This document shows, in pieces, positions 1 to 52,000 of a DNA stretch of 52,000 nt. This stretch comes from Cryptosporangium minutisporangium (lineage in GTDB: Bacteria; Actinomycetota; Actinomycetes; Mycobacteriales; Cryptosporangiaceae). Position numbers and translations under genes: made by a program. The DNA lies in assembly GCF_039536245.1 (NCBI RefSeq), contig NZ_BAAAYN010000039.1, positions 1-52,000 of the forward strand, read 5' to 3'. The notes below the pieces were generated by a model. It was not told where the DNA came from. It made no database searches and saw only the letters and a program-made list of their open reading frames with translations. Each line of letters begins with the position of its first letter. The stretch's first letter is position 1.

Positions 1-5
1 CAGGC

Positions 6-691
6 TCAGGGGTCAAGGCCCGACCGCGCCGCGTCACGATCGTTGCCGGGCCAAAAGTGGGTGAGTAGAAGCCGGCGAGCGCCGGCGCGGGTGGCCCAAC
101 GCCCCGCTTCCGCCGAGGTAAGAAGGTTGCGAGCGGATTCCCCGTTCCTGCCAGGCCGGTCGGTGGCTTCCCTGATGTACAGGTCGGCGTCGCGGCCGAG
201 CTCGGCTAGCAAGGGATCCGGACCAGTGTCGCCGGTGTAGGCGAGCACGGTCTGACCAGCACTTAGGCGGACGCCGACGTTAGGTACGTAGTGCGGCAGT
301 AGGACACCGGTGAGTCCGAATGGTCCCACCCGGTACTCGCCTGGCAATTCGTGGATGGTGAACACCGCGCGGAGGTCCACGTCAGGTTCGAGGCCGGTGA
401 GGCGGTCGACACTCCCGGCGGGCAGTAAAGCGGGATGGTCCGACCCCCGGGATCGCCGTAGAGGTGCATGCGAAACAGGCCGTGCAGGTCGATGCAGTGG
501 TCGGGGTGTTCGTGGGTGAGGACGACGGCGTCGACCGCTCCGTCCGGGCAGTGAGTCAGCAGCCGCGCCAGGGTGGCGTAACCGAGATCAAGCACGAGGC
601 GGTAGCCGTCCCATTGCACGAGGAAACCGTTGCATGCCCTGCCGGGCTCCGGGAACGCCCCGCATCCGCCGAGCACGGTGGCACCTCGCAT
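6..691 (-). pseudogene. MBL-fold metallo-hydrolase, frameshifted
   Basis: Metallo-beta-lactamase-fold hydrolase of the ribonuclease Z-like group found in actinobacteria. The N-terminal part, starting at the ATG at 691 (MRGATVLGGCGAFPEPG), carries the metal-binding motif THEHPDHCIDLHG. The reading frame is lost at about 415-425, after LYCPPGV. The protein resumes one base out of register as LTGLEPDVDLRAVFTIHELPG, then AYTGDTGPDP and LLLTHFWPGNDRDAAR, the last being the second metal-ligand region. The frame stops at 6-8, roughly 20 residues earlier than relatives usually end, so a second lesion is possible. Either a decayed gene or one or two single-base sequencing errors. The family call is firm; functionality is doubtful. 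Confidence 0.7.
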
Positions 692-877
692 CAGCCCAGC
701 ATGCCTGCTCGAACGTGCGAACTGACCCCTGTCGACCGGACTCGACACAATCCCCGATCGATCCGCTGCGAGGTCCGGGCGTCCGGACGTCGCCCCGATC
801 CAGACCCAACAAACGCGCAGCGGCAGAAGCGGATGCCGTGACTGCCGACTGGTGCATTGGCTGCGGCCTCTAGGACT

Positions 878-1819
878 TTAGCCTTTCAGAATGTGGCGCC
901 GGAGCCGTCCGTCGTCGGTGCTGAGCCAGGAACCATCGCCAAGCGGTTCGAAGTCGTACGGGTGCCCCGACGGCGCGTCAAGCCGGCGACGGATCTCGCC
1001 GGTGTGCGGATCGACAAGGTATCGCTCGAACCACTCCTCCTCGTTCTCAGTTTCGCCTGCGACCGTGACTACGGCGGTGGAATCGTCGACGTACCCGCCG
1101 GCGTACTCGATGACCGCGTCGAACGGCTCATAGCCCAGCGCCTCGACCGGCACCTGGGCTACGACCGCACCGTCGGGATAGGTGTGAAACGCTGCGTCCG
1201 CGTTGCCATGGTCCACCGTCATCAGGTGGCTGCCGTCCGACGTCATCGAGACCAGAACGCGGTTGCCCCACTCGTATTCGAACAGTTCGATCCGGTCGCC
1301 GTCGAGCCGGCCTCGGTAGACGCGACTGCCATCTTGCCCCTCGCCGACGTCGAGCAACATGTGCAGGCCATCCGGGTGCGCGATGTGCTCGCTACCGTGA
1401 CCGACCGAGTCGAGGTGCGCCTGGGCCAGGATGCGGCCGGTGCCGGCGTCGACCGCAAGCCACCGGTCGGTGCCTGCGCCGGTGCGGGCCAGCCCGTCCG
1501 GGCGGTAGACCCATACGACCGTGCCATCGAGGGAGAAGTCGCAGCGGTTACGGGCGTTCGGCCGCTGCGATGACACTGGCGGGAAGTCGAGCTGCCACAG
1601 CATCGACCCATCACGGTCGATGCAGTTCACCCGATTCGGTGTCGCGTAGACCGCGTGACTCAAGTCGGGTGCCACGGCGCAGCTGTCAGGCTTCAGGCTC
1701 GCCTCGTCGGTGACTGGGAAAACCACCGTGGGAACCACGTCCGAAGCCACTGCCGCGCCCGTCGAGAAGTCATACGCCTGCACAAGACCGGCCGAGAAGC
1801 GAGTGATCACACGGGCCAT
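878..1819 (-). CDS. hypothetical protein, beta-propeller-like
   Basis: A 313-residue protein without signal peptide or membrane segment. It contains repeated strand-turn units such as CDFSLDGTVVWVYRPDGL, HPDGLHMLLDVGE and SDGSHLMTVDHGNADAAFHTYPDG, resembling the blades of WD40 or quinoprotein-like propellers. No catalytic motif was recognised. The ATG at 1819 is preceded by TTGAGGTC, a reasonable ribosome-binding site. It stands alone between the damaged hydrolase and the TetR gene. It is probably a cytoplasmic binding or scaffold protein, but its function is unknown. Confidence 0.7.
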   Translation of the reverse strand: MARVITRFSAGLVQAYDFSTGAAVASDVVPTVVFPVTDEASLKPDSCAVAPDLSHAVYATPNRVNCIDRDGSMLWQLDFPPVSSQRPNARNRCDFSLDGTVVWVYRPDGLARTGAGTDRWLAVDAGTGRILAQAHLDSVGHGSEHIAHPDGLHMLLDVGEGQDGSRVYRGRLDGDRIELFEYEWGNRVLVSMTSDGSHLMTVDHGNADAAFHTYPDGAVVAQVPVEALGYEPFDAVIEYAGGYVDDSTAVVTVAGETENEEEWFERYLVDPHTGEIRRRLDAPSGHPYDFEPLGDGSWLSTDDGRLRRHILKG

Positions 1820-2015
1820 GACCTCAACCTAGCCGGTCGGCTTTGGCTGGCTGCTGCCTCATGACACCCCTGATCAATCACACGCACATCGGCCAGGAGC
1901 GGATGTTCTCGCGCTTGCGTCCCAGCGAACTATCACCGTTCCGAGCGACTTCGACGCCTTGTGATTGACTAACTCGCATGGTGTTGCGTTCACCCATGTC
2001 TGCTCGAGCGATCCG

Positions 2016-3179
2016 GTGACCGCTGGGCCGACCGCGGGCGCCCGACCGCGCAACCGCAAGCAGCTCATCGTCGAGGCGGCCGGACAGGTGTTCAGCGAGC
2101 GGGGCTATCACGCGGCGTCCATGGAGGAGATCGCTGCAGGCGTGGGCATCAGCGCGGCAGCGCTGTACCGGCACTTCCCGAACAAGTACGCGCTGTTCGC
2201 CGAGGCTGCTCACGTCATGGTGGATCGGCTCGTCGCCGAGCTCGACGAGTCGCCGCCCGACGCGACGTTGAGGGATGTGCTTGCCGCCATCACCCGTGTC
2301 ACGGTTCGCCACCGCGCGTCGGGTGGTCTGTATCGATGGGAGGCCCGGTACCTCGGACGCGAGGATCGCCTATTGCTTCGGTCCAAGTTCGCACACGTCG
2401 TCGGACGCGTGACCGAACTGGTGCGGCGCGATTACCCACTAACCGACGAACGCTTGCGGGCCACTGCAGCTCTCGGTGCCATCGGATCCATCACGATGCA
2501 CCACACCTCGATCGCCCAACGCCGGATCGAGGACATGCTGCTGAACGCCGCCTTGAGCGTAGCCGCGACCGATCCGGCGGCAGCCGCGCCCAGTGTGCAT
2601 TCGATCGAACTACCGGCTCAGCCCGTGCCGCGCACCCGACGTGCGGAGATCCTGGCAGCGGCCATTCCGTTGTTCGCCCGGGACGGGTTCGCGAACGTGA
2701 CGAACGCACAGATCGCTCAGGCGGTGGGGCTCGCTCCGTCGGCTCTCTATCGACACTACGCCGGCAAGGTCGACATCTTGGTGGCCGCATGTTTGCAGGC
2801 GGCGGGATTGCTGGCCCAGGCCGTGGAACGGAGCCTTCAGCAGGCGAACGACCCGCGTCAGGCCGTGGTGGCTTTGGCCGCGGCGTACGTGGCCTATAGC
2901 TTCGAGCACAACACGCTAAACAGCGTCGCCGAGGCCGAGGTCGCCGGTCTACCGGCCGACTTGCAGCGGCCTTTGATCCTCGCCCAGCGCGAGCACATCG
3001 CCATCTGGGAGGAGCAGTTGCGGACAGCCCGCCCGGAGTTGGACTCGCGCCAGGCCCGGCTCCTGATACATGCGGGATTCGGTGTGGTGGTCGAGGCCGG
3101 GCGCGCCCTGCGTTGGCAGGACGCACCCGAGCACCGGGACGCCGTCACGTCCTTGGTGACCAGCGCCCTCATGCTGTAG
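2016..3179 (+). CDS. TetR-family regulator with two TetR domains
   Basis: Two TetR-type DNA-binding domains lie in one chain. The first helix-turn-helix is near residues 12-60 (IVEAAGQVFSERGYHAASMEEIAAG, then AALYRHFPNK). The second begins near residue 206 (RRAEILAAAIPLFARDGFANVTNAQIAQA, then ALYRHYAGKVD). Each is followed by an alpha-helical ligand-binding region. I chose GTG at 2016 because the extra residues from TTG 1965 look unrelated to the family; 1965 cannot be excluded. The gene converges on lcp with 15 bp between the stop codons. TetR regulators next to lcp control rubber oxygenase in Gordonia and Rhodococcus, so this is a likely lcp regulator (inference). The tandem-TetR build is unusual but known in actinobacteria. 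Confidence 0.85.
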   Translation: MTAGPTAGARPRNRKQLIVEAAGQVFSERGYHAASMEEIAAGVGISAAALYRHFPNKYALFAEAAHVMVDRLVAELDESPPDATLRDVLAAITRVTVRHRASGGLYRWEARYLGREDRLLLRSKFAHVVGRVTELVRRDYPLTDERLRATAALGAIGSITMHHTSIAQRRIEDMLLNAALSVAATDPAAAAPSVHSIELPAQPVPRTRRAEILAAAIPLFARDGFANVTNAQIAQAVGLAPSALYRHYAGKVDILVAACLQAAGLLAQAVERSLQQANDPRQAVVALAAAYVAYSFEHNTLNSVAEAEVAGLPADLQRPLILAQREHIAIWEEQLRTARPELDSRQARLLIHAGFGVVVEAGRALRWQDAPEHRDAVTSLVTSALML

Positions 3180-3194
3180 CCAGCGAACGCCGGC

Positions 3195-4403
3195 TCAGTT
3201 GGGCCGGTTCCCTGTCGGGATGGTGATGGGGGTGTACGTCGGCGAGGTGCCGTTGTTGAGGAACAGCATCGCTATGCCGCGTAAGAGCTGGTCGAACGTG
3301 GCGAAGGTATTCGGCATGACCGGCGTCAGTCCTTCCTTGAATGCGACGAACGCCGGCCATCCGGTTTGGATCAATCCGCGTGCTGCGTAATCACGCGGCA
3401 GCTTCAGCCAGTCGCCGACCTTGTCGCTGAGCACATAGCGCGTGAATTCGTTGAGGATTCCCTTGGTGAGACCCCGGTCGACCTCGCTCACGAGTCCGAG
3501 CAGAATTTCGGCCAGCTTGATGCCTTCGGGCGTCGGACCCATGATCGGCGTGAGTGCGTAGGACGACTGCTGTTTCGCGGCGGCCCAGCTCGCGGGGATG
3601 AAGTCGTCCCGCACGCCCAGCAGGTGCAGCCCAACCTGCCACTGGTGCAGGTAGGCCTCCTCTTCCGCGACCGACATCCTGATGCCCCAGGACTTCAGCT
3701 TGGTGTACACGAAGGTACCGAGGCTGTGGAAAGTGACCAGGATGTCACCGTTGCTGATCGGCCTCGCGCCGTCGTCGGTGACCGCCCGCCATGCTGGTGA
3801 CTGCGGTAGCAGGTGCCGCACCGCCGCGTGTGTCAGACGCGTCTTGTTAGAGGTCACCACGAAGTGGCCCGTGGGCTCGAAGGCGTCGATCGCGGCCAGG
3901 TCGTAGCCGTAGGTGAAGGTCTTGGCCGCACGTGACTTCATGTCAGCGCCGCCCGCGGAGTAGTAAACATTGCGGGCCTCTCGCGGAATCACGGTGCTCA
4001 TGATTCCGCTTCCCAGGCCGTACAGCAGGAACATGTACGTGCCCAGGCGCTTGTTGAACTGGGCACCGAGCTTCAGCTTCTTCTGGTCGGCCCACGACGG
4101 CAGTGCGTTGTGCTGCTGAAGGTAGGTGGTGAGTTCGGCGGGCAGGCCGCCGGGCAGCGCATCGCTGTTCTTGACCCACGAGTCGAACGCCGTGTTGACC
4201 GCCGGGATCTGACCGTTCTTCAGAAGCGAGGCGACGAGCGGGTCGGTGGCGTCGTCCCAGACGTCCCACGGGTCGGTGACCCTGTCGACAGCGGCGATCG
4301 AGTTGCTGGACGACCAGGCCCAGGCTCTGGAGGGGTCGACTGCGCCCACCAGACCCAGCGCAGCACCGAGGGTTAGAACGCGTCGCCTGCTGAGATTCCC
4401 CAT
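3195..4403 (-). CDS. lcp: Latex clearing protein (rubber oxygenase), Tat-exported
   Basis: A 402-residue haem b dioxygenase of the DUF2236/MpaB superfamily that cleaves cis-1,4-polyisoprene outside the cell. It starts with a Tat signal (SRRRVLTLGAALGLVGA). The residues reported as functional in LcpK30 of Streptomyces (E148, R164, K167, T168 and haem ligand H198) appear here at a constant offset of six: E142, R158, K161, T162 and H192, within REARN, RAAKT and RLTHAAVRHLLP. Length matches the family. The flanking double-TetR gene is a plausible regulator. The promoter must lie in the 525-bp gap upstream. LcpK30 numbering is from memory; the motif block itself is clear. Confidence 0.88.
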   Translation of the reverse strand: MGNLSRRRVLTLGAALGLVGAVDPSRAWAWSSSNSIAAVDRVTDPWDVWDDATDPLVASLLKNGQIPAVNTAFDSWVKNSDALPGGLPAELTTYLQQHNALPSWADQKKLKLGAQFNKRLGTYMFLLYGLGSGIMSTVIPREARNVYYSAGGADMKSRAAKTFTYGYDLAAIDAFEPTGHFVVTSNKTRLTHAAVRHLLPQSPAWRAVTDDGARPISNGDILVTFHSLGTFVYTKLKSWGIRMSVAEEEAYLHQWQVGLHLLGVRDDFIPASWAAAKQQSSYALTPIMGPTPEGIKLAEILLGLVSEVDRGLTKGILNEFTRYVLSDKVGDWLKLPRDYAARGLIQTGWPAFVAFKEGLTPVMPNTFATFDQLLRGIAMLFLNNGTSPTYTPITIPTGNRPN

Positions 4404-4928
4404 TCGCTTACCTACTTCCGGGTCAGCGGAGCATCACTCAGAGGTCCGGCTCGTGAGGCTCGACGATTCGATTCCGGGCCGATGACCGATGTGATTCTGG
4501 ATTAACATAGCGGGCAACCGGACCCTCGACAAGTCTGGATATTTCCCCCGGCTAGGATTCGCGCGTTCTCACGCCGGTTGGCGAGACCTCGGCGCACCTT
4601 CGTCGAGGTCGACGCCGCACCGGCGCAGCCCGGCGGTTTACCGCGGCGGATGGCGACCGACGTTGACGCGGCGGACGCGTTCAACCGTGCGGAGTTCGGT
4701 GCCCCGGAGGCTTTCCGGGCCGCTGTGCCGGCTGACGATCCCGCCACGCGCGGTCGTCGCCACCGCGGCCGGCGCCGCGTTGGGCCGACGCGCTCGATGC
4801 GTCCCGCCGCGCCAACCCTGAAGCTCGTTCATGACCTAGAACGACTCTGGCTTGGACTGGACCCACCGGGCTGCCTGGATGTCTCGCGGACATACTGGGC
4901 AGGCCTTAGTGGGTTCCCGCGCGGACAA
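4404..4928. other. Gap with no supported gene
   Basis: This 525-bp stretch separates lcp from the MFS gene. Open frames exist on both strands (for example about 4578-5075 plus and 4502-4747 minus), but their translations are arginine/alanine/proline rich, match no family I know, and one runs antisense into the MFS gene. The lcp promoter should lie just left of 4500, where the local composition is less GC rich. A decayed gene at about 4570-4850 is possible, but I cannot identify it. Confidence 0.4.
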
Positions 4929-5999
4929 TTAGGACAGGCTGCTCGCCGGGTGACGGCGGGGCAGGAGCACCTGGCCGATCGAGCCGATCGTCACGATCGC
5001 GAACGTGACGGCTGTCGGCAGCAGGTAACCGCCGGACGCGCCCACGATCAGGCCGAACAGGGGGGCTCCCAGTAGAGCGCCGACGCCGGCGCTGGTGAGC
5101 ATCGCACCGGTGACCGTACCCAGGCTGTTCACACCGTAGTAGTGGCCGAGCATCGCCGGCATGAGCGCGATGTTGCCGCCGTAGCCGGCGCCGAATAGCA
5201 GTGCGAATGCCAGTAGCCCCGGGAATGACCGGGCCGGTATGAGGATCAGAAAGCTCGCCCAGATCGCAACGATCGTCGCCTTGTATGCGGTGACCACACC
5301 ACACCTTCCCGCCACCAGGCCGAACAGGATCCGTGCCGCGGTGCTGGCGAACCCGATGACGCTGATCAGCGCCGCCGCACGAATGGCGGTGGCGCCGGAC
5401 TGCACGGCCATTGGGGCGACGAACACGAACGGCACGTAGAGGACGAGTCCCATCGCGAACCCGGAGGCGTAGAGCAGCCGAAACATGCAGTCGCCCGCCA
5501 GATGGCGGACCGGCCAGACGACGACGGCACGGTCATCGCGCGCGGCGACCGGCGTGGCCCTCGCGCACGCCAGCAGCACCAGCAGGACGGCGATGCCGAG
5601 CCACAACTCGGAACGACGCCACCCGATCGCCTCTACCAGCGCCGCGGTCACGATCGGGCCGACTATCGTGCCGACGCCGATGCCGGTCACTGCGATTCCG
5701 ATGGCGTGCACCCGGTGGCGGACGAACCAGGCGCCGACGTTCGCGACCGCCGGCACGTAGACGCAACTGACGCCGACGCCGACGGCCACATAGCCCAGGA
5801 CGGCCTGCGCGATGTGTCCGGCCGCTGCGGTGAGCGCCAGACCGGCTGCGATGAGTAGCCCGCCGGCCGCGAGCAAGGGCCGCGGACCGTGGCGGTCGGC
5901 GAGCTTTCCGGTCACTCCGCTGAGCGCGAGAAAGGTGCACGTGAAGACCGAGAAGGCCCAGCTGGCCTGGCCCGCGGTGACGCCCAGCGATGCTCGCAT
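4929..5999 (-). CDS. MFS transporter, N-terminally truncated
   Basis: A major facilitator superfamily protein (monocarboxylate/oxalate-formate-type) of 356 residues. The motif between the second and third membrane segments is visible as GKLADRHGPRPLLAAGG, and about eleven hydrophobic segments follow. Relatives have about 35-40 more residues, including the first membrane helix, before the EPMRASLGV sequence. Here the frame is closed by TAG at 6018-6020, which is also the stop of the S26 peptidase gene. The first helix is therefore missing, apparently through a deletion that joined this gene to the export operon. It is probably not functional as a transporter, although the rest of the frame is intact. 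Confidence 0.7.
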   Translation of the reverse strand: MRASLGVTAGQASWAFSVFTCTFLALSGVTGKLADRHGPRPLLAAGGLLIAAGLALTAAAGHIAQAVLGYVAVGVGVSCVYVPAVANVGAWFVRHRVHAIGIAVTGIGVGTIVGPIVTAALVEAIGWRRSELWLGIAVLLVLLACARATPVAARDDRAVVVWPVRHLAGDCMFRLLYASGFAMGLVLYVPFVFVAPMAVQSGATAIRAAALISVIGFASTAARILFGLVAGRCGVVTAYKATIVAIWASFLILIPARSFPGLLAFALLFGAGYGGNIALMPAMLGHYYGVNSLGTVTGAMLTSAGVGALLGAPLFGLIVGASGGYLLPTAVTFAIVTIGSIGQVLLPRRHPASSLS

Positions 6000-6017
6000 C
6001 GGCTCGACCGAGCACGA

Positions 6018-6503
6018 CTACCGCGCGGCTGTCGACGCCCTGCTCGCCGCACTCACCGGCCGATGCTGTGGCCGCGGACGCACGACGGCGCCGAGGAGGT
6101 TGCCGCCGGCGTAGTAGCCGAGTTGGCGCGAGTCCGTCCCCGCCGGATTGTCGCCGAGGACGACCAGGCAGTCGTCGGGCACCACGTCCTCCGGTACCGC
6201 ACTCAACGCCGATACTCGCGTTCGGGGGACGGGATCGCCCGGCGCGGCCGCGACCCGTTTGATGACCCAGAACGGGTCGTCGATGGGCGGCAGCCCGCCC
6301 AGCGGTTTACCCGGGAGGATCACGATCACCTGCCCGGCCCGGACCGCGGAGGCGCGGCAGCGGCGCACCAGAACCCGGTCGCCGCAGCGGTACGTGGGCT
6401 CCATGCTGAAGCCGGTGACCCGGACCATCACCAGGTTCCGCCGGACCCACGCCGCGGCGGCGAGCACGCCAGTGATCGGTACCAGCGCCGCGACGATGTT
6501 CAC
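6018..6503 (-). CDS. S26-family signal peptidase
   Basis: A type I signal-peptidase-like membrane serine protease of 161 residues. An N-terminal membrane segment (VAALVPITGVLAAAAWV) is followed by the catalytic serine S33 in TGFSMEPTYRCGDRVLV and the general-base lysine K82 in VIKRVAAAPGD. The conserved GDNPAGTDSRQLGYY box lies near the C-terminus. The GTG at 6503 overlaps the stop of the upstream ABC exporter (GTGA), indicating translational coupling. Last gene of a five-gene operon, it probably trims a leader from the exported substrate (inference). The last 20 residues (RPQHRPVSAASRAS) look non-native and may result from the junction with the MFS gene. Confidence 0.85.
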   Translation of the reverse strand: MNIVAALVPITGVLAAAAWVRRNLVMVRVTGFSMEPTYRCGDRVLVRRCRASAVRAGQVIVILPGKPLGGLPPIDDPFWVIKRVAAAPGDPVPRTRVSALSAVPEDVVPDDCLVVLGDNPAGTDSRQLGYYAGGNLLGAVVRPRPQHRPVSAASRASTAAR

Positions 6504-8401
6504 GATGCCGCCTCGGCCGTCGCCCGGTTGTCGAACTGGTCCACCTGGTCGTCCAGGTAGCCGGTGGCTTGCAGCGTGAACAGGTGAGCATAGGTCCCGC
6601 CGGCGTTCATCAGGTCGGCGTGCGTGCCCTCCTCCACGACGGCGCCGTCGTCCAGCACCACGATGGCGTCGGCGTTCCGGATCGAGCCGAGACGGTGGGA
6701 GATGAGCACGCTGGTGCGCCCGGCGCGGTGCCGCTGCAGTCCGGCATGGATGCGGTACTCCGCCTCGGCGTCCAGGCCGGACGACGGCTCGTCCAGGATC
6801 ATCAGGTCGCGGCCGTCGCGCATGAATGCGCGGGCGACCGCGAGCCGCTGCCACTGACCGCCGGAGAGGACCACCCCGGTGGTGGGATCCTCGCGGTCGG
6901 CCTCGGTCATGAAGATCCGCGACAGCAGCGTCTGATAGCCGGCCGGGAGGCCGGCGAGTTCGTCGTCGATACCGGCCTGCTGCGCCGCGGTCCGGATCCG
7001 GTCGTCGTCGTCGATCGCCGTCACGTCGCCGAGGCCGATGTTCTCCGCCGCGGTCAGGTCGTACTCCACGAAGTCCTGGAACACGGCCGTGACCCGCTTC
7101 CGCAGCGAGGCCGGGTCCAGTTGGCGCAGGTCGATGCCGTCCCAGTACACCGCGCCCCGTTCCGGGTCGTAGAAACGGCAGAGCAATTTGATCAGCGTGC
7201 TCTTTCCGGAACCGTTTCGCCCGACGAGCGCGGTCGCTCGGCCGACGGGGATCGTGAGCGTGACTCCCCGCAGCGCCCAGGGGGCGTCCGGGGTGTACCG
7301 GAACCACACGTCGCGCAGTTCGATGCCCTCCCGCAGCGGCGGGACCGGCCGGGGATGCGCGGCGATCGGGAGGTCGGTGGGGCCGGTCACCACGGCGCGG
7401 AAGTGATCGAAGATCAGGAACTTCTGGTGGAGCAGCGTGAACTGACCGATCGCGGTCGCCAGCGCGCTCTGCACTCCGGCGGTCGCACCGATGAACAGCG
7501 CGACGTCACCGATCGACAGTTCACCCTGCCGGGACGCACGGACCGCCCACACCAAACCACCGCCGGCGACCACGGCGCCGAGGAGAGCCAACCCGCCCTG
7601 TACGAAGAGCTCACGGCGATCGACGGCGCGCCGCGCGCGGTCCGCCTTGCGGCGCTCGGTGAGCATTCGCCTCTGGAGGAAGCCCGCGATGCCGAAGAGC
7701 CGGGTCTCTTTGGCGGCGTTGGCGCGCAGCAGCAGATCGCGGTAGAACAGCTCACGGCGCTCGACCGGGCTGATCGTGAACGTCATGCACGCCCGCCGCC
7801 GCGAGAGAGCCAGCTCGGCGAAGAGCACCGGGATGGCGGCCACCACCACGACGATCGCCATCACCGGGCTGATCAGCACGAGCGACACCAGGAACCCAGC
7901 CAGCGCGAGCATCGACCGAGCCGCGCCGAGCCCACCGGCGACGATCTCCGCGGGACCCTGCTCGGACATCACCGCCACCTGCAGCCGGTCGAGGAACGCG
8001 GGTTGCTCGAAGCGGACCATCCCGGTCAAGCGACCCACCGACCCGTGCAGCCGGTCGATCGCGACCAGGCTCGCCCCGCGGTTCAACTCGGCCTGCAGGA
8101 ACTGGTCCAGCTGCGGAAGCGTCGCGGTGGCGACGCCGGCGAGCGCCAGGCCGGTGGCGAGCGTCACGAGGGGCCCGATCGCTCCGCCGGCGACGATCTG
8201 GTCGATCACGCCCCGCGTCAACCAGGTGACGGCGACCGGAGCCGCGGCCCCGACCAGCGCCGCGGCGGCCAGCAGCAGCACGGTGCGGGGAGAGGCCAGC
8301 CAGGCGATGCGGACGGCCAGCGCCGCGGCCGCGCGCGGCGCCGCGTCCGGCGCCGCCGTTCCGGCGTCGGGTGGCATCCCGCTGGGTGGCGGTGCGGTCA
8401 C
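6500..8401 (-). CDS. ABC exporter, fused membrane and ATPase domains
   Basis: A 633-residue half-transporter of the MsbA/lantibiotic-exporter type. An N-terminal six-helix membrane domain (about residues 25-310) is followed by an ATPase with Walker A GRNGSGKST, Q-loop VFQDF, signature LSGGQWQRL, Walker B LMILDEPSSGLD and switch ISHRLGS. No peptidase C39 domain is present. The GTG at 8401 overlaps the stop of the thioredoxin gene (GTGA). Relatives pair as homodimers and export peptides or lipids. Neighbouring thioredoxin and signal peptidase genes suggest a disulfide-containing or processed peptide as cargo, but no small precursor gene was seen nearby. Confidence 0.9.
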   Translation of the reverse strand: MTAPPPSGMPPDAGTAAPDAAPRAAAALAVRIAWLASPRTVLLLAAAALVGAAAPVAVTWLTRGVIDQIVAGGAIGPLVTLATGLALAGVATATLPQLDQFLQAELNRGASLVAIDRLHGSVGRLTGMVRFEQPAFLDRLQVAVMSEQGPAEIVAGGLGAARSMLALAGFLVSLVLISPVMAIVVVVAAIPVLFAELALSRRRACMTFTISPVERRELFYRDLLLRANAAKETRLFGIAGFLQRRMLTERRKADRARRAVDRRELFVQGGLALLGAVVAGGGLVWAVRASRQGELSIGDVALFIGATAGVQSALATAIGQFTLLHQKFLIFDHFRAVVTGPTDLPIAAHPRPVPPLREGIELRDVWFRYTPDAPWALRGVTLTIPVGRATALVGRNGSGKSTLIKLLCRFYDPERGAVYWDGIDLRQLDPASLRKRVTAVFQDFVEYDLTAAENIGLGDVTAIDDDDRIRTAAQQAGIDDELAGLPAGYQTLLSRIFMTEADREDPTTGVVLSGGQWQRLAVARAFMRDGRDLMILDEPSSGLDAEAEYRIHAGLQRHRAGRTSVLISHRLGSIRNADAIVVLDDGAVVEEGTHADLMNAGGTYAHLFTLQATGYLDDQVDQFDNRATAEAAS

Positions 8402-8937
8402 GGGACCGGGACGGGCAGGGCGGCGGCGTCCGGGCCGCTCCACCGAATCCGTCCGTCGGCGTCGACGAGCGTCGCGGTAGGGAAGGTCGTCACCCCGAAC
8501 GCCGACGCCATGCCCGGTGCACCGGGCGGCTCCACCACGACTCGGGCCACCGGCGTCAGCTCACCCACCATGGCGGCACCCGCCTCGCCGGTGCCCGCGA
8601 CGACGGCGATCACCCGGGACGCACCGCCGGGGAACGTCCGAGCGGCCGTGGCGAACGTCGGGACGGCCGCGACGCACGGGTCGCATCCCGGGCTGAAGAA
8701 GCCCACCAGCGTGCCGTCGTCCAGGTCGTGCCGCGACACCGTCATGCCGTCCACCGTGGTGGTGGAGAAGTCCGCAACCGTGCTGCCGACCGGCGGCATG
8801 GCGCCGTGCAAGCCCGGGGGCAGCGCGCCCGGAGCGGCGGCGAGTTGGCGGAGCCTGCGGACGACCCCGACGGTCAGCAGGAGGTTGAGCAGACCGAGCA
8901 CGCCCAGGGCGAGAACGGCGGCGACGAGATAGGGCAC
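8398..8937 (-). CDS. TlpA/MauD-like membrane-anchored thioredoxin
   Basis: A 179-residue redox protein. One N-terminal membrane helix (YLVAAVLALGVLGLLNLLL) anchors an extracytoplasmic thioredoxin domain with the active-site pair C85-C88 in FFSPGCDPCVAAVP and the cis-proline loop GVTTFPTATLVD. It resembles MauD and TlpA, which reduce or isomerise disulfides outside the cytoplasm. The start is GTG at 8937, one base after the stop of the ABC permease. No MauE-like membrane partner precedes it. It probably acts on the operon's exported substrate (inference). Confidence 0.85.
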   Translation of the reverse strand: MPYLVAAVLALGVLGLLNLLLTVGVVRRLRQLAAAPGALPPGLHGAMPPVGSTVADFSTTTVDGMTVSRHDLDDGTLVGFFSPGCDPCVAAVPTFATAARTFPGGASRVIAVVAGTGEAGAAMVGELTPVARVVVEPPGAPGMASAFGVTTFPTATLVDADGRIRWSGPDAAALPVPVP

Positions 8938-8938
8938 G

Positions 8939-9989
8939 TCAGATCCTCTCCGTCGCGCGACCCGTCGCGACCGGCGTCGACCGGTCGGAGAAGAGGTCCG
9001 CGACGTCGTCGAAGGAGATCGTGAGAACAGCGAGGACGAGCGCGCCGAACACTGCGACGCCGACGCCTCCGGGATGCAGATCCACCACCAGGCCGGTGCC
9101 GCCCGGTACCGGCGCGGTCGCCGCGCCGAGCCGGTCGGGTCGCGCGGCTGGGCACCAGACCGGCGGACAAGTCTCGCCGCCCGCTCGCGGTGTACGCAGC
9201 TCCGCACACCGCGACGGCGGCCAGAGCCAGCACGAGCAGCGGCAGCCACTGGTCGTCGCCGAACGGCCGCGTCAGTGCGATCAGCCCGATCGGCGACGCC
9301 CAGCGCAGCCAGCCCAGCGCGTCGACGCCGTCCCCGATCATCCGCACGAGCAGACTCGTGCCGAGCAGCGCGACCGCGACGGTGGTCGCGGTGGTTCGGG
9401 TGGAGAACAGCTGCGCGGTCAGCGCCGCGACCCCGGCGAAGAACACCCCGAGCAGCGCCAGCCCCACGCCGTGGACGAGCGCACCCCGCATACCGACGCC
9501 GGTCGCGGCCAGCGCTACCGCGACCGCCGCGCCGACGACCAGCGGAGCGGCGACCAGCACCGCGAGGTGACGGGCAACGGCTTTCCGCAGCGGAGTGCGC
9601 CCGGCCAGCAGCAGATCCCAGCGACCGGCCGCCTCCTCACCGCGCAACACTCGGGTCGTCGCCACGATCGTCCACGCCGCGATGATCAGCGCGAGTGGTG
9701 TGCCGCTGCGCCACACGGTGAAACCGCCGACGGTGTCGAGCGCGATCGGCTCGCCGAAGAGCGTCCGGATGGCCGGGTTGCTCGCGAGCGCGCGCAGTGA
9801 CTCGGCGCTGGCCGGATCGTTGACGATCGCGCGCGCGGTAGCGGCGACGAGTCCGGTCATCCCGGCGGCGACGGCCAGAACGACGACGGCCCCGGCGCGG
9901 ATCTGCCGGACGGCCAGCCAGGTAAGTGCCCACCCAGCCTCGTCCCGCACGGTCAGAGCGGACGGGGCAGTGAGCGTTCCGGCGGTCAC
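8939..9989 (-). pseudogene. ABC-2 type permease, frameshifted near the C-terminus
   Basis: Membrane partner of the adjacent ATPase. GTG at 9989 overlaps the ATPase stop (GTGA). About six hydrophobic segments follow in one frame to GRRDLSAGLVPSRATRP near 9130. There the frame turns into an arginine-rich tail that would end at 8874, inside the thioredoxin gene. One base out of register the sequence continues sensibly: a membrane-helix-like GGVGVAVFGALVLAVLTI followed by SFDDVADLFSD, ending at 8939-8941, one base before the thioredoxin start. The length from 8939 to 9989 is 3n+1, consistent with one extra base. Typical members are about 530 residues, so the second half would be missing even after correction. 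A sequencing error or real decay are both possible. Confidence 0.65.
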
Positions 9990-10891
9990 CGGGCCACCTC
10001 GCTCACGGAGTCCCGGCCGTAGTAGTCGAGGAAGATCTCCTCGAGGCTGGGTTCGCGGATACTCACTGCGACCGTGTCGACGTCGGCCAGCGCGTGCAGC
10101 GCCGGCCCGGGAGGGCCGGTCAGCGCGAACCGCAACCGTCCCTCCCCGAGTGATTCGACGCCGTCCACGCCGGGCACCGCGTCCAGCCGGGGCGCTGGAC
10201 CGGTGTAGGTGAGCGTCACCTCCGAGCGGTGCAGCCGACGCAGGTCCGGCACCGTTGCAACCTCGGACAGTCGTCCGGCGCGCAGGATGCCGACCCGGTC
10301 GCAGACGGCCTCGACCTCGGCGAGCTGGTGGGAGCTGAGGAACACCGTCTGGCCACGGTCGCGGGCCTCGTCCACCGTCCGGCGGAACTGCTGCTCCATC
10401 AGCGGATCCAGGCCGCTGGTCGGCTCGTCGAGGATCAGTAGCGGCGCGCGGGTGGCGAACGCCGCGACCAAGGCGATCTTCTGCCGGTTGCCCGTGGAGT
10501 ACGCGTCGGCGCGCTTGGACAGGTCCACGTCGAACCGCGCCAGCAGCTCGTCGCGGTAGGCGGTGTCGATGCCCGGGCCGGTGCGGGCCAGCAGATGGAG
10601 GATCTCCTGTCCGGTCAGCCGCGGCCACAACGCGACGTCCGCCGGTACGTAGGCCACTCGCCGATGGGCGACCGCCACGTCGGCGGCGGGGACGTCGAAC
10701 AGCCACGCCCGGCCGGAGGTCGGGGAGGCGAGTCCGAGTAGCAGCCGGATCGCGGTGGACTTTCCGGCGCCGTTGGGGCCGAGGAAGCCGAACACCTCAC
10801 CCGGCGGGACCTCGATCGTCAGGTCCTCGAGCGCGGGCAGGCGGCCGTAGTGCTTGGTGAGGGCATCGGTGCGCACGGCGGGAGCAGTCAT
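9986..10891 (-). CDS. ABC transporter ATP-binding protein
   Basis: A 301-residue ATPase of the CcmA/DrrA type. It shows Walker A GPNGAGKST, a signature degenerated to YSTGNRQKIALV, Walker B LLILDEPTSGLD and switch histidine LSSHQLAEVEAV. The C-terminal 80 residues form the small regulatory domain common in exporters paired with ABC-2 permeases. It is the first gene of the export operon and overlaps its permease by GTGA. The substrate is unknown. The signature STGNRQK rather than LSGGQ is normal for this subgroup. Confidence 0.9.
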   Translation of the reverse strand: MTAPAVRTDALTKHYGRLPALEDLTIEVPPGEVFGFLGPNGAGKSTAIRLLLGLASPTSGRAWLFDVPAADVAVAHRRVAYVPADVALWPRLTGQEILHLLARTGPGIDTAYRDELLARFDVDLSKRADAYSTGNRQKIALVAAFATRAPLLILDEPTSGLDPLMEQQFRRTVDEARDRGQTVFLSSHQLAEVEAVCDRVGILRAGRLSEVATVPDLRRLHRSEVTLTYTGPAPRLDAVPGVDGVESLGEGRLRFALTGPPGPALHALADVDTVAVSIREPSLEEIFLDYYGRDSVSEVAR

Positions 10892-11022
10892 CGCCAGAGC
10901 CTTCCGATCGACGCGGTTAGGACGTCGCCGACCAGGCTTCCCGGCACACCACGTAGGACGGTACGCCGATTGGAGCCCGCCGGGAAGGCTTCGTCGTACC
11001 GCCGCGCGAGCGATCGGCTAGC

Positions 11023-11409
11023 TCAGGACTGCTCGTAGACGTCGGGAATGCCGTCGCGGTCGACGTCCCTCTCCTCTTCTTCCTGGAGGCGCCGGTAGGT
11101 GCGGTTCCGCAGGCGCAGAAGAATCGCGGCCAGGACGGCCGCGATCAGCGAACCGGTGAAGACGGCCACCTTGACGTGCTCGTCGCTGTCGCTCCCGGCG
11201 CCGAACGCGAGTTCGCCGATGAGCAGGGAGACGGTGAAGCCGATACCGCCGAGCAGTGCGAGGCCGACGACGTCGATCCAGGCCAGGCCTTCGTCCAGGC
11301 TCGCGCGAGTGAACCGTGCGACCAGCCAGGTGATCAGCGTGATTCCGACGGTCTTGCCCGCGACCAGGGCAACGACGCTGTGGCCGATTCCGATCGCGGG
11401 CGCAGCGGG
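11023..11409 (-). pseudogene. NhaA Na+/H+ antiporter, C-terminal remnant
   Basis: An open stretch of about 128 codons matches the C-terminal third of Nha[17 protein letters not shown], then the hallmark [21 protein letters not shown] and [12 protein letters not shown], a final membrane segment, and a charged tail ending [18 protein letters not shown]. The N-terminal two thirds, including the ion-binding aspartates, are absent. The sequence begins directly after the prfC stop codon and in the same frame. It looks like the residue of a deletion and is not expected to be functional. Confidence 0.7.
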
Positions 11410-12993
11410 TCAGCGCGGGTTGTCGAGCATGGGGTCCAGCCGGACGCCGGGGTGATCCCGGCTTACCGAGGCCAGCCGCCAGGGCGTGGGAAACACGGCG
11501 AGCAGCGCGCCGTCCCGGGTCCGGGTGAATACCTCGACTCCGGGTGCCCGCTCCAGGACCGGGGCACCGGCGGCGTCGGTGCGGCGGGCCACCTGGTAAG
11601 TCAGTGGTTCCAGGACGCCGGGGGCGGAGAACTCGTGGGCCAGGCGGTGCAGCGCGACGTCGAACTGCATTGGTCCGACGGCGGCGAGCACGGGTGCCTG
11701 TTCGCCACGTCGGTCGGAGACCAGTACCTGGACGACGCCTTCCTCGTCGAGCTGGGTGACGCCGCGGCGGAACTGCTTGACTCGGCTGAGGTCCTGCGGC
11801 CGGAGCACCGCGAAGTGCTCGGGCGCGAAGGCGGGCAGGGGCGGGAAGGCTACGGCCCGGCCGGTGCAGAGGGTGTCGCCGACCCGCAGCGCGGTGGCGT
11901 TGACCAGCCCGATGACATCGCCGGGGTAGGCCGTCTCGAGCGTGGAGCGCTCCTGACCGAACAGGGCGCTGGCGTATTTCGTGCTGAACGGTCGACCGGT
12001 GGCGGCGTGCACCACTTGCATACCGCGGTCGAAGCGGCCGGAGCAGACCCGTACGAACGCGATGCGGTCGCGGTGCGCGCGGTCCATGTTGGCCTGGACT
12101 TTGAACACCACGCCGGAGAAGTCCGCGTCCAGCGGGCGTGGGGCGCCGCTCACGGTCGGACGCGGAGCGGGGGAGGGCGCGAGGTCGATGATGCCGTCGA
12201 GCAGGTGCCGGACTCCGATGTTGGAAACCGCGCTGCCGAAGTACACCGGGGTGGCCTTACCGGCGAGGAAGGCCTCCGGTTCGTGCTCGGCGCCGACGCT
12301 GCTGAGCAGGTCCAGTTCCTCGACCGCCGTGCGGTAAGCACTGTTCTGACTCATCGCAGCCGGGTCGAGGACGCGCGCGGTGGCCGCGGTGGCACCACCG
12401 GCGGCCCGGGAGAACCCGACGACCTCGTCCTCGCGGCGGCGGTCGATGAGGCCTTGCAGGTCGCCGGCGAGGCCAATGGGCCAGGTGATCGGCGTCGGCC
12501 GGATCGCTAGCCGCTCTTCCACGGCGTCGAGCAGCGCGAGCGCGTCCTGCCCGGGGCGGTCCCACTTGTTGATGAACGTCACGATCGGAATGCCGCGGTG
12601 GCGGCAGACGTCGAACAGACGCAGCGTCTGAGGTTCCAGGCCCTTGGCCGCGTCCAGCAGCATGATCGCGCAATCCACGGCCGTGAGTACCCGGTAGGTG
12701 TCCTCGGAGAAGTCGGCGTGGCCCGGAGTGTCGACCAGATTCAGGATCGTGTCGCGGTAGGTGAAGCGCAACGCGGCGGAGGTGACCGAGATGCCGCGCT
12801 GCCGCTCCATCTCCATCCAGTCACTCGTGACGCCCCGGCGGCCCGCTTTGCCGTGTACCGCCCCGGCCTGGGTGATCGCGTCGGCGTGCAGCGCGAGGGC
12901 CTCGGTCAGGGTGGACTTGCCTGCGTCGGGGTGGCTGATCACGGCGAAGGTCCGCCGGCGGCGGGCTTCGAGAACGACGTCCGGGTCGGACAC
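11410..12993 (-). CDS. prfC: Peptide chain release factor 3
   Basis: Translational GTPase of 527 residues that removes RF1/RF2 from the ribosome after termination. G-domain motifs are clear: G1 SHPDAGKSTL, G2 region QRGISVTSAAL, G3 DTPGHADF and G4 NKWDRPG. They are followed by the beta-barrel domain and the RF3 C-terminal domain (VGPMQFDVALHRL). Length and start are normal for the family. It is flanked by two truncated genes (nhaA remnant and glycosyltransferase fragment), so the intact gene sits in a decayed stretch. Confidence 0.95.
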   Translation of the reverse strand: MSDPDVVLEARRRRTFAVISHPDAGKSTLTEALALHADAITQAGAVHGKAGRRGVTSDWMEMERQRGISVTSAALRFTYRDTILNLVDTPGHADFSEDTYRVLTAVDCAIMLLDAAKGLEPQTLRLFDVCRHRGIPIVTFINKWDRPGQDALALLDAVEERLAIRPTPITWPIGLAGDLQGLIDRRREDEVVGFSRAAGGATAATARVLDPAAMSQNSAYRTAVEELDLLSSVGAEHEPEAFLAGKATPVYFGSAVSNIGVRHLLDGIIDLAPSPAPRPTVSGAPRPLDADFSGVVFKVQANMDRAHRDRIAFVRVCSGRFDRGMQVVHAATGRPFSTKYASALFGQERSTLETAYPGDVIGLVNATALRVGDTLCTGRAVAFPPLPAFAPEHFAVLRPQDLSRVKQFRRGVTQLDEEGVVQVLVSDRRGEQAPVLAAVGPMQFDVALHRLAHEFSAPGVLEPLTYQVARRTDAAGAPVLERAPGVEVFTRTRDGALLAVFPTPWRLASVSRDHPGVRLDPMLDNPR

Positions 12994-13082
12994 CAGGCTT
13001 CCTTACTTCAGGCGGTCAGCGCGGCTGTGGCCCCGCGGACGACATCGGCGACGGAATGAGTGTGGCTGCGCAGTGAAGCTCG

Positions 13083-13601
13083 TCAGCGGGCGGGTCGGTG
13101 TGGTCTCAGGGCTGTCGGCGGCGATGTTCGGTGAGGGGCCCGGTGCACCTGGCCAGGCCACGGGAACTGTCGGGTGGGTACGTACATCGGCATGGGCAAA
13201 GCAAGCACCGCGGGTATGCCCAACTTCTCCGCCACGTGCTGCCCGGCGATCACCTGACCGTTGTGCACGATGACGTCCGCGCCGGCGCCCGCCCCGGTCG
13301 AGGCCACCTGCCAACAGTCGTCCAGAACGCCGGTGAACATCGCGGGCAACTGCCGCATCAAGCGGATCTTCGCGCGCGCCCCGCCAGCGGCGACATCGCC
13401 CACCACGGAGCTGGTATCCAGAACCCGTAACGGGCCGTCATCGAGGGCGGCGAACTGCACACCATTGCCGGTCGCCAGACCGGCGAGCCGTTCCGGTGCC
13501 GCCACCACCGCCTGGTGACCGCGCTGCTGCAGCCCACGAGCCAGAGCTACGAACGGCTGCACGTCGCCGCGGGTGCCGAGCGTCAGAACCAGAACCTTCA
13601 C
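13083..13601 (-). pseudogene. GT1-type glycosyltransferase, N-terminal fragment
   Basis: The 172-residue product has the N-terminal acceptor-binding domain of MurG/UGT-like glycosyltransferases: MKVLVLTLGTRGDVQPFVALARGL, HQAVVAAPERLAGLA and LGIPAVLALPMPMYVPTRQFPWPG. After this point the sequence becomes an unrelated arginine/proline-rich tail and stops. Complete enzymes have about 400 residues, and the nucleotide-sugar-binding C-terminal domain is absent. This is probably the stump of a gene after deletion. The ATG at 13601 has a GGAGG-like site upstream (GCGGGAGGTTC). Confidence 0.7.
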
Positions 13602-13627
13602 GATGAACCTCCCGCGGGGCGCGGCTG

Positions 13628-14200
13628 CTACTCGGTGACGAGCAGGTCGGCGTAGTCGGCGATCGTCAGCGGCCCGGCCGTGAGCGAGGCGTCGCCGCGC
13701 GGCACCGGCAGTGGCTTCCCGTCTTGGACGAACCGGACCGCGCCCACGGCGAGGCGGGACGTGAGGGTGCAGACGATCTGGCCGAAGGCCAGTACGTCGT
13801 CGGTGCGGCCGGCCTCCCGGTACTGATCGCCGAGGTCGACGGTGACGATGCCGCCGTCCTGGGTGGCGCCGGTGGCGAGCCTGGTCGCGGCCAGGGCACT
13901 GGTGTAGCCGGAGTTCTGCTCGACCGCGTCCGGCCCCTGCAGCAGCAAGCGCAGGTGGGTGTCCGCGCTGATCGGCGGCCGGACCCGCCGGATCACGGGG
14001 GTGAGCGCGCCGTCTCGCACCAGGCAGATCCGTTCGGTGGCGCTACCCGGCTGCACCCCGGGCGAGGCGCTCGGGAGCGATGCGCCGGAGTCTGCCGTCC
14101 GGCGCGCGGAACGTGGCTCGTCGTCCAGCGGGACGCCACAGCCGGTCAGCGTCAGAGCTGTCACGACGACGAGAATCGCGGCGGAGAGCCGTCGCCTCAT
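13628..14200 (-). CDS. GerMN-domain lipoprotein
   Basis: A 190-residue lipoprotein with signal peptide and lipobox (ALTLTGC). It is followed by a GerMN domain (about residues 60-175: LRLLLQGPDAVEQNSGYTSALA, VTVDLGDQYREAG, FGQIVCTL). GerMN domains occur in spore germination GerM and in actinobacterial LpqB. Unlike LpqB (about 590 residues), no propeller follows. The ATG at 14200 overlaps the histidine kinase stop (ATGA). The gene order regulator-kinase-lipoprotein matches mtrA-mtrB-lpqB, so it probably modulates the kinase at the cell surface (inference). Confidence 0.85.
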   Translation of the reverse strand: MRRRLSAAILVVVTALTLTGCGVPLDDEPRSARRTADSGASLPSASPGVQPGSATERICLVRDGALTPVIRRVRPPISADTHLRLLLQGPDAVEQNSGYTSALAATRLATGATQDGGIVTVDLGDQYREAGRTDDVLAFGQIVCTLTSRLAVGAVRFVQDGKPLPVPRGDASLTAGPLTIADYADLLVTE

Positions 14201-15540
14201 CGGACCGGTCCGTTCAGTCGGACCCGGAACCGGGCACCACCGCCCGGGTTGTCCTCCACCCAGGCGGCGCCGCCGTGGGCGGCCGCGTGTGCGGCGACGA
14301 GTGCCAGGCCGAGCCCGGTGCCGTCGCTGCCGGTCCCGCGGTCGTGGGCGGTCCGGCCGCGAACGAAGCGGTCGAAGATGGCGTGTCGGTCCTCAGGACG
14401 GACACCCGGGCCCTGGTCCTCGACGACGAGTTCGTTGCTGGCGATGCGGATCGCGGTCGGACCGCCGCCGTACTTCTCGGCGTTCTCGACGAGGTTGGTG
14501 AGTATCTGCTCGACGCGTGTCCGGTCGACCTCCCAGACCGGTTCGTCGGTGTCGACGTGGACGAGGTCGGTCGGCTGGTGCCGGGCGCGGCACACATCCC
14601 GGGCGAGCGCGGCGATGTCCACGGGTGTCCGGTCGAGCGGCTGATCGCCGCGGGCGAGCGCGATCAAGTCGTTGACCAGGTGCTGGAACCGGTCTACTTC
14701 TTCGCCGACCAGCTTGGCCGCGGCGGCGGTCCGCTCGTCGAGTCGATCGGCGCGGCGGGTGAGCACACCGGCGGCCGCGGAGAGCGTCTGCAGCGGGGAA
14801 CGTAGTTCGTGGCTGACGTCGGCGGCGAAGCGGCGGTCGCGTTCCACCCGGTCGGCGAGTTCGTCGACCATGTGGTTGAACGACGTGGTGAGCCGGGCCA
14901 GGTCGGGTTCGGTGGCGGGGTCGAGCCGGGTCCTGACTAGGCCGGCGGTGATGTGTTCGGCGGCTTCGGCGACCGAGGTCAGGGGGCGCAGCACCGACTG
15001 GGTCACGTACCAGCCGAGGACCGCGCCCGCTCCGGCGGTCATGAGAGCGACCGCGGTGAGGACCACGGCGAGGGTGCGGAACGTGCGTTCCAGCTCGGCG
15101 AGCGAGTCGACTTCGTAGAACGCGGTCGACGAGGAGATCGGGACCCCGACCACGACCACGGGCCGGCCACCCGAGCGCACCCGCTGCACCATCGGCTCCC
15201 CATCCGCGACGCGATCCTGCAATGCGGCGGGGATCGCGGCAGTGATGCCTTCGTCCGCGCTGCGCGCGTACCAGGTGCCGTTGCGGCGGACGAGGACCTG
15301 CCGGTCGCCGGTGGTCTCCAGTGACCCGAGGATCTCGACGATGTCCGGGTCCTGAGCGGTGAGTCCGGCGCGGACCACGGTGGCGTTGAAGTGCGCCGCG
15401 CGGACCGCAGCCCGCTCCCTGCCCTCGGTCAGCGACGTCCGAATGAGCTGGTAAGACAGCAGAGCCATGGCGGCCGACAGCAGCAGCGCGCCGATCGCGA
15501 AGCTCGCGATCACCCGGCGCCGTAGGCCGATCGGTCTCAC
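14197..15540 (-). CDS. Sensor histidine kinase
   Basis: A 447-residue membrane kinase. One N-terminal helix (VIASFAIGALLLSAAMALL), an extracytoplasmic sensor region of about 130 residues and a second helix (LAVVLTAVALMTAGAGAVLGW) lead into HAMP. The phosphoacceptor is in FAADVSHELRSPLQTL. ATP-binding boxes are N (NLVENAEKYGG), G1 (VVEDQGPGV) and G2 (GTGLGLALV). The start GTG at 15540 overlaps the response regulator stop (GTGA). Domain layout and order resemble MtrB. It probably senses envelope status and phosphorylates the upstream regulator. Confidence 0.92.
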   Translation of the reverse strand: MRPIGLRRRVIASFAIGALLLSAAMALLSYQLIRTSLTEGRERAAVRAAHFNATVVRAGLTAQDPDIVEILGSLETTGDRQVLVRRNGTWYARSADEGITAAIPAALQDRVADGEPMVQRVRSGGRPVVVVGVPISSSTAFYEVDSLAELERTFRTLAVVLTAVALMTAGAGAVLGWYVTQSVLRPLTSVAEAAEHITAGLVRTRLDPATEPDLARLTTSFNHMVDELADRVERDRRFAADVSHELRSPLQTLSAAAGVLTRRADRLDERTAAAAKLVGEEVDRFQHLVNDLIALARGDQPLDRTPVDIAALARDVCRARHQPTDLVHVDTDEPVWEVDRTRVEQILTNLVENAEKYGGGPTAIRIASNELVVEDQGPGVRPEDRHAIFDRFVRGRTAHDRGTGSDGTGLGLALVAAHAAAHGGAAWVEDNPGGGARFRVRLNGPVR

Positions 15541-16211
15541 GGCTGCAGCTTGTAGCCCATGCCGCGGACCGTCACCAGGTGACGGGGGTTGCGCGGATCG
15601 AGTTCGATCTTCTGGCGGAGCCGCCCGACGTGGACGTCGACCAGCCGCTCGTCGCCGACGTCGTATCCCCACACACGTTGCAGCAACTGCTGGCGGGAGA
15701 GCACCCGGCCCGCGTGCTCGGCGAGCTCGCAGAGTAGGCGGAACTCGGTGCGGGTGACGGCGACCGGCTCGCCGCCCAGCGTCACCTCGGCGGCGTCCGG
15801 CCGTACCGCCAGCTCGCCGAACGTCCACGAACTCACCGGGGGCGCCGGCGTCCGGACGCGGCGTTGCAGGGCGCGCAGACGCGCGGCGAGTTCCTCGGTC
15901 GGGACCGGCTTGACGACGTAGTCGTCGGCTCCCGCCTCCAACGCTCGGACGACATCCTGAGTGGCGTCCCGAGCGCTCAAGACGAGCACCGGAACGTCGT
16001 CGGAGCGTCGTAGCTCCCGGATGCACTCGAAGCCGTCGAGGCCCGGCAGCATCAGGTCGACCATCACCACGTCTGCTGGGTGCCTGCGCTGCCGATGGAG
16101 CCCTTCCTCGGCCGTCCCGGCTCCATTGGCGTCGAAGCCTTCCTCGTCGAGGGCGAGGAGCAAGGACAGGCGAATGCGGTCGTCGTCCTCGATCACCAGC
16201 ACCGACGCCAT
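15537..16211 (-). CDS. OmpR-family response regulator
   Basis: A 224-residue regulator with receiver and winged-helix domains. Acidic pocket E8-D9-D10, phosphoacceptor D52 (VMVDLMLPGLDG) and K101 (DDYVVKPVP) are present. The DNA-binding domain ends VDVHVGRLRQKIELDP and VRGMGYKLQP. I chose ATG 16211 because it follows GGGAAGATGGCGGT and starts exactly at the receiver domain. First gene of the regulator-kinase-lipoprotein operon. A perfect 8-bp direct repeat with 11-bp period lies 59 bp upstream, the expected layout for an OmpR-type site. Confidence 0.93.
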   Translation of the reverse strand: MASVLVIEDDDRIRLSLLLALDEEGFDANGAGTAEEGLHRQRRHPADVVMVDLMLPGLDGFECIRELRRSDDVPVLVLSARDATQDVVRALEAGADDYVVKPVPTEELAARLRALQRRVRTPAPPVSSWTFGELAVRPDAAEVTLGGEPVAVTRTEFRLLCELAEHAGRVLSRQQLLQRVWGYDVGDERLVDVHVGRLRQKIELDPRNPRHLVTVRGMGYKLQP

Positions 16212-16269
16212 ACCGCCATCTTCCCTGCCCCGGCGCGAACCGGCGAGTGACTCCGGCTCCCCCGGGCGC

Positions 16270-16288
16270 ACTGTCATGGAACTGTCAT
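16270..16288. promoter_or_regulatory. Direct repeat ACTGTCAT x2, candidate response-regulator site
   Basis: The octamer ACTGTCAT occurs at 16270-16277 and again at 16281-16288, an 11-bp period. It lies in the 148-bp divergent region between the response regulator (ATG 16211) and the STAS gene (GTG 16360). OmpR/PhoB-family regulators bind direct repeats spaced by one helical turn, so this is a plausible autoregulatory site that could also control the divergent stress operon. Binding by this regulator is inferred. Confidence 0.5.
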
Positions 16289-16359
16289 ACGACCTCCAAG
16301 CGATCTCCACAGGACGCGGCGAAGCTCGAACCGAAGACACAAAGTAGCCGGGAGGGAAC

Positions 16360-16740
16360 GTGGACGTTCTCCAGACCGAACGACCCGAGGTCGGTATCCC
16401 CGTCGTCGAGCTCTGCCTGCGCGAGGCGATCACCAGCGCCCAGCTGCCGACGGTCCGGGAGCGGGTCGATGAGGTCCTCGCGATCGCCCCACGGGTGCTC
16501 GTACTCGATCTGAGCCAGTGCCCGGCGGTGGACGCCGCGGGGATCGCCTACCTGGTGGACCTGCACCGCCGGATGCGACGGGTGGAGGGACGTCTGGAGC
16601 TGCGTGCCCCAGGGCCACGAATCGATCGGATGCTCCGCCTCACGCACCTCGACCGCGTTCTGCCGGTCGTTCCACGCGATCACGACGCACGTCCCAGCGC
16701 CCTGTCCGCCGTGCTCGGAGAGGAGAGCACACCGCAATGA
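16360..16740 (+). CDS. STAS-domain protein (anti-sigma factor antagonist-like)
   Basis: A 126-residue single STAS domain with the SpoIIAA/RsbV pattern VLVLDLSQCPAVDAAGIAYLV. In SpoIIAA the serine phosphorylated by the partner kinase lies in DSSG; here the positions are D58-A59-A60-G61, so the phosphoacceptor appears to be missing. The start is GTG 16360 after GGGAGGGAAC. Its stop overlaps the ATG of the next gene (ATGA). It could be a constitutively active antagonist or a structural STAS protein of a stress complex. It is divergent from the two-component operon. Confidence 0.8.
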   Translation: MDVLQTERPEVGIPVVELCLREAITSAQLPTVRERVDEVLAIAPRVLVLDLSQCPAVDAAGIAYLVDLHRRMRRVEGRLELRAPGPRIDRMLRLTHLDRVLPVVPRDHDARPSALSAVLGEESTPQ

Positions 16741-17009
16741 CCATCACCGGCATCATCAGTGCCGTCGTCGTCGGACTGATCGTCGGCGCCCTGGGACGGC
16801 TAGTCGTTCCCGGCCGCCAACGCATCCCCCTCTGGCTCACGCTCGTCATCGGCATCGTCGCGGCGCTGCTCGGCACCACGATCGCTCGCCTGGCCGGCGT
16901 CGACACCGACGGGTTCAGCATCGTCGAGCTGATCGCGCAGATCGCCTTGGCCGCACTCGGCGTCGCCGTCGTGGTCGCTACCAGCAGTCGGCGTGCCGGC
17001 GTCCGCTGA
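16737..17009 (+). CDS. GlsB/YeaQ/YmgE-family membrane protein
   Basis: A 90-residue protein with three hydrophobic segments: MTITGIISAVVVGLIVGALGRL, a middle segment IPLWLTLVIGIVAALLGTTI and a last segment IVELIAQIALAALGVAVVVA. This is the transglycosylase-associated (GlsB/YeaQ) pattern of general-stress membrane proteins. The ATG overlaps the STAS stop, so the two are translationally coupled. Its exact function is not established in the family. Expression with STAS and BON proteins suggests a role in envelope stress. Confidence 0.85.
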   Translation: MTITGIISAVVVGLIVGALGRLVVPGRQRIPLWLTLVIGIVAALLGTTIARLAGVDTDGFSIVELIAQIALAALGVAVVVATSSRRAGVR

Positions 17010-17148
17010 GATCACCGACGTGGTCCGCCTGCAGCCCGTCCTCTCCCCGCCGCGGGCGGACCACCCGATCATTCCGACCTCGACCGGTTGCCCGACCGGC
17101 CGGGATCGGCACGGTCCTGTCCGAGTCCGTCAGACGGAAGGCGCTCGT

Positions 17149-17625
17149 ATGTACTACTGGCCGTTTCCGTTTCCCGAAGAGAGCGGATCGTCCTCTCGAC
17201 CGGCTGACGAGTCGTCGCGTCCGCTCAGTCCTGACGAGCAGATCAGCGCCACCGTCCTCGCGCGGCTCTTGCTCGACGACCGGACACGACCAGGCCAGGT
17301 CACCATCCAGACGCAGGCCGGCGTCGTCATCCTCAGCGGCACCATGCCCACGGCCGAGGCCCGCACGGTCGCTGCGCAGATCGCTGCCACCACCACCGGA
17401 GCCCGCGATGTGTGCAACATCCTCCGGGTGCCCAGGCATCGTTTTTTGCTCCGCGACAGGTCGCTGGCGGCCCTGCTCGTCATGAGCGCGTACATCAGCC
17501 TCGTCGTCGGCATCCTCGGCGGCGTCGTCGGCTGGATCGCACTCGCGCTGATCTGCGCGCTCGCCGCCTCAGCCGTGGAGAGCCGCTACGTTCGCGGCAC
17601 CCAGCGGGGCCGCGGGAGCAGGTAG
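17149..17625 (+). CDS. BON-domain membrane protein
   Basis: A 158-residue protein. A proline/serine-rich N-terminus precedes a BON domain at about residues 28-95 (ISATVLARLLLDD, VTIQTQAGVVILSGTM, ARTVAAQIAATTTGARDVCNI). A hydrophobic hairpin of about 45 residues at the C-terminus (AALLVMSAYISLVVGILGG, then WIALALICALAASAV) follows. BON domains bind membranes or attach to partner proteins in stress proteins such as OsmY. I chose ATG 17149, preceded by GACGGAAGG, over an upstream in-frame ATG at 16993 that would overlap the GlsB gene. Third gene of the stress operon. Confidence 0.8.
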   Translation: MYYWPFPFPEESGSSSRPADESSRPLSPDEQISATVLARLLLDDRTRPGQVTIQTQAGVVILSGTMPTAEARTVAAQIAATTTGARDVCNILRVPRHRFLLRDRSLAALLVMSAYISLVVGILGGVVGWIALALICALAASAVESRYVRGTQRGRGSR

Positions 17626-17753
17626 TCGTTCCCGCGGGCGCGGATGCCGTCTCAGCGACTATGCAGCGTAAGCCGCGTTCGACGGCGCGGGCATCCCCCG
17701 CACATCAGCAACCCCGTCTACACAGAGGCTCGAGATCGGCGCGGACCAGTGAC

Positions 17754-17768
17754 TCGGCCTTCGGCCGA
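17754..17768. terminator. Small hairpin between convergent genes
   Basis: TCGGCC and GGCCGA form a 6-bp GC-rich stem around a TTC loop, between the BON gene stop (17625) and the LacI gene stop (17784). It lies 15 bp from the LacI stop. There is no T-run, which is common in high-GC actinobacteria. A terminator role is tentative. Confidence 0.25.
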
Positions 17769-17783
17769 TCCGCTCCAACGGAA

Positions 17784-18755
17784 TCACGTCGACGATCGCT
17801 GGATGAGCAATCGTGAGTCGAAGCCGCCGCTGAATGCCACCTCCTCGCCCGCGAGGGCGGCGGCGACCGCTTGCGCACGCCGACGTGCTGCCTTGACCAC
17901 GTCGAATGTGACGGTGGTCAGTGGTGGGTCGGTGAGGCGGGCGGTGGGAATGTCGTCCACTCCGATGATGGCGAGGTCTTTCGGGGCGGCGAGCCCGTGC
18001 TCCCGTAGTCCGGCCAGCACGGCGATCGCAGTCTCGTCGTTGATGGCACACACGCCGGTGACACCCTGTTCCCGCCAGTGCGCCACGGCCCGAGCCGCGT
18101 CGGCGACCTCCAGGTCGACGTCCACGACCACCGGGGGGTTCAGCTGGGCCTCGGCGCAGGCATCGATCACGCCGGACAGGCGAGCCTCCGCGATCGGACG
18201 CGTCTCGGAATGCACGGACATGGCATAACCGAGGGATTGATGCCCGCGGGCGATCAGGTGCTCGGCCTGCGCCCGGCCGACGCGCCCCATCGGCCCGTCG
18301 ATGCCGCGGGAGAATTGCGACAGCACGACGTCCGCCCCGGCCCGGCGGAGGGCGTCGACCTCGCTGTGATCGACGGGCATCAGTGCTACGACGGCGGACG
18401 CGTTGAGAGCGGCGCACACATCGGGCAACGGACGGCTCTGCGCACCGGACAGGTGGGTCACCAGCGTGAGCCCGTAGCCGCTGAGCTCGCCCGCGAAGAC
18501 CTCGATGAAGCGACCGAGGTTCGAGCCCAACGGAAGCGCGGGAACCGCGAGCAACACCACGCTGCTCCGCCCGGCGGCGAGCGTCCGTGCTGAGGCGTAA
18601 GGCCGGTAGTCCAGGCGCCGGGCGGCGTCGAGGACCCGGCGACGAGTGTCGTCCGGGATCGTCTGGTCGGGTCGGTTGTTGAGCACGAAGCTGACGGTCG
18701 TGCGCGAGACGCCTGCGGCACGGGCGACATCGGCGCTCGTCGCGCGCTTGGACAT
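17784..18755 (-). CDS. LacI-family repressor of the divergent catabolic operon
   Basis: A 323-residue regulator. The N-terminal LacI helix-turn-helix (ATSADVARAAGVSRTTVSFVLNN) and hinge helix (RPYASARTLAAGRS) are followed by a periplasmic-binding-protein-like effector domain (GYAMSVHSETRPIAEARLSG, CAINDETAIAVLAGL, IGVDDIPTARL). ATG 18755 is chosen because it precedes the HTH directly and follows GGTGAGGGTG. It is transcribed away from the large operon that begins at 18961, so it is probably that operon's local repressor responding to the transported sugar or a breakdown product. Confidence 0.9.
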   Translation of the reverse strand: MSKRATSADVARAAGVSRTTVSFVLNNRPDQTIPDDTRRRVLDAARRLDYRPYASARTLAAGRSSVVLLAVPALPLGSNLGRFIEVFAGELSGYGLTLVTHLSGAQSRPLPDVCAALNASAVVALMPVDHSEVDALRRAGADVVLSQFSRGIDGPMGRVGRAQAEHLIARGHQSLGYAMSVHSETRPIAEARLSGVIDACAEAQLNPPVVVDVDLEVADAARAVAHWREQGVTGVCAINDETAIAVLAGLREHGLAAPKDLAIIGVDDIPTARLTDPPLTTVTFDVVKAARRRAQAVAAALAGEEVAFSGGFDSRLLIQRSST

Positions 18756-18813
18756 GGACACCCTCACCTCCCGCCGCCGGCACGCGGTCGTCGATCGCAC
18801 TGGCATCGTACGG

Positions 18814-18836
18814 CGTCGCCAATTCGGCCAGCGACG
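18814..18836. promoter_or_regulatory. Inverted repeat CGTCGC-N11-GCGACG
   Basis: Two perfect 6-bp half-sites (18814-18819 and 18831-18836) separated by 11 bp lie in the divergent region, 59 bp upstream of the LacI ATG. It has the same 11-bp spacer as a second inverted repeat near the other promoter. It could be an operator, or chance in GC-rich DNA. Confidence 0.25.
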
Positions 18837-18918
18837 ATTGCTCGCATTCTGCGGGCGCGCTCGGACCGGGCGGCAAGAGATGGCAAATCATTGACGGCAT
18901 TCGTCGACCCGTGTGAAT

Positions 18919-18943
18919 TTGAGCGCCTGCTCGGTTCGCTCAA
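18919..18943. promoter_or_regulatory. Inverted repeat TTGAGCG-N11-CGCTCAA upstream of catabolic operon
   Basis: Perfect 7-bp arms at 18919-18925 and 18937-18943 lie directly before the GAAGGAG ribosome-binding site of the first operon gene (ATG 18961). It may be a LacI operator with separated half-sites, or an RNA hairpin in the leader. LacI half-sites commonly carry such GAGCG/CGCTC sequences, though usually fused at a central CG. Confidence 0.35.
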
Positions 18944-18960
18944 CGAAGGAGTTCGGGCGT

Positions 18961-19977
18961 ATGCACGGTGAAGACCGGCAACGGGAGATTCAAAGTGTTC
19001 TCGCGACGGTCACGTTCGAGGCGGAGGAGCTCGAACAACTGCGGCGTGCAGTCGCTCCGGCGGAATTCGTGCAGAGGGCGCCCTGGGATGCGGCCGGAAT
19101 TGCCGAAGCCCTCGAGCGCGCGGACGTCGCGATCATCTCGGGCGACCTCGATCGACGGCACCTGGACGCGCCGCGTCTGCGGTGGGTGCATTGCGATCAT
19201 TCCGGCCTCACCCGATCCGCGGTGCCCGAGGTGTTCGAGAGAGGGCTACTCGTCACCGGCTCGGCCGGGCGCTCTGCTCCGGCGCTGGCCCAACACGGCT
19301 TCTACTTCGCGCTCGCGTTGAGGTTCGACGTCCGGCGACTGCTGGAGATGCAGGACGCACACCGCTGGCACGGCATCGAAGGCTTCGAACACAAGCACGC
19401 GCTCTGGGGCCAGACGCTGGGCATCGTGGGATTCGGGCACACGGCCAAGGAAATGGCCCGCCTCGGTCAGGCCTTCGGCATGCGCGTCATCGTCTATCGA
19501 CGCAGGTCCGCCGAGGTCGCGCCCGACGTCGACGTCATGCTGTCGGCCGACGACGGTGACACGATGGATCGGCTTCTCGCGGAGTCCGACGTCATCATGC
19601 TCGCCACCCAGCTGACCGACGCGACCCATCATCTCTTCTCCACCGACGAGTTCGCGGCGATGAAGACCACCGCCGTCCTCATCAACCTGGCCCGCGGCGC
19701 GGTCATCGATCAGGATGCGCTGGTGAAGGCGTTGCACAGCGGAGAAATCGCCGGTGCGGGCCTCGACGTCGCCGATCCCGAGCCGCTTCCTCCGGACGCG
19801 GCCCTCTGGGACGCGCCGAACGTTCTGATCACGCCGCACATGACCCCGGCCGTGCCCGATCGCACGCAACGCTCGATCGACGTCATCGTCGAGAACGTGC
19901 GGCGTTATCGCGCCGGCGAGCCACTGCTGAATGCGTTGACCGAACGTGACGTCTATACGCGAAATCGTGGCGCCTGA
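18961..19977 (+). CDS. D-isomer-specific 2-hydroxyacid dehydrogenase
   Basis: A 338-residue NAD(P)-dependent oxidoreductase interconverting 2-hydroxy and 2-keto acids. The NAD fold motif is GQTLGIVGFGHTAKEMARLG. The catalytic arginine is in NLARGAVIDQDAL, the glutamate in LDVADPEPLP and the histidine in LITPHMTP. Start ATG 18961 follows GAAGGAG; an upstream in-frame ATG (18913) lacks one. First gene of the operon repressed by the divergent LacI protein. With the second dehydrogenase downstream, it suggests that the final products of the pathway are hydroxy/keto acids (inference). Confidence 0.9.
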   Translation: MHGEDRQREIQSVLATVTFEAEELEQLRRAVAPAEFVQRAPWDAAGIAEALERADVAIISGDLDRRHLDAPRLRWVHCDHSGLTRSAVPEVFERGLLVTGSAGRSAPALAQHGFYFALALRFDVRRLLEMQDAHRWHGIEGFEHKHALWGQTLGIVGFGHTAKEMARLGQAFGMRVIVYRRRSAEVAPDVDVMLSADDGDTMDRLLAESDVIMLATQLTDATHHLFSTDEFAAMKTTAVLINLARGAVIDQDALVKALHSGEIAGAGLDVADPEPLPPDAALWDAPNVLITPHMTPAVPDRTQRSIDVIVENVRRYRAGEPLLNALTERDVYTRNRGA

Positions 19978-20023
19978 CGAACCCCCTATCCGTTGCGTTC
20001 ACCACAAAGGTGTAGTGAGGCAA

Positions 20024-21553
20024 ATGAAGATTCTTTCACGCTCGGTTCGCCGTGCCGTTTTGGTGGGTGCCGCCGCGCTGTTATTGACAGCTAGTGCCTG
20101 CAGCGATCCCGACTCCGACTCCGGCTCCGAATCGGCGGCCAGCATCACGATCGGCATGCAGGCGCCGATCAACAGCTTCGATCCGGCCGATCTGCTGGAA
20201 GGTCAGCAGGCGTATGTCTGGTCGGCGCTCTACGACACGTTGCTCCACATCGACAACGACGGCAAACTGCAGCCCAACGCTGCGGAGAGCTGGAAGTACT
20301 CCGACGACGCGCGCACCTTGACCCTGAAGTTGCGCGACAAGATGACGTTCTCGTCCGGAGACACCGTCACTGCGGCAGCGGTGAAGGCGACGCTCGAACA
20401 CACGATAGCCAGCGCGGGCTCCCAGCGGGGCAACCTGGAGGCCGTGACGGCGGTCGAGGCGCCCGACGAGCGTACGGTCGTCCTGAGTCTCTCGCGCCCG
20501 GACTCGAGCCTACTGATCTCCCTGAGTCAGGGTGCCGGTGTCATCGGGGATCCCAAAACGCTGAACACGCCCCGCACCACTTTGGATCCCGTCGGTTCCG
20601 GCCCGTACGTGCTGGACCGGAAAGCGACGGTCAACGGTTCCAGGTACGTGCTGCAGCGGCGGGACGACTACTGGAACGCCGACGCGTACCCGTTCCGGAC
20701 GCTCACGGTGCGGGTGATCGCGGACCGCACCGCGCTGTTCAACGCGTTGCTCTCCGGTGAGCTGGACGCCGGCACCGTCGACGCGAGCCAGGCCCGGGCG
20801 GTCAAGGGCGCGGGCCGTCAGCTGAAGCGTGTCGAGGGAGTCGCGATCGCCACGCTCGACCTCAACGACCGGGCCGGTACGCTCGCCAAGCCGTTGGGAG
20901 ACGTGCGGGTGCGGCGCGCGATCAACATGGCATTCGACCGATCGAAGATCGTCGAGAAGATCATCGGTGGTCTCGGACAGCCCACCACGCAGATCTTCAC
21001 CCCGCAGTCGCCCGCATTCGATCCGGCGCTCGACAAGAAGTACCCGTACGACCCCGCCGCCGCTCGCAAGCTCCTCGCGGAGGCCGGCTACGCGGCCGGA
21101 TTCAGCCTCACCATCCCCGCGACCGTGGTGTCCCAGATCCTGCAGCCGACGATCACGCAGTCGCTGGGAGACATCGGCATCACGGTGAACTGGAAGCCGG
21201 TGCCTCCTCAGGACTCCGGGCAGACCAAGGAATACGCCGTCTACTTCAACATGGCCGGCACGACGCCGACACCACGGACGATCACGCTCAAGTTGGCTCC
21301 GGACGGGTCGAAGAACCCCTTCAAGTACAAGACCCCCGAGCTCGCCGCGCTGATCGACAAGGCGAGCACTGTCACCGACCCCGAGCAGGCGGCCGGGATC
21401 TACCAGCAGATCAACGCCTACGTCGTCGACGATGCGTGGTTCGCGCCGATCTTCTCGATCAGCGCGAACTGGGTGACGAAGTCGGGCATCGAGTACCTGG
21501 GCAACGGCGCAGGCCTGCTCTCTAGCGTCAGGACGTTCGGTGTCACCGGGTAG
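20024..21553 (+). CDS. ABC transporter substrate-binding lipoprotein (family 5)
   Basis: A 509-residue extracytoplasmic solute receptor of the DppA/OppA type. Signal peptide and lipobox are visible in RAVLVGAAALLLTASAC. The family-5 pattern follows: FDPADLLEGQQAYVWSALYDTL, the AESW motif (NAAESWKYSDDARTLT), VRRAINMAFDRSKIVEKI, and AARKLLAEAGY. ATG 20024 follows GTGAGG. Family-5 receptors bind peptides, nickel and also oligosaccharides. The adjacent glycosidase genes favour a glycoside ligand here (inference). Confidence 0.92.
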   Translation: MKILSRSVRRAVLVGAAALLLTASACSDPDSDSGSESAASITIGMQAPINSFDPADLLEGQQAYVWSALYDTLLHIDNDGKLQPNAAESWKYSDDARTLTLKLRDKMTFSSGDTVTAAAVKATLEHTIASAGSQRGNLEAVTAVEAPDERTVVLSLSRPDSSLLISLSQGAGVIGDPKTLNTPRTTLDPVGSGPYVLDRKATVNGSRYVLQRRDDYWNADAYPFRTLTVRVIADRTALFNALLSGELDAGTVDASQARAVKGAGRQLKRVEGVAIATLDLNDRAGTLAKPLGDVRVRRAINMAFDRSKIVEKIIGGLGQPTTQIFTPQSPAFDPALDKKYPYDPAAARKLLAEAGYAAGFSLTIPATVVSQILQPTITQSLGDIGITVNWKPVPPQDSGQTKEYAVYFNMAGTTPTPRTITLKLAPDGSKNPFKYKTPELAALIDKASTVTDPEQAAGIYQQINAYVVDDAWFAPIFSISANWVTKSGIEYLGNGAGLLSSVRTFGVTG

Positions 21554-22298
21554 GCCGGCGATCGTCCTGCTGAACTCGCTGGGCACCACCGCCGCGATGT
21601 GGGACCGCGTCGTTCCGCGGCTGGCCGAGTCGTTCGAGGTGCTGCGCTACGACCAACGCGGGCACGGTAACGCACCGGTGCGGCCGACCACCGGGCTCGA
21701 CGATCTCGTTGACGACCTGCTCGGTGTGCTCGATCGGCGGGGCGTCGCACGGGTCCACCTCGCTGGAATCTCGATCGGCGGCATGATCGCTCTCCGCGCG
21801 GCGAGCCGCGTTCCCGACCGCGTCGCTTCGGTGACGGCACTGTGCTGCGCCGCCGCGCTCGATCGACGGAGTTGGACCGAGCGAGCACGCACCGTCCGCG
21901 AACACGGCCTCGACGCGATCGTGCCCGCGGTGATAGAGCGCTGGTTCACCACGGAGTTCCGGAGCCGTCGGCCGGAGGCCGTGCGGGCCTCCACGGAGAT
22001 GCTGCGGTCGACGCCGCGCGAAGGTTACGCGGTCGGGTGCGACGTGCTCGCCGAGGCCGATGTGCGCGCCGACCTGCCCGGCATCACCGCCCGGACCCTC
22101 GTCGTGGGTGGAGCCGAGGACCCGGCGACGCCGCCGGACGAACAGCACGCGATCGCCCGGGCGATTCCGCACGCCCACGTCGAGATCCTCCCGGCGGTCG
22201 CCCATCTCGCCCCGATCGCCGAACCGGAAACGATAGCGAAGCTCATCACGGCCAACGCCCTGGCTGCCGAGAGTGTTGGAGAGCAGACGTGGACATAG
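21540..22298 (+). CDS. Alpha/beta hydrolase, 3-oxoadipate enol-lactonase-like
   Basis: A 252-residue alpha/beta hydrolase. The oxyanion region LLNSLGTTAAMWD, nucleophile elbow GISIGGMIAL, acid GAEDPATPP and histidine in AVAHLAPIAEP resemble PcaD-type enol-lactonases. The GTG at 21540 lies inside the end of the binding-protein gene, so the genes overlap by 14 bp. In this operon it may open a sugar lactone rather than an aromatic lactone, because no aromatic ring-cleavage genes are nearby. Substrate unproven. Confidence 0.87.
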   Translation: MSPGRPAIVLLNSLGTTAAMWDRVVPRLAESFEVLRYDQRGHGNAPVRPTTGLDDLVDDLLGVLDRRGVARVHLAGISIGGMIALRAASRVPDRVASVTALCCAAALDRRSWTERARTVREHGLDAIVPAVIERWFTTEFRSRRPEAVRASTEMLRSTPREGYAVGCDVLAEADVRADLPGITARTLVVGGAEDPATPPDEQHAIARAIPHAHVEILPAVAHLAPIAEPETIAKLITANALAAESVGEQTWT

Positions 22299-23155
22299 GT
22301 TTTGTCGGAATGGGTGTGATGGGGCGGCCGATGGCGGCCAACCTCGTCGCTGCGGGACACCGACTGGTCGTCCACCGCGACACGCCCGCCGCGCGTGAGC
22401 TGCTCGGCACGAACGTGCGCTACGCGGTCTCGGCGGCGGACGCCACCCGCGCCAGCGACGTCGTCGTCCTGATGCTGCCGGACACACCCGACGTCGAAGT
22501 GGTGATGCGCGGCGACGACGGCGTCCTGTCCGCGCTGCAACCGGGCACGCTCGTCATCGACATGAGCTCGATCTCTCCGGCGGCGGAGCGGGAACTGGCC
22601 GAGCGGGTCGGCCGGGCAGGTGGGCACTACCTGGATGCGCCGGTCTCCGGCGGGGAGATCGGCGCCCGGGAGGGCACGCTCTCGATCATGGTCGGTGGTG
22701 ACCCGGAGACGGTCGACTGGGCCCGGCCGATCCTGGACGTCCTCGGATCCCGGGTCTCGCACGTCGGTGCCGTCGGGGCCGGCCAGGTGGCGAAGATCGC
22801 CAACCAGATCCTGGTAGGTGTCACGATCGAGGCGGTCGCCGAGGCACTTCGGCTGGTCGAGGCCGCCGACGTGGACCCGGTCGCCGTTCACAGCGCGTTA
22901 ATGGGCGGATTCGCCTCCTCCCGCGTGCTCGAGGTGCACGGTCCCCGGATGATCAAGGGCGAGTTCGAGCCGGGCTTCCGGATCAGGCTTCACCGCAAGG
23001 ACCTCGGGCTGGCCGTGGAGGCGGCTACCCAGCTCGACGTGGCGCTGCCGACCGCGAGCATGGTGCACCAGCTGATGAACGCGGCGGTCGCCGCGGGACT
23101 CGCCGACCGCGACCATTCCGCACTACGCCTCGTCCTCGACGGCTCCCGGCCGTGA
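22289..23155 (+). CDS. 3-hydroxyisobutyrate dehydrogenase-family oxidoreductase
   Basis: A 288-residue beta-hydroxyacid dehydrogenase. It has the dinucleotide motif IGFVGMGVMGRPMAANL, the substrate loop DAPVSGGEIGAREGTL and the catalytic lysine in GAGQVAKIANQILV. Relatives reduce tartronate semialdehyde or succinic/methylmalonic semialdehydes. GTG 22289 follows GGAGAG and overlaps the hydrolase end by 10 bp. In a sugar-acid pathway a GarR-like tartronate semialdehyde reductase role would fit (inference). Confidence 0.9.
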   Translation: MDIGFVGMGVMGRPMAANLVAAGHRLVVHRDTPAARELLGTNVRYAVSAADATRASDVVVLMLPDTPDVEVVMRGDDGVLSALQPGTLVIDMSSISPAAERELAERVGRAGGHYLDAPVSGGEIGAREGTLSIMVGGDPETVDWARPILDVLGSRVSHVGAVGAGQVAKIANQILVGVTIEAVAEALRLVEAADVDPVAVHSALMGGFASSRVLEVHGPRMIKGEFEPGFRIRLHRKDLGLAVEAATQLDVALPTASMVHQLMNAAVAAGLADRDHSALRLVLDGSRP

Positions 23156-24093
23156 TCACCTACGTCCTCCGCCGGCTGGCGACCGGCGTCGTCCTCGCGC
23201 TACTGGTCACCCTGATCACGTTCGCGCTGCTGAGCACGTCCTTCGACCGGGTGGTCGCCGGAGTGCTCGGCCCGGCGGCGACGCCCGAGCTGGTGGACGC
23301 CCGCAAAGCCGAGATGGGTCTGGACCGGGCCGTGCTCGTGCAGTACCTGGACTGGCTCGGCCACGTCCTGCGCGGTGACTTCGGGACGTCGTACTTCACC
23401 AGCGAGGACGTCAGGCACGCGGTGACCGCCCGGCTGAGCGTCACGCTCTCGATCATCGTCGTCGCACTGCTGATCAGCGTCGTGATCAGTGTGGTGCTCG
23501 GCGTCCTGTCCGCGACTCGCGGCGGGGTCGTCGACCGGGTGGCGCAGGGCGTCTCGCTGATCGGCAACCTGGTGCCGAGCCTGCTGATCGCGATCGTGCT
23601 CGTGCTGGTGCTGGCGATCAACCTGAAGCTCCTGCCCGCCACCGGCTTCACGCCGTTCGCCGAGGACCCCCTGCAGTGGGCGAAGACGATCACGATCCCG
23701 GTGATCGTGCTCGTCATCAACGGGATCGCGAACATGGCGGCTCAGATCCGCGGCAGCATGATCGACGAACTCCGTAAGGACTACGTGCGCACGCTGCGTT
23801 GCCGCGGAATTCCGGAACGGTCGGTGATCTACCGCCACGCCCTACGGAATGCGGCCGGACCGGCGCTGACCGTGCTCTCGTTCGAGTTCCTGCAGATGTT
23901 CGGCGCCGCGCTCATCATCGAGAACGTCTTCGCCCTGCCCGGCTTCGGCGCCTACGCGTTCTCCGCGTCGTTGCAGGGCGACATCCCGATCATCATGGGC
24001 ATCGCGCTGTTCAGCGTTCTGCTGGTCGTGAGCATCAACCTCGTGGTCGATCTGGTGAACGGCTGGCTCAACCCCAAAGCGAGAATCCATTGA
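23152..24093 (+). CDS. ABC transporter permease, DppB type
   Basis: A 313-residue inner-membrane permease with six helices. Typical DppB signatures are YVLRRLATGVVLALLVTLITF, MGLDRAVLVQYLDWLGHVLRGDFGTS and the EAA loop DYVRTLRCRGIPERSVIYRHALRNA. GTG 23152 overlaps the stop of the preceding gene (GTGA). Forms the translocation pore together with the DppC part of the following fusion protein. Confidence 0.93.
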   Translation: MITYVLRRLATGVVLALLVTLITFALLSTSFDRVVAGVLGPAATPELVDARKAEMGLDRAVLVQYLDWLGHVLRGDFGTSYFTSEDVRHAVTARLSVTLSIIVVALLISVVISVVLGVLSATRGGVVDRVAQGVSLIGNLVPSLLIAIVLVLVLAINLKLLPATGFTPFAEDPLQWAKTITIPVIVLVINGIANMAAQIRGSMIDELRKDYVRTLRCRGIPERSVIYRHALRNAAGPALTVLSFEFLQMFGAALIIENVFALPGFGAYAFSASLQGDIPIIMGIALFSVLLVVSINLVVDLVNGWLNPKARIH

Positions 24094-25862
24094 GCGTCGA
24101 AATCCTCACGACGGATCCAGGGCTGACCGCCGCGCCGCGCCGCTCGGCGTTGCGCCGGCTGTTGCGGGATCCGCAGGCGGTGATCACCGGCGGGCTGTTG
24201 CTGACCGTCCTCCTCCTCGGCCTGCTCGCGCCCCTCCTCACCGACCACGGTCCGAACGACGCATCGCTCGATGCCGTCAACGCCGAGGTGGGGACACCCG
24301 GCTACCTGCTCGGCGCCGACCAGAGCGGCCGGGACATCTTCGCTCGCCTGCTGTACTCGATCCGCACCAGCGCGCTCGCGGCGCTGATCGGAACCAGCGT
24401 CGCGCTCCTGGTCGGAGTGTCGGCCGGGCTGATCGGCGGATACTTCAACCAATACGTCCGAGGCCTCACCGAGTGGTTGTTCAGCCTCATCATGACGTTC
24501 CCCGGGCTGCTGCTGCTGATCGTGCTGATGCCGGTCACCGACGGCGACGTCGGGGTGACGATGGCGATCTTCGGAGTGCTGCTCTCCCCGGCCGTCTACC
24601 GCATCGTGCGGAACCTGGTGGTCGCGGTGAAGAACGAACTGTACGTCGACGCCGCGCGCGTCTCCGGGTTGCCCAGCAGCCGCATCCTCCGACGACACGT
24701 CCTCGTGATCGTTCGCGGTCCGATCATCATCGCTGCGGCGTTCCTGATGGGCTCGGCGATCGGCGTCCAATCCGGCCTGGCCTTCCTCGGCGTCGGCTCC
24801 AGCACGGTGCCGAGCTTCGGCGCGATGATCGCCGAGGGGTTCCGCAACCTCTACGTCGACGCCTGGCAGTTCGCCTGGCCGAGTCTCCTGCTCGGCCTCA
24901 TCACGGCATCGCTGGTCCTGCTCGGCAACGCCCTCCGCGACGCCCTCGAAGGCGCGCGCCCCAAGCCGGCGAAGCGCAGGACGTCGGCCATGCGCACGAC
25001 GGTCGCCACGGTGCCGGACGAGGACTCGTCCGAGCTGCTCACCGTGGACGACCTGGGCATCGCCTATCCCAGCCCGTCCGGAGAACTGCACGAGGTGGTC
25101 CGCGGAGTGTCGTTCACCGTCGGTGCCGGCGAGACGGTCGGCGTCGCGGGCGAATCGGGCTCGGGCAAGACCCAGACCGCCTTCGCGATCCTCGGCGCCC
25201 TCCCGGCCGAGGCGGTGGTCACCCGCGGCTCGATCCGCCTGAACGGTCGCGAGCTGCTCGGCCTGAGCCGGAGCGAGTTACGGAAGGTTCGCGGGAGCGT
25301 GGTCGCGTACGTGCCGCAGGAGCCGATGTCGAACCTCGATCCGTCGTTCACGGTCGGCGCGCAGCTGGTCGAGGGACTTCGGTCCGCGCGTGGCCTCTCG
25401 CGGGCCGACGCGCGGCAACGCATCCTCCGACTGCTGGAGCGAGTCGGCATCACCGATCCGCAGCGGACGTTCGACTCCTACCCTCACCAGATCTCCGGCG
25501 GAATGGCACAGCGCGTACTGATCGCCGGCGCGGTGGCGAGCGAGCCCGCGCTGCTCATCGCCGACGAACCGACGACGGCGCTCGACGTGACCGTCCAGGC
25601 CGACATCCTGGACCTACTGCGTGATCTCCGGCGAGAGCTCGGAATGGCCGTTCTGCTCGTGACGCACAACTTCGGCGTCGTCGCCGACAGCTGCGACCGG
25701 ATCGCGGTGATGCAGGAGGGCGAAGTCGTCGAGGTCGGTGACGTCGCGGACGTGTTCCGGAGCCCGGCCCATCCCTACACCCGGGCGTTGCTCGGCTCGA
25801 TCCTGCACGGTGACACCGTTCGCGCCGATCCGCCGGTCGCCGCCGGGAGCGAGGTGTCATGA
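24090..25862 (+). CDS. ABC transporter permease-ATPase fusion (DppC-DppD)
   Basis: A 590-residue protein joining two usually separate subunits. Residues about 20-285 are a DppC-type permease (GADQSGRDIFARLLYSIRTS, EAA loop YVDAARVSGLPSSRILRRHVL). Residues about 310-590 are an ATPase with Walker A GESGSGKTQ, signature ISGGMAQRV, Walker B LLIADEPTTALDVT and switch LLVTHNFGVV, ending with the oligopeptide-type HPYTRALLGS. The start TTG 24090 overlaps the dppB stop. This fusion occurs in actinobacteria and some other phyla and guarantees equal amounts of both parts. Confidence 0.92.
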   Translation: MSVEILTTDPGLTAAPRRSALRRLLRDPQAVITGGLLLTVLLLGLLAPLLTDHGPNDASLDAVNAEVGTPGYLLGADQSGRDIFARLLYSIRTSALAALIGTSVALLVGVSAGLIGGYFNQYVRGLTEWLFSLIMTFPGLLLLIVLMPVTDGDVGVTMAIFGVLLSPAVYRIVRNLVVAVKNELYVDAARVSGLPSSRILRRHVLVIVRGPIIIAAAFLMGSAIGVQSGLAFLGVGSSTVPSFGAMIAEGFRNLYVDAWQFAWPSLLLGLITASLVLLGNALRDALEGARPKPAKRRTSAMRTTVATVPDEDSSELLTVDDLGIAYPSPSGELHEVVRGVSFTVGAGETVGVAGESGSGKTQTAFAILGALPAEAVVTRGSIRLNGRELLGLSRSELRKVRGSVVAYVPQEPMSNLDPSFTVGAQLVEGLRSARGLSRADARQRILRLLERVGITDPQRTFDSYPHQISGGMAQRVLIAGAVASEPALLIADEPTTALDVTVQADILDLLRDLRRELGMAVLLVTHNFGVVADSCDRIAVMQEGEVVEVGDVADVFRSPAHPYTRALLGSILHGDTVRADPPVAAGSEVS

Positions 25863-26683
25863 GCACACCACTGCTGGAGGTCGACGACCTCCGCGTCAGC
25901 TACCCCGGGCGGGGCTTCCGCGCGCGCCCGGTCGACGTGCTCCACGGCGTCTCGCTGACGCTCGGAACGGGTGAGACGCTCGGGATCGTCGGCGAGTCCG
26001 GTTCCGGGAAGACGACGATCGGACGCGCCGTTCTGGGCCTCGTGCCGGCGCGCAGCGGCACGATCCGGTTCGCCGGCCGAGAGATCACCCGAGCGGCGAC
26101 CAAGGAGCGCCGGGCTATCGCTCGCGATCTCCAGGTCGTCTTCCAGGACCCGTACAGCTCACTCAATCCGTCGCTGACGATCGGCGACATCCTGAGCGAA
26201 CCGCTCGTCGTGCAGGGCGTCCGGGCAAGCGACGCCCGCGCCCGCGTGCGGATGCTCCTGGACCGGGTCGGGATGCCTGCCGACGCGGTCCACCGGCTGC
26301 CGCGCGAGTTCAGCGGCGGACAGCGGCAGCGGGTCGCGATCGCGCGGGCGCTCGCCCCGGAGCCAAAGCTCATCGTCTGCGACGAACCGGTGTCCGCGCT
26401 CGACCTGTCGACGCAGGCCCGTGTCCTCGACCTCTTCGTCGACCTTCAGCAGCAGACCGGTGTCGCCTACCTCTTCATCTCCCACGATCTGGCCGTCGTG
26501 CGCTACGTGAGCCACCGGGTTGCCGTCGTCTACCGGGGGGACGTCGTCGAGACCGGTCCGGCGCAGATTGTGACGTTCGACCCCGAACACCCCTACACGC
26601 GCAAGCTCCTCCTCGCCGCCCCGGTCGCCGACCCTGCCGAGCAGGCCGAACGGCGGGCCGCGCGGCAACGGCTCACGTCCTGA
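25859..26683 (+). CDS. ABC transporter ATP-binding protein, DppF type
   Basis: The second ATPase of the importer, 274 residues. Walker A GESGSGKTT, Q-loop VVFQDPYSSLNPSLT, signature FSGGQRQRVAIARAL, Walker B IVCDEPVSALD and switch LFISHDLAVVRYVSHRVAV are present. The C-terminal HPYTRKLLLAAPVADP is typical of the Opp/Dpp ATPase C-terminal domain. ATG 25859 overlaps the stop of the fusion gene (ATGA). Confidence 0.94.
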   Translation: MSTPLLEVDDLRVSYPGRGFRARPVDVLHGVSLTLGTGETLGIVGESGSGKTTIGRAVLGLVPARSGTIRFAGREITRAATKERRAIARDLQVVFQDPYSSLNPSLTIGDILSEPLVVQGVRASDARARVRMLLDRVGMPADAVHRLPREFSGGQRQRVAIARALAPEPKLIVCDEPVSALDLSTQARVLDLFVDLQQQTGVAYLFISHDLAVVRYVSHRVAVVYRGDVVETGPAQIVTFDPEHPYTRKLLLAAPVADPAEQAERRAARQRLTS

Positions 26684-26697
26684 ACAGGAGAACATCC

Positions 26698-28719
26698 ATG
26701 CCGAGCAGGTGGCACGAGCCGTTCACGGTTTTCCAGACGAACCTGCAGGAGATCGACGCGACGATGGACGTCGAGGCCGCGCTCGACGTCCTCGAACGCC
26801 ACGGCGCGGACACCTGGCTGCTCAACGCCGGTGGGATCGGCGCGTTCTACCCGACCGAGCTTCCGTTCCAGGCGCGGAACCCGTTTCTCGCCGATCGAGC
26901 CTCGGGCGACCTGCTGGGTGACGCCGTGACCGCGGCCGCCCGGCGCGGTGTGCGGGTGATCGCCCGCCTCGACCTCTCCAAGATCACCGCGTCCGTCGCC
27001 GCCGAGCACCCCGATTGGCTGTTCCGCACGGCCGCGGGCGAGCCGCAGGTGTACCACGCGCTGCACAGCACGTGCCCGTCCGCGGAGTACTACCAGGAGC
27101 GGGCGCTGGACATCTTCGACGAGATCCTCGACCGCTACGACGTCGGCGGGTTCTTCGTCAACTGGTTCAACTTCAACGAGCGCGACTACAGCGAGGTCGT
27201 CCACGGTGCCTGCCACTGCGGGGTGTGCGTCAAGCGGTTCGCCGAGTTCAGCGGGGGACTGGAACTCCCCGACGGCCAGCAGTCCCCGGGTTTCGGGCTG
27301 TGGCGGCGCTACACCGAAGCGACGCTGACCGGGCTGGGGCGGAAGTACGTCGACCATGTGCGCCCGCGCGGACGTGACCTCGCGATGATCCTGAACAGGG
27401 GCGGAACGGTCAGCTACCAGGAGGGCAACAACGCCTTCCGGCACTTCCCGGGCAAGGACTTCTGGCCACACGCGACGGCGGAGGCGGTGAGTGCCCATGT
27501 CACCACGCGGTCGCAGACCCCGCTGATCCTCAATGCGGCCGCACACATCGACTCGACGTACCGCCTCGGAGCCGAGCAGCCGGAACAGGTGGCCCACTAC
27601 CTGCTCCAGGCGATCGCTCGCGGTGGGAATCCGTCGACCTATCTCCTCGGAGCACCGGGGCGAGTTCCGATGGACAGCGTCGCGCTGGCCGAAGAGGTCT
27701 CCCGGTTCCACCGCCGGCATCACGACCTGTACGCGGCGCTGCGGCCTGCCGCCACCATCGCGCTGGTCAAGCCAGGGCTCGGACAGGGCGGCTACGCGGC
27801 CTACTTCGACATGCTCGAGGAGTTCCGGGGAGCCTACCTGGCGGTGCAGCAGAGGCACTTGCCGTTCGACGTGCTCACCCTCGGGGCGCTGCCAGCCGCG
27901 ACGCTCGATCACTACCGCCTCGTCCTACTGCCGAACGTGGGAGCGATCGGGTCGGAGGCGGCAAGCGTGCTCGACGCGTTCGTCGAGCGGGGCGGCAACG
28001 TGCTGACCACCGGGAACAGTGCGATCACCGCAGGCGGGGGGGTCGAGCTCGCAGCCGCGCCGGCGCTGCGCCGGATCGGCGCGGAGTCCTCCGGCGACGC
28101 GCTCCGGTCGACGTACGCGACACTCGCCGACCAGCCGCACCTGGACGAGTTCCGACTCGTCGACTCGGTCGTGCCGGTCTTCGGGGCGAACGCGCGCTAT
28201 GTCTGGAAGCCAGGTGCGACGAAGGCCGGATCCGTACTCGCGCAGGCTCCGTGGGGGCCACCGGAGCTCAGCTACGGCCACGTCGTGACCGGAGATCCCG
28301 CGGTCGCCTCGATCCGGTACGGGAAGGGCACCACCGCGACGATCCCGTGGACCGTCGGCCGCACCTATCGGGAGTTCGGCAAGACCGACGTGCGTGACCA
28401 CCTGCTGCGGGTGGCCGAGCCGATGGCCGACGCCCAGCTGACCGCGGACCTGCCCGAGCAGGTCGAGCTGATCCTCGGCCGCGACGACGAGGGCTACGTG
28501 GTGCACCTGCTCAACCTGACCGGGGCCGGGCGACGCTCGTTCGGGCCGCACGTCCCGATCGACGGCGGCCACCTCGTCCTCCGCCGCGCGGCGGGAAACG
28601 AACGAGCCACCGCCCTGGTCGCCGGCCGCGAGCTGACGGTCCGACGGAACGAAGACGCACTCGTCGTCGAACTGCCGACCATCGACCTGTTCGAGGTGGT
28701 CCGCATCCGACCGGCCTGA
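26698..28719 (+). CDS. Putative glycoside hydrolase, GHL6/GH42-like
   Basis: A 673-residue cytoplasmic protein without signal peptide. The N-terminal half is a TIM-barrel-like domain of the hypothetical glycosyl hydrolase 6 type: VIARLDLSK, HPDWLFRTAAGEP near residue 105, YDVGGFFVNWFNFNERD, and a cysteine cluster C172-C174-C177 (CHCGVC) before KRF. Residues about 370-450 resemble the GH42 beta-galactosidase trimerisation domain (PFDVLTLGALPAATLDHYRLVLLPNV, FVERGGNVLTTGNS). A small beta domain ends the protein. It starts 14 bp after dppF with AGGAGA upstream of the ATG. It probably cleaves the imported glycoside; substrate and catalytic residues are unproven. Confidence 0.75.
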   Translation: MPSRWHEPFTVFQTNLQEIDATMDVEAALDVLERHGADTWLLNAGGIGAFYPTELPFQARNPFLADRASGDLLGDAVTAAARRGVRVIARLDLSKITASVAAEHPDWLFRTAAGEPQVYHALHSTCPSAEYYQERALDIFDEILDRYDVGGFFVNWFNFNERDYSEVVHGACHCGVCVKRFAEFSGGLELPDGQQSPGFGLWRRYTEATLTGLGRKYVDHVRPRGRDLAMILNRGGTVSYQEGNNAFRHFPGKDFWPHATAEAVSAHVTTRSQTPLILNAAAHIDSTYRLGAEQPEQVAHYLLQAIARGGNPSTYLLGAPGRVPMDSVALAEEVSRFHRRHHDLYAALRPAATIALVKPGLGQGGYAAYFDMLEEFRGAYLAVQQRHLPFDVLTLGALPAATLDHYRLVLLPNVGAIGSEAASVLDAFVERGGNVLTTGNSAITAGGGVELAAAPALRRIGAESSGDALRSTYATLADQPHLDEFRLVDSVVPVFGANARYVWKPGATKAGSVLAQAPWGPPELSYGHVVTGDPAVASIRYGKGTTATIPWTVGRTYREFGKTDVRDHLLRVAEPMADAQLTADLPEQVELILGRDDEGYVVHLLNLTGAGRRSFGPHVPIDGGHLVLRRAAGNERATALVAGRELTVRRNEDALVVELPTIDLFEVVRIRPA

Positions 28720-28765
28720 CGCACCGCCGGCGCCCAACCCCGCTCTCTCATGTCGAAGGATGTTC

Positions 28766-31360
28766 ATGCCCTCGCTCGATGCCAGCGCCCCTCCCACCGT
28801 GGACGGCACGTCCTCCGTCCTCGAGCAGGAGACGGTCGCCTGGGCCGTGGGCAGGCTGCGGAGTGCCGCGCCACGGCGCGGCGACCTCACCGTCGTGCTG
28901 ATCGCCGCCGACGACGGCGCACGTCTGGCGTTGGAAGGCCTGCCCGACCCACTGGACGAACCGGAGTCCTACACCCTCTGGGCCAGGAGCGACGTGCGGG
29001 TGGTGATCAGTGCGGCGGACGAACGGGGATTCGCCTATGCGCTCACCGAGCTGGCGGAGCGTCTCACCGCAAGTCCGGGGCTGGAGCCAGGGAGCCCGGA
29101 ACAGCACCGTCCCGCCGTGCCGATCCGGGGGATCGCGCGGGCGTTCTCCAGCGTCGAGGAGGACCTGCCGTGGTTCCGCGACCGCCGGTTCTGGCTCGAG
29201 TACCTCGATTTCCTGGCCGCACAGCGGTTCAACCGGTTCCACCTGGCGCTGGGCATGCAGTACAACTACGGCACCCCGTCCGGCCGCCACGCCACGGACA
29301 ACTACCTCTGCTTTTCCTACCCCTTCCTCCTCGACGTCCCCGGCTCCGGCGTCCGTGTCCAAGGACTGTCCGAGCAGGGACGGGACGACAACTTCGCGGC
29401 GCTCGCCTTCATCGCCCGGGAATGCCGACGCCGCGGCCTGAGCTTTCAGCTCGGCCTGTGGAACCATGCCTACGACTACGGATGGGCCTCCGAACACACC
29501 CATCCGGTCCTCGGACTGGCCCGGCAGACCCACGCGGAGTACTGCGCCGCCGCGCTCGGGATGCTGCTGGAGAAGATTCCGGAGATCGACGGCCTGACGC
29601 TCCGGCTGCACTACGAGGGCGGCATCTTCGAGAACGAACGCCAGGTTTTCTGGGAACGCATCTTCCGGGCCGTCTCCGACGCCGACCGGCCGATCACGCT
29701 GGAACTGCACGCCAAAGGCGTCGATCAGGCGCTGCTCGACGCCGCGCGGAAGCCGAATCTCACGCCGATGCTGTCTTTCAAGTACTGGGCAGAGCACCTG
29801 GGCCTGCCCTACCACCAGGCGTCGATCCGAGCGTTCGACCGCGCGTTGCCGGTCAGCCGGGAACGCCTTGGCGAGCTGGCGAAACTCATCGGCATCACCG
29901 AACTCACCCGCCGGTTCACCCGCTACGGCTACGCCGACTTCCTCGACGAAGACCGGGACGTCGAGGTGATGTTCCGGGTGTGGCCCGGCACCCAGAAGCT
30001 GCTGCTCTGGGGCGATCCTGCTCTCGCTGCCGGCTACGGCAGGTACGCGACGTTCGGCGGCTCGCGAGGCGTGGAATTCAGCGAGCCGTTGTTCTTCAAG
30101 GGCCGCAAGGGCAGCGGCGTGCCCGGCGGCCGCGAGGTGTACGCGCGGGACGGCCTCCGGCTCGGCGCCGCGGACTGGCGCAAGTACCGCTACACCTACC
30201 TGCTCTGGGGCCGGCTGACCTACGACCCGGACGCCCGGCCGGAGACCTGGCAGCGGCTGCTCCGCGCGGACTACGGCGACGCCGCGGCGGACGTCGAGCA
30301 GGCACTGGCGTCGCTGAGCCGGATCCTGCCGCTGGTGACCGTGGTGCACGCGCCGAGCGTGAGCAACAACGTGTACTCACCCGAGACCTACCGGGACGTG
30401 CCTCTCTCGGCCTGGGTACGAGCCCGGCCGTACGAGTTCGACAGCCGTGCGCCCAACTGGGTCGAGGTGGGCTCGTTCGACCCGGCCCTCTTCTACGCGG
30501 TCGGTGAGTACGCCGACGACGCGCTCGCGGGCGCCCTCTCCGGACGGTACACACCGCTCGAGGTCGCCGGCTGGATCGAACGATTCGTCGCCGACGGCGA
30601 GGCGGCGACCGAACGGGCCCGCACGCACGCGGACACCGACGACCCGCAAGTGCAGCGGACCCTGATCGACGCCGCGGCACTGGCCGGCCTCGGTCGGTTC
30701 TTCGCGGCCAAGCTCCGCGCGGCCGTCGACTACGCCTTCTTCCTGCGGAGCGGCGAGCCGGCGAGGATCGACGAGGCGGTGCGGCTGCTGGAGGCGGCCC
30801 ACGCGGCCTACGGAAGCGTCCGCGACGTCACTGCTGGCGTCTATCGGCCCGGCCTGGCGTTCGGTCCGGCGGAGACCGAGTGGGCGGACTGGGGGGCCAA
30901 CCTCGACGCGATGGCCGACGATCTGCGAGCGCTGCGTCTGGAGCGCGACCGGGCCGGCGCCGCACCGCCCCCCGCACTCGCCTCGGCGCCCGCTCGGCGC
31001 GAGACCCGGTGGGACTGTGGCGTACGCGTCGAGGTTCCCGAGTCGTTCGTACGTAGCGAGCCGCTCGTGGTGCGGGTGGTGGGGGAGGGGGTGGCCGACC
31101 TATCGGGCGCGGCGCTGTATTACCGGTACGTCGACCAGTCGAAGGACTACGTGCGCGCCGAGATGAAACGTACCGACGAGGGATTCGCCGCGACGATCCC
31201 GGCCGAGTCCACGGCGACTTCCTACCCGCTGATGTGCTTCGCCGAGGTTCGCCGCGTCGACGACGCTCCGGTCTTCGTGCCCGGCTTCGACCCCGATCTG
31301 TCCAACCAGCCGTACGTGGTGGTCCACAGCACGGAGTGGAAGGCAGGCCGCACCGGTTAG
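28766..31360 (+). CDS. Putative glycosidase of unassigned family
   Basis: An 864-residue protein with no signal peptide. Residues about 1-105 resemble the GH20b/GH67 N-terminal domain (VVISAADERGFAYALTELAERL). A barrel-like region follows: IRGIARAFSSVEEDLPWF, LEYLDFLAAQRFNRFHLAL, and LRLHYEGGIFENE with E284 as a candidate acid. A helical region of about 200 residues and a C-terminal Ig-like sandwich (GAALYYRYVDQSKDYVRAEM) complete it. I cannot assign a CAZy family. ATG 28766 is preferred over ATG 28760 because GAAGGA sits at the right distance. Last gene of the operon; its stop overlaps a remnant on the other strand. Confidence 0.75.
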   Translation: MPSLDASAPPTVDGTSSVLEQETVAWAVGRLRSAAPRRGDLTVVLIAADDGARLALEGLPDPLDEPESYTLWARSDVRVVISAADERGFAYALTELAERLTASPGLEPGSPEQHRPAVPIRGIARAFSSVEEDLPWFRDRRFWLEYLDFLAAQRFNRFHLALGMQYNYGTPSGRHATDNYLCFSYPFLLDVPGSGVRVQGLSEQGRDDNFAALAFIARECRRRGLSFQLGLWNHAYDYGWASEHTHPVLGLARQTHAEYCAAALGMLLEKIPEIDGLTLRLHYEGGIFENERQVFWERIFRAVSDADRPITLELHAKGVDQALLDAARKPNLTPMLSFKYWAEHLGLPYHQASIRAFDRALPVSRERLGELAKLIGITELTRRFTRYGYADFLDEDRDVEVMFRVWPGTQKLLLWGDPALAAGYGRYATFGGSRGVEFSEPLFFKGRKGSGVPGGREVYARDGLRLGAADWRKYRYTYLLWGRLTYDPDARPETWQRLLRADYGDAAADVEQALASLSRILPLVTVVHAPSVSNNVYSPETYRDVPLSAWVRARPYEFDSRAPNWVEVGSFDPALFYAVGEYADDALAGALSGRYTPLEVAGWIERFVADGEAATERARTHADTDDPQVQRTLIDAAALAGLGRFFAAKLRAAVDYAFFLRSGEPARIDEAVRLLEAAHAAYGSVRDVTAGVYRPGLAFGPAETEWADWGANLDAMADDLRALRLERDRAGAAPPPALASAPARRETRWDCGVRVEVPESFVRSEPLVVRVVGEGVADLSGAALYYRYVDQSKDYVRAEMKRTDEGFAATIPAESTATSYPLMCFAEVRRVDDAPVFVPGFDPDLSNQPYVVVHSTEWKAGRTG

Positions 31361-31490
31361 TCGGTCTGGGCCCGTAACCCGACCGCGGCCACCCCGGCGG
31401 CCTCCTCGTGGTCGAAGGTGTCCCCGGAGACGCCGATCGCCCCGACGAGGTTTCCCGAGTGGTCCCGCAGAGCACGCCCCAGGTACCGGC
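31357..31490 (-). pseudogene. GlcG/HbpS-family remnant
   Basis: About 43 codons read LGRALRDHSGNLVGAIGVSG followed by DTFDHEEAAGVAAVGLRAQ and a TAA at 31357-31359. This is the C-terminal signature of the GlcG/HbpS (DUF336) family. Nothing of the N-terminal domain is present upstream, where the second LacI gene ends at 31553. It is a stump, overlapping the stop of the converging glycosidase gene. Confidence 0.5.
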
Positions 31491-31552
31491 ACCAGCGCCC
31501 CGCCGATCGCCGCCGTCGCGGCTGAGGAGTTCGCGGTACTCCGCGGTGTACG

Positions 31553-32608
31553 TCACCTGCGAGCGCCGGTCATCAGGTCTCGTCCATGCAGCGATCGCTG
31601 CTGGCTGCGCGCGGTGGTCGAGGCCCGGACGACGAGACGGGCCGGAAGCGTCACCGGTTCCTGGGAGCGGGGCTGCGCGCCGCGCACGATCGCGAGCAGA
31701 TTGTGGACGGCCGTCCGGCCCATGTGGCGCAGGGGTGCCGCCACCGTGGTCAGCGCGGGGGTAACCAGGGCGGCCGGGAAGATGTTGTCGAATCCGATGA
31801 CGCTGACGTCGCGGGGAACGTGGGCACCGTGTGCGGCGAGGGCACGGATGAAGCCGATCGCCATGAGGTCGTTGTAGGCGATGACCGCGCTGGTGGGGTG
31901 GTGGACGAACTCGGCGGCGGCGCCCCCCCCCCCGGCGACGGTGGGTGCGTACGGTCCGAGGCGGCGGGCGTGTAATCCGAGGAGGGGGGCGTTTTCCCGG
32001 AGTGTCCGCCACCGCATGCCATCGACCCAGGACGCCTCCGGTCCCGCCAGGTAGGTCACGCGTTCGTGTCCGAGCTCGGCGAGGTGGGCCGCGGCGTGGC
32101 GCGCGCCGCCTGGATTGTCGGTGACCACGCAGGGGACATCGACCAGTGCGCGGTTGAGCAGGACGACCGGGCGTTGCTTCGCGATCGTGCGGATCGACGA
32201 GTCGGGCATCCGGGATGTCGCTAGGACGATGCCATCAACGGCGGCCACCGCTCGTTCGAGCGTCTCGCGTTCCTGGGCACTGGACTCTTGGGCGTCGGAG
32301 AGCAACAGCGTGTAGCCGGCTTCCGCAGCGGTGGCTTGAGCACCACGGATGATCTCGTTGTGGAATGGATTGGTGACGTCGGAGATGACGAGCGCGATCA
32401 TCGACGTCCGGCCGGCCTGCAGCGCCTGGGCTATCGGGTTGACGTGGTAGCCCAGTACTGACGCGGCCTCGTGGATTCGGCGTGCGGTTTCTGAGCTGAC
32501 GCGGCCGGGACGGGCGAACGCACGGGAAACCGTGGAAGTGGCGACACCCGCAGCTCTCGCGACGTCCTGCATCGTTGGTGTCCGTCCAGGGCGAGCAAAG
32601 TCGGTCAT
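31553..32608 (-). CDS. LacI-family transcriptional regulator
   Basis: A 351-residue LacI repressor. HTH TMQDVARAAGVATSTVSRAFARPG, hinge VNPIAQALQAGRTSMIALV, and effector-domain motifs DVTNPFHNEIIRGAQ, YLAGPEASWVDGMRW and VIGFDNIFPAALVTPAL are present. ATG 32608 follows GGGGAAGAGG. The coding strand contains a run of eleven G (11 C at 31923-31933 on the plus strand) giving AGGGGA, a slippage-prone tract in the effector domain. No intact operon lies next to it on its own strand. It could control itself through the palindrome at 32767 or act on the converging glycoside operon. Confidence 0.9.
   Translation of the reverse strand: MTDFARPGRTPTMQDVARAAGVATSTVSRAFARPGRVSSETARRIHEAASVLGYHVNPIAQALQAGRTSMIALVISDVTNPFHNEIIRGAQATAAEAGYTLLLSDAQESSAQERETLERAVAAVDGIVLATSRMPDSSIRTIAKQRPVVLLNRALVDVPCVVTDNPGGARHAAAHLAELGHERVTYLAGPEASWVDGMRWRTLRENAPLLGLHARRLGPYAPTVAGGGGAAAEFVHHPTSAVIAYNDLMAIGFIRALAAHGAHVPRDVSVIGFDNIFPAALVTPALTTVAAPLRHMGRTAVHNLLAIVRGAQPRSQEPVTLPARLVVRASTTARSQQRSLHGRDLMTGARR
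31923..31933. repeat. Homopolymer of 11 C
   Basis: An uninterrupted run of eleven C on the plus strand within the second LacI gene, encoding glycines on the minus strand. Gain or loss of one base would truncate the effector domain. Such tracts are prone to slippage in vivo and to sequencing error. Confidence 0.8.
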
Positions 32609-33164
32609 GGCGCCTCTTCCCCGACGGTGCATCCCGTCGACCGGATCTACGTCGTTACGAGGTGCCGATGCGGAGGTGGCTGGCGGACCTCGGCACGACG
32701 GCGTGCGGCGTCGGAGACGCCTTCCGTGATGCGTCACTGCTCTCGAACGTGCAGATACTAGCTGGATAACGCGCGTTAGTGGCGGTTCAGTCACCGTGGC
32801 AGACGGTGCCTTGGGCGTCAATAGTCGGCGCGCGTCGAATCGGTTCGGCCGCTTTGATCGGTCAGGAGATGGCCCCGTGGGCAGCCACCTCGGCGAGAGC
32901 CGGTGCGTTGAGGAGATGCGGGCGCCGGCTGATGACCCGGCCGCAACGGAGATCCTCTTCTGGCCGGCGCGGTGCCAGATGGAGTACCCAGCCTCGGCGC
33001 GGCGCCAGGTGCCCGGGTAGACCTGAGCTCCGAGCCGATCGACGAACTCGGCACGGGCCGCCGCTCGAACGCTACTAGGCCTTCCCGGATCCGATCGTCC
33101 GCGACGTCCCGCCGTGAGGTCGTCACTGGACCTGCGACAAGCAAGCCGCAGTGGAGGGAGGGGC
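32609..33164. other. Gap with no supported gene
   Basis: About 550 bp between the second LacI gene and the DUF1330 remnant. Short open frames on both strands are arginine/proline rich and show no family resemblance. The only clear element is the palindrome at 32767-32778. The LacI promoter should lie in 32620-32770. The rest may be decayed coding sequence. Confidence 0.4.
32767..32778. promoter_or_regulatory. Palindrome TAACGCGCGTTA, candidate LacI operator
   Basis: A perfect 12-bp palindrome with central CG pair, 158 bp upstream of the second LacI start. LacI-family operators are short palindromes with a central CG, so this is a good candidate autoregulatory operator. No intact gene begins to its right, suggesting that the divergent target has been lost. 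Confidence 0.45.
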
Positions 33165-33344
33165 TCAGGCCGAGGGGCGCGGCGCGAAGCCCGCGACGAT
33201 CACGACATTGGTCTCGGCAGCGGCGTGCCGGAGCGGCTTGGCCCTGGCGTACCCGTCGGACTCGTACCAGGCGCGGGCGGCCTCGACTCACTGGAACTCC
33301 AGGACGACCGTGCGGTCACCGTGCGTGGAATGACCCATGGTTGT
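33165..33344 (-). pseudogene. DUF1330-family protein, internal stop
   Basis: Reading on the minus strand: HGDRTVVLEFQ, then a TGA in place of a codon, then VEAARAWYESDGYARAKPL, RHAAAETNVVIVAGF and a stop at 33165-33167. The VEAARAWYxSDxY pattern is the DUF1330 signature (small ferredoxin-like fold protein of about 95 residues). The in-frame stop and lack of a proper N-terminus mark it as decayed. Confidence 0.65.
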
Positions 33345-33373
33345 TCAGACGGAACGGCGCACCGCCACGTAGC

Positions 33374-34414
33374 TCACGAGTGTGCGCTGTCGTGGATTTC
33401 GCCGACGAGTTCTTCGAGCATGTCTTCGAGTGCGACGAGGAAGACTCCGTTGGCGTCGCGGGCTTGGGCGAGGTGGGCGCCGCTACGCCGGAGCGCGGCG
33501 ATGCCTTCGCGGATGGTGGCGTCCGGGGGGATGGAGGGCAGCTCGCGGATGATGTCGTCGGGGATGGTCGCGGTGTGCGGGACGTTGTGGGTGACGGTGT
33601 CGATGACGACGTCTTTGAGGTGCAGATATCCGATCGGCGTTCCGCCCTCGTCGATGATCGGGAATCGGGAGTAGCCGGTTCGCGCGGCGGTGTCCTCCAC
33701 GTGTTCCAGGGTCGAGGTCCGGGGCACGGTGACGAGGTCGGCGAGGGGGAGCGCGACCCGGCGGACGGTGCGTTCGTCGAGGCTCAATGCGCTGGTCAGG
33801 AGGGTGTGTTCGGCGGGTTCGAGCAGCCCCGCACGGCGGGATTCGGTGAGGAGGTCGGCCACTTCGTCACGGGTGAAGGCGCTGGTCACCTCATCTTTCG
33901 GCTCTACCCGGACGAGCCGCAGAACCGCGTTGGCGACGGCGTTGAGCGCGACGATCACCGGCTTGAGCCCGCGCACCACCGCAACGAGCGCGGGAGCGAG
34001 CAGGAGCGCGGCGCGGTCGGGGCCGGCGAGCGCGATGTTCTTGGGCACCATCTCGCCGATTACGACGTGCAGTCCGACGATGAGCAGCAGCGCGATGGTG
34101 AAGGCGATCGGGTGCAGGAGGTCGTCCGGGACGCCGAGACCGTGGAACGGACGTTCGATCAGGTGCGCCACCGCGGGCTCACCGATCGCGCCGAGGGCCA
34201 GCGTGCAGATCGTGATGCCGAGCTGGGCGCCGGCCAGCATGAGGGAGACGTGTTCCATCGCGTACAGGGTGGTGCGGGCCGCACGGGAGCCGGCGGCGGC
34301 GCGGGGTTCGATCGCGGTGCGGCGGGCGGAGATGAGCGCGAACTCCGCGGCGACGAAGAACGCGTTGGCCAGCAGGAGGGCGACCGTGAGGGCGACCCCG
34401 GCCCAGTCGCTCAT
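33374..34414 (-). CDS. CNNM/CorC (hemolysin-family) membrane protein
   Basis: A 346-residue protein with an N-terminal DUF21/CNNM membrane domain of about four segments (VALTVALLLANAFFVAAEFALI, GAQLGITICTLALGAIGEPA, VVIGEMVPKNIAL). A pair of CBS domains follows (RVALPLADLVTVPR, YSRFPIIDEGGTPIGYLHLKDVV). The CorC-HlyC transporter-associated domain found in the partner is absent. The family is linked to magnesium/cobalt transport. Its ATG overlaps the stop of the upstream paralogue (ATGA), and the two probably work as a heteromer. Confidence 0.9.
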   Translation of the reverse strand: MSDWAGVALTVALLLANAFFVAAEFALISARRTAIEPRAAAGSRAARTTLYAMEHVSLMLAGAQLGITICTLALGAIGEPAVAHLIERPFHGLGVPDDLLHPIAFTIALLLIVGLHVVIGEMVPKNIALAGPDRAALLLAPALVAVVRGLKPVIVALNAVANAVLRLVRVEPKDEVTSAFTRDEVADLLTESRRAGLLEPAEHTLLTSALSLDERTVRRVALPLADLVTVPRTSTLEHVEDTAARTGYSRFPIIDEGGTPIGYLHLKDVVIDTVTHNVPHTATIPDDIIRELPSIPPDATIREGIAALRRSGAHLAQARDANGVFLVALEDMLEELVGEIHDSAHS

Positions 34415-35796
34415 CGGTCCCCACCCTCGGCCGATTCGTTTTCCTCGGTGGGTTCTGCGGGGATGGCCTCGACGAGCACCCGATCGACGCGGCGGCCGTC
34501 CATCCGGTCGACGGTCAGCCGGTAGCGGTCCGGGAGTGCCGCGTCGTCGAAGTCGAGGGGCGGCGGGCGCTCGACTTCGATGCGGTCGCCCTGGCGGGGG
34601 AGGCGCCCGAGCCGGACGGTGATCAGGCCACCGAGGGTGTCGTAGGTGCGGTGGTCGGGGATCGGCAGGCCGGTGCGTTCGCGGATCTCGTCCGGTCGGA
34701 GCAGGCCGGAGAGGTGCCAGCCGCCGTCGGGTCGGCGTCGGATACCGGCCGGCTGGGAGCGGTCGTGTTCGTCGGCGACCTCGCCGACGATCTCCTCGAT
34801 GAGGTCTTCGATGGTGACGATGCCCTCGGTGCCGCCGAACTCGTCGACGACCAGGGCCATCTGCAGTCCGTCGCGGCGCAGGTCAGGGAGCAAGTCGTCA
34901 GCGGCTGCGGTGGTCGGGACGACGACCGGCGGTTGCATGACCGTCCTGATCAGCACCTGCGCTCGCTCGCCGCGCGGCACTGCGACGGCGTGCTTGGCGT
35001 GGACCATTCCGACGATGTCGTCGATGTCCTCTCCGATGACGGGGAAGCGGGAATGGCCGGTGCGGCCGGTGGCGGCCAGAACCGCGGCGACCGGCTCGTC
35101 GGCGTGCACCACGGTCAGGCGGCTGCGAGGAGTCAACACGTCGTCAGCGGTGAGGCGTCCGAGGACGAGCGTCCGGCCGAGCAGCTCAGCGGTCTCGCCC
35201 GACAGCGTGCCGAGCGCGGCGGACCGTTTGACCAGCGAGACGAGTTCTTCGGGCGCGCGGGCGGAGGGCAGTTCCTCCTGCGGCTCGATACCGAAGCGGC
35301 GCAGCACGGCGTTCGCCGCGCCGTTGAGTACCCGGATCAGCGGCAGCGTCGCGGTGGTGAACCCCCGCTGGAGCGGCGCGACGGCGATCGCGGTGCCCAG
35401 CGGCTTCGCGATCGCGATGTTCTTCGGCACCAGCTCGCCCAGCAACATCGTGACCAGCGTCGAGATGGTCAGCGCCAGGGCGACCGCGACTCCGGTGACC
35501 GCCGCGTCGCCCAGACCCGCTGCACCGAGCGGCCCCTCCAGCAGGGCGGCGATCGACGGCTCGGCGATGAACCCGATCCCGAGGTTGGTGATCGTGATGC
35601 CGACCTGCGCGCCGGACAGCTGCGTCGAGAGTTGCCGCAGCGCTCCGTCGACGCCCGCCGCGCCGCGCCTGCCGCTGCTCACGGCACGGTCGACCGCCCC
35701 CCGGTCGACGGTGACGAACGCGAACTCCGCGGCGACGAACACGCCGCAGGCCGCGACCAGTACCAGGCCCAGGATTATCAACAGCCACTCGGACAC
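34411..35796 (-). CDS. CNNM/CorC (hemolysin-family) protein with CBS and CorC_HlyC domains
   Basis: A 461-residue paralogue of the next gene. DUF21 membrane domain (WLLIILGLVLVAACGVFVAAEFAFV, GAQVGITITNLGIGFIAEPS, LLGELVPKNIAIA), two CBS domains (VLTPRSRLTVVHADE, GHSRFPVIGEDIDDIVGMVHAKHAV) with EFGGTEGIVTIEDLIEEIVGE, and a C-terminal CorC_HlyC domain. I chose GTG 35796 because it directly precedes the first membrane helix; an upstream in-frame ATG adds eleven unrelated residues. First gene of the pair. Confidence 0.9.
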   Translation of the reverse strand: MSEWLLIILGLVLVAACGVFVAAEFAFVTVDRGAVDRAVSSGRRGAAGVDGALRQLSTQLSGAQVGITITNLGIGFIAEPSIAALLEGPLGAAGLGDAAVTGVAVALALTISTLVTMLLGELVPKNIAIAKPLGTAIAVAPLQRGFTTATLPLIRVLNGAANAVLRRFGIEPQEELPSARAPEELVSLVKRSAALGTLSGETAELLGRTLVLGRLTADDVLTPRSRLTVVHADEPVAAVLAATGRTGHSRFPVIGEDIDDIVGMVHAKHAVAVPRGERAQVLIRTVMQPPVVVPTTAAADDLLPDLRRDGLQMALVVDEFGGTEGIVTIEDLIEEIVGEVADEHDRSQPAGIRRRPDGGWHLSGLLRPDEIRERTGLPIPDHRTYDTLGGLITVRLGRLPRQGDRIEVERPPPLDFDDAALPDRYRLTVDRMDGRRVDRVLVEAIPAEPTEENESAEGGDR

Positions 35797-36239
35797 GCAG
35801 CCATTCTCCCGGTACGACGATCTGGGCATCCAGCTGGGAGTGCCCTGATCAGCGGAGTCATCCCTGTGTCACGGGAGTTGGTCCTCGCCGCCGTCCCGTC
35901 GTCGAAGAACGCATCCCCGGCCTCATCGATCAGCTCGCCGGCGACCATGCCGCCGACGAAGCCCGCCGCGGCGCCACCGGCGACCGCGCCCACGCCGTGG
36001 CGGTGAGTGCGGTGGCCGTGGTGTGCCCCGTACCCATGACCGTCGTACCCGCGGTTGCCGTAGCCGTGCCCGCCGCCGTGACCGATCGCACCGTAGCCGT
36101 GGCTCGGGGCGCCGGCGAGCAGCTGCTGGTTGATTCCGCGCAGCTGACCGTATTCCTGGAAGACGTACTCGTCGATCTTCGAACGTGGTGAGCACCGGAA
36201 CGCGGACGGCAGCACCTGCTCGAACAACTCGAAGGTCAA
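35778..36239 (-). CDS. Gly/His/Tyr-rich hypothetical protein
   Basis: A 153-residue frame. A stretch KIDEYVFQEYGQLRGINQQLL is followed by a low-complexity region of HGYG/GHG repeats (about residues 45-82). A glycine-zipper-like segment then follows (GAVAGGAAAGFVGGMVAGEL), and an acidic IDEAGDAFFDD. The last 40 residues are arginine/cysteine rich and run into the start of the CorC gene, so the true end may have been lost to a frameshift. The glycine-zipper could insert into membranes. No family was recognised. No good ribosome-binding site is seen at 36239, so the N-terminus is uncertain. Confidence 0.45.
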   Translation of the reverse strand: MTFELFEQVLPSAFRCSPRSKIDEYVFQEYGQLRGINQQLLAGAPSHGYGAIGHGGGHGYGNRGYDGHGYGAHHGHRTHRHGVGAVAGGAAAGFVGGMVAGELIDEAGDAFFDDGTAARTNSRDTGMTPLIRALPAGCPDRRTGRMAACPSGC

Positions 36240-36319
36240 CGCAAGGCATCCGGTCCCTGTGGCGCTCGTCAGCTACCTCGACGTTCAACGAGACGCGGCG
36301 GATCCCAACAGTCGGCGGG

Positions 36320-37390
36320 TCAGGGGCGGACCAGGCCGCGGCCGGTCACCAGCGGGAGATCGAGCGCGGTGAGCAGGCCCGGCGGTGCGGCGATCACCGC
36401 GGGCACGGCGTTGACCAGCCGCATCGCGGTCGCTTTCAGACCGGCGGTGTTGTGGTCGCCGTCGGTCCCGAGCATCTGCAGGTCGAGCGTGTAGTTGGGC
36501 TCGCCGGTGACGACGACCCGGTATCCGCCTTGGCCGGTTGGTTGTGGCCAGTCGGGGCCCAGGTCCGGACGCAGCCGGGTGACGTGTTCGAGGACGCAGA
36601 CCGGGCGGCCGTTGCGCATGCCGCGCACCTCGAAGCGCAGCGCGGCCGCGGTGCCCTTGCCGATCGGGCCGGACGGGATGTCGAAGTCTTCCGGGGCGGG
36701 TAGCCGGGTCCAGCTCTCCTCGACGCCGTCCAGCTCCACCCCGAGCCCCGCCGCCAGCTGCCGGACCACCGAGCCCCAGGCGATGCTCAGCACCCCCGGC
36801 TGCAGCAGCATCGGCACGTCGTCCACCGGCTTGCCGAACCCCATGATGTCGAAGAGCACCGTGGGGTTGTCGTACGTGGCGTAGTCGAGGATCTCCAGGC
36901 AGCGGACCTCGTCGATGCGCTCGCAGATGCTGGTCAGCGTCAGCGCCATCCAGTCGTTCGCGAAGCCGGGGTCGATGCCGTTGACCCAGAGCGACGCGCC
37001 GCCCTCCTCCGCCGCCGCCCGGATCGGCGCGACCATCTCCGCGGGCACCACGCCGTCCGGGAACTGGAGGAACACCGGCCCGGAGGAGACGACGTTGATC
37101 CCGGCCCGGAGGAACCGGGTCAGGTCGGCGAGGGCGTCCGGCAGCCGGTCGTCGGCCATCGCGGTGTAGACGATGCAGTCCGGCTCCAGCGCGAGCACGG
37201 CATCGGCGTCGCCGTTGGCCGCGACGCCGAGCGAGCGCCCGAGACCGGCCAGCTCACCGGCGTCCCGTCCGACCTTCGCCGGGTTGGACACCCAGACGCC
37301 GGCCAGCTCCAGATCGGGCTTGGCGTCGATGCCGGCGATCGTGTGCCGGCCGACGTTCCCGGTGCTCCATTGCACTACCCGGTACGGCAT
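36320..37390 (-). CDS. Dihydrodipicolinate-reductase-like NAD(P)H oxidoreductase
   Basis: A 356-residue Rossmann-fold enzyme of the DapB-like/amine dehydrogenase group. The N-terminal motif YRVVQWSTGNVGRHTIAGI binds the nucleotide. The family motif WVNGIDPGFANDWMALTLTS and the NYTLDLQML segment follow. ATG 37390 has GGGAGA upstream; the preceding gene ends 16 bp earlier, so the two form an operon. Members cluster with lipid or steroid degradation genes in actinobacteria, but their substrate is not established. The upstream KstR-like operator supports a steroid link. Confidence 0.85.
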   Translation of the reverse strand: MPYRVVQWSTGNVGRHTIAGIDAKPDLELAGVWVSNPAKVGRDAGELAGLGRSLGVAANGDADAVLALEPDCIVYTAMADDRLPDALADLTRFLRAGINVVSSGPVFLQFPDGVVPAEMVAPIRAAAEEGGASLWVNGIDPGFANDWMALTLTSICERIDEVRCLEILDYATYDNPTVLFDIMGFGKPVDDVPMLLQPGVLSIAWGSVVRQLAAGLGVELDGVEESWTRLPAPEDFDIPSGPIGKGTAAALRFEVRGMRNGRPVCVLEHVTRLRPDLGPDWPQPTGQGGYRVVVTGEPNYTLDLQMLGTDGDHNTAGLKATAMRLVNAVPAVIAAPPGLLTALDLPLVTGRGLVRP

Positions 37391-37406
37391 GAGCGTCTCC
37401 CGGAAC

Positions 37407-38195
37407 TCAGAGGTCTGGCAGGCCGAGGTCGAGGTTGGGGGCGGGTAGGCCGCCGTCGACCTCCAGTACCGTGCCGGTGACGTAGCTCCCGGCCGGTGAG
37501 GCGAGGTAGACGACCGCCGCGGCGATGTCCTCGGGGTCACCGATCCGGCGCAGCGGTGTGTTCTGCTCCATCGTCGTGCGCAGCTCGTCGTTGTCGAGAA
37601 CGAGTTCTAGCGCCGAGGTGGCGACCGAACCGACCGCGATCGCGTTGACCCGGATCCGCGGCGCCAGGTCGGCGGCGGCCAGCCGGGTGTAGTGCGCGAG
37701 CGCCGCCTTGGCGGTGCCGTAGGCGGCGTACCCGCGGGCCGGGAGGCGCCCCATCACCGACGAGATGTTGACGATCGCGCCGCCGCCGTCCTCCAGCAGC
37801 GCGGGGACCGCGGCCGTGGTGAGCGCGTGCGCGGTCGAGACGTTGAACCGGAACGCCGATTCCAGGCGCTTGACGCTGGTCTTCATCAACGGCCGCGGCA
37901 TCTCGCCGCCCACGTTGTTGACGACGAGGTCGAGCCGCCCGAACGCCTCGACCGCCCGCTCGGCCTGCGGCGGCACGGCGTCCAGGTCGCTCAGGTCGGC
38001 GACGACCACCTCGGCCTTGCGCCCGGTGGCGGCGATGCGTTCGGCCACCGTTCGCAGGTCGTCCTCGGTGCGGGCGGTGATCAGCACGTCCGCGCCGGCC
38101 TCGGCGAGCGCGACCGCCGTCGCCGCGCCGATGCCACGCCCGGCGCCGGTCACCACCGCTACCCGGCCGTCGAGCCGGAACCGGTCCAGAATCAT
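37407..38195 (-). CDS. Short-chain dehydrogenase, IpdF-like
   Basis: A 262-residue SDR. Cofactor motif [25 protein letters not shown], catalytic serine in NISSVMGRL, and YGTAK for the tyrosine-lysine pair are present. The beginning [19 protein letters not shown] and the end FPNLDL-type tail ([12 protein letters not shown]) resemble mycobacterial IpdF (Rv3559c), which acts on the 5-hydroxy group of steroid C/D-ring intermediates. Similarity is from memory. First gene of a two-gene operon, with a KstR-like operator 10 bp upstream of the ATG. Steroid catabolism is the likely role. Confidence 0.85.
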
Positions 38196-38204
38196 GCGCG
38201 GAAC

Positions 38205-38218
38205 TGTAACAGGTTCTA
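38205..38218. promoter_or_regulatory. KstR-like operator TGTAACAGGTTCTA
   Basis: The 14-mer matches the KstR consensus TnnAACnnGTTnnA at every fixed position. KstR is the TetR repressor of steroid degradation in mycobacteria and rhodococci. The site is 10 bp upstream of the SDR start and 117 bp upstream of the divergent hydrolase, so a repressor bound here would block the SDR promoter. Matching eight fixed bases is suggestive but could also occur by chance. Confidence 0.55.
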
Positions 38219-38334
38219 ATCAAGGGCGAGCCGTTTCCGCGTGGCGTGGTGTGGCGTACCCGACGTGGGTGGGTACGCCGAGGGGCGGGAGCGAATGGTT
38301 GAGTGGGGGAACCCACCGGACCGAGGGAGAAAAG

Positions 38335-39219
38335 ATGAGCGACGACGCTCCGGCCTGGTTCACCGAGGCCCTCGCGGCGACCGCGGAGCTCGGTGTCGTC
38401 GACGTCGACGGCGTGCCGATCCACTACCGCGCCTGGGGCAAGCCCGGGGACACCGGCGGGATCGTCCTGGTGCACGGCGGCGCCGCACACAGCCGCTGGT
38501 GGGACCACATCGCCCCATTCCTCGCGGCCGACCGCCGCGTCGTCGCGCTCGACCTCTCCGGCCACGGCGACAGCGGTCGCCGGGACGAGTACCGGATGGA
38601 TTGCTGGGCCGACGAGGTGCTAGCCGCCGCAGCCCACGGTGGCGCCGGCCCGGATCCGCTGGTCATCGGCCACAGCATGGGCGGCATGGTGGCGATCACC
38701 GCGGCCCGCCTCCGCGGCGCCGAGATGGCCGGTGCGGTCGCGATCGACACGCCGTTCTGGGAGGACCAGCCCGAGGAGCAGGCGGCCGGTGCCCAGCAGG
38801 CGTTCGGGCCGCTGCGGCGGTACCCCACCCGCGAGGACGCGCTCCGCCGGTTCAAGCTCATTCCGGAGCAGGACGGCAACGTCCCGGCCGTCTACGCGCA
38901 CATCGCCGCGACCTCGCTCAAGGAGCTCGACGGCACCTGGTCCTGGAAGTTCGACCCGAACGTCTTCCGCGGCCGCGCGCGCCCGGTCCCGTTGGAGCTG
39001 CCGCAGTGCCGGGTGGCGGTGTTCCGCGCCGAGTACGGCCTGGTGCCGCCGGACATGGGGGAGCGGATCGCCGAGCGTCTCGGCCGGGTGGTGCCGGTGA
39101 TCGAGATCCCGATCGCCGCCCACCACGTGATGATCGACCAGCCGCTCTCGCTGGTCACCGGCTTGCGGACGCTGCTCGAGGACTGGACCCACTCCGAGCC
39201 TCACAAACCCCGTGCGTGA
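38335..39219 (+). CDS. Alpha/beta hydrolase
   Basis: A 294-residue hydrolase. Oxyanion region LVHGGAAHSRWWDHI, nucleophile elbow VIGHSMGGMVA and C-terminal histidine in IAAHHVMIDQP are clear. ATG 38335 follows GAGGGAG. It is divergent from the steroid-type SDR operon and followed by glcD after 83 bp. The family includes esterases and carbon-carbon hydrolases, and a C-C hydrolase in ring degradation is conceivable. Substrate unknown. Confidence 0.87.
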   Translation: MSDDAPAWFTEALAATAELGVVDVDGVPIHYRAWGKPGDTGGIVLVHGGAAHSRWWDHIAPFLAADRRVVALDLSGHGDSGRRDEYRMDCWADEVLAAAAHGGAGPDPLVIGHSMGGMVAITAARLRGAEMAGAVAIDTPFWEDQPEEQAAGAQQAFGPLRRYPTREDALRRFKLIPEQDGNVPAVYAHIAATSLKELDGTWSWKFDPNVFRGRARPVPLELPQCRVAVFRAEYGLVPPDMGERIAERLGRVVPVIEIPIAAHHVMIDQPLSLVTGLRTLLEDWTHSEPHKPRA

Positions 39220-39302
39220 GCAGTACTTCTGGGGGAGCGTGCACCGGTGAGTTGAGTTCCGGGAAACCCACCCAGCCCTCTGCGGGAGAGTTACGGTCGG
39301 GT

Positions 39303-40784
39303 ATGGGCAGGGACGGCGACAGCGTTGTCAGCGCGGCCCGCAGGGACCTGGTCGAGGCCCTGCGTCGGATCGTCGGTGCCGAGTGGACCTACACCGACCC
39401 GCACGAGCTCCGGACCTACGAGTCGGACGGTCTGCTGCAGTACCGGGCGCTGCCCCGGGTGGCGGTGCTGCCGGGCAGCGCCGAGCAGGTCCGCGACGTG
39501 GTGCGGCGGTGCGCCGAGGCGGAGGTGCCCTGGGTGGCTCGCGGCGCGGGCTCCGGCCTCTCCGGCGGCGCACTTCCGGTCGCTGACGGCGTCCTCATCG
39601 TCTTGACCAGGCTCAACCGCATCCTGGAAGTCGACCTCGACAACGCACGGGTGTGCGTGGAGCCCGGCGTGACCAACGCCGCGGTCTCCGCGGCGGTCGG
39701 GCCGGCGTTCTTCTACCCGCCCGACCCGTCGAGCCAGGTGGTCTGCTCGATCGGCGGCAACGTCGCCGAGAACTCCGGTGGCGCCCACTGCTTCAAGTAC
39801 GGCTTCACCACGAACTACGTCACCGGGTGCGAGGTCGTGCTCACCGATGGCGAGGTCGTGCGCCTCGGTGGCGTCGAGCTGGACGCCCCCGGTTACGACC
39901 TGCTCGGCGCGTTCGTCGGCTCGGAAGGGACGCTCGGCGTCGCGACGAAGATCTGGCTGCGCGTGGTTCCGTCGCCGGAGGCGGTCCGGACGCTGGTCGC
40001 CTTCTTCGACACGACCCGGGCCGCCGGCGAGGCGGTGTCGGAGATCGTCCGCGCCGGGGTGGTGCCGGGTGCGATCGAGATGATGGACGCGGTGACGATC
40101 GGCGCCGCCGAGCAGATGGCGCACGCCGGCTACCCGGTCGGGCGCGGCGCGGCGCTGCTGGTCGAGCTGGACGGTGCCGAGTCGGAGTGCGACTCGCTCT
40201 TCGCGGATGTGGTGGCGGTGTGCGAGCGGTGCGGCTCGGACGACGTCCGGGTCAGCCGGGACGAGGCCGAGCGCGCGCTGTTCTGGAAGACGCGGAAGGC
40301 CGCGTTCCCGGCGATGGGCCGCGTCTCACCGAATTACTTCGTGCAGGACGGCGTCATTCCGCGTACCAAGCTGCCCGAGGTGCTGGCCCGGATCGACGAG
40401 CTGGCGGCTTCCTACGAACTCACGGTGGCGAACGTCTTCCACGCCGGCGACGGCAACCTGCACCCGCTGGTCTGTTACGACGGCCGGGTTGCCGGCGAGG
40501 CCGAGCGGGCGGAGGAGCTGGCCGGGGCGATCCTGGACGTCTGCCTGGACGCCGGCGGCTCGATCACCGGCGAGCACGGCGTCGGCGTCGACAAGCGCAA
40601 GCACATGTCGAAGATGTTCGCCGACGCGGACCTGGACGCGTTCCAGCGGCTGCGCTGCGCATTCGACCCGGCCGGTCTGGCGAACCCGGGCAAGGTGATG
40701 CCGACGCCACGGCTCTGCGGCGAGGTGCCCGGACCGTACCGGCAGCATCCCCTGGAGGCCGCCGGGCTCGCGGAGCGGTTCTGA
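39303..40784 (+). CDS. glcD: Glycolate oxidase FAD subunit GlcD
   Basis: A 493-residue FAD-linked oxidase. PCMH-type FAD domain (WVARGAGSGLSGGALPV, SIGGNVAENSGGAHCFKYG, GSEGTLGV) and C-terminal FAD-oxidase domain with VANVFHAGDGNLHPL and SITGEHGVGVDKRKHM match GlcD. It oxidises glycolate to glyoxylate together with GlcE and GlcF. Its stop overlaps the start of glcE (TGATG). D-lactate dehydrogenase relatives are similar, but the three-gene set supports glycolate oxidase. Confidence 0.92.
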   Translation: MGRDGDSVVSAARRDLVEALRRIVGAEWTYTDPHELRTYESDGLLQYRALPRVAVLPGSAEQVRDVVRRCAEAEVPWVARGAGSGLSGGALPVADGVLIVLTRLNRILEVDLDNARVCVEPGVTNAAVSAAVGPAFFYPPDPSSQVVCSIGGNVAENSGGAHCFKYGFTTNYVTGCEVVLTDGEVVRLGGVELDAPGYDLLGAFVGSEGTLGVATKIWLRVVPSPEAVRTLVAFFDTTRAAGEAVSEIVRAGVVPGAIEMMDAVTIGAAEQMAHAGYPVGRGAALLVELDGAESECDSLFADVVAVCERCGSDDVRVSRDEAERALFWKTRKAAFPAMGRVSPNYFVQDGVIPRTKLPEVLARIDELAASYELTVANVFHAGDGNLHPLVCYDGRVAGEAERAEELAGAILDVCLDAGGSITGEHGVGVDKRKHMSKMFADADLDAFQRLRCAFDPAGLANPGKVMPTPRLCGEVPGPYRQHPLEAAGLAERF

Positions 40785-41899
40785 TGACGCCGTCGTCGGT
40801 CACCGAGGCCGCCGAGCTGCTGCGAGAACTGGGCGCGGCCGGTACCGCGGTGCGTCCAGTGGGCAGCGGTAGCCGGGCCGGGTGGGGTGGGGGCGACTCC
40901 GCCGCCCGTGAGCTGAACACCGCAGGGCTGAACCGGGTGCTGGAACACAACCCCGGCGACTTCACCGCGGTTCTGGAGTGCGGTGTCCCGCTGGCGGACG
41001 CGCAGGACGTGTTCGCGTCGGCCGGGCAGTGGCTGGCGATCGATCCGTCGCCCGGTGGAACGATCGGCGGGCTGGTCGCGACCGCGGACTCCGGCCCGGC
41101 GCGCCACCGCTACGGCGGCGTCCGCGACCTGGTGATCGGCGTGACGCTGGTGCTCTCCGACGGCACCGTCGCCCGCTCCGGCGGGCGCGTGATCAAGAAC
41201 GTCGCCGGTTACGACCTCGGCAAGCTGTTCACCGGTTCGTTCGGCACGCTGGGGCTGGTCGCCGAGGTCGCGGTCCGCCTGCACCCGCTGCCGTCCGGTA
41301 CCGCTACGGCCGTTGCCCGGTTCGTCGACCCGTCCGCCTTGGCCGGGGCCGCGGCCGAGCTGTCCCGCCATCCACTCGAGGCACTCTGTCTGGACGCCGA
41401 GTGGCGCTCCGGCGCCGGCCGGCTGCTCGCGCGGTTCGGCGGCGTGACGGCCTCGGACCAGGCGAGGTCGGTCGCCACGCTGCTGGCCGGGCTGCCCGGC
41501 GCGCGCGATGCGGCGGTGGCCGAGGACGACGAGGCGCTCTGGGACGCCCAGCGGGCCGGACAGCGGTCGGCGGACGGCGTCGTCCTCAAGGTCTCGGCGC
41601 GCCCGGCCGACCTCGCGCAGGTCGTCCGGGTGGCCGACCAGGTCGGAGCGTCGGTGGTGGCTCGGGCGGCGCTCGGCCCGGCCTGGCTCGCGCTGTCGCC
41701 CGGCGGCGGTGCGGACGCCGTCGACGCCGTGCGACGTGCGCTTGCGCCGCGGGCGGTCGTCGTACTCGACGGCGGCGATCGCGTGCCGTCTCCCTGGCCG
41801 GACGTCGACGGGGGCGCGGAGGCCGTGATGCGGCGGGTGAAAGCACGGTTCGACCCGGCGCGGATCTTCCGCCCCGGCGCGTACGTCGGAGGGCTGTGA
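40784..41899 (+). CDS. glcE: Glycolate oxidase FAD-binding subunit GlcE
   Basis: A 371-residue second flavin subunit. It has the FAD-domain motifs RPVGSGSRAGWGG, GGTIGGLVATADSGPARHRYGGVRDL and GGRVIKNVAGYDLGKLFTGSFGTLGL, which are typical of GlcE. The C-terminal domain is short, as in the family. ATG overlaps the glcD stop. It ends one base before glcF. Confidence 0.92.
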   Translation: MTPSSVTEAAELLRELGAAGTAVRPVGSGSRAGWGGGDSAARELNTAGLNRVLEHNPGDFTAVLECGVPLADAQDVFASAGQWLAIDPSPGGTIGGLVATADSGPARHRYGGVRDLVIGVTLVLSDGTVARSGGRVIKNVAGYDLGKLFTGSFGTLGLVAEVAVRLHPLPSGTATAVARFVDPSALAGAAAELSRHPLEALCLDAEWRSGAGRLLARFGGVTASDQARSVATLLAGLPGARDAAVAEDDEALWDAQRAGQRSADGVVLKVSARPADLAQVVRVADQVGASVVARAALGPAWLALSPGGGADAVDAVRRALAPRAVVVLDGGDRVPSPWPDVDGGAEAVMRRVKARFDPARIFRPGAYVGGL

Positions 41900-41900
41900 G

Positions 41901-43232
41901 ATGACGGCGGATCTGTCCGACACGACGCCCTCCGGCGGTGACCAGCCGGGCCTCGGTGGTACCCCCGGCGGCTGGGACTCGCAGCGCCCGCCCGACCCCG
42001 ACCTGATCCGGGACTGCGTCCACTGCGGGTTCTGCCTGCCCACCTGCCCCAGCTACACGGTGTTCGACAACGAGGCCGACTCGCCGCGCGGCCGGATCGT
42101 GCTGATGCGGATCGGGCACGAGGACTCCGAGACGCTCAGCCCGACCATGCAGACCCACTTCGACCGGTGCCTGGGGTGCATGGCCTGCGTGACCGCCTGC
42201 CCGTCTGGCGTCCAGTACGACCGGTTGATCGAGCAGGTCCGGCCGCAGGTGGAGCGGAACGTTCCGCGCTCGCGTCGCGAACGGGCGTACCGGGCGCTGA
42301 TCTTCGGCCTGTTCACCCACCCCGGCCGGGTGCGGGCCCTGGTGCCGCTGCTGGCCGCCTCCCGCGGAGTGGGTGCCCGTGTGGGGCGTCGCTTCCCCGG
42401 CACGCGAGTGGGCGCGCTGCTGTCGCTGGCCCCGCGGGTGTCACCGGCGGCGGCCCTCCGGCAGCTGCCCAGGGCGACGCCGGCCGCCCCCGACGTCGCG
42501 TTCCGGGGCCGGGTGGCGTTCCTCCAGGGCTGCATCCAGCGGGCGCTGTTCGGAGACGTCAACGCCGCGACGGTCCGGGTGCTCGCCGCGGAGGGGTTCG
42601 AGGTGCACGCCCCGCGTACTCCGCGCTGCTGCGGTGCGCTGCAACTGCACAGCGGCGTCGAGGACGAGGCGCTGGCGCACGCCCGCCGAGTGATCACCGC
42701 CTACGCCGGGTTCGACACGATCGTGGTCAACGTCGCCGGCTGCGGCTCGGCGATGAAGGACTACGGCCACCTGCTCGCCGACGATCCGGCCTGGGCGTCC
42801 CGGGCCGCTGAGTTCTCGGCGAAGGTGCGGGACGTCCACGAGGTGCTCGGGCAGCTCGAACCCCGGGCACCCCGCCATCCGCTGCCGCTCCGCGTCGCCT
42901 ACCACGACGCCTGCCACCTCGCGCACGCCCAGGGCGTCCGCCAGCCGCCGCGCGACCTGCTGCGCGGGATCCCGGACCTGGAGCTGGTCGAACCGGCCGA
43001 GTGGGAGCTGTGCTGCGGGTCGGCGGGGATCTACAACCTGACCCAGCCCGCCGCGGCGGCGGAATTGGGGCAGCGCAAGGCGGCGAACCTCGCCGCCACC
43101 GGCGCGGACGCGATCGCGGCCGCCAACCCGGGCTGTGCATTGCAGATCACCGCGCACCTTCCCGAGCCCGTGCCGGTGTACCACCCGATGACGTTGCTCG
43201 ACGCGTCGATCCGAGGCGAATCTCTCCGGTAG
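41901..43232 (+). CDS. glcF: Glycolate oxidase iron-sulfur subunit GlcF
   Basis: A 443-residue iron-sulfur subunit. Two 4Fe-4S motifs (CVHCGFCLPTCP and CLGCMACVTACP) are followed by two CCG domains (RCCGALQLHSG and ELCCGSAGIYNL). It passes electrons from the flavin subunits to the quinone pool at the membrane. It starts directly after glcE (1-bp gap) and closes the glc operon. The 35-residue hydrophilic N-terminus before the first cluster is longer than usual. Confidence 0.93.
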   Translation: MTADLSDTTPSGGDQPGLGGTPGGWDSQRPPDPDLIRDCVHCGFCLPTCPSYTVFDNEADSPRGRIVLMRIGHEDSETLSPTMQTHFDRCLGCMACVTACPSGVQYDRLIEQVRPQVERNVPRSRRERAYRALIFGLFTHPGRVRALVPLLAASRGVGARVGRRFPGTRVGALLSLAPRVSPAAALRQLPRATPAAPDVAFRGRVAFLQGCIQRALFGDVNAATVRVLAAEGFEVHAPRTPRCCGALQLHSGVEDEALAHARRVITAYAGFDTIVVNVAGCGSAMKDYGHLLADDPAWASRAAEFSAKVRDVHEVLGQLEPRAPRHPLPLRVAYHDACHLAHAQGVRQPPRDLLRGIPDLELVEPAEWELCCGSAGIYNLTQPAAAAELGQRKAANLAATGADAIAAANPGCALQITAHLPEPVPVYHPMTLLDASIRGESLR

Positions 43233-43318
43233 CACCGCCGTCTACCCGGGTCCACAGTGACAGGGCGACAGCCACGGCCCGTCCGCGGTCGGCCGGGGCC
43301 GCTCACTAGTCTGTTGGC

Positions 43319-45535
43319 GTGGCAGCGGGTTACCGGCTGGGCGTGGACTTCGGAACCTCGAACACAGTGGCGGTGCTCGCCGGACCGGACGGCCGACTCC
43401 GGCCGTTGCTCTTCGACGGCCAGCAGCAGCTGCCGTCCGCCGTGTGCGCGGTCGACGGTGTCCTGCTGGTCGGTAGGACGGCCCAGCACACTGCCCAGCG
43501 CGACCCGGCGGCGTTCGAGCCGCATCCCAAGCGGCATCTGATCGACGGCAGTGTGCTGCTCGGCGAACGGGGATGGCTGCTGGTCGACGTGGTCACGTCC
43601 GTGTTCCGACGTATTGCGGACGAGGCGGCCCGGGTCACCGGTGTCCCGGCCGCGGCGGGCGTCACGTACACCGCGCTCGACGAGGTCGTGCTCACCCATC
43701 CCGCGGTATGGGGCGGGTCTCGCAGGCAGGTGCTGCTGGATGCCGCCGCTCGGGTCGGATGGCACGACGTCCGCCTGGTCGCCGAGCCGTTGGCCGCGGC
43801 CGCCGCATTCGTCCACGACCACCCGGACCGTTTACCGCCGGGCGCAACCGCGTTGGTGTACGACCTGGGCGCCGGTACGTTCGACGCCACGGTGGTGCGA
43901 GCCGAACGCGATCGTGCGTACACGGTGCTGGGAACCGACGGCATTCCGGACGCGGGTGGCGCGGACATCGATCACGCGATCGTGGCCTCGTTCGCGGCAA
44001 CGTTTCCGCAGCACGAAACGACGTGGGCCCGCCTGCTCTCGCCCGTGACGGTCAGCGACCGGAGGGCCCGGTGGACCTTCCTCGACCAGGTTCGAACCGC
44101 CAAGGAGATCCTGGCGACCACCGCCAGCACGTTCGTCCACGTGCCGCTTCTCGACGACGAGACAGTGCTGGGGCGCGAGCAGCTCGACCAACTGACCCAG
44201 CCGTTGATCCAGCGGACAATCTCGACCTGTCACGCCGTCCTCCGGCAGGCCGGCCTGGAACCGGCGGACCTGCACGCCGTGTTTCTGGTCGGTGGCTCGA
44301 CTCGCCTGCCGGGCCTGACCCGAGCCCTTCATCGCGCGCTGGGGCACCCGCCCACGGTGGTGGATCAGCCGGAGCTGGTCGTGGCTATCGGCAGCCTCCA
44401 CACCCACCGGCCGGACACCTCGAGCGCGGCACCGCATCCGCTGGCACCACCTCCGCCGGCACCGCACCCGCCGGCACCATCTCCGCCGCCGGCTCCGGCC
44501 CCGAATCCGAGACGCCGACCCGTACGCGGTAAGTGGGTGGTCATCGCAGCGATCGCTACCGTCGTCGCCCTCGCCGGCAGCTTCGGCCTGCATCGCGTCC
44601 TGAGCGAAGCGGGTTCGCCCTCCCTGCTGCGCACTCTTGTCGGCTCCGAAGGCGCGGGCCCTCGAATGTACGACTCGGTCGTGTTCAGCCCGGACGGGGA
44701 GCAGGTCATTACTGCTGGCTATCAGCAGATCTGGGTCTGGGAGACCTCCACCGGGAAGCTACTCAACCAACTGACCACCCAGAACGAGAGTGGCCAGGTC
44801 GGCCTATCCGGTGCAGTGATCAGTCCGGACGGCAAGTGGGTCGCCGCCGGCGATAGCGATAGCAACGTCTGGCTGTGGGATCTGACCGCACCGAACAGGG
44901 CTTACGTCATGCCGAGGCTCCACGCGGATTACGTCACCGAGCTGGCGTTCAGCCCCGACTCCCGGACGTTCGTGTCGGGCGGCGGTGGAGGGACGATCCA
45001 CGTCTGGGACGTTGCGAGAAAAACTGGGGACGCCGCCGGTCCGATCGACACCAAGGTCGAGAGTGTCCATGGCCTCGCCTTCAGCCGGGACGGCAAGACG
45101 ATTGCGGCGGTCGGCCCGGATGACAAGGTGCGGCTCTACGACGCCGAAAGCCGCACGATCCTCGGCGACGAGATCCGGGGCACGTGCGTCACGTTCAGCC
45201 CGACAGACGACGAACAACTGCTGACCGGCGGTACCGGCCAAGACATGCTCCTGTGGAATTCAGGGGCCGAAGAACAAATCGGAAACCCTTTCACCGGTAA
45301 CGACGACGAGGTCGTCGCGGTTGCGTTCAGCCAGGACGGTGACCGGGCGGCATCGGCAGAGAGCGTCGGCACGGTCCGGCTGTGGGACACCGCCACCAGG
45401 AAGCAGATCGACGATCCCTTGGAATCCAACACGAACGACGGCGAAGCGACGCCGGCCGTCGCGTTCAGCCCGGACGGCACACTTCTGGCGTCAACCAGCG
45501 GGCGCGGAGTCAACATCTGGTCGATCCCCGACTGA
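43319..45535 (+). CDS. Hsp70-like ATPase fused to membrane helix and WD40 propeller
   Basis: A 738-residue chimera. Residues 1-360 are an Hsp70/actin-fold ATPase: phosphate-1 GVDFGTSNT (8-16), phosphate-2 VYDLGAGTFDATVV (180-193) and adenosine motif VFLVGGSTRLPGL (321-333). The substrate-binding domain of DnaK is missing. A Pro/Ala/His-rich linker (371-397), a membrane helix (406-424) and seven WD40-like repeats (about 445-738; VVFSPDG, ISPDGKWVAAG, LAFSPDS, LAFSRDG, VTFSPTD, VAFSQDG, VAFSPDG) complete it. The propeller is predicted outside the cell, the ATPase inside. GTG 43319 is the start. Role unknown; possibly surface sensing linked to a chaperone-like ATPase. Confidence 0.88.
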   Translation: MAAGYRLGVDFGTSNTVAVLAGPDGRLRPLLFDGQQQLPSAVCAVDGVLLVGRTAQHTAQRDPAAFEPHPKRHLIDGSVLLGERGWLLVDVVTSVFRRIADEAARVTGVPAAAGVTYTALDEVVLTHPAVWGGSRRQVLLDAAARVGWHDVRLVAEPLAAAAAFVHDHPDRLPPGATALVYDLGAGTFDATVVRAERDRAYTVLGTDGIPDAGGADIDHAIVASFAATFPQHETTWARLLSPVTVSDRRARWTFLDQVRTAKEILATTASTFVHVPLLDDETVLGREQLDQLTQPLIQRTISTCHAVLRQAGLEPADLHAVFLVGGSTRLPGLTRALHRALGHPPTVVDQPELVVAIGSLHTHRPDTSSAAPHPLAPPPPAPHPPAPSPPPAPAPNPRRRPVRGKWVVIAAIATVVALAGSFGLHRVLSEAGSPSLLRTLVGSEGAGPRMYDSVVFSPDGEQVITAGYQQIWVWETSTGKLLNQLTTQNESGQVGLSGAVISPDGKWVAAGDSDSNVWLWDLTAPNRAYVMPRLHADYVTELAFSPDSRTFVSGGGGGTIHVWDVARKTGDAAGPIDTKVESVHGLAFSRDGKTIAAVGPDDKVRLYDAESRTILGDEIRGTCVTFSPTDDEQLLTGGTGQDMLLWNSGAEEQIGNPFTGNDDEVVAVAFSQDGDRAASAESVGTVRLWDTATRKQIDDPLESNTNDGEATPAVAFSPDGTLLASTSGRGVNIWSIPD

Positions 45536-45734
45536 ATCGCGGCGGTGTGGCCTGGAGTCAACTCCTGACGTCCACGGGAAGGAATTACCGGACGATTAAG
45601 TATTGCTCTGGAGTTGCTGTTGAGAACCGTCTCTCAAATTTACGCACCTTTCTCGATTCCGACTCGTTGAACATTGTTGCGAATCGGATCACTCTCTACC
45701 CACCGAATTCGCGAGGCCTTGGTGGGTGGGATGA
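45536..45734. promoter_or_regulatory. AT-richer intergenic region before the lipase gene
   Basis: About 200 bp with clearly lower GC than the surroundings (for example ATTAAGTATTGC near 45594 and CGTTGAACATTGTTGCG near 45665). It lies between the Hsp70-WD40 gene and the lipase and probably holds the lipase promoter. No confident -35/-10 pair or repeat was found. Confidence 0.35.
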
Positions 45735-46961
45735 ATGCGCCCTGCGCCGGTTACCGTTCCGCTTCTTTTCGCGCTGATCGTCGTGCTCGTCCTCGGTGTT
45801 ACGCCCTCGATCGGGGCCGCCGAGGGCGTCGGGAAACCCCCCGTTCCGGTGCTCGGTCCGGAGGGTGACGCGTTCTACACCCCGCCCTCGCCGCTCCCGG
45901 CCGGACGTCCGGGTGACGTCATCCGGTTCCGGCCCATCGCCGTCCCGCCGCAGCTCGGGGCGAGTAGGCCGGCCGCCCGGGGCTACCTCGTCATGTATCT
46001 GTCGCGCACCGCCACCGGCGCGCCGAACGCCGTCACCGGCACGATCTTCGTGCCGCTCGGGCGCCACCCGGCCACGGTGCCGATCCTCGGTGTGGCTCCG
46101 GGGACGCTCGGCATCGGCGACCAGTGCGCGGCCTCGAAGTCGCTGGCCAAGGGCCTGTTGTTCACCGACTTCTACCTCGACGACGTGCTCCGCCGGGGAT
46201 GGGCGGCGGCGGTCACCGACTACGAGGGTCTCGGGACGCCCGGCGATCACACCTACGTGGTCGGCCGGTCGGCGGGACGCGCCCTGATAGACGTCGTCCG
46301 GGCCGCGCAGCGCCTCCCGGTCGCCGGTCTCCGGTCGTCCGCCCCAGTGGGCTTCTACGGATACTCGGAGGGCGGGGGAGCCTCGGCGTGGGCGGCCCAG
46401 CTGCAGCCGGCCTATGCGCCCGAGTTGGACGTCGTCGGCGTCGCTGCTGGGGGAGTACCGGCGGACATGTACACGGTCGCGCGTTTCCTGGACGGCTCGC
46501 TGGCGGCAGCTTTACTCGGCTATGCCGCTATCGGACTCAACGCCGCCTATCCGGACTTGAGACTCGACTCGTACCTGAGTCCCTACGGGAAGACGGTGAT
46601 CGCTGCGCTCCGGACGAGCTGCACGGCCGACGGCTTGGCGCCGTATGTGTTCACCCGGATCAGCCGGCTGACGACGACCGATCCCTTGGCCACGGCCGCC
46701 TGGCAGCGGCGGCTGTCGCAGAACTCGCTGGGCCGGCGGGCGCCCGGTGCGCCGGTGTTCCTCTGGCACGGGGTGTTCGACGAGGTATTGCCGTTCAGTC
46801 AGGCCGATGCGCTGCGCCGGTCCTGGTGCAAGCTCGGGGCTCAGGTCACCTGGCGGCCCTTCGTCGCCGAGCACGTGACCGGGGCGATCGGCTCGGCCGA
46901 CGCGCTGGCCTTCCTCGCCGACCGTTTCGCCGGACGCGCCCTACCCGCTCCGAACTGCTGA
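45735..46961 (+). CDS. Secreted lipase (LIP family)
   Basis: A 408-residue secretory lipase with Sec signal peptide (VPLLFALIVVLVLGVTPSIGA). Catalytic serine in GFYGYSEGGGASAWA, acid in HGVFDEVLPFSQ and histidine in VAEHVTGAIGSADA form the triad. Paired cysteines (DQCAASKS, TSCTADG) are usual for this family. It hydrolyses acylglycerols outside the cell; members include Candida lipases and mycobacterial LipH-unrelated secreted lipases. ATG 45735 follows GGTGGGTGGGATGA. The gene converges on the next one, with 36 bp between them. Confidence 0.88.
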   Translation: MRPAPVTVPLLFALIVVLVLGVTPSIGAAEGVGKPPVPVLGPEGDAFYTPPSPLPAGRPGDVIRFRPIAVPPQLGASRPAARGYLVMYLSRTATGAPNAVTGTIFVPLGRHPATVPILGVAPGTLGIGDQCAASKSLAKGLLFTDFYLDDVLRRGWAAAVTDYEGLGTPGDHTYVVGRSAGRALIDVVRAAQRLPVAGLRSSAPVGFYGYSEGGGASAWAAQLQPAYAPELDVVGVAAGGVPADMYTVARFLDGSLAAALLGYAAIGLNAAYPDLRLDSYLSPYGKTVIAALRTSCTADGLAPYVFTRISRLTTTDPLATAAWQRRLSQNSLGRRAPGAPVFLWHGVFDEVLPFSQADALRRSWCKLGAQVTWRPFVAEHVTGAIGSADALAFLADRFAGRALPAPNC

Positions 46962-46997
46962 TCGGTGACGACGCTGTTCGCGGTCGTGGTGGCCGCG

Positions 46998-48116
46998 TCA
47001 GGAAGCGGTGACGCGGTAGAGGCGCCTACCCGCCTGCACGAGCAGCTCGTCGTCGGCGGCGCCGGCCAGTAGCACGTACTCAGGCACGATCGGATGCGGT
47101 AGGCCCTCGAGGACGAAGGGCGTGCGGGTGCCGTCCCGGTTGATGCGCAGGCCCCGCCCGGTGTCGCCGGCGACGATCCAGACCGTGCCGGCCGAGTCGG
47201 TCACGAGCGAGGCACCGTCTGCGAAGACGGTCTCGCAGGCCAGCGGCTGCAGGCTGTCCGCCGTCGCGCGCACCGGCCAGAGCACCCAGCGGGCGTTCCG
47301 GTCATACCGCACGGTCGCGACGATGGGCCCGCCGGCCGCGGGTGTCACGCCGTAGGCCGAGTACCCGCCGGGGCTGCGTCGTCCCACCTTCGTCCAGGCG
47401 CCGGAGGCGTCCGCCTGCCACACCGTCTCGAAAGCGGCCGACGGCTCGAAGTGCTCCGAGAGCACGGTGGCGGCGAATCCGTGGTCTCTGCCGCCCAGAG
47501 CCCGGAGGATCCCGTCGCTGGTCGGGCCCTGGATCGTCTGCCACCCGCCGCCCTCGCGTAGCCACCAGCGCCGGTCGTCGCCGTCTTCGACGAGCAACAT
47601 GACGCGGTCGCCGGAGACCGCGGCGAGGGTGCGGTCACCGGTCGCGGAGGGCACCTCCCACGACGTCCACGTCGCGCCGTCGCGCGTCGACCGGCCGACG
47701 ACCCGGCCGCCCCGCTCGATGGCGAGCAGAACGACGGTCCCATCGGACAGGGAGAACACCGAGACGTGCCCATACCGGCCGGTGGAGGTCACGGACACCT
47801 CCTGGCCGGTGCCGGTCAGCAGGTGCGCGGCGCCGCCGAAGCCCGGGTTCGCGGCGACCAGCCACCGAGCGGGCCCCGGCGGACCCGCAGTGACGCGGAC
47901 TGCCGAGTCCGCCGTCCACTCACCGATGGACCCCGTGTCCACGGCGAGCAGCCGCTGGACGGGGGAGCAGCCGGCAACGGAGATCGTCGTCGGAGCGGCG
48001 GCTGGCTCCCCCGACGTGCAGCTGGCCAGCGTGAGGGCGCCGAGCACGACAGCTAGCCGGAAGCTGCGGAGGCCCGCTCGGCTCACACCGACCCCCGCCC
48101 GCGCCTCTCCGCCCAC
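46998..48116 (-). CDS. Lipoprotein with propeller-like repeats, unknown function
   Basis: A 372-residue exported protein with lipobox (VLGALTLASC). The mature part contains repeats ending in SxDGTxW-like turns (SLSDGTVVLLAIERGG, STRDGATWTSWEVP, DSAGTVWIVAGD, INRDGTRTPFV), as in BNR/sialidase-like or photosystem-stability-factor-like propellers. GTG 48116 has AGGA seven bases upstream; GTG 48086 is an alternative. It is probably surface anchored. No enzymatic motif was seen. Confidence 0.75.
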   Translation of the reverse strand: MGGEARAGVGVSRAGLRSFRLAVVLGALTLASCTSGEPAAAPTTISVAGCSPVQRLLAVDTGSIGEWTADSAVRVTAGPPGPARWLVAANPGFGGAAHLLTGTGQEVSVTSTGRYGHVSVFSLSDGTVVLLAIERGGRVVGRSTRDGATWTSWEVPSATGDRTLAAVSGDRVMLLVEDGDDRRWWLREGGGWQTIQGPTSDGILRALGGRDHGFAATVLSEHFEPSAAFETVWQADASGAWTKVGRRSPGGYSAYGVTPAAGGPIVATVRYDRNARWVLWPVRATADSLQPLACETVFADGASLVTDSAGTVWIVAGDTGRGLRINRDGTRTPFVLEGLPHPIVPEYVLLAGAADDELLVQAGRRLYRVTAS

Positions 48117-48129
48117 AGGTTCATCCTGC

Positions 48130-48315
48130 TCACGGAATCACGCGTAGCGCTGTCAGGTCCTCGGAGTGTCGGCCGCCGCCGTTGCACAGCGCGGGATGCG
48201 AATGCGACATGGTCACCGCATGAGGGCCGTCGACGACCTCACCTTCGGGATCCACCGAGGCGAGCAGCCGCCACGAGGCGATCAACGATTTCTCGTACAG
48301 ACTCAGATCGTCGAG
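48130..48315 (-). pseudogene. Acetyltransferase-like N-terminal fragment
   Basis: A 61-codon frame from GTG 48315 reads VLDDLSLYEKSLIASWRLLA and GPHAVTMSHSHPALCNGGG before stopping. The SYEKSxxASWR and PHPxxxN-like pattern resembles the beginning of some GNAT proteins. The catalytic part is missing. It is either a stump or a small gene of unknown function. Confidence 0.35.
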
Positions 48316-48385
48316 CACGGCCGGGACCGTAACAGCCGCCCCACCGGCGTGCCGCGAAGGCCGGCCCTGTTGCCATGCTGGTGCC

Positions 48386-48697
48386 GTGATCACCTGCGTC
48401 GTGCACTACACCATCGATCCCGCTCAGATCGAAGCGTTCGAACGCTTCGCCCGCGAATGGATGCGGCTGGTCGCCAAGCATGGCGGTGTCCATCACGGCT
48501 ACTTCCTGCCGGCGGAGGGTGCCAGCGACCGGGCCGAGGCGCTGTTCAGCTTCGAGAGCCTGGCTGCGTACGAGCGCTACCGGACCCTGTTCGGTCAGGA
48601 CCCGGAGTTCATTGCGGCGGACGACATCCGGAACGAGTCCGGCTGTGTCCTGCGGTACGAACGAACCTTCATGCGTCCGCTTCTGCCCAACGGCTGA
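48386..48697 (+). CDS. NIPSNAP-family protein
   Basis: A 103-residue ferredoxin-like-fold protein. It starts ITCVVHYTIDPAQIEAFERFAREW and continues HHGYFLPAEGASDRAEALFSFESL and YERYRTLFGQDPEF, typical of single-domain bacterial NIPSNAP proteins. GTG 48386 is the start. Function of bacterial members is poorly known. It stands alone. Confidence 0.88.
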   Translation: MITCVVHYTIDPAQIEAFERFAREWMRLVAKHGGVHHGYFLPAEGASDRAEALFSFESLAAYERYRTLFGQDPEFIAADDIRNESGCVLRYERTFMRPLLPNG

Positions 48698-48777
48698 CCA
48701 GGCTCACCGCTTGCTCTCGACCGAGCAGCGTGACGCCGCGCGGAGGCGTTGTCGGTGGGTCTCACTACGCTTCTCGC

Positions 48778-49311
48778 GTGACGATCGATACTGCGCGGCG
48801 GCTGCCGACCGAAGCCGAGGAAGCCCGCTTCTGGGAGTTGATCGAGTCGGCGTGGGCGGCGTGTGGACCCGATGTAGCTCCCCTCCGCGAGGCCCTTGTC
48901 GCACGTGATCCGGCGTTGGACGGCGACGCCGACGGCCTCTACGCCTTGGACGCGTGGCTCGACCACTTCCTGGCGAATCTGCGCCGGTTGTCCGCGGGGT
49001 TATCGAGTGCCGAATTAACGGACTTGGACCGGGTGGCCGAACGCAAGCTGCACGACCTGGATCGGGACGAGATCCACGAGCACACCGACGGTTCGGACGA
49101 CGGCTTCCTGTACTGCCGCGGTTTCATCGTTGCGGTAGGCCGGGAGTTCTACCTCGCGGTCAACACCGATCCGTCGCTGGCGGTACTGGACGCGGACTGC
49201 GAGCAGATGTGCTATTTCTTCGCGCGTCTGCATGCCGAGCGGTTCGGTAACTACCCCGACACCGGCTCGGGCATCTCCAGGGAATCGGGAACCAACCCCA
49301 ACGGCTGGTGA
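48778..49311 (+). CDS. DUF4240-domain protein
   Basis: A 177-residue cytoplasmic protein with FWELIESAW at the N-terminus, and SDDGFLYCRGFIVAVGREFY followed by LAVNTDPS, which match the DUF4240 pattern. Helical throughout, without membrane segments. GTG 48778 precedes TIDTARRLPTEAEEARFW. Function unknown; DUF4240 proteins are common stand-alone genes in actinobacteria. Confidence 0.78.
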   Translation: MTIDTARRLPTEAEEARFWELIESAWAACGPDVAPLREALVARDPALDGDADGLYALDAWLDHFLANLRRLSAGLSSAELTDLDRVAERKLHDLDRDEIHEHTDGSDDGFLYCRGFIVAVGREFYLAVNTDPSLAVLDADCEQMCYFFARLHAERFGNYPDTGSGISRESGTNPNGW

Positions 49312-49388
49312 CGGGCCTGGGCCGTGCGAGGCCCGCGGCGGCCGCCGCGCGGGTGTGAGGGTGGGGCAGCGGTGGTAGAGCCGTCGGT

Positions 49389-49937
49389 ATGGCGGACGAG
49401 ATCCGGGGACGTCGGCCGCTGCGGCGGTGGGAGTTATGGCTGTACGTCGTCGTCGTGACGGCGTCGGTGGCCGGGGCGGTGGTCGGGCGAGAGTGGTACC
49501 GGCTGTTCGTCGCGGTCGTCTGGGCGGTCGGGGTGCCCCTCGCGTGGGAGTGGCGCGACGCCCGGGTGAGCCCGGACGGAATCTCGCTGTCCTGGCCGGA
49601 ACGGCTGTGGCGGCGGCTTCCTGAGCCACTGATTCCGTGGGAGCGGGTCGAGGGAGTAGAACGACCGGACCATTCCTCTGCGCACGTCCGGGTCCGTCTG
49701 ACCAATGGCCGGATCGTGGCACTCGTCGGTATCTACGCTCTCCAGGCGGAGGCGGTGGCGGCGCTCGGCGGGAAAGAGCTACTGGCGCCGCCCCCCCGGG
49801 TGTCGGTAACCGGCGACAAGCCACGGACGCAGCGAGATTTCGACCGCGAGCTGCACCAGCGGGAGGCAGCGTTGGCCGCCGAGAGAGCGGAGTTGAACGC
49901 CGAGTTGGAACGGATCCGTCGGCGTCGGTCCGGATAG
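49389..49937 (+). CDS. Two-helix membrane protein with PH-like and coiled-coil parts
   Basis: A 182-residue protein. Two adjacent membrane helices (LWLYVVVVTASVAGAVV and LFVAVVWAVGVPLAW) are followed by a beta-rich region (VSPDGISLSWP, IPWERVEGVE, VRVRLTNGRIVALVGIY) like bacterial PH domains. A charged coiled coil at the C-terminus ends it (REAALAAERAELNAELERIRRR). Function unknown. Confidence 0.78.
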   Translation: MADEIRGRRPLRRWELWLYVVVVTASVAGAVVGREWYRLFVAVVWAVGVPLAWEWRDARVSPDGISLSWPERLWRRLPEPLIPWERVEGVERPDHSSAHVRVRLTNGRIVALVGIYALQAEAVAALGGKELLAPPPRVSVTGDKPRTQRDFDRELHQREAALAAERAELNAELERIRRRRSG

Positions 49938-50004
49938 TCCGACGCGGATACGGCTGAATCAGCTTCGGCGAGCCGGACCTGCCGAGGCTCGTTCGGCGCG
50001 TCAC

Positions 50005-50448
50005 CTACATCCTGGCGGCAGCCTGGGCGCCGGGCACCGTCGCAAGGGCGGCCAGCAGGTCGATGAACACACACGACACCACGAACGGCCTCAGCCACGG
50101 CTGCGCGTCGAACAGATAGGGCTGGTTAGCGACCCAACCGGCGAACACCGCGATCCCGAAGGCGGTGGCGACCACCAACACCAGCACCGACCTCGGCGTG
50201 CGGGTCCAGAAAAACCCGACGAGCACGACAAATAAGATCGGCACGGTCAGTAGTAGGAACGGTAGGTAGACGGCGAATCCCAGGGCGAATCTCCCGCCCC
50301 CTTCGAGGTCGGCCCAGACCTGCCGATCGGACGGCGAGAGGTACAGGCCGAAACCGAGCGCCGCCCAGGCACCGGCCAGGAGGGTCGCCGACGCGACGGT
50401 CCAGCCGCGCCCACTGGCTACGCGCTCCGCGGTCTGCATGCCGGACAC
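50005..50448 (-). CDS. Four-helix membrane protein, unknown
   Basis: A 147-residue integral membrane protein with about four helices (VASATLLAGAWAALGFGLYL, FAVYLPFLLLTVPILFVVLVGFF, SVLVLVVATAFGIAVFAGWV, FVVSCVFIDLLAALATV). GTG 50448 is chosen over an upstream frame whose translation looks random; ATG 50439 is also possible. No family was recognised. Confidence 0.65.
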   Translation of the reverse strand: MSGMQTAERVASGRGWTVASATLLAGAWAALGFGLYLSPSDRQVWADLEGGGRFALGFAVYLPFLLLTVPILFVVLVGFFWTRTPRSVLVLVVATAFGIAVFAGWVANQPYLFDAQPWLRPFVVSCVFIDLLAALATVPGAQAAARM

Positions 50449-50665
50449 ACAACCATGTTCCAGGACTGTTCCGCGCCGGGTTCGATCCATCCTGAAGTTG
50501 CGCACGTGGGTGAAGCGCACGGAGATCGAAGCCAGGGATCGGCCCGGAACGACGTCCGAGGACGCCGGACGGGTCGCCGATCCGAAGCATGGGTCCGTGA
50601 GCTGCGGGGCGAACGCGATCCTGAGGTCACGGATCGCTGGACTCCGGCGTCACGAACCGGGGCGC

Positions 50666-51022
50666 CTACTGGCCGAACGTGAAGCGTAGGTCAGCGTTGA
50701 TCAGTCGGTTCATGCGCTTCCGTAGATGCCCGACGAACGCCTCGTCCGACAGCGGCTCGGGAGCGAGCAGCGTCCATCGCAGGTTGGTCTCCAATCCGTG
50801 AGCGGACAGGTCGAACCTGATTCGCGCGTCGGGCAGCTTCCGCCAGATGGACGACCAGACCACGAGAGCCGGCTCCTCGGCCTCGAGGATGCGCGGCGGC
50901 ACCTCGTCGTCGCGCAGCTGCAGCCACGGGCGAGCAGGATCGCGATCCGGGTTGGTCAAGGCTTCGAACACCACGCGGGGTGGCGGCGGCTGCCTGCGGA
51001 CCCGAGACCCTACTTCGATCAC
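50666..51022 (-). CDS. SRPBCC-like hypothetical protein
   Basis: A 118-residue protein. RVVFEALTNPDRDPARPWLQL, PALVVWSSIWRKLPDARIRFDL and LRWTLLAPEPLSDEAFVGHLRKRMNRLI resemble the strands and C-terminal helix of small START/SRPBCC ligand-binding proteins. The start GTG 51022 lies inside the first copy of a 69-bp tandem repeat, so every repeat copy carries the same GGGGCGTGATCGAAG start context. Function unknown. Confidence 0.7.
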   Translation of the reverse strand: MIEVGSRVRRQPPPPRVVFEALTNPDRDPARPWLQLRDDEVPPRILEAEEPALVVWSSIWRKLPDARIRFDLSAHGLETNLRWTLLAPEPLSDEAFVGHLRKRMNRLINADLRFTFGQ

Positions 51023-51289
51023 GCCCCGAGACTACGATCCGTCGGCGACGTCGGATGCGCACTCCCGTCGCGGTCGGCGAGCTTCGATCACGCCCCGAGA
51101 TTACGATCCGTCGGCGTCGTCGGATGCGCACTCCCGTCGCGGTCGGCGAGCTTCGATCACGCCCCGAGATTACGATCCGTCGGCGTCGTCGGATGCGCAC
51201 TCCCGTCGCGGTCGGCGAGCTTCGATCACGCCCCGAGATTACGACCCCTCGGCGACGTCGGATGCGCACTCCCGTCTCTGTCGGCGAGT
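51014..51289. repeat. Four tandem copies of a 69-bp unit
   Basis: Units begin at 51014, 51083, 51152 and 51221 (TTCGATCACGCCCCGAGA...). Copies 2 and 3 are identical. Copy 1 differs at a few positions and copy 4 is more diverged (CCCCTCGG, CGTCTCTGTCGG). The unit is 23 codons long and open in several frames. It lies between the SRPBCC-like gene (its start is inside copy 1) and the DUF6869 gene (starts 39 bp after the array). There are no unique spacers, so it is not a CRISPR array. It may be an amplified promoter/start segment. Confidence 0.9.
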
Positions 51290-51328
51290 GGTCGAGCGCG
51301 GGTCGGTCGACCTTCCTACGATGCCTGG

Positions 51329-51772
51329 GTGACTGAGTCCGTAGCTCGCATCGGAGCCGACGGTGCCTGTGAGTACCGGCCGTTCGACGAGCCATGGGTG
51401 ACGTGGAAGAGCCCGGCCGCTGTGGCGGAGGCCTGGGTGAGCGAAAGGCGCGCGAACGAGCTCGGACCGGTGTGGTGGTTCCTATCGGCGGTGTGCGCTG
51501 AACCGCAGCCAGGCGTGGTGGACCTCGTGATCGCGCTCGCCCATGCGGCCGAGGGAGATGCGGACCTGGTCGCTGCCGTCGGCGCCGGCCCGCTCGAAAA
51601 TCTCGTCCATCAGGCCGGTGGAGACGCCGAACTCATGAACGAGATCGAACGGGCCGCTCGGCAAGAACCAGCCTTCCGAGCCGCGCTGAGCTGTGTCTGG
51701 ATGGGGTCGGACGTTCCGACGGCGGTCAAGCAACGCCTCGTGCGGTTCGGAGCGATCAACATCAGTGAGTAA
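51329..51772 (+). CDS. DUF6869-domain protein
   Basis: A 147-residue helical protein. VAEAWVSERRANELGPVWWFL, VDLVIALAHAAEGDADLVAAVGAGPLENLVHQAG and EIERAARQEPAFRAALSCVWM match the DUF6869 pattern found in stand-alone or immunity-like small proteins. GTG 51329 starts right after the tandem repeat region. A longer upstream frame through the repeats is rejected because it encodes the repeated peptide only. Function unknown. Confidence 0.75.
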   Translation: MTESVARIGADGACEYRPFDEPWVTWKSPAAVAEAWVSERRANELGPVWWFLSAVCAEPQPGVVDLVIALAHAAEGDADLVAAVGAGPLENLVHQAGGDAELMNEIERAARQEPAFRAALSCVWMGSDVPTAVKQRLVRFGAINISE

Positions 51773-51902
51773 GGGGTGCGGTCGAGCGCCTGCGGGACGG
51801 CTGTCGGGCGCATCACCGCACCGACGGAGCCCTCACCCAGCCCACCCCACAACTGCCGCCGGCCGGCCGGTGGGTGTACCGGTCGGCTGCGAGGCGGCGG
51901 GT

Positions 51903-52000
51903 CTAGCCGGGTGGTGGGTCGAGGGTGGTGCCGTCAGGCCGTTGGATGGTGACGGTTCGTCCGTCGAAGGCGAGTGTCCAGCCGTGGTCGTGGATGCGGT
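51903..52000 (-). CDS. HNH endonuclease (13E12 type), C-terminal end only
   Basis: The window edge cuts this gene. The visible 31 codons read RIHDHGWTLAFDGRTVTIQR and PDGTTLDPPPG and end at TAG (51903-51905). This HxHGWTL...RPDGT tail is typical of DUF222/HNH proteins of the 13E12 repeat family, multicopy in actinobacteria. The nuclease motif itself lies outside the window. Confidence 0.55.
   Translation of the reverse strand, partial: RIHDHGWTLAFDGRTVTIQRPDGTTLDPPPG

Follow-up and report, generated by a model that had tools for sequence, protein, structure and literature searches.

BPa0997 of Bacteroides is a GH138 alpha-D-galacturonidase acting on rhamnogalacturonan II (RG-II), with structures deposited as PDB 6hze-6hzg. 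It belongs to a Bacteroides polysaccharide locus and has E294 and E361 as catalytic glutamates, E361 being taken from the name of a mutant. Alpha-L-fucosidase isoenzyme 2 of Paenibacillus thiaminolyticus (PDB 6tvk) is a GH151 enzyme. Bacterial utilisation of D-glucuronides involves UidA, UxaC and UxuB, and the glycolate/glycerate pathway (glcDEF, gcl, garR, glycerate kinase and malate synthase) makes tartronate semialdehyde by glyoxylate carboligase. Mfuc3, which has a GHL6 domain and a beta-galactosidase middle domain, is described as one of seven soil-metagenome proteins active as alpha-L-fucosidases (PMC4723247). In the achyranthoside and betavulgaroside saponins, as described in PMC8858921, a dicarboxylic acid, formed when a terminal pentopyranose is cleaved oxidatively at its 3,4-diol, is bound to glucuronic acid as an acetal.

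Here we describe a locus in a 52,000-nucleotide stretch of Cryptosporangium minutisporangium DNA, referred to below as the window. No paper describing its gene set was found by title or abstract, in a search that lay outside most subscription journals. We propose, at what we judge to be even chances, that the locus is a LacI-controlled module by which a soil actinomycete scavenges an acidic, plant-type glycoside bearing glucuronic acid, the C2 and C3 acids from which would enter central metabolism.

Results

A nine-gene operon with a divergent LacI gene

A preliminary description of the window had listed ten genes, a LacI gene and nine others divergent from it, and all ten were found among the window ORFs where it had placed them (Table 1). 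The nine co-directional genes form a real operon at 18913-31360. Most starts had been said to overlap the previous stop, and five of the eight junctions do (21540, 22289, 23152, 24090 and 25859); the remaining gaps are 85, 14 and 40 bases, and a binding-protein start at 19946 would make a sixth overlap. The likely GarR start is the GTG at 22289, the ORF from 21842 being over-long with its family match beginning at residue 151. That the genes form one unit is supported, and the recurrence of the gene set in several genera argues against a chance arrangement in the window. The unit should be extended to the second LacI gene, since close relatives of that regulator sit within the same clusters elsewhere. 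To call the locus complete was too strong, because the genome has its glucuronate genes on another contig and glcDEF lies 8 kb off the operon, with unrelated genes between.

Table 1. Positions and assignments of the window features
Feature	Position	Strand	Basis
LacI-family regulator 1, divergent	17784..18806	-	Pfam LacI + Peripla_BP_3; divergent position
Weak operator copy, upstream of first gene	18882..18895	-	3 mismatches to GKCAAYCGGTTGMC
D-2-hydroxyacid dehydrogenase (DHA)	18913..19977, possible later start 18961	+	PF02826, 178 bits
Substrate-binding lipoprotein, Dpp/Opp-type importer	19946..21553, likely start 20063	+	SBP_bac_5, 242 bits; lipobox-like LTASAC
PcaD-like alpha/beta hydrolase, lactonase or esterase	21540..22298	+	TIGR02427, 243.3 bits
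GarR-like tartronate semialdehyde (2-hydroxy-3-oxopropionate) reductase	22289..23155	+	TIGR01505, 336.4
Permease, DppB/NikB type	23152..24093	+	BPD_transp_1
Fused DppC-type permease + DppD-type ATPase	24090..25862	+	OppC_N, BPD_transp_1, ABC_tran, oligo_HPY; single frame
DppF-type ATPase	25859..26683	+	ABC_tran, oligo_HPY
GHL6 protein, 673 aa, candidate intracellular glycosidase/acetal hydrolase, GH42/GH151-like	26698..28719	+	PF14871, 84 bits
GH138-like protein, 866 aa, candidate intracellular uronidase	28760..31360	+	Profile and fold match to GH138
LacI-family regulator 2	31553..32572	-	Type seen inside clusters of relatives
glcD-glcE-glcF glycolate oxidase genes, possible partner, 8 kb downstream	39303..43232	+	GlcD/GlcF profile scores

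Parts of the operon also occur together in Actinomadura, Blastococcus, Modestobacter and the actinomycete G253, and a reduced form was found in Paenibacillus, Rhizobium and Ensifer. The cluster loci were collected in a table of 32, in which G279 stands for L005 (same genome) and which omits the Kribbella loci L009, L010, L011 and L021, these being near-copies of L007/L008. Genes of the loci were predicted with a gene caller trained on homologous ORFs, which merged, missed or trimmed some genes (e.g. uxaC on contig C6). Matches occurred in 42 and 11 plasmid records, from which six matches and one further stretch of one record were examined.

The importer is of the Dpp/Opp type

The full Dpp-type importer of the preliminary description was recovered by Pfam as a family 5 substrate-binding protein, two permeases and two ATPases with oligo_HPY, one permease being fused to one ATPase; the oligo_HPY match of the second ATPase scored 25.2 vs a cut-off of 27.1. 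The same fusion, of 577-605 aa, was present in seven loci, and the two proteins are encoded by separate genes in G051 and Rhizobium. The clusters also contain permeases of non-Dpp transporters; five of six matched a general permease family, their MalFG type being judged by eye. The top transporter models for the importer were peptide/nickel families, all below cut-off, as would be expected if it were an ordinary peptide or nickel transporter only incidentally linked with the enzymes. This is very improbable in our view: the importer accompanies glycosidase genes in many lineages, a co-occurrence on which the preliminary description had made its reading depend, and a shared operator (see below) also precedes importer genes in Modestobacter, Phytoactinopolyspora, Allonocardiopsis, G253 and Actinomadura.

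Two candidate glycosidases resemble GH138 and GH151 enzymes

The two proteins described as putative cytoplasmic glycosidases have glycosidase-type folds, and no signal peptide was seen by eye in either. The larger had been given 864 residues; the protein exists, and its gene has 866 codons. A Pfam search returned no family for it, and the alpha-galacturonidase model NF049878 scored 36 bits, far below the cut-off of 1300. A profile comparison matched it distantly to GH138 BPa0997 in two stretches (hmmsearch, E 1.8e-17). Using Foldseek, its predicted model (pLDDT 85) was matched to GH138 at E 2.4e-28, the next family being GH84 at 1.3e-13, with 13-16% identity to GH138 over the fold. E286 and E345 were invariant in 28/28 aligned proteins, which are 28 of the 29 clustered proteins (truncated L024 was omitted, and L023, whose frame is broken, was not in the cluster). 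The profile alignment set E286 one residue from E294 of BPa0997, and E361 fell outside it. Together, the sequence and model comparisons indicate that the 866-aa enzyme is a distant relative of GH138 alpha-galacturonidase and a candidate uronidase. No further GH138-like copies were found in the own-family and phylum samples. GlcD, GlcF, malate synthase, glycerate kinase and GarR were all absent from 13 of the 21 GH138-like loci scanned, suggesting that the GH138-like family has other uses too.

The 673-aa GHL6 protein matched PDB 6tvk both by profile (E 1.5e-26) and by fold (E 2.6e-32; predicted model of moderate confidence, pLDDT 70), with 17% identity. This suggests that it is nearest to this alpha-L-fucosidase and is a candidate glycosidase. 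The GH138 and fucosidase relationships of the two enzymes, the alpha-L-fucosidase activity described for GHL6-domain Mfuc3 (PMC4723247) and the beta-glucuronidase close by in relatives could also fit the use of RG-II side-chain fragments by a GH138-like alpha-galacturonidase, a GHL6 alpha-L-fucosidase and beta-glucuronidase, with apiose yielding glycolate. We regard this as quite improbable. Of eight genomes searched, one gave the apiosidase family PF13204 and that of the window did not, which weakens the RG-II and apiose alternative; no apiose, rhamnose or fucose catabolic gene was noticed by eye in the clusters, and GH138 itself is far removed by sequence.

The dehydrogenases are better read as acting on C2/C3 acids

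The dehydrogenases had been ascribed to redox steps of a sugar acid. Redox steps on small hydroxy acids are supported; for the pair, a tartronate-semialdehyde reductase (GarR) together with a D-2-hydroxyacid dehydrogenase (DHA), acting on C2/C3 acids, is a better reading than oxidation of an intact sugar acid. The window GarR scored just under the curated TIGR01505 cut-off (336.4 vs 340.75). Its counterparts in Ensifer (362.8), Rhizobium (359.3) and Paenibacillus (341.1) were over this cut-off and that of Blastococcus (325.1) was under it. Glyoxylate reductase and related models scored below cut-off for the window DHA. The lactonase-like reading of the hydrolase is supported; the protein is PcaD-like, its score for the 3-oxoadipate enol-lactonase model TIGR02427 being just under cut-off (243.3 vs 255.85).

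DHA was encoded in 10/10 and GarR in 9/10 of the scanned loci with a close GHL6 protein (at least 45%; window included), and neither in any of 20 control stretches of 20 kb. The tenth locus, L006, ends before the position at which GarR is seen in its sister G279. Glycerate kinase genes of two unrelated families accompany GarR, TIGR00045 in Blastococcus and Modestobacter and the MOFRL type in Ensifer. GlcD was present in 7/32 cluster loci vs 0/20 controls and malate synthase A or G in 6/32 vs 1/20, where cluster loci span 12.6-52 kb and controls are 20 kb stretches taken at hand-set steps from four of the genomes. The glc genes adjoin a GH138-like or GHL6 gene in other lineages: G028 has the order GH138-like-glcD-glcE-glcF with malate synthase divergent, and G253 has a lone glcD between its GH138-like and beta-glucuronidase genes. 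GlcD scores were 485-549; window GlcD (485.1 vs 567.9, TIGR00387) and GlcF (299.1 vs 333, NF008434) were both under cut-off.

Glyoxylate carboligase gave no match over cut-off in any of the nine genomes searched. Seven of the nine best carboligase-like matches were re-examined (L071 and L076 left out); six were acetolactate synthases and the seventh was without family. Tartronate semialdehyde therefore probably has a source other than glyoxylate, and ordinary glycolate salvage through glyoxylate carboligase is disfavoured.

Glucuronate genes accompany the cluster in relatives

No beta-glucuronidase, glycerate kinase or malate synthase gene was found within the window. A second locus of the same genome, on another contig, encodes a beta-glucuronidase over cut-off together with UxaC/UxuB-like proteins. 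Among 298 genomes of the order, beta-glucuronidase was over cut-off in 14, including all four that have both a GH138-like gene and a close GHL6 gene. It lies inside the cluster in Actinomadura, Modestobacter, Phytoactinopolyspora and G253, accompanied in three of these four clusters by glucuronate isomerase and/or a UxuB-like reductase. G051 has GHL6, GarR and DHA, and a beta-glucuronidase search of it gave no match.

A putative LacI operator links the genes in several genera

LacI 2 is 61% identical to the LacI inside the Actinomadura cluster and 83% identical to a LacI that neighbours uxaC/uxuB on C6, another contig of its own genome. In several genera, hydrolase, importer and glucuronate genes are linked by a putative LacI operator, GGCAACCGGTTGCC. 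A 14-base palindrome search located it in 9/22 hand-chosen intergenic regions, compared to a maximum of 5 over 30 mononucleotide shuffles; a strict 18-base palindrome search gave no shared site. A matrix trained on these nine sites, which it re-found, gave 51 matches in ~416 kb of cluster sequence (3 of them L005 copies of G279 sites), 47 of them intergenic, vs 8 in 400 kb of control. The sites adjoin GH138-like, GHL6, DHA, GarR, binding-protein, GUS, UxaC and LacI genes. The glc and malate synthase genes of the scanned relatives have no operator of their own, except that glcD of G253 lies inside an operator-led operon.

In Actinomadura, none of five regions was among the nine with the operator, and the matrix gave variant sites only. 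The window gave no matrix match, and none of its four regions was among the nine. The weak copy upstream of its first gene is not significant alone, since the window has many matches with up to three mismatches (62 vs 33 expected). In the whole genome the pattern occurred at nine places, two of them on C6, and a backwards-read control gave about a third as many; the genes next to the places other than these two have no evident link.

Discussion

The neighbours seen in relatives suggest a glucuronide, marked by beta-glucuronidase and glucuronate isomerase, with a further moiety whose end products would be glycolate and tartronate semialdehyde, C2 and C3 acids marked by glycolate oxidase with malate synthase and by GarR with glycerate kinase. 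From these gene contents, their conservation, the operator shared among relatives and the fold matches, we infer a substrate, products and an order of steps. The Dpp/Opp-type ABC importer would bring the intact glycoside into the cytoplasm, where the GHL6 and GH138-like enzymes may cleave it and the PcaD-like hydrolase may open an ester or lactone. The unusual moiety would give tartronate semialdehyde, a C3 aldehyde acid, and glycolate or glyoxylate, a C2 acid. GarR would reduce the former to D-glycerate for phosphorylation by glycerate kinase, DHA would act on the matching 2-keto acid, and glycolate oxidase and malate synthase would take up the C2 unit. Glucuronate would be handled by beta-glucuronidase, UxaC and a UxuB-like reductase; relatives have these genes within the cluster, and the present genome has them on a different contig.

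An MR/MLE dehydratase, which has no role in this scheme and so argues against it, is encoded in clusters L004 (Blastococcus), L022 (Paenibacillus), L025, L026, L061 (Rhizobium), L062 (Ensifer), L063 (Marinovum), L065 and G124. It would fit a route in which cleavage by the glycosidases yields an aldonic or aldaric acid, or the corresponding lactone. A PcaD-like or SMP-30 lactonase would open the lactone, the dehydratase would form a 2-keto-3-deoxy acid, and an aldolase would split this into pyruvate and either tartronate semialdehyde or glycolaldehyde, with the last steps falling to GarR, aldehyde dehydrogenase and glycolate oxidase. Ensifer also encodes SMP-30 and aldehyde dehydrogenase, and its stretch ends within an RraA-like aldolase gene; G124 encodes aldehyde dehydrogenase, DHDPS and FAH-RraA. 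We nevertheless consider the sugar-acid route rather unlikely. Clusters of the window type have no MR/MLE match, and no aldolase was noticed in them by eye. The clusters have MR/MLE proteins of several types, with identities often near 30%. When nine genomes were searched for the L004-type dehydratase, six had relatives of only 30-35%, and G091, G051 and G679 had none at 1e-30; the Rhizobium-type was searched for in plasmids.

For the glucuronide scheme, one specific and distinctly unlikely substrate is a glucuronide with a pentose whose ring has been opened oxidatively (a 'seco' pentose), of the kind present in the achyranthosides and betavulgarosides of Achyranthes and sugar beet, with the GHL6 and GH138-like proteins as acetal hydrolases. 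By our own reading of the chemistry, hydrolysis of the seco-sugar would give tartronate semialdehyde and glycolate, and that of the decarboxylated type glyoxylate and glycolate. GarR, glycolate oxidase and malate synthase act on these compounds, and the remaining glucuronate would fall to beta-glucuronidase, UxaC and the UxuB-like reductase. This would explain a tartronate-semialdehyde reductase without glyoxylate carboligase. We know of no earlier bacterial pathway for the ring-opened sugar acetals of plant saponins, and this would be the first known to us; the gene set in Rhizobium and Ensifer would then mean that seco-sugars are commoner in soil than thought. If the seco-sugar reading is false, the locus still offers a catabolic route that can be placed in rhizosphere and soil carbon turnover. 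Either way, two candidate glycosidases are tied to a defined, testable product set of glucuronate, a C3 aldehyde acid and a C2 acid. Support for this link comes from distant phyla, from two unrelated glycerate-kinase families in one role and from the operator shared among relatives.

Among the profile and fold matches of the 866-aa protein GH138 leads by far, and the match spans catalytic and helical parts. Unlike BPa0997, this protein is presumably cytoplasmic and is encoded in an actinomycete ABC-import locus. The window GHL6 protein is related to 6tvk by profile and fold; as a difference, the close GHL6 group occurs with DHA (10/10 loci) and GarR (9/10), and no fucose genes were noticed by eye. 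The relatives' clusters share GlcDEF, GarR, glycerate kinases and malate synthases with the glycolate/glycerate pathway, whose glyoxylate carboligase was not found over cut-off in the nine genomes. With the UidA/UxaC/UxuB system they share beta-glucuronidase and glucuronate isomerase over cut-off, whereas their UxuB-like protein scores below the fructuronate reductase cut-off. To that system, the clusters add Dpp-type import, two further glycosidases, C2/C3-acid enzymes and a LarA-like protein.

Gene content of the operon

The window covers almost the entire contig C39 (52,026 bases) of a 9.23 Mb genome, and all ten genes claimed in the preliminary description were found in its sequence. Families were assigned to the window genes with Pfam and NCBIfam, and a Pfam search of the 866-aa protein matched no family. 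A profile built from 28 relatives of this protein (GH138-like) matched the GH138 enzyme BPa0997 in the PDB (E 1.8e-17). Its AlphaFold model (mean pLDDT 85.4) matched the same enzyme at 2.4e-28, followed by GH84 at 1.3e-13, and E286 and E345 were invariant in 28/28 relatives. A profile of ten GHL6 proteins matched the alpha-L-fucosidase 6tvk in the PDB (E 1.5e-26), which was again the best match of the GHL6 model, itself of moderate confidence (pLDDT 70.4), at 2.6e-32, with GH42 enzymes after it. Mfuc3, a GHL6-domain protein, is counted among active alpha-L-fucosidases in PMC4723247. By eye, no signal peptide was apparent at the N-terminus of either protein. The permease-ATPase fusion of the importer was present in seven of the loci in which genes were called and absent from genome G051 and Rhizobium.

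Features of the window and of the scanned loci
Feature	Location	Evidence or remark
LacI	window 17784-18806 (-), LacI 1; 31553-32572 (-), LacI 2	Pfam/NCBIfam family match for LacI 1; LacI 2 83% identical to a LacI on C6
D-2-hydroxyacid dehydrogenase (DHA)		Pfam/NCBIfam family match
Family-5 binding protein		Pfam/NCBIfam family match
PcaD-like hydrolase		243.3 bits, below cut-off of 255.85
GarR-like dehydrogenase		336.4, below cut-off of 340.75
Two permeases and two ATPases, Dpp type		includes a permease-ATPase fusion
DppC-type permease and DppD-type ATPase fusion	window 24090-25862	single 590-aa reading frame
GHL6 protein		Pfam/NCBIfam family match
Nearest operator-like site	window 18882-18895	upstream of first gene; three mismatches, not significant
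Two neighbouring CNNM/CBS membrane proteins	window 33374-35796	between LacI 2 and glycolate-oxidase genes
738-aa protein	window 43319-45535	Hsp70-like domain joined with WD40 repeats
Split GH138-like gene	L023 10001-12383	Pseudolysinimonas
Split GH138-like gene	L065 12001-14465	Rhizobium johnstonii
GH138-like gene cluster	L057 104-14880	genome G124
Nickel-pincer genes	L085 8557-9894	contig C6
Nickel-pincer genes	L051 10469-13235	genome G253
Nickel-pincer genes	L087 11473-12702	

Conservation of the gene set

A GH138-like gene was present at 25 loci in a scan of genome contigs. The GH138-like, GHL6, DHA and Dpp importer genes recur together in Actinomadura (L003), Blastococcus (L004, L014), Modestobacter (L005, from G279, and L006) and genome G253, accompanied by GarR (putative tartronate semialdehyde reductase) and the PcaD-like hydrolase wherever the fetched stretch extends far enough. 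The GH138-like gene is rare, occurring in 6/298 genomes of the order and in 1/396 of a phylum sample, that one being the window's own genome. GHL6 matches of any grade were found in 17 of the 298 genomes and close ones (at least 46%) in five; four genomes, two of them from one genus, had both markers (GH138-like and close GHL6). No published account of this gene set was evident from titles and abstracts in the literature searched.

Other arrangements were GarR-GHL6-DHA-Dpp in G051, a genome in which no GH138-like match was found, and GH138-like-GHL6-GHL6-GarR-MR/MLE-DHA with a different ABC transporter in Paenibacillus (L022), whose two GHL6 copies have just 26-28% identity to the window protein. 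Plasmids of Rhizobium acidisoli and Ensifer adhaerens carry GarR, GHL6 (47-48% identical), Dpp, DHA and MR/MLE genes. In the main rival reading, an aldonic or aldaric acid would be released and passed to an MR/MLE dehydratase and then an aldolase. This route, which we consider doubtful, is a better fit to the clusters of Rhizobium, Ensifer, Paenibacillus and Blastococcus L004 than to those of the window type.

In G124, the neighbours of a GH138-like gene are a different ABC importer, an MR/MLE dehydratase, a DHDPS-family enzyme, an aldehyde dehydrogenase and an FAH-RraA fusion; this layout is of the sugar-acid pathway type, in another GH138-like family member. In two loci (L023, L065) the gene spans two frames that overlap, through breakage or a sequencing error. 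Haladaptatus (haloarchaeal) plasmids have GH138-like relatives at three places (hits H29-H31; best 30% identical). In Kribbella loci L007-L011 and L021 the surroundings of the gene are conserved and include two ABC permease gene pairs and a ~545-aa hexapeptide-repeat protein (family search on L007 only); no glycolate or glycerate genes were found in L007 and L008, the two scanned.

Glucuronate and C2 and C3 acid genes

The relatives' clusters contain beta-glucuronidase (884 and 899 bits; cut-off 544), glucuronate isomerase (525; cut-off 387) and a mannitol-dehydrogenase-family protein that is both UxuB-like and D-arabinitol dehydrogenase-like, under both cut-offs; the Actinomadura cluster has GH1 and GH3 proteins in addition. 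A beta-glucuronidase (875.5 bits) is encoded on contig C6 of the window's own genome, together with UxuB-like, UxaC-like and lar genes and a LacI 83% identical to LacI 2. Beta-glucuronidase exceeded the cut-off in 14/298 genomes of the order, including 4/4 with both markers, an overlap with a chance of ~3 in a million (hypergeometric, kinship ignored). Counting against a glucuronide link, no match was found in G051, despite its GHL6, GarR and DHA, and none over the cut-off in G028 or Paenibacillus G680.

Malate synthases G (1001; cut-off 565) and A (753; cut-off 594) and glycerate kinase (278-285; cut-off 168) were also present in relatives' clusters, with glycolate oxidase subunit D (GlcD) scoring 412-492 against 567.9, over the cut-off in none; the Ensifer cluster has a glycerate kinase from the unrelated MOFRL family, plus malic enzyme. 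Of 32 cluster loci, 12 had DHA, 10 GarR, 7 GlcD, 6 malate synthase, 6 beta-glucuronidase and 4 a glycerate kinase of one family or the other. The 20 control stretches, each 20 kb long, yielded a single malate synthase G and a single glycerate kinase, and no GlcD, beta-glucuronidase, GarR or DHA.

Glyoxylate carboligase was over the cut-off in 0/9 genomes and in 1/14 control genomes. Of the nine best hits, seven were checked again: six proved to be acetolactate synthases, and for one no family was returned. GarR is thus unlikely, as judged with this one family model, to serve the usual glyoxylate route, and tartronate semialdehyde should derive from the substrate, directly or via aldol cleavage.

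Regulation

Several of the relatives' loci share a predicted LacI operator, GGCAACCGGTTGTC. Sites of 14 bases resembling GGCAACCGGTTGCC were present in 9/22 intergenic regions picked by hand, all nine from C6, G253 and Modestobacter G279, compared with 5 regions at most in 30 shuffles. A scoring matrix, which gave 8 hits in 400 kb of control sequence, located sites in Modestobacter, Blastococcus, Phytoactinopolyspora, Allonocardiopsis, G253 and C6, with weaker variants in Actinomadura. These lie upstream of GH138-like, GHL6, DHA, GarR, binding-protein, LacI, beta-glucuronidase, UxaC, LarA/LarE-like and GH3 genes, in a combination that varies by genome. At the sequence level, a regulon in the relatives is well supported. 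Membership of the window operon is only suggested, because the matrix found zero sites in the window and the nearest similar site is not significant; the divergent LacI 1 may read a different site.

Proposed pathway

Beyond gene co-occurrence, we infer that the Dpp-type transporter imports the substrate, which the predicted activities of GHL6 and the GH138-like enzyme would hydrolyse. One candidate, which we regard as improbable, is a glucuronide bearing an oxidatively ring-opened pentose (seco-pentose), an idea taken from a review on the saponins of Achyranthes and beet (PMC8858921), with both enzymes acting as acetal hydrolases. From the cleavage that the review describes, we deduce that hydrolysis would yield tartronate semialdehyde and glycolate. 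In the wider proposed pathway, GarR would convert the C3 aldehyde acid to glycerate, and the C2 acid would be taken up through glycolate oxidase and then malate synthase. Glucuronate would pass through UxaC to the UxuB-like enzyme and perhaps to a LarA-type mannonate/gluconate epimerase.

LarC-type nickel-insertion proteins occur with glucuronate isomerase and the UxuB-like reductase in C6 and G253, and a LarA-like protein (Lar_N) lies near the same two genes in Actinomadura; LarE-like genes in these groups were recognised by eye only. The products of these nickel-pincer genes may turn mannonate into its epimer gluconate, which would give glucuronate catabolism a second way out. In PMC7583248 and PMC11770544, LarA-type epimerases turn mannonate into gluconate, and the former places one LarA-type group in a uronic-acid gene context.
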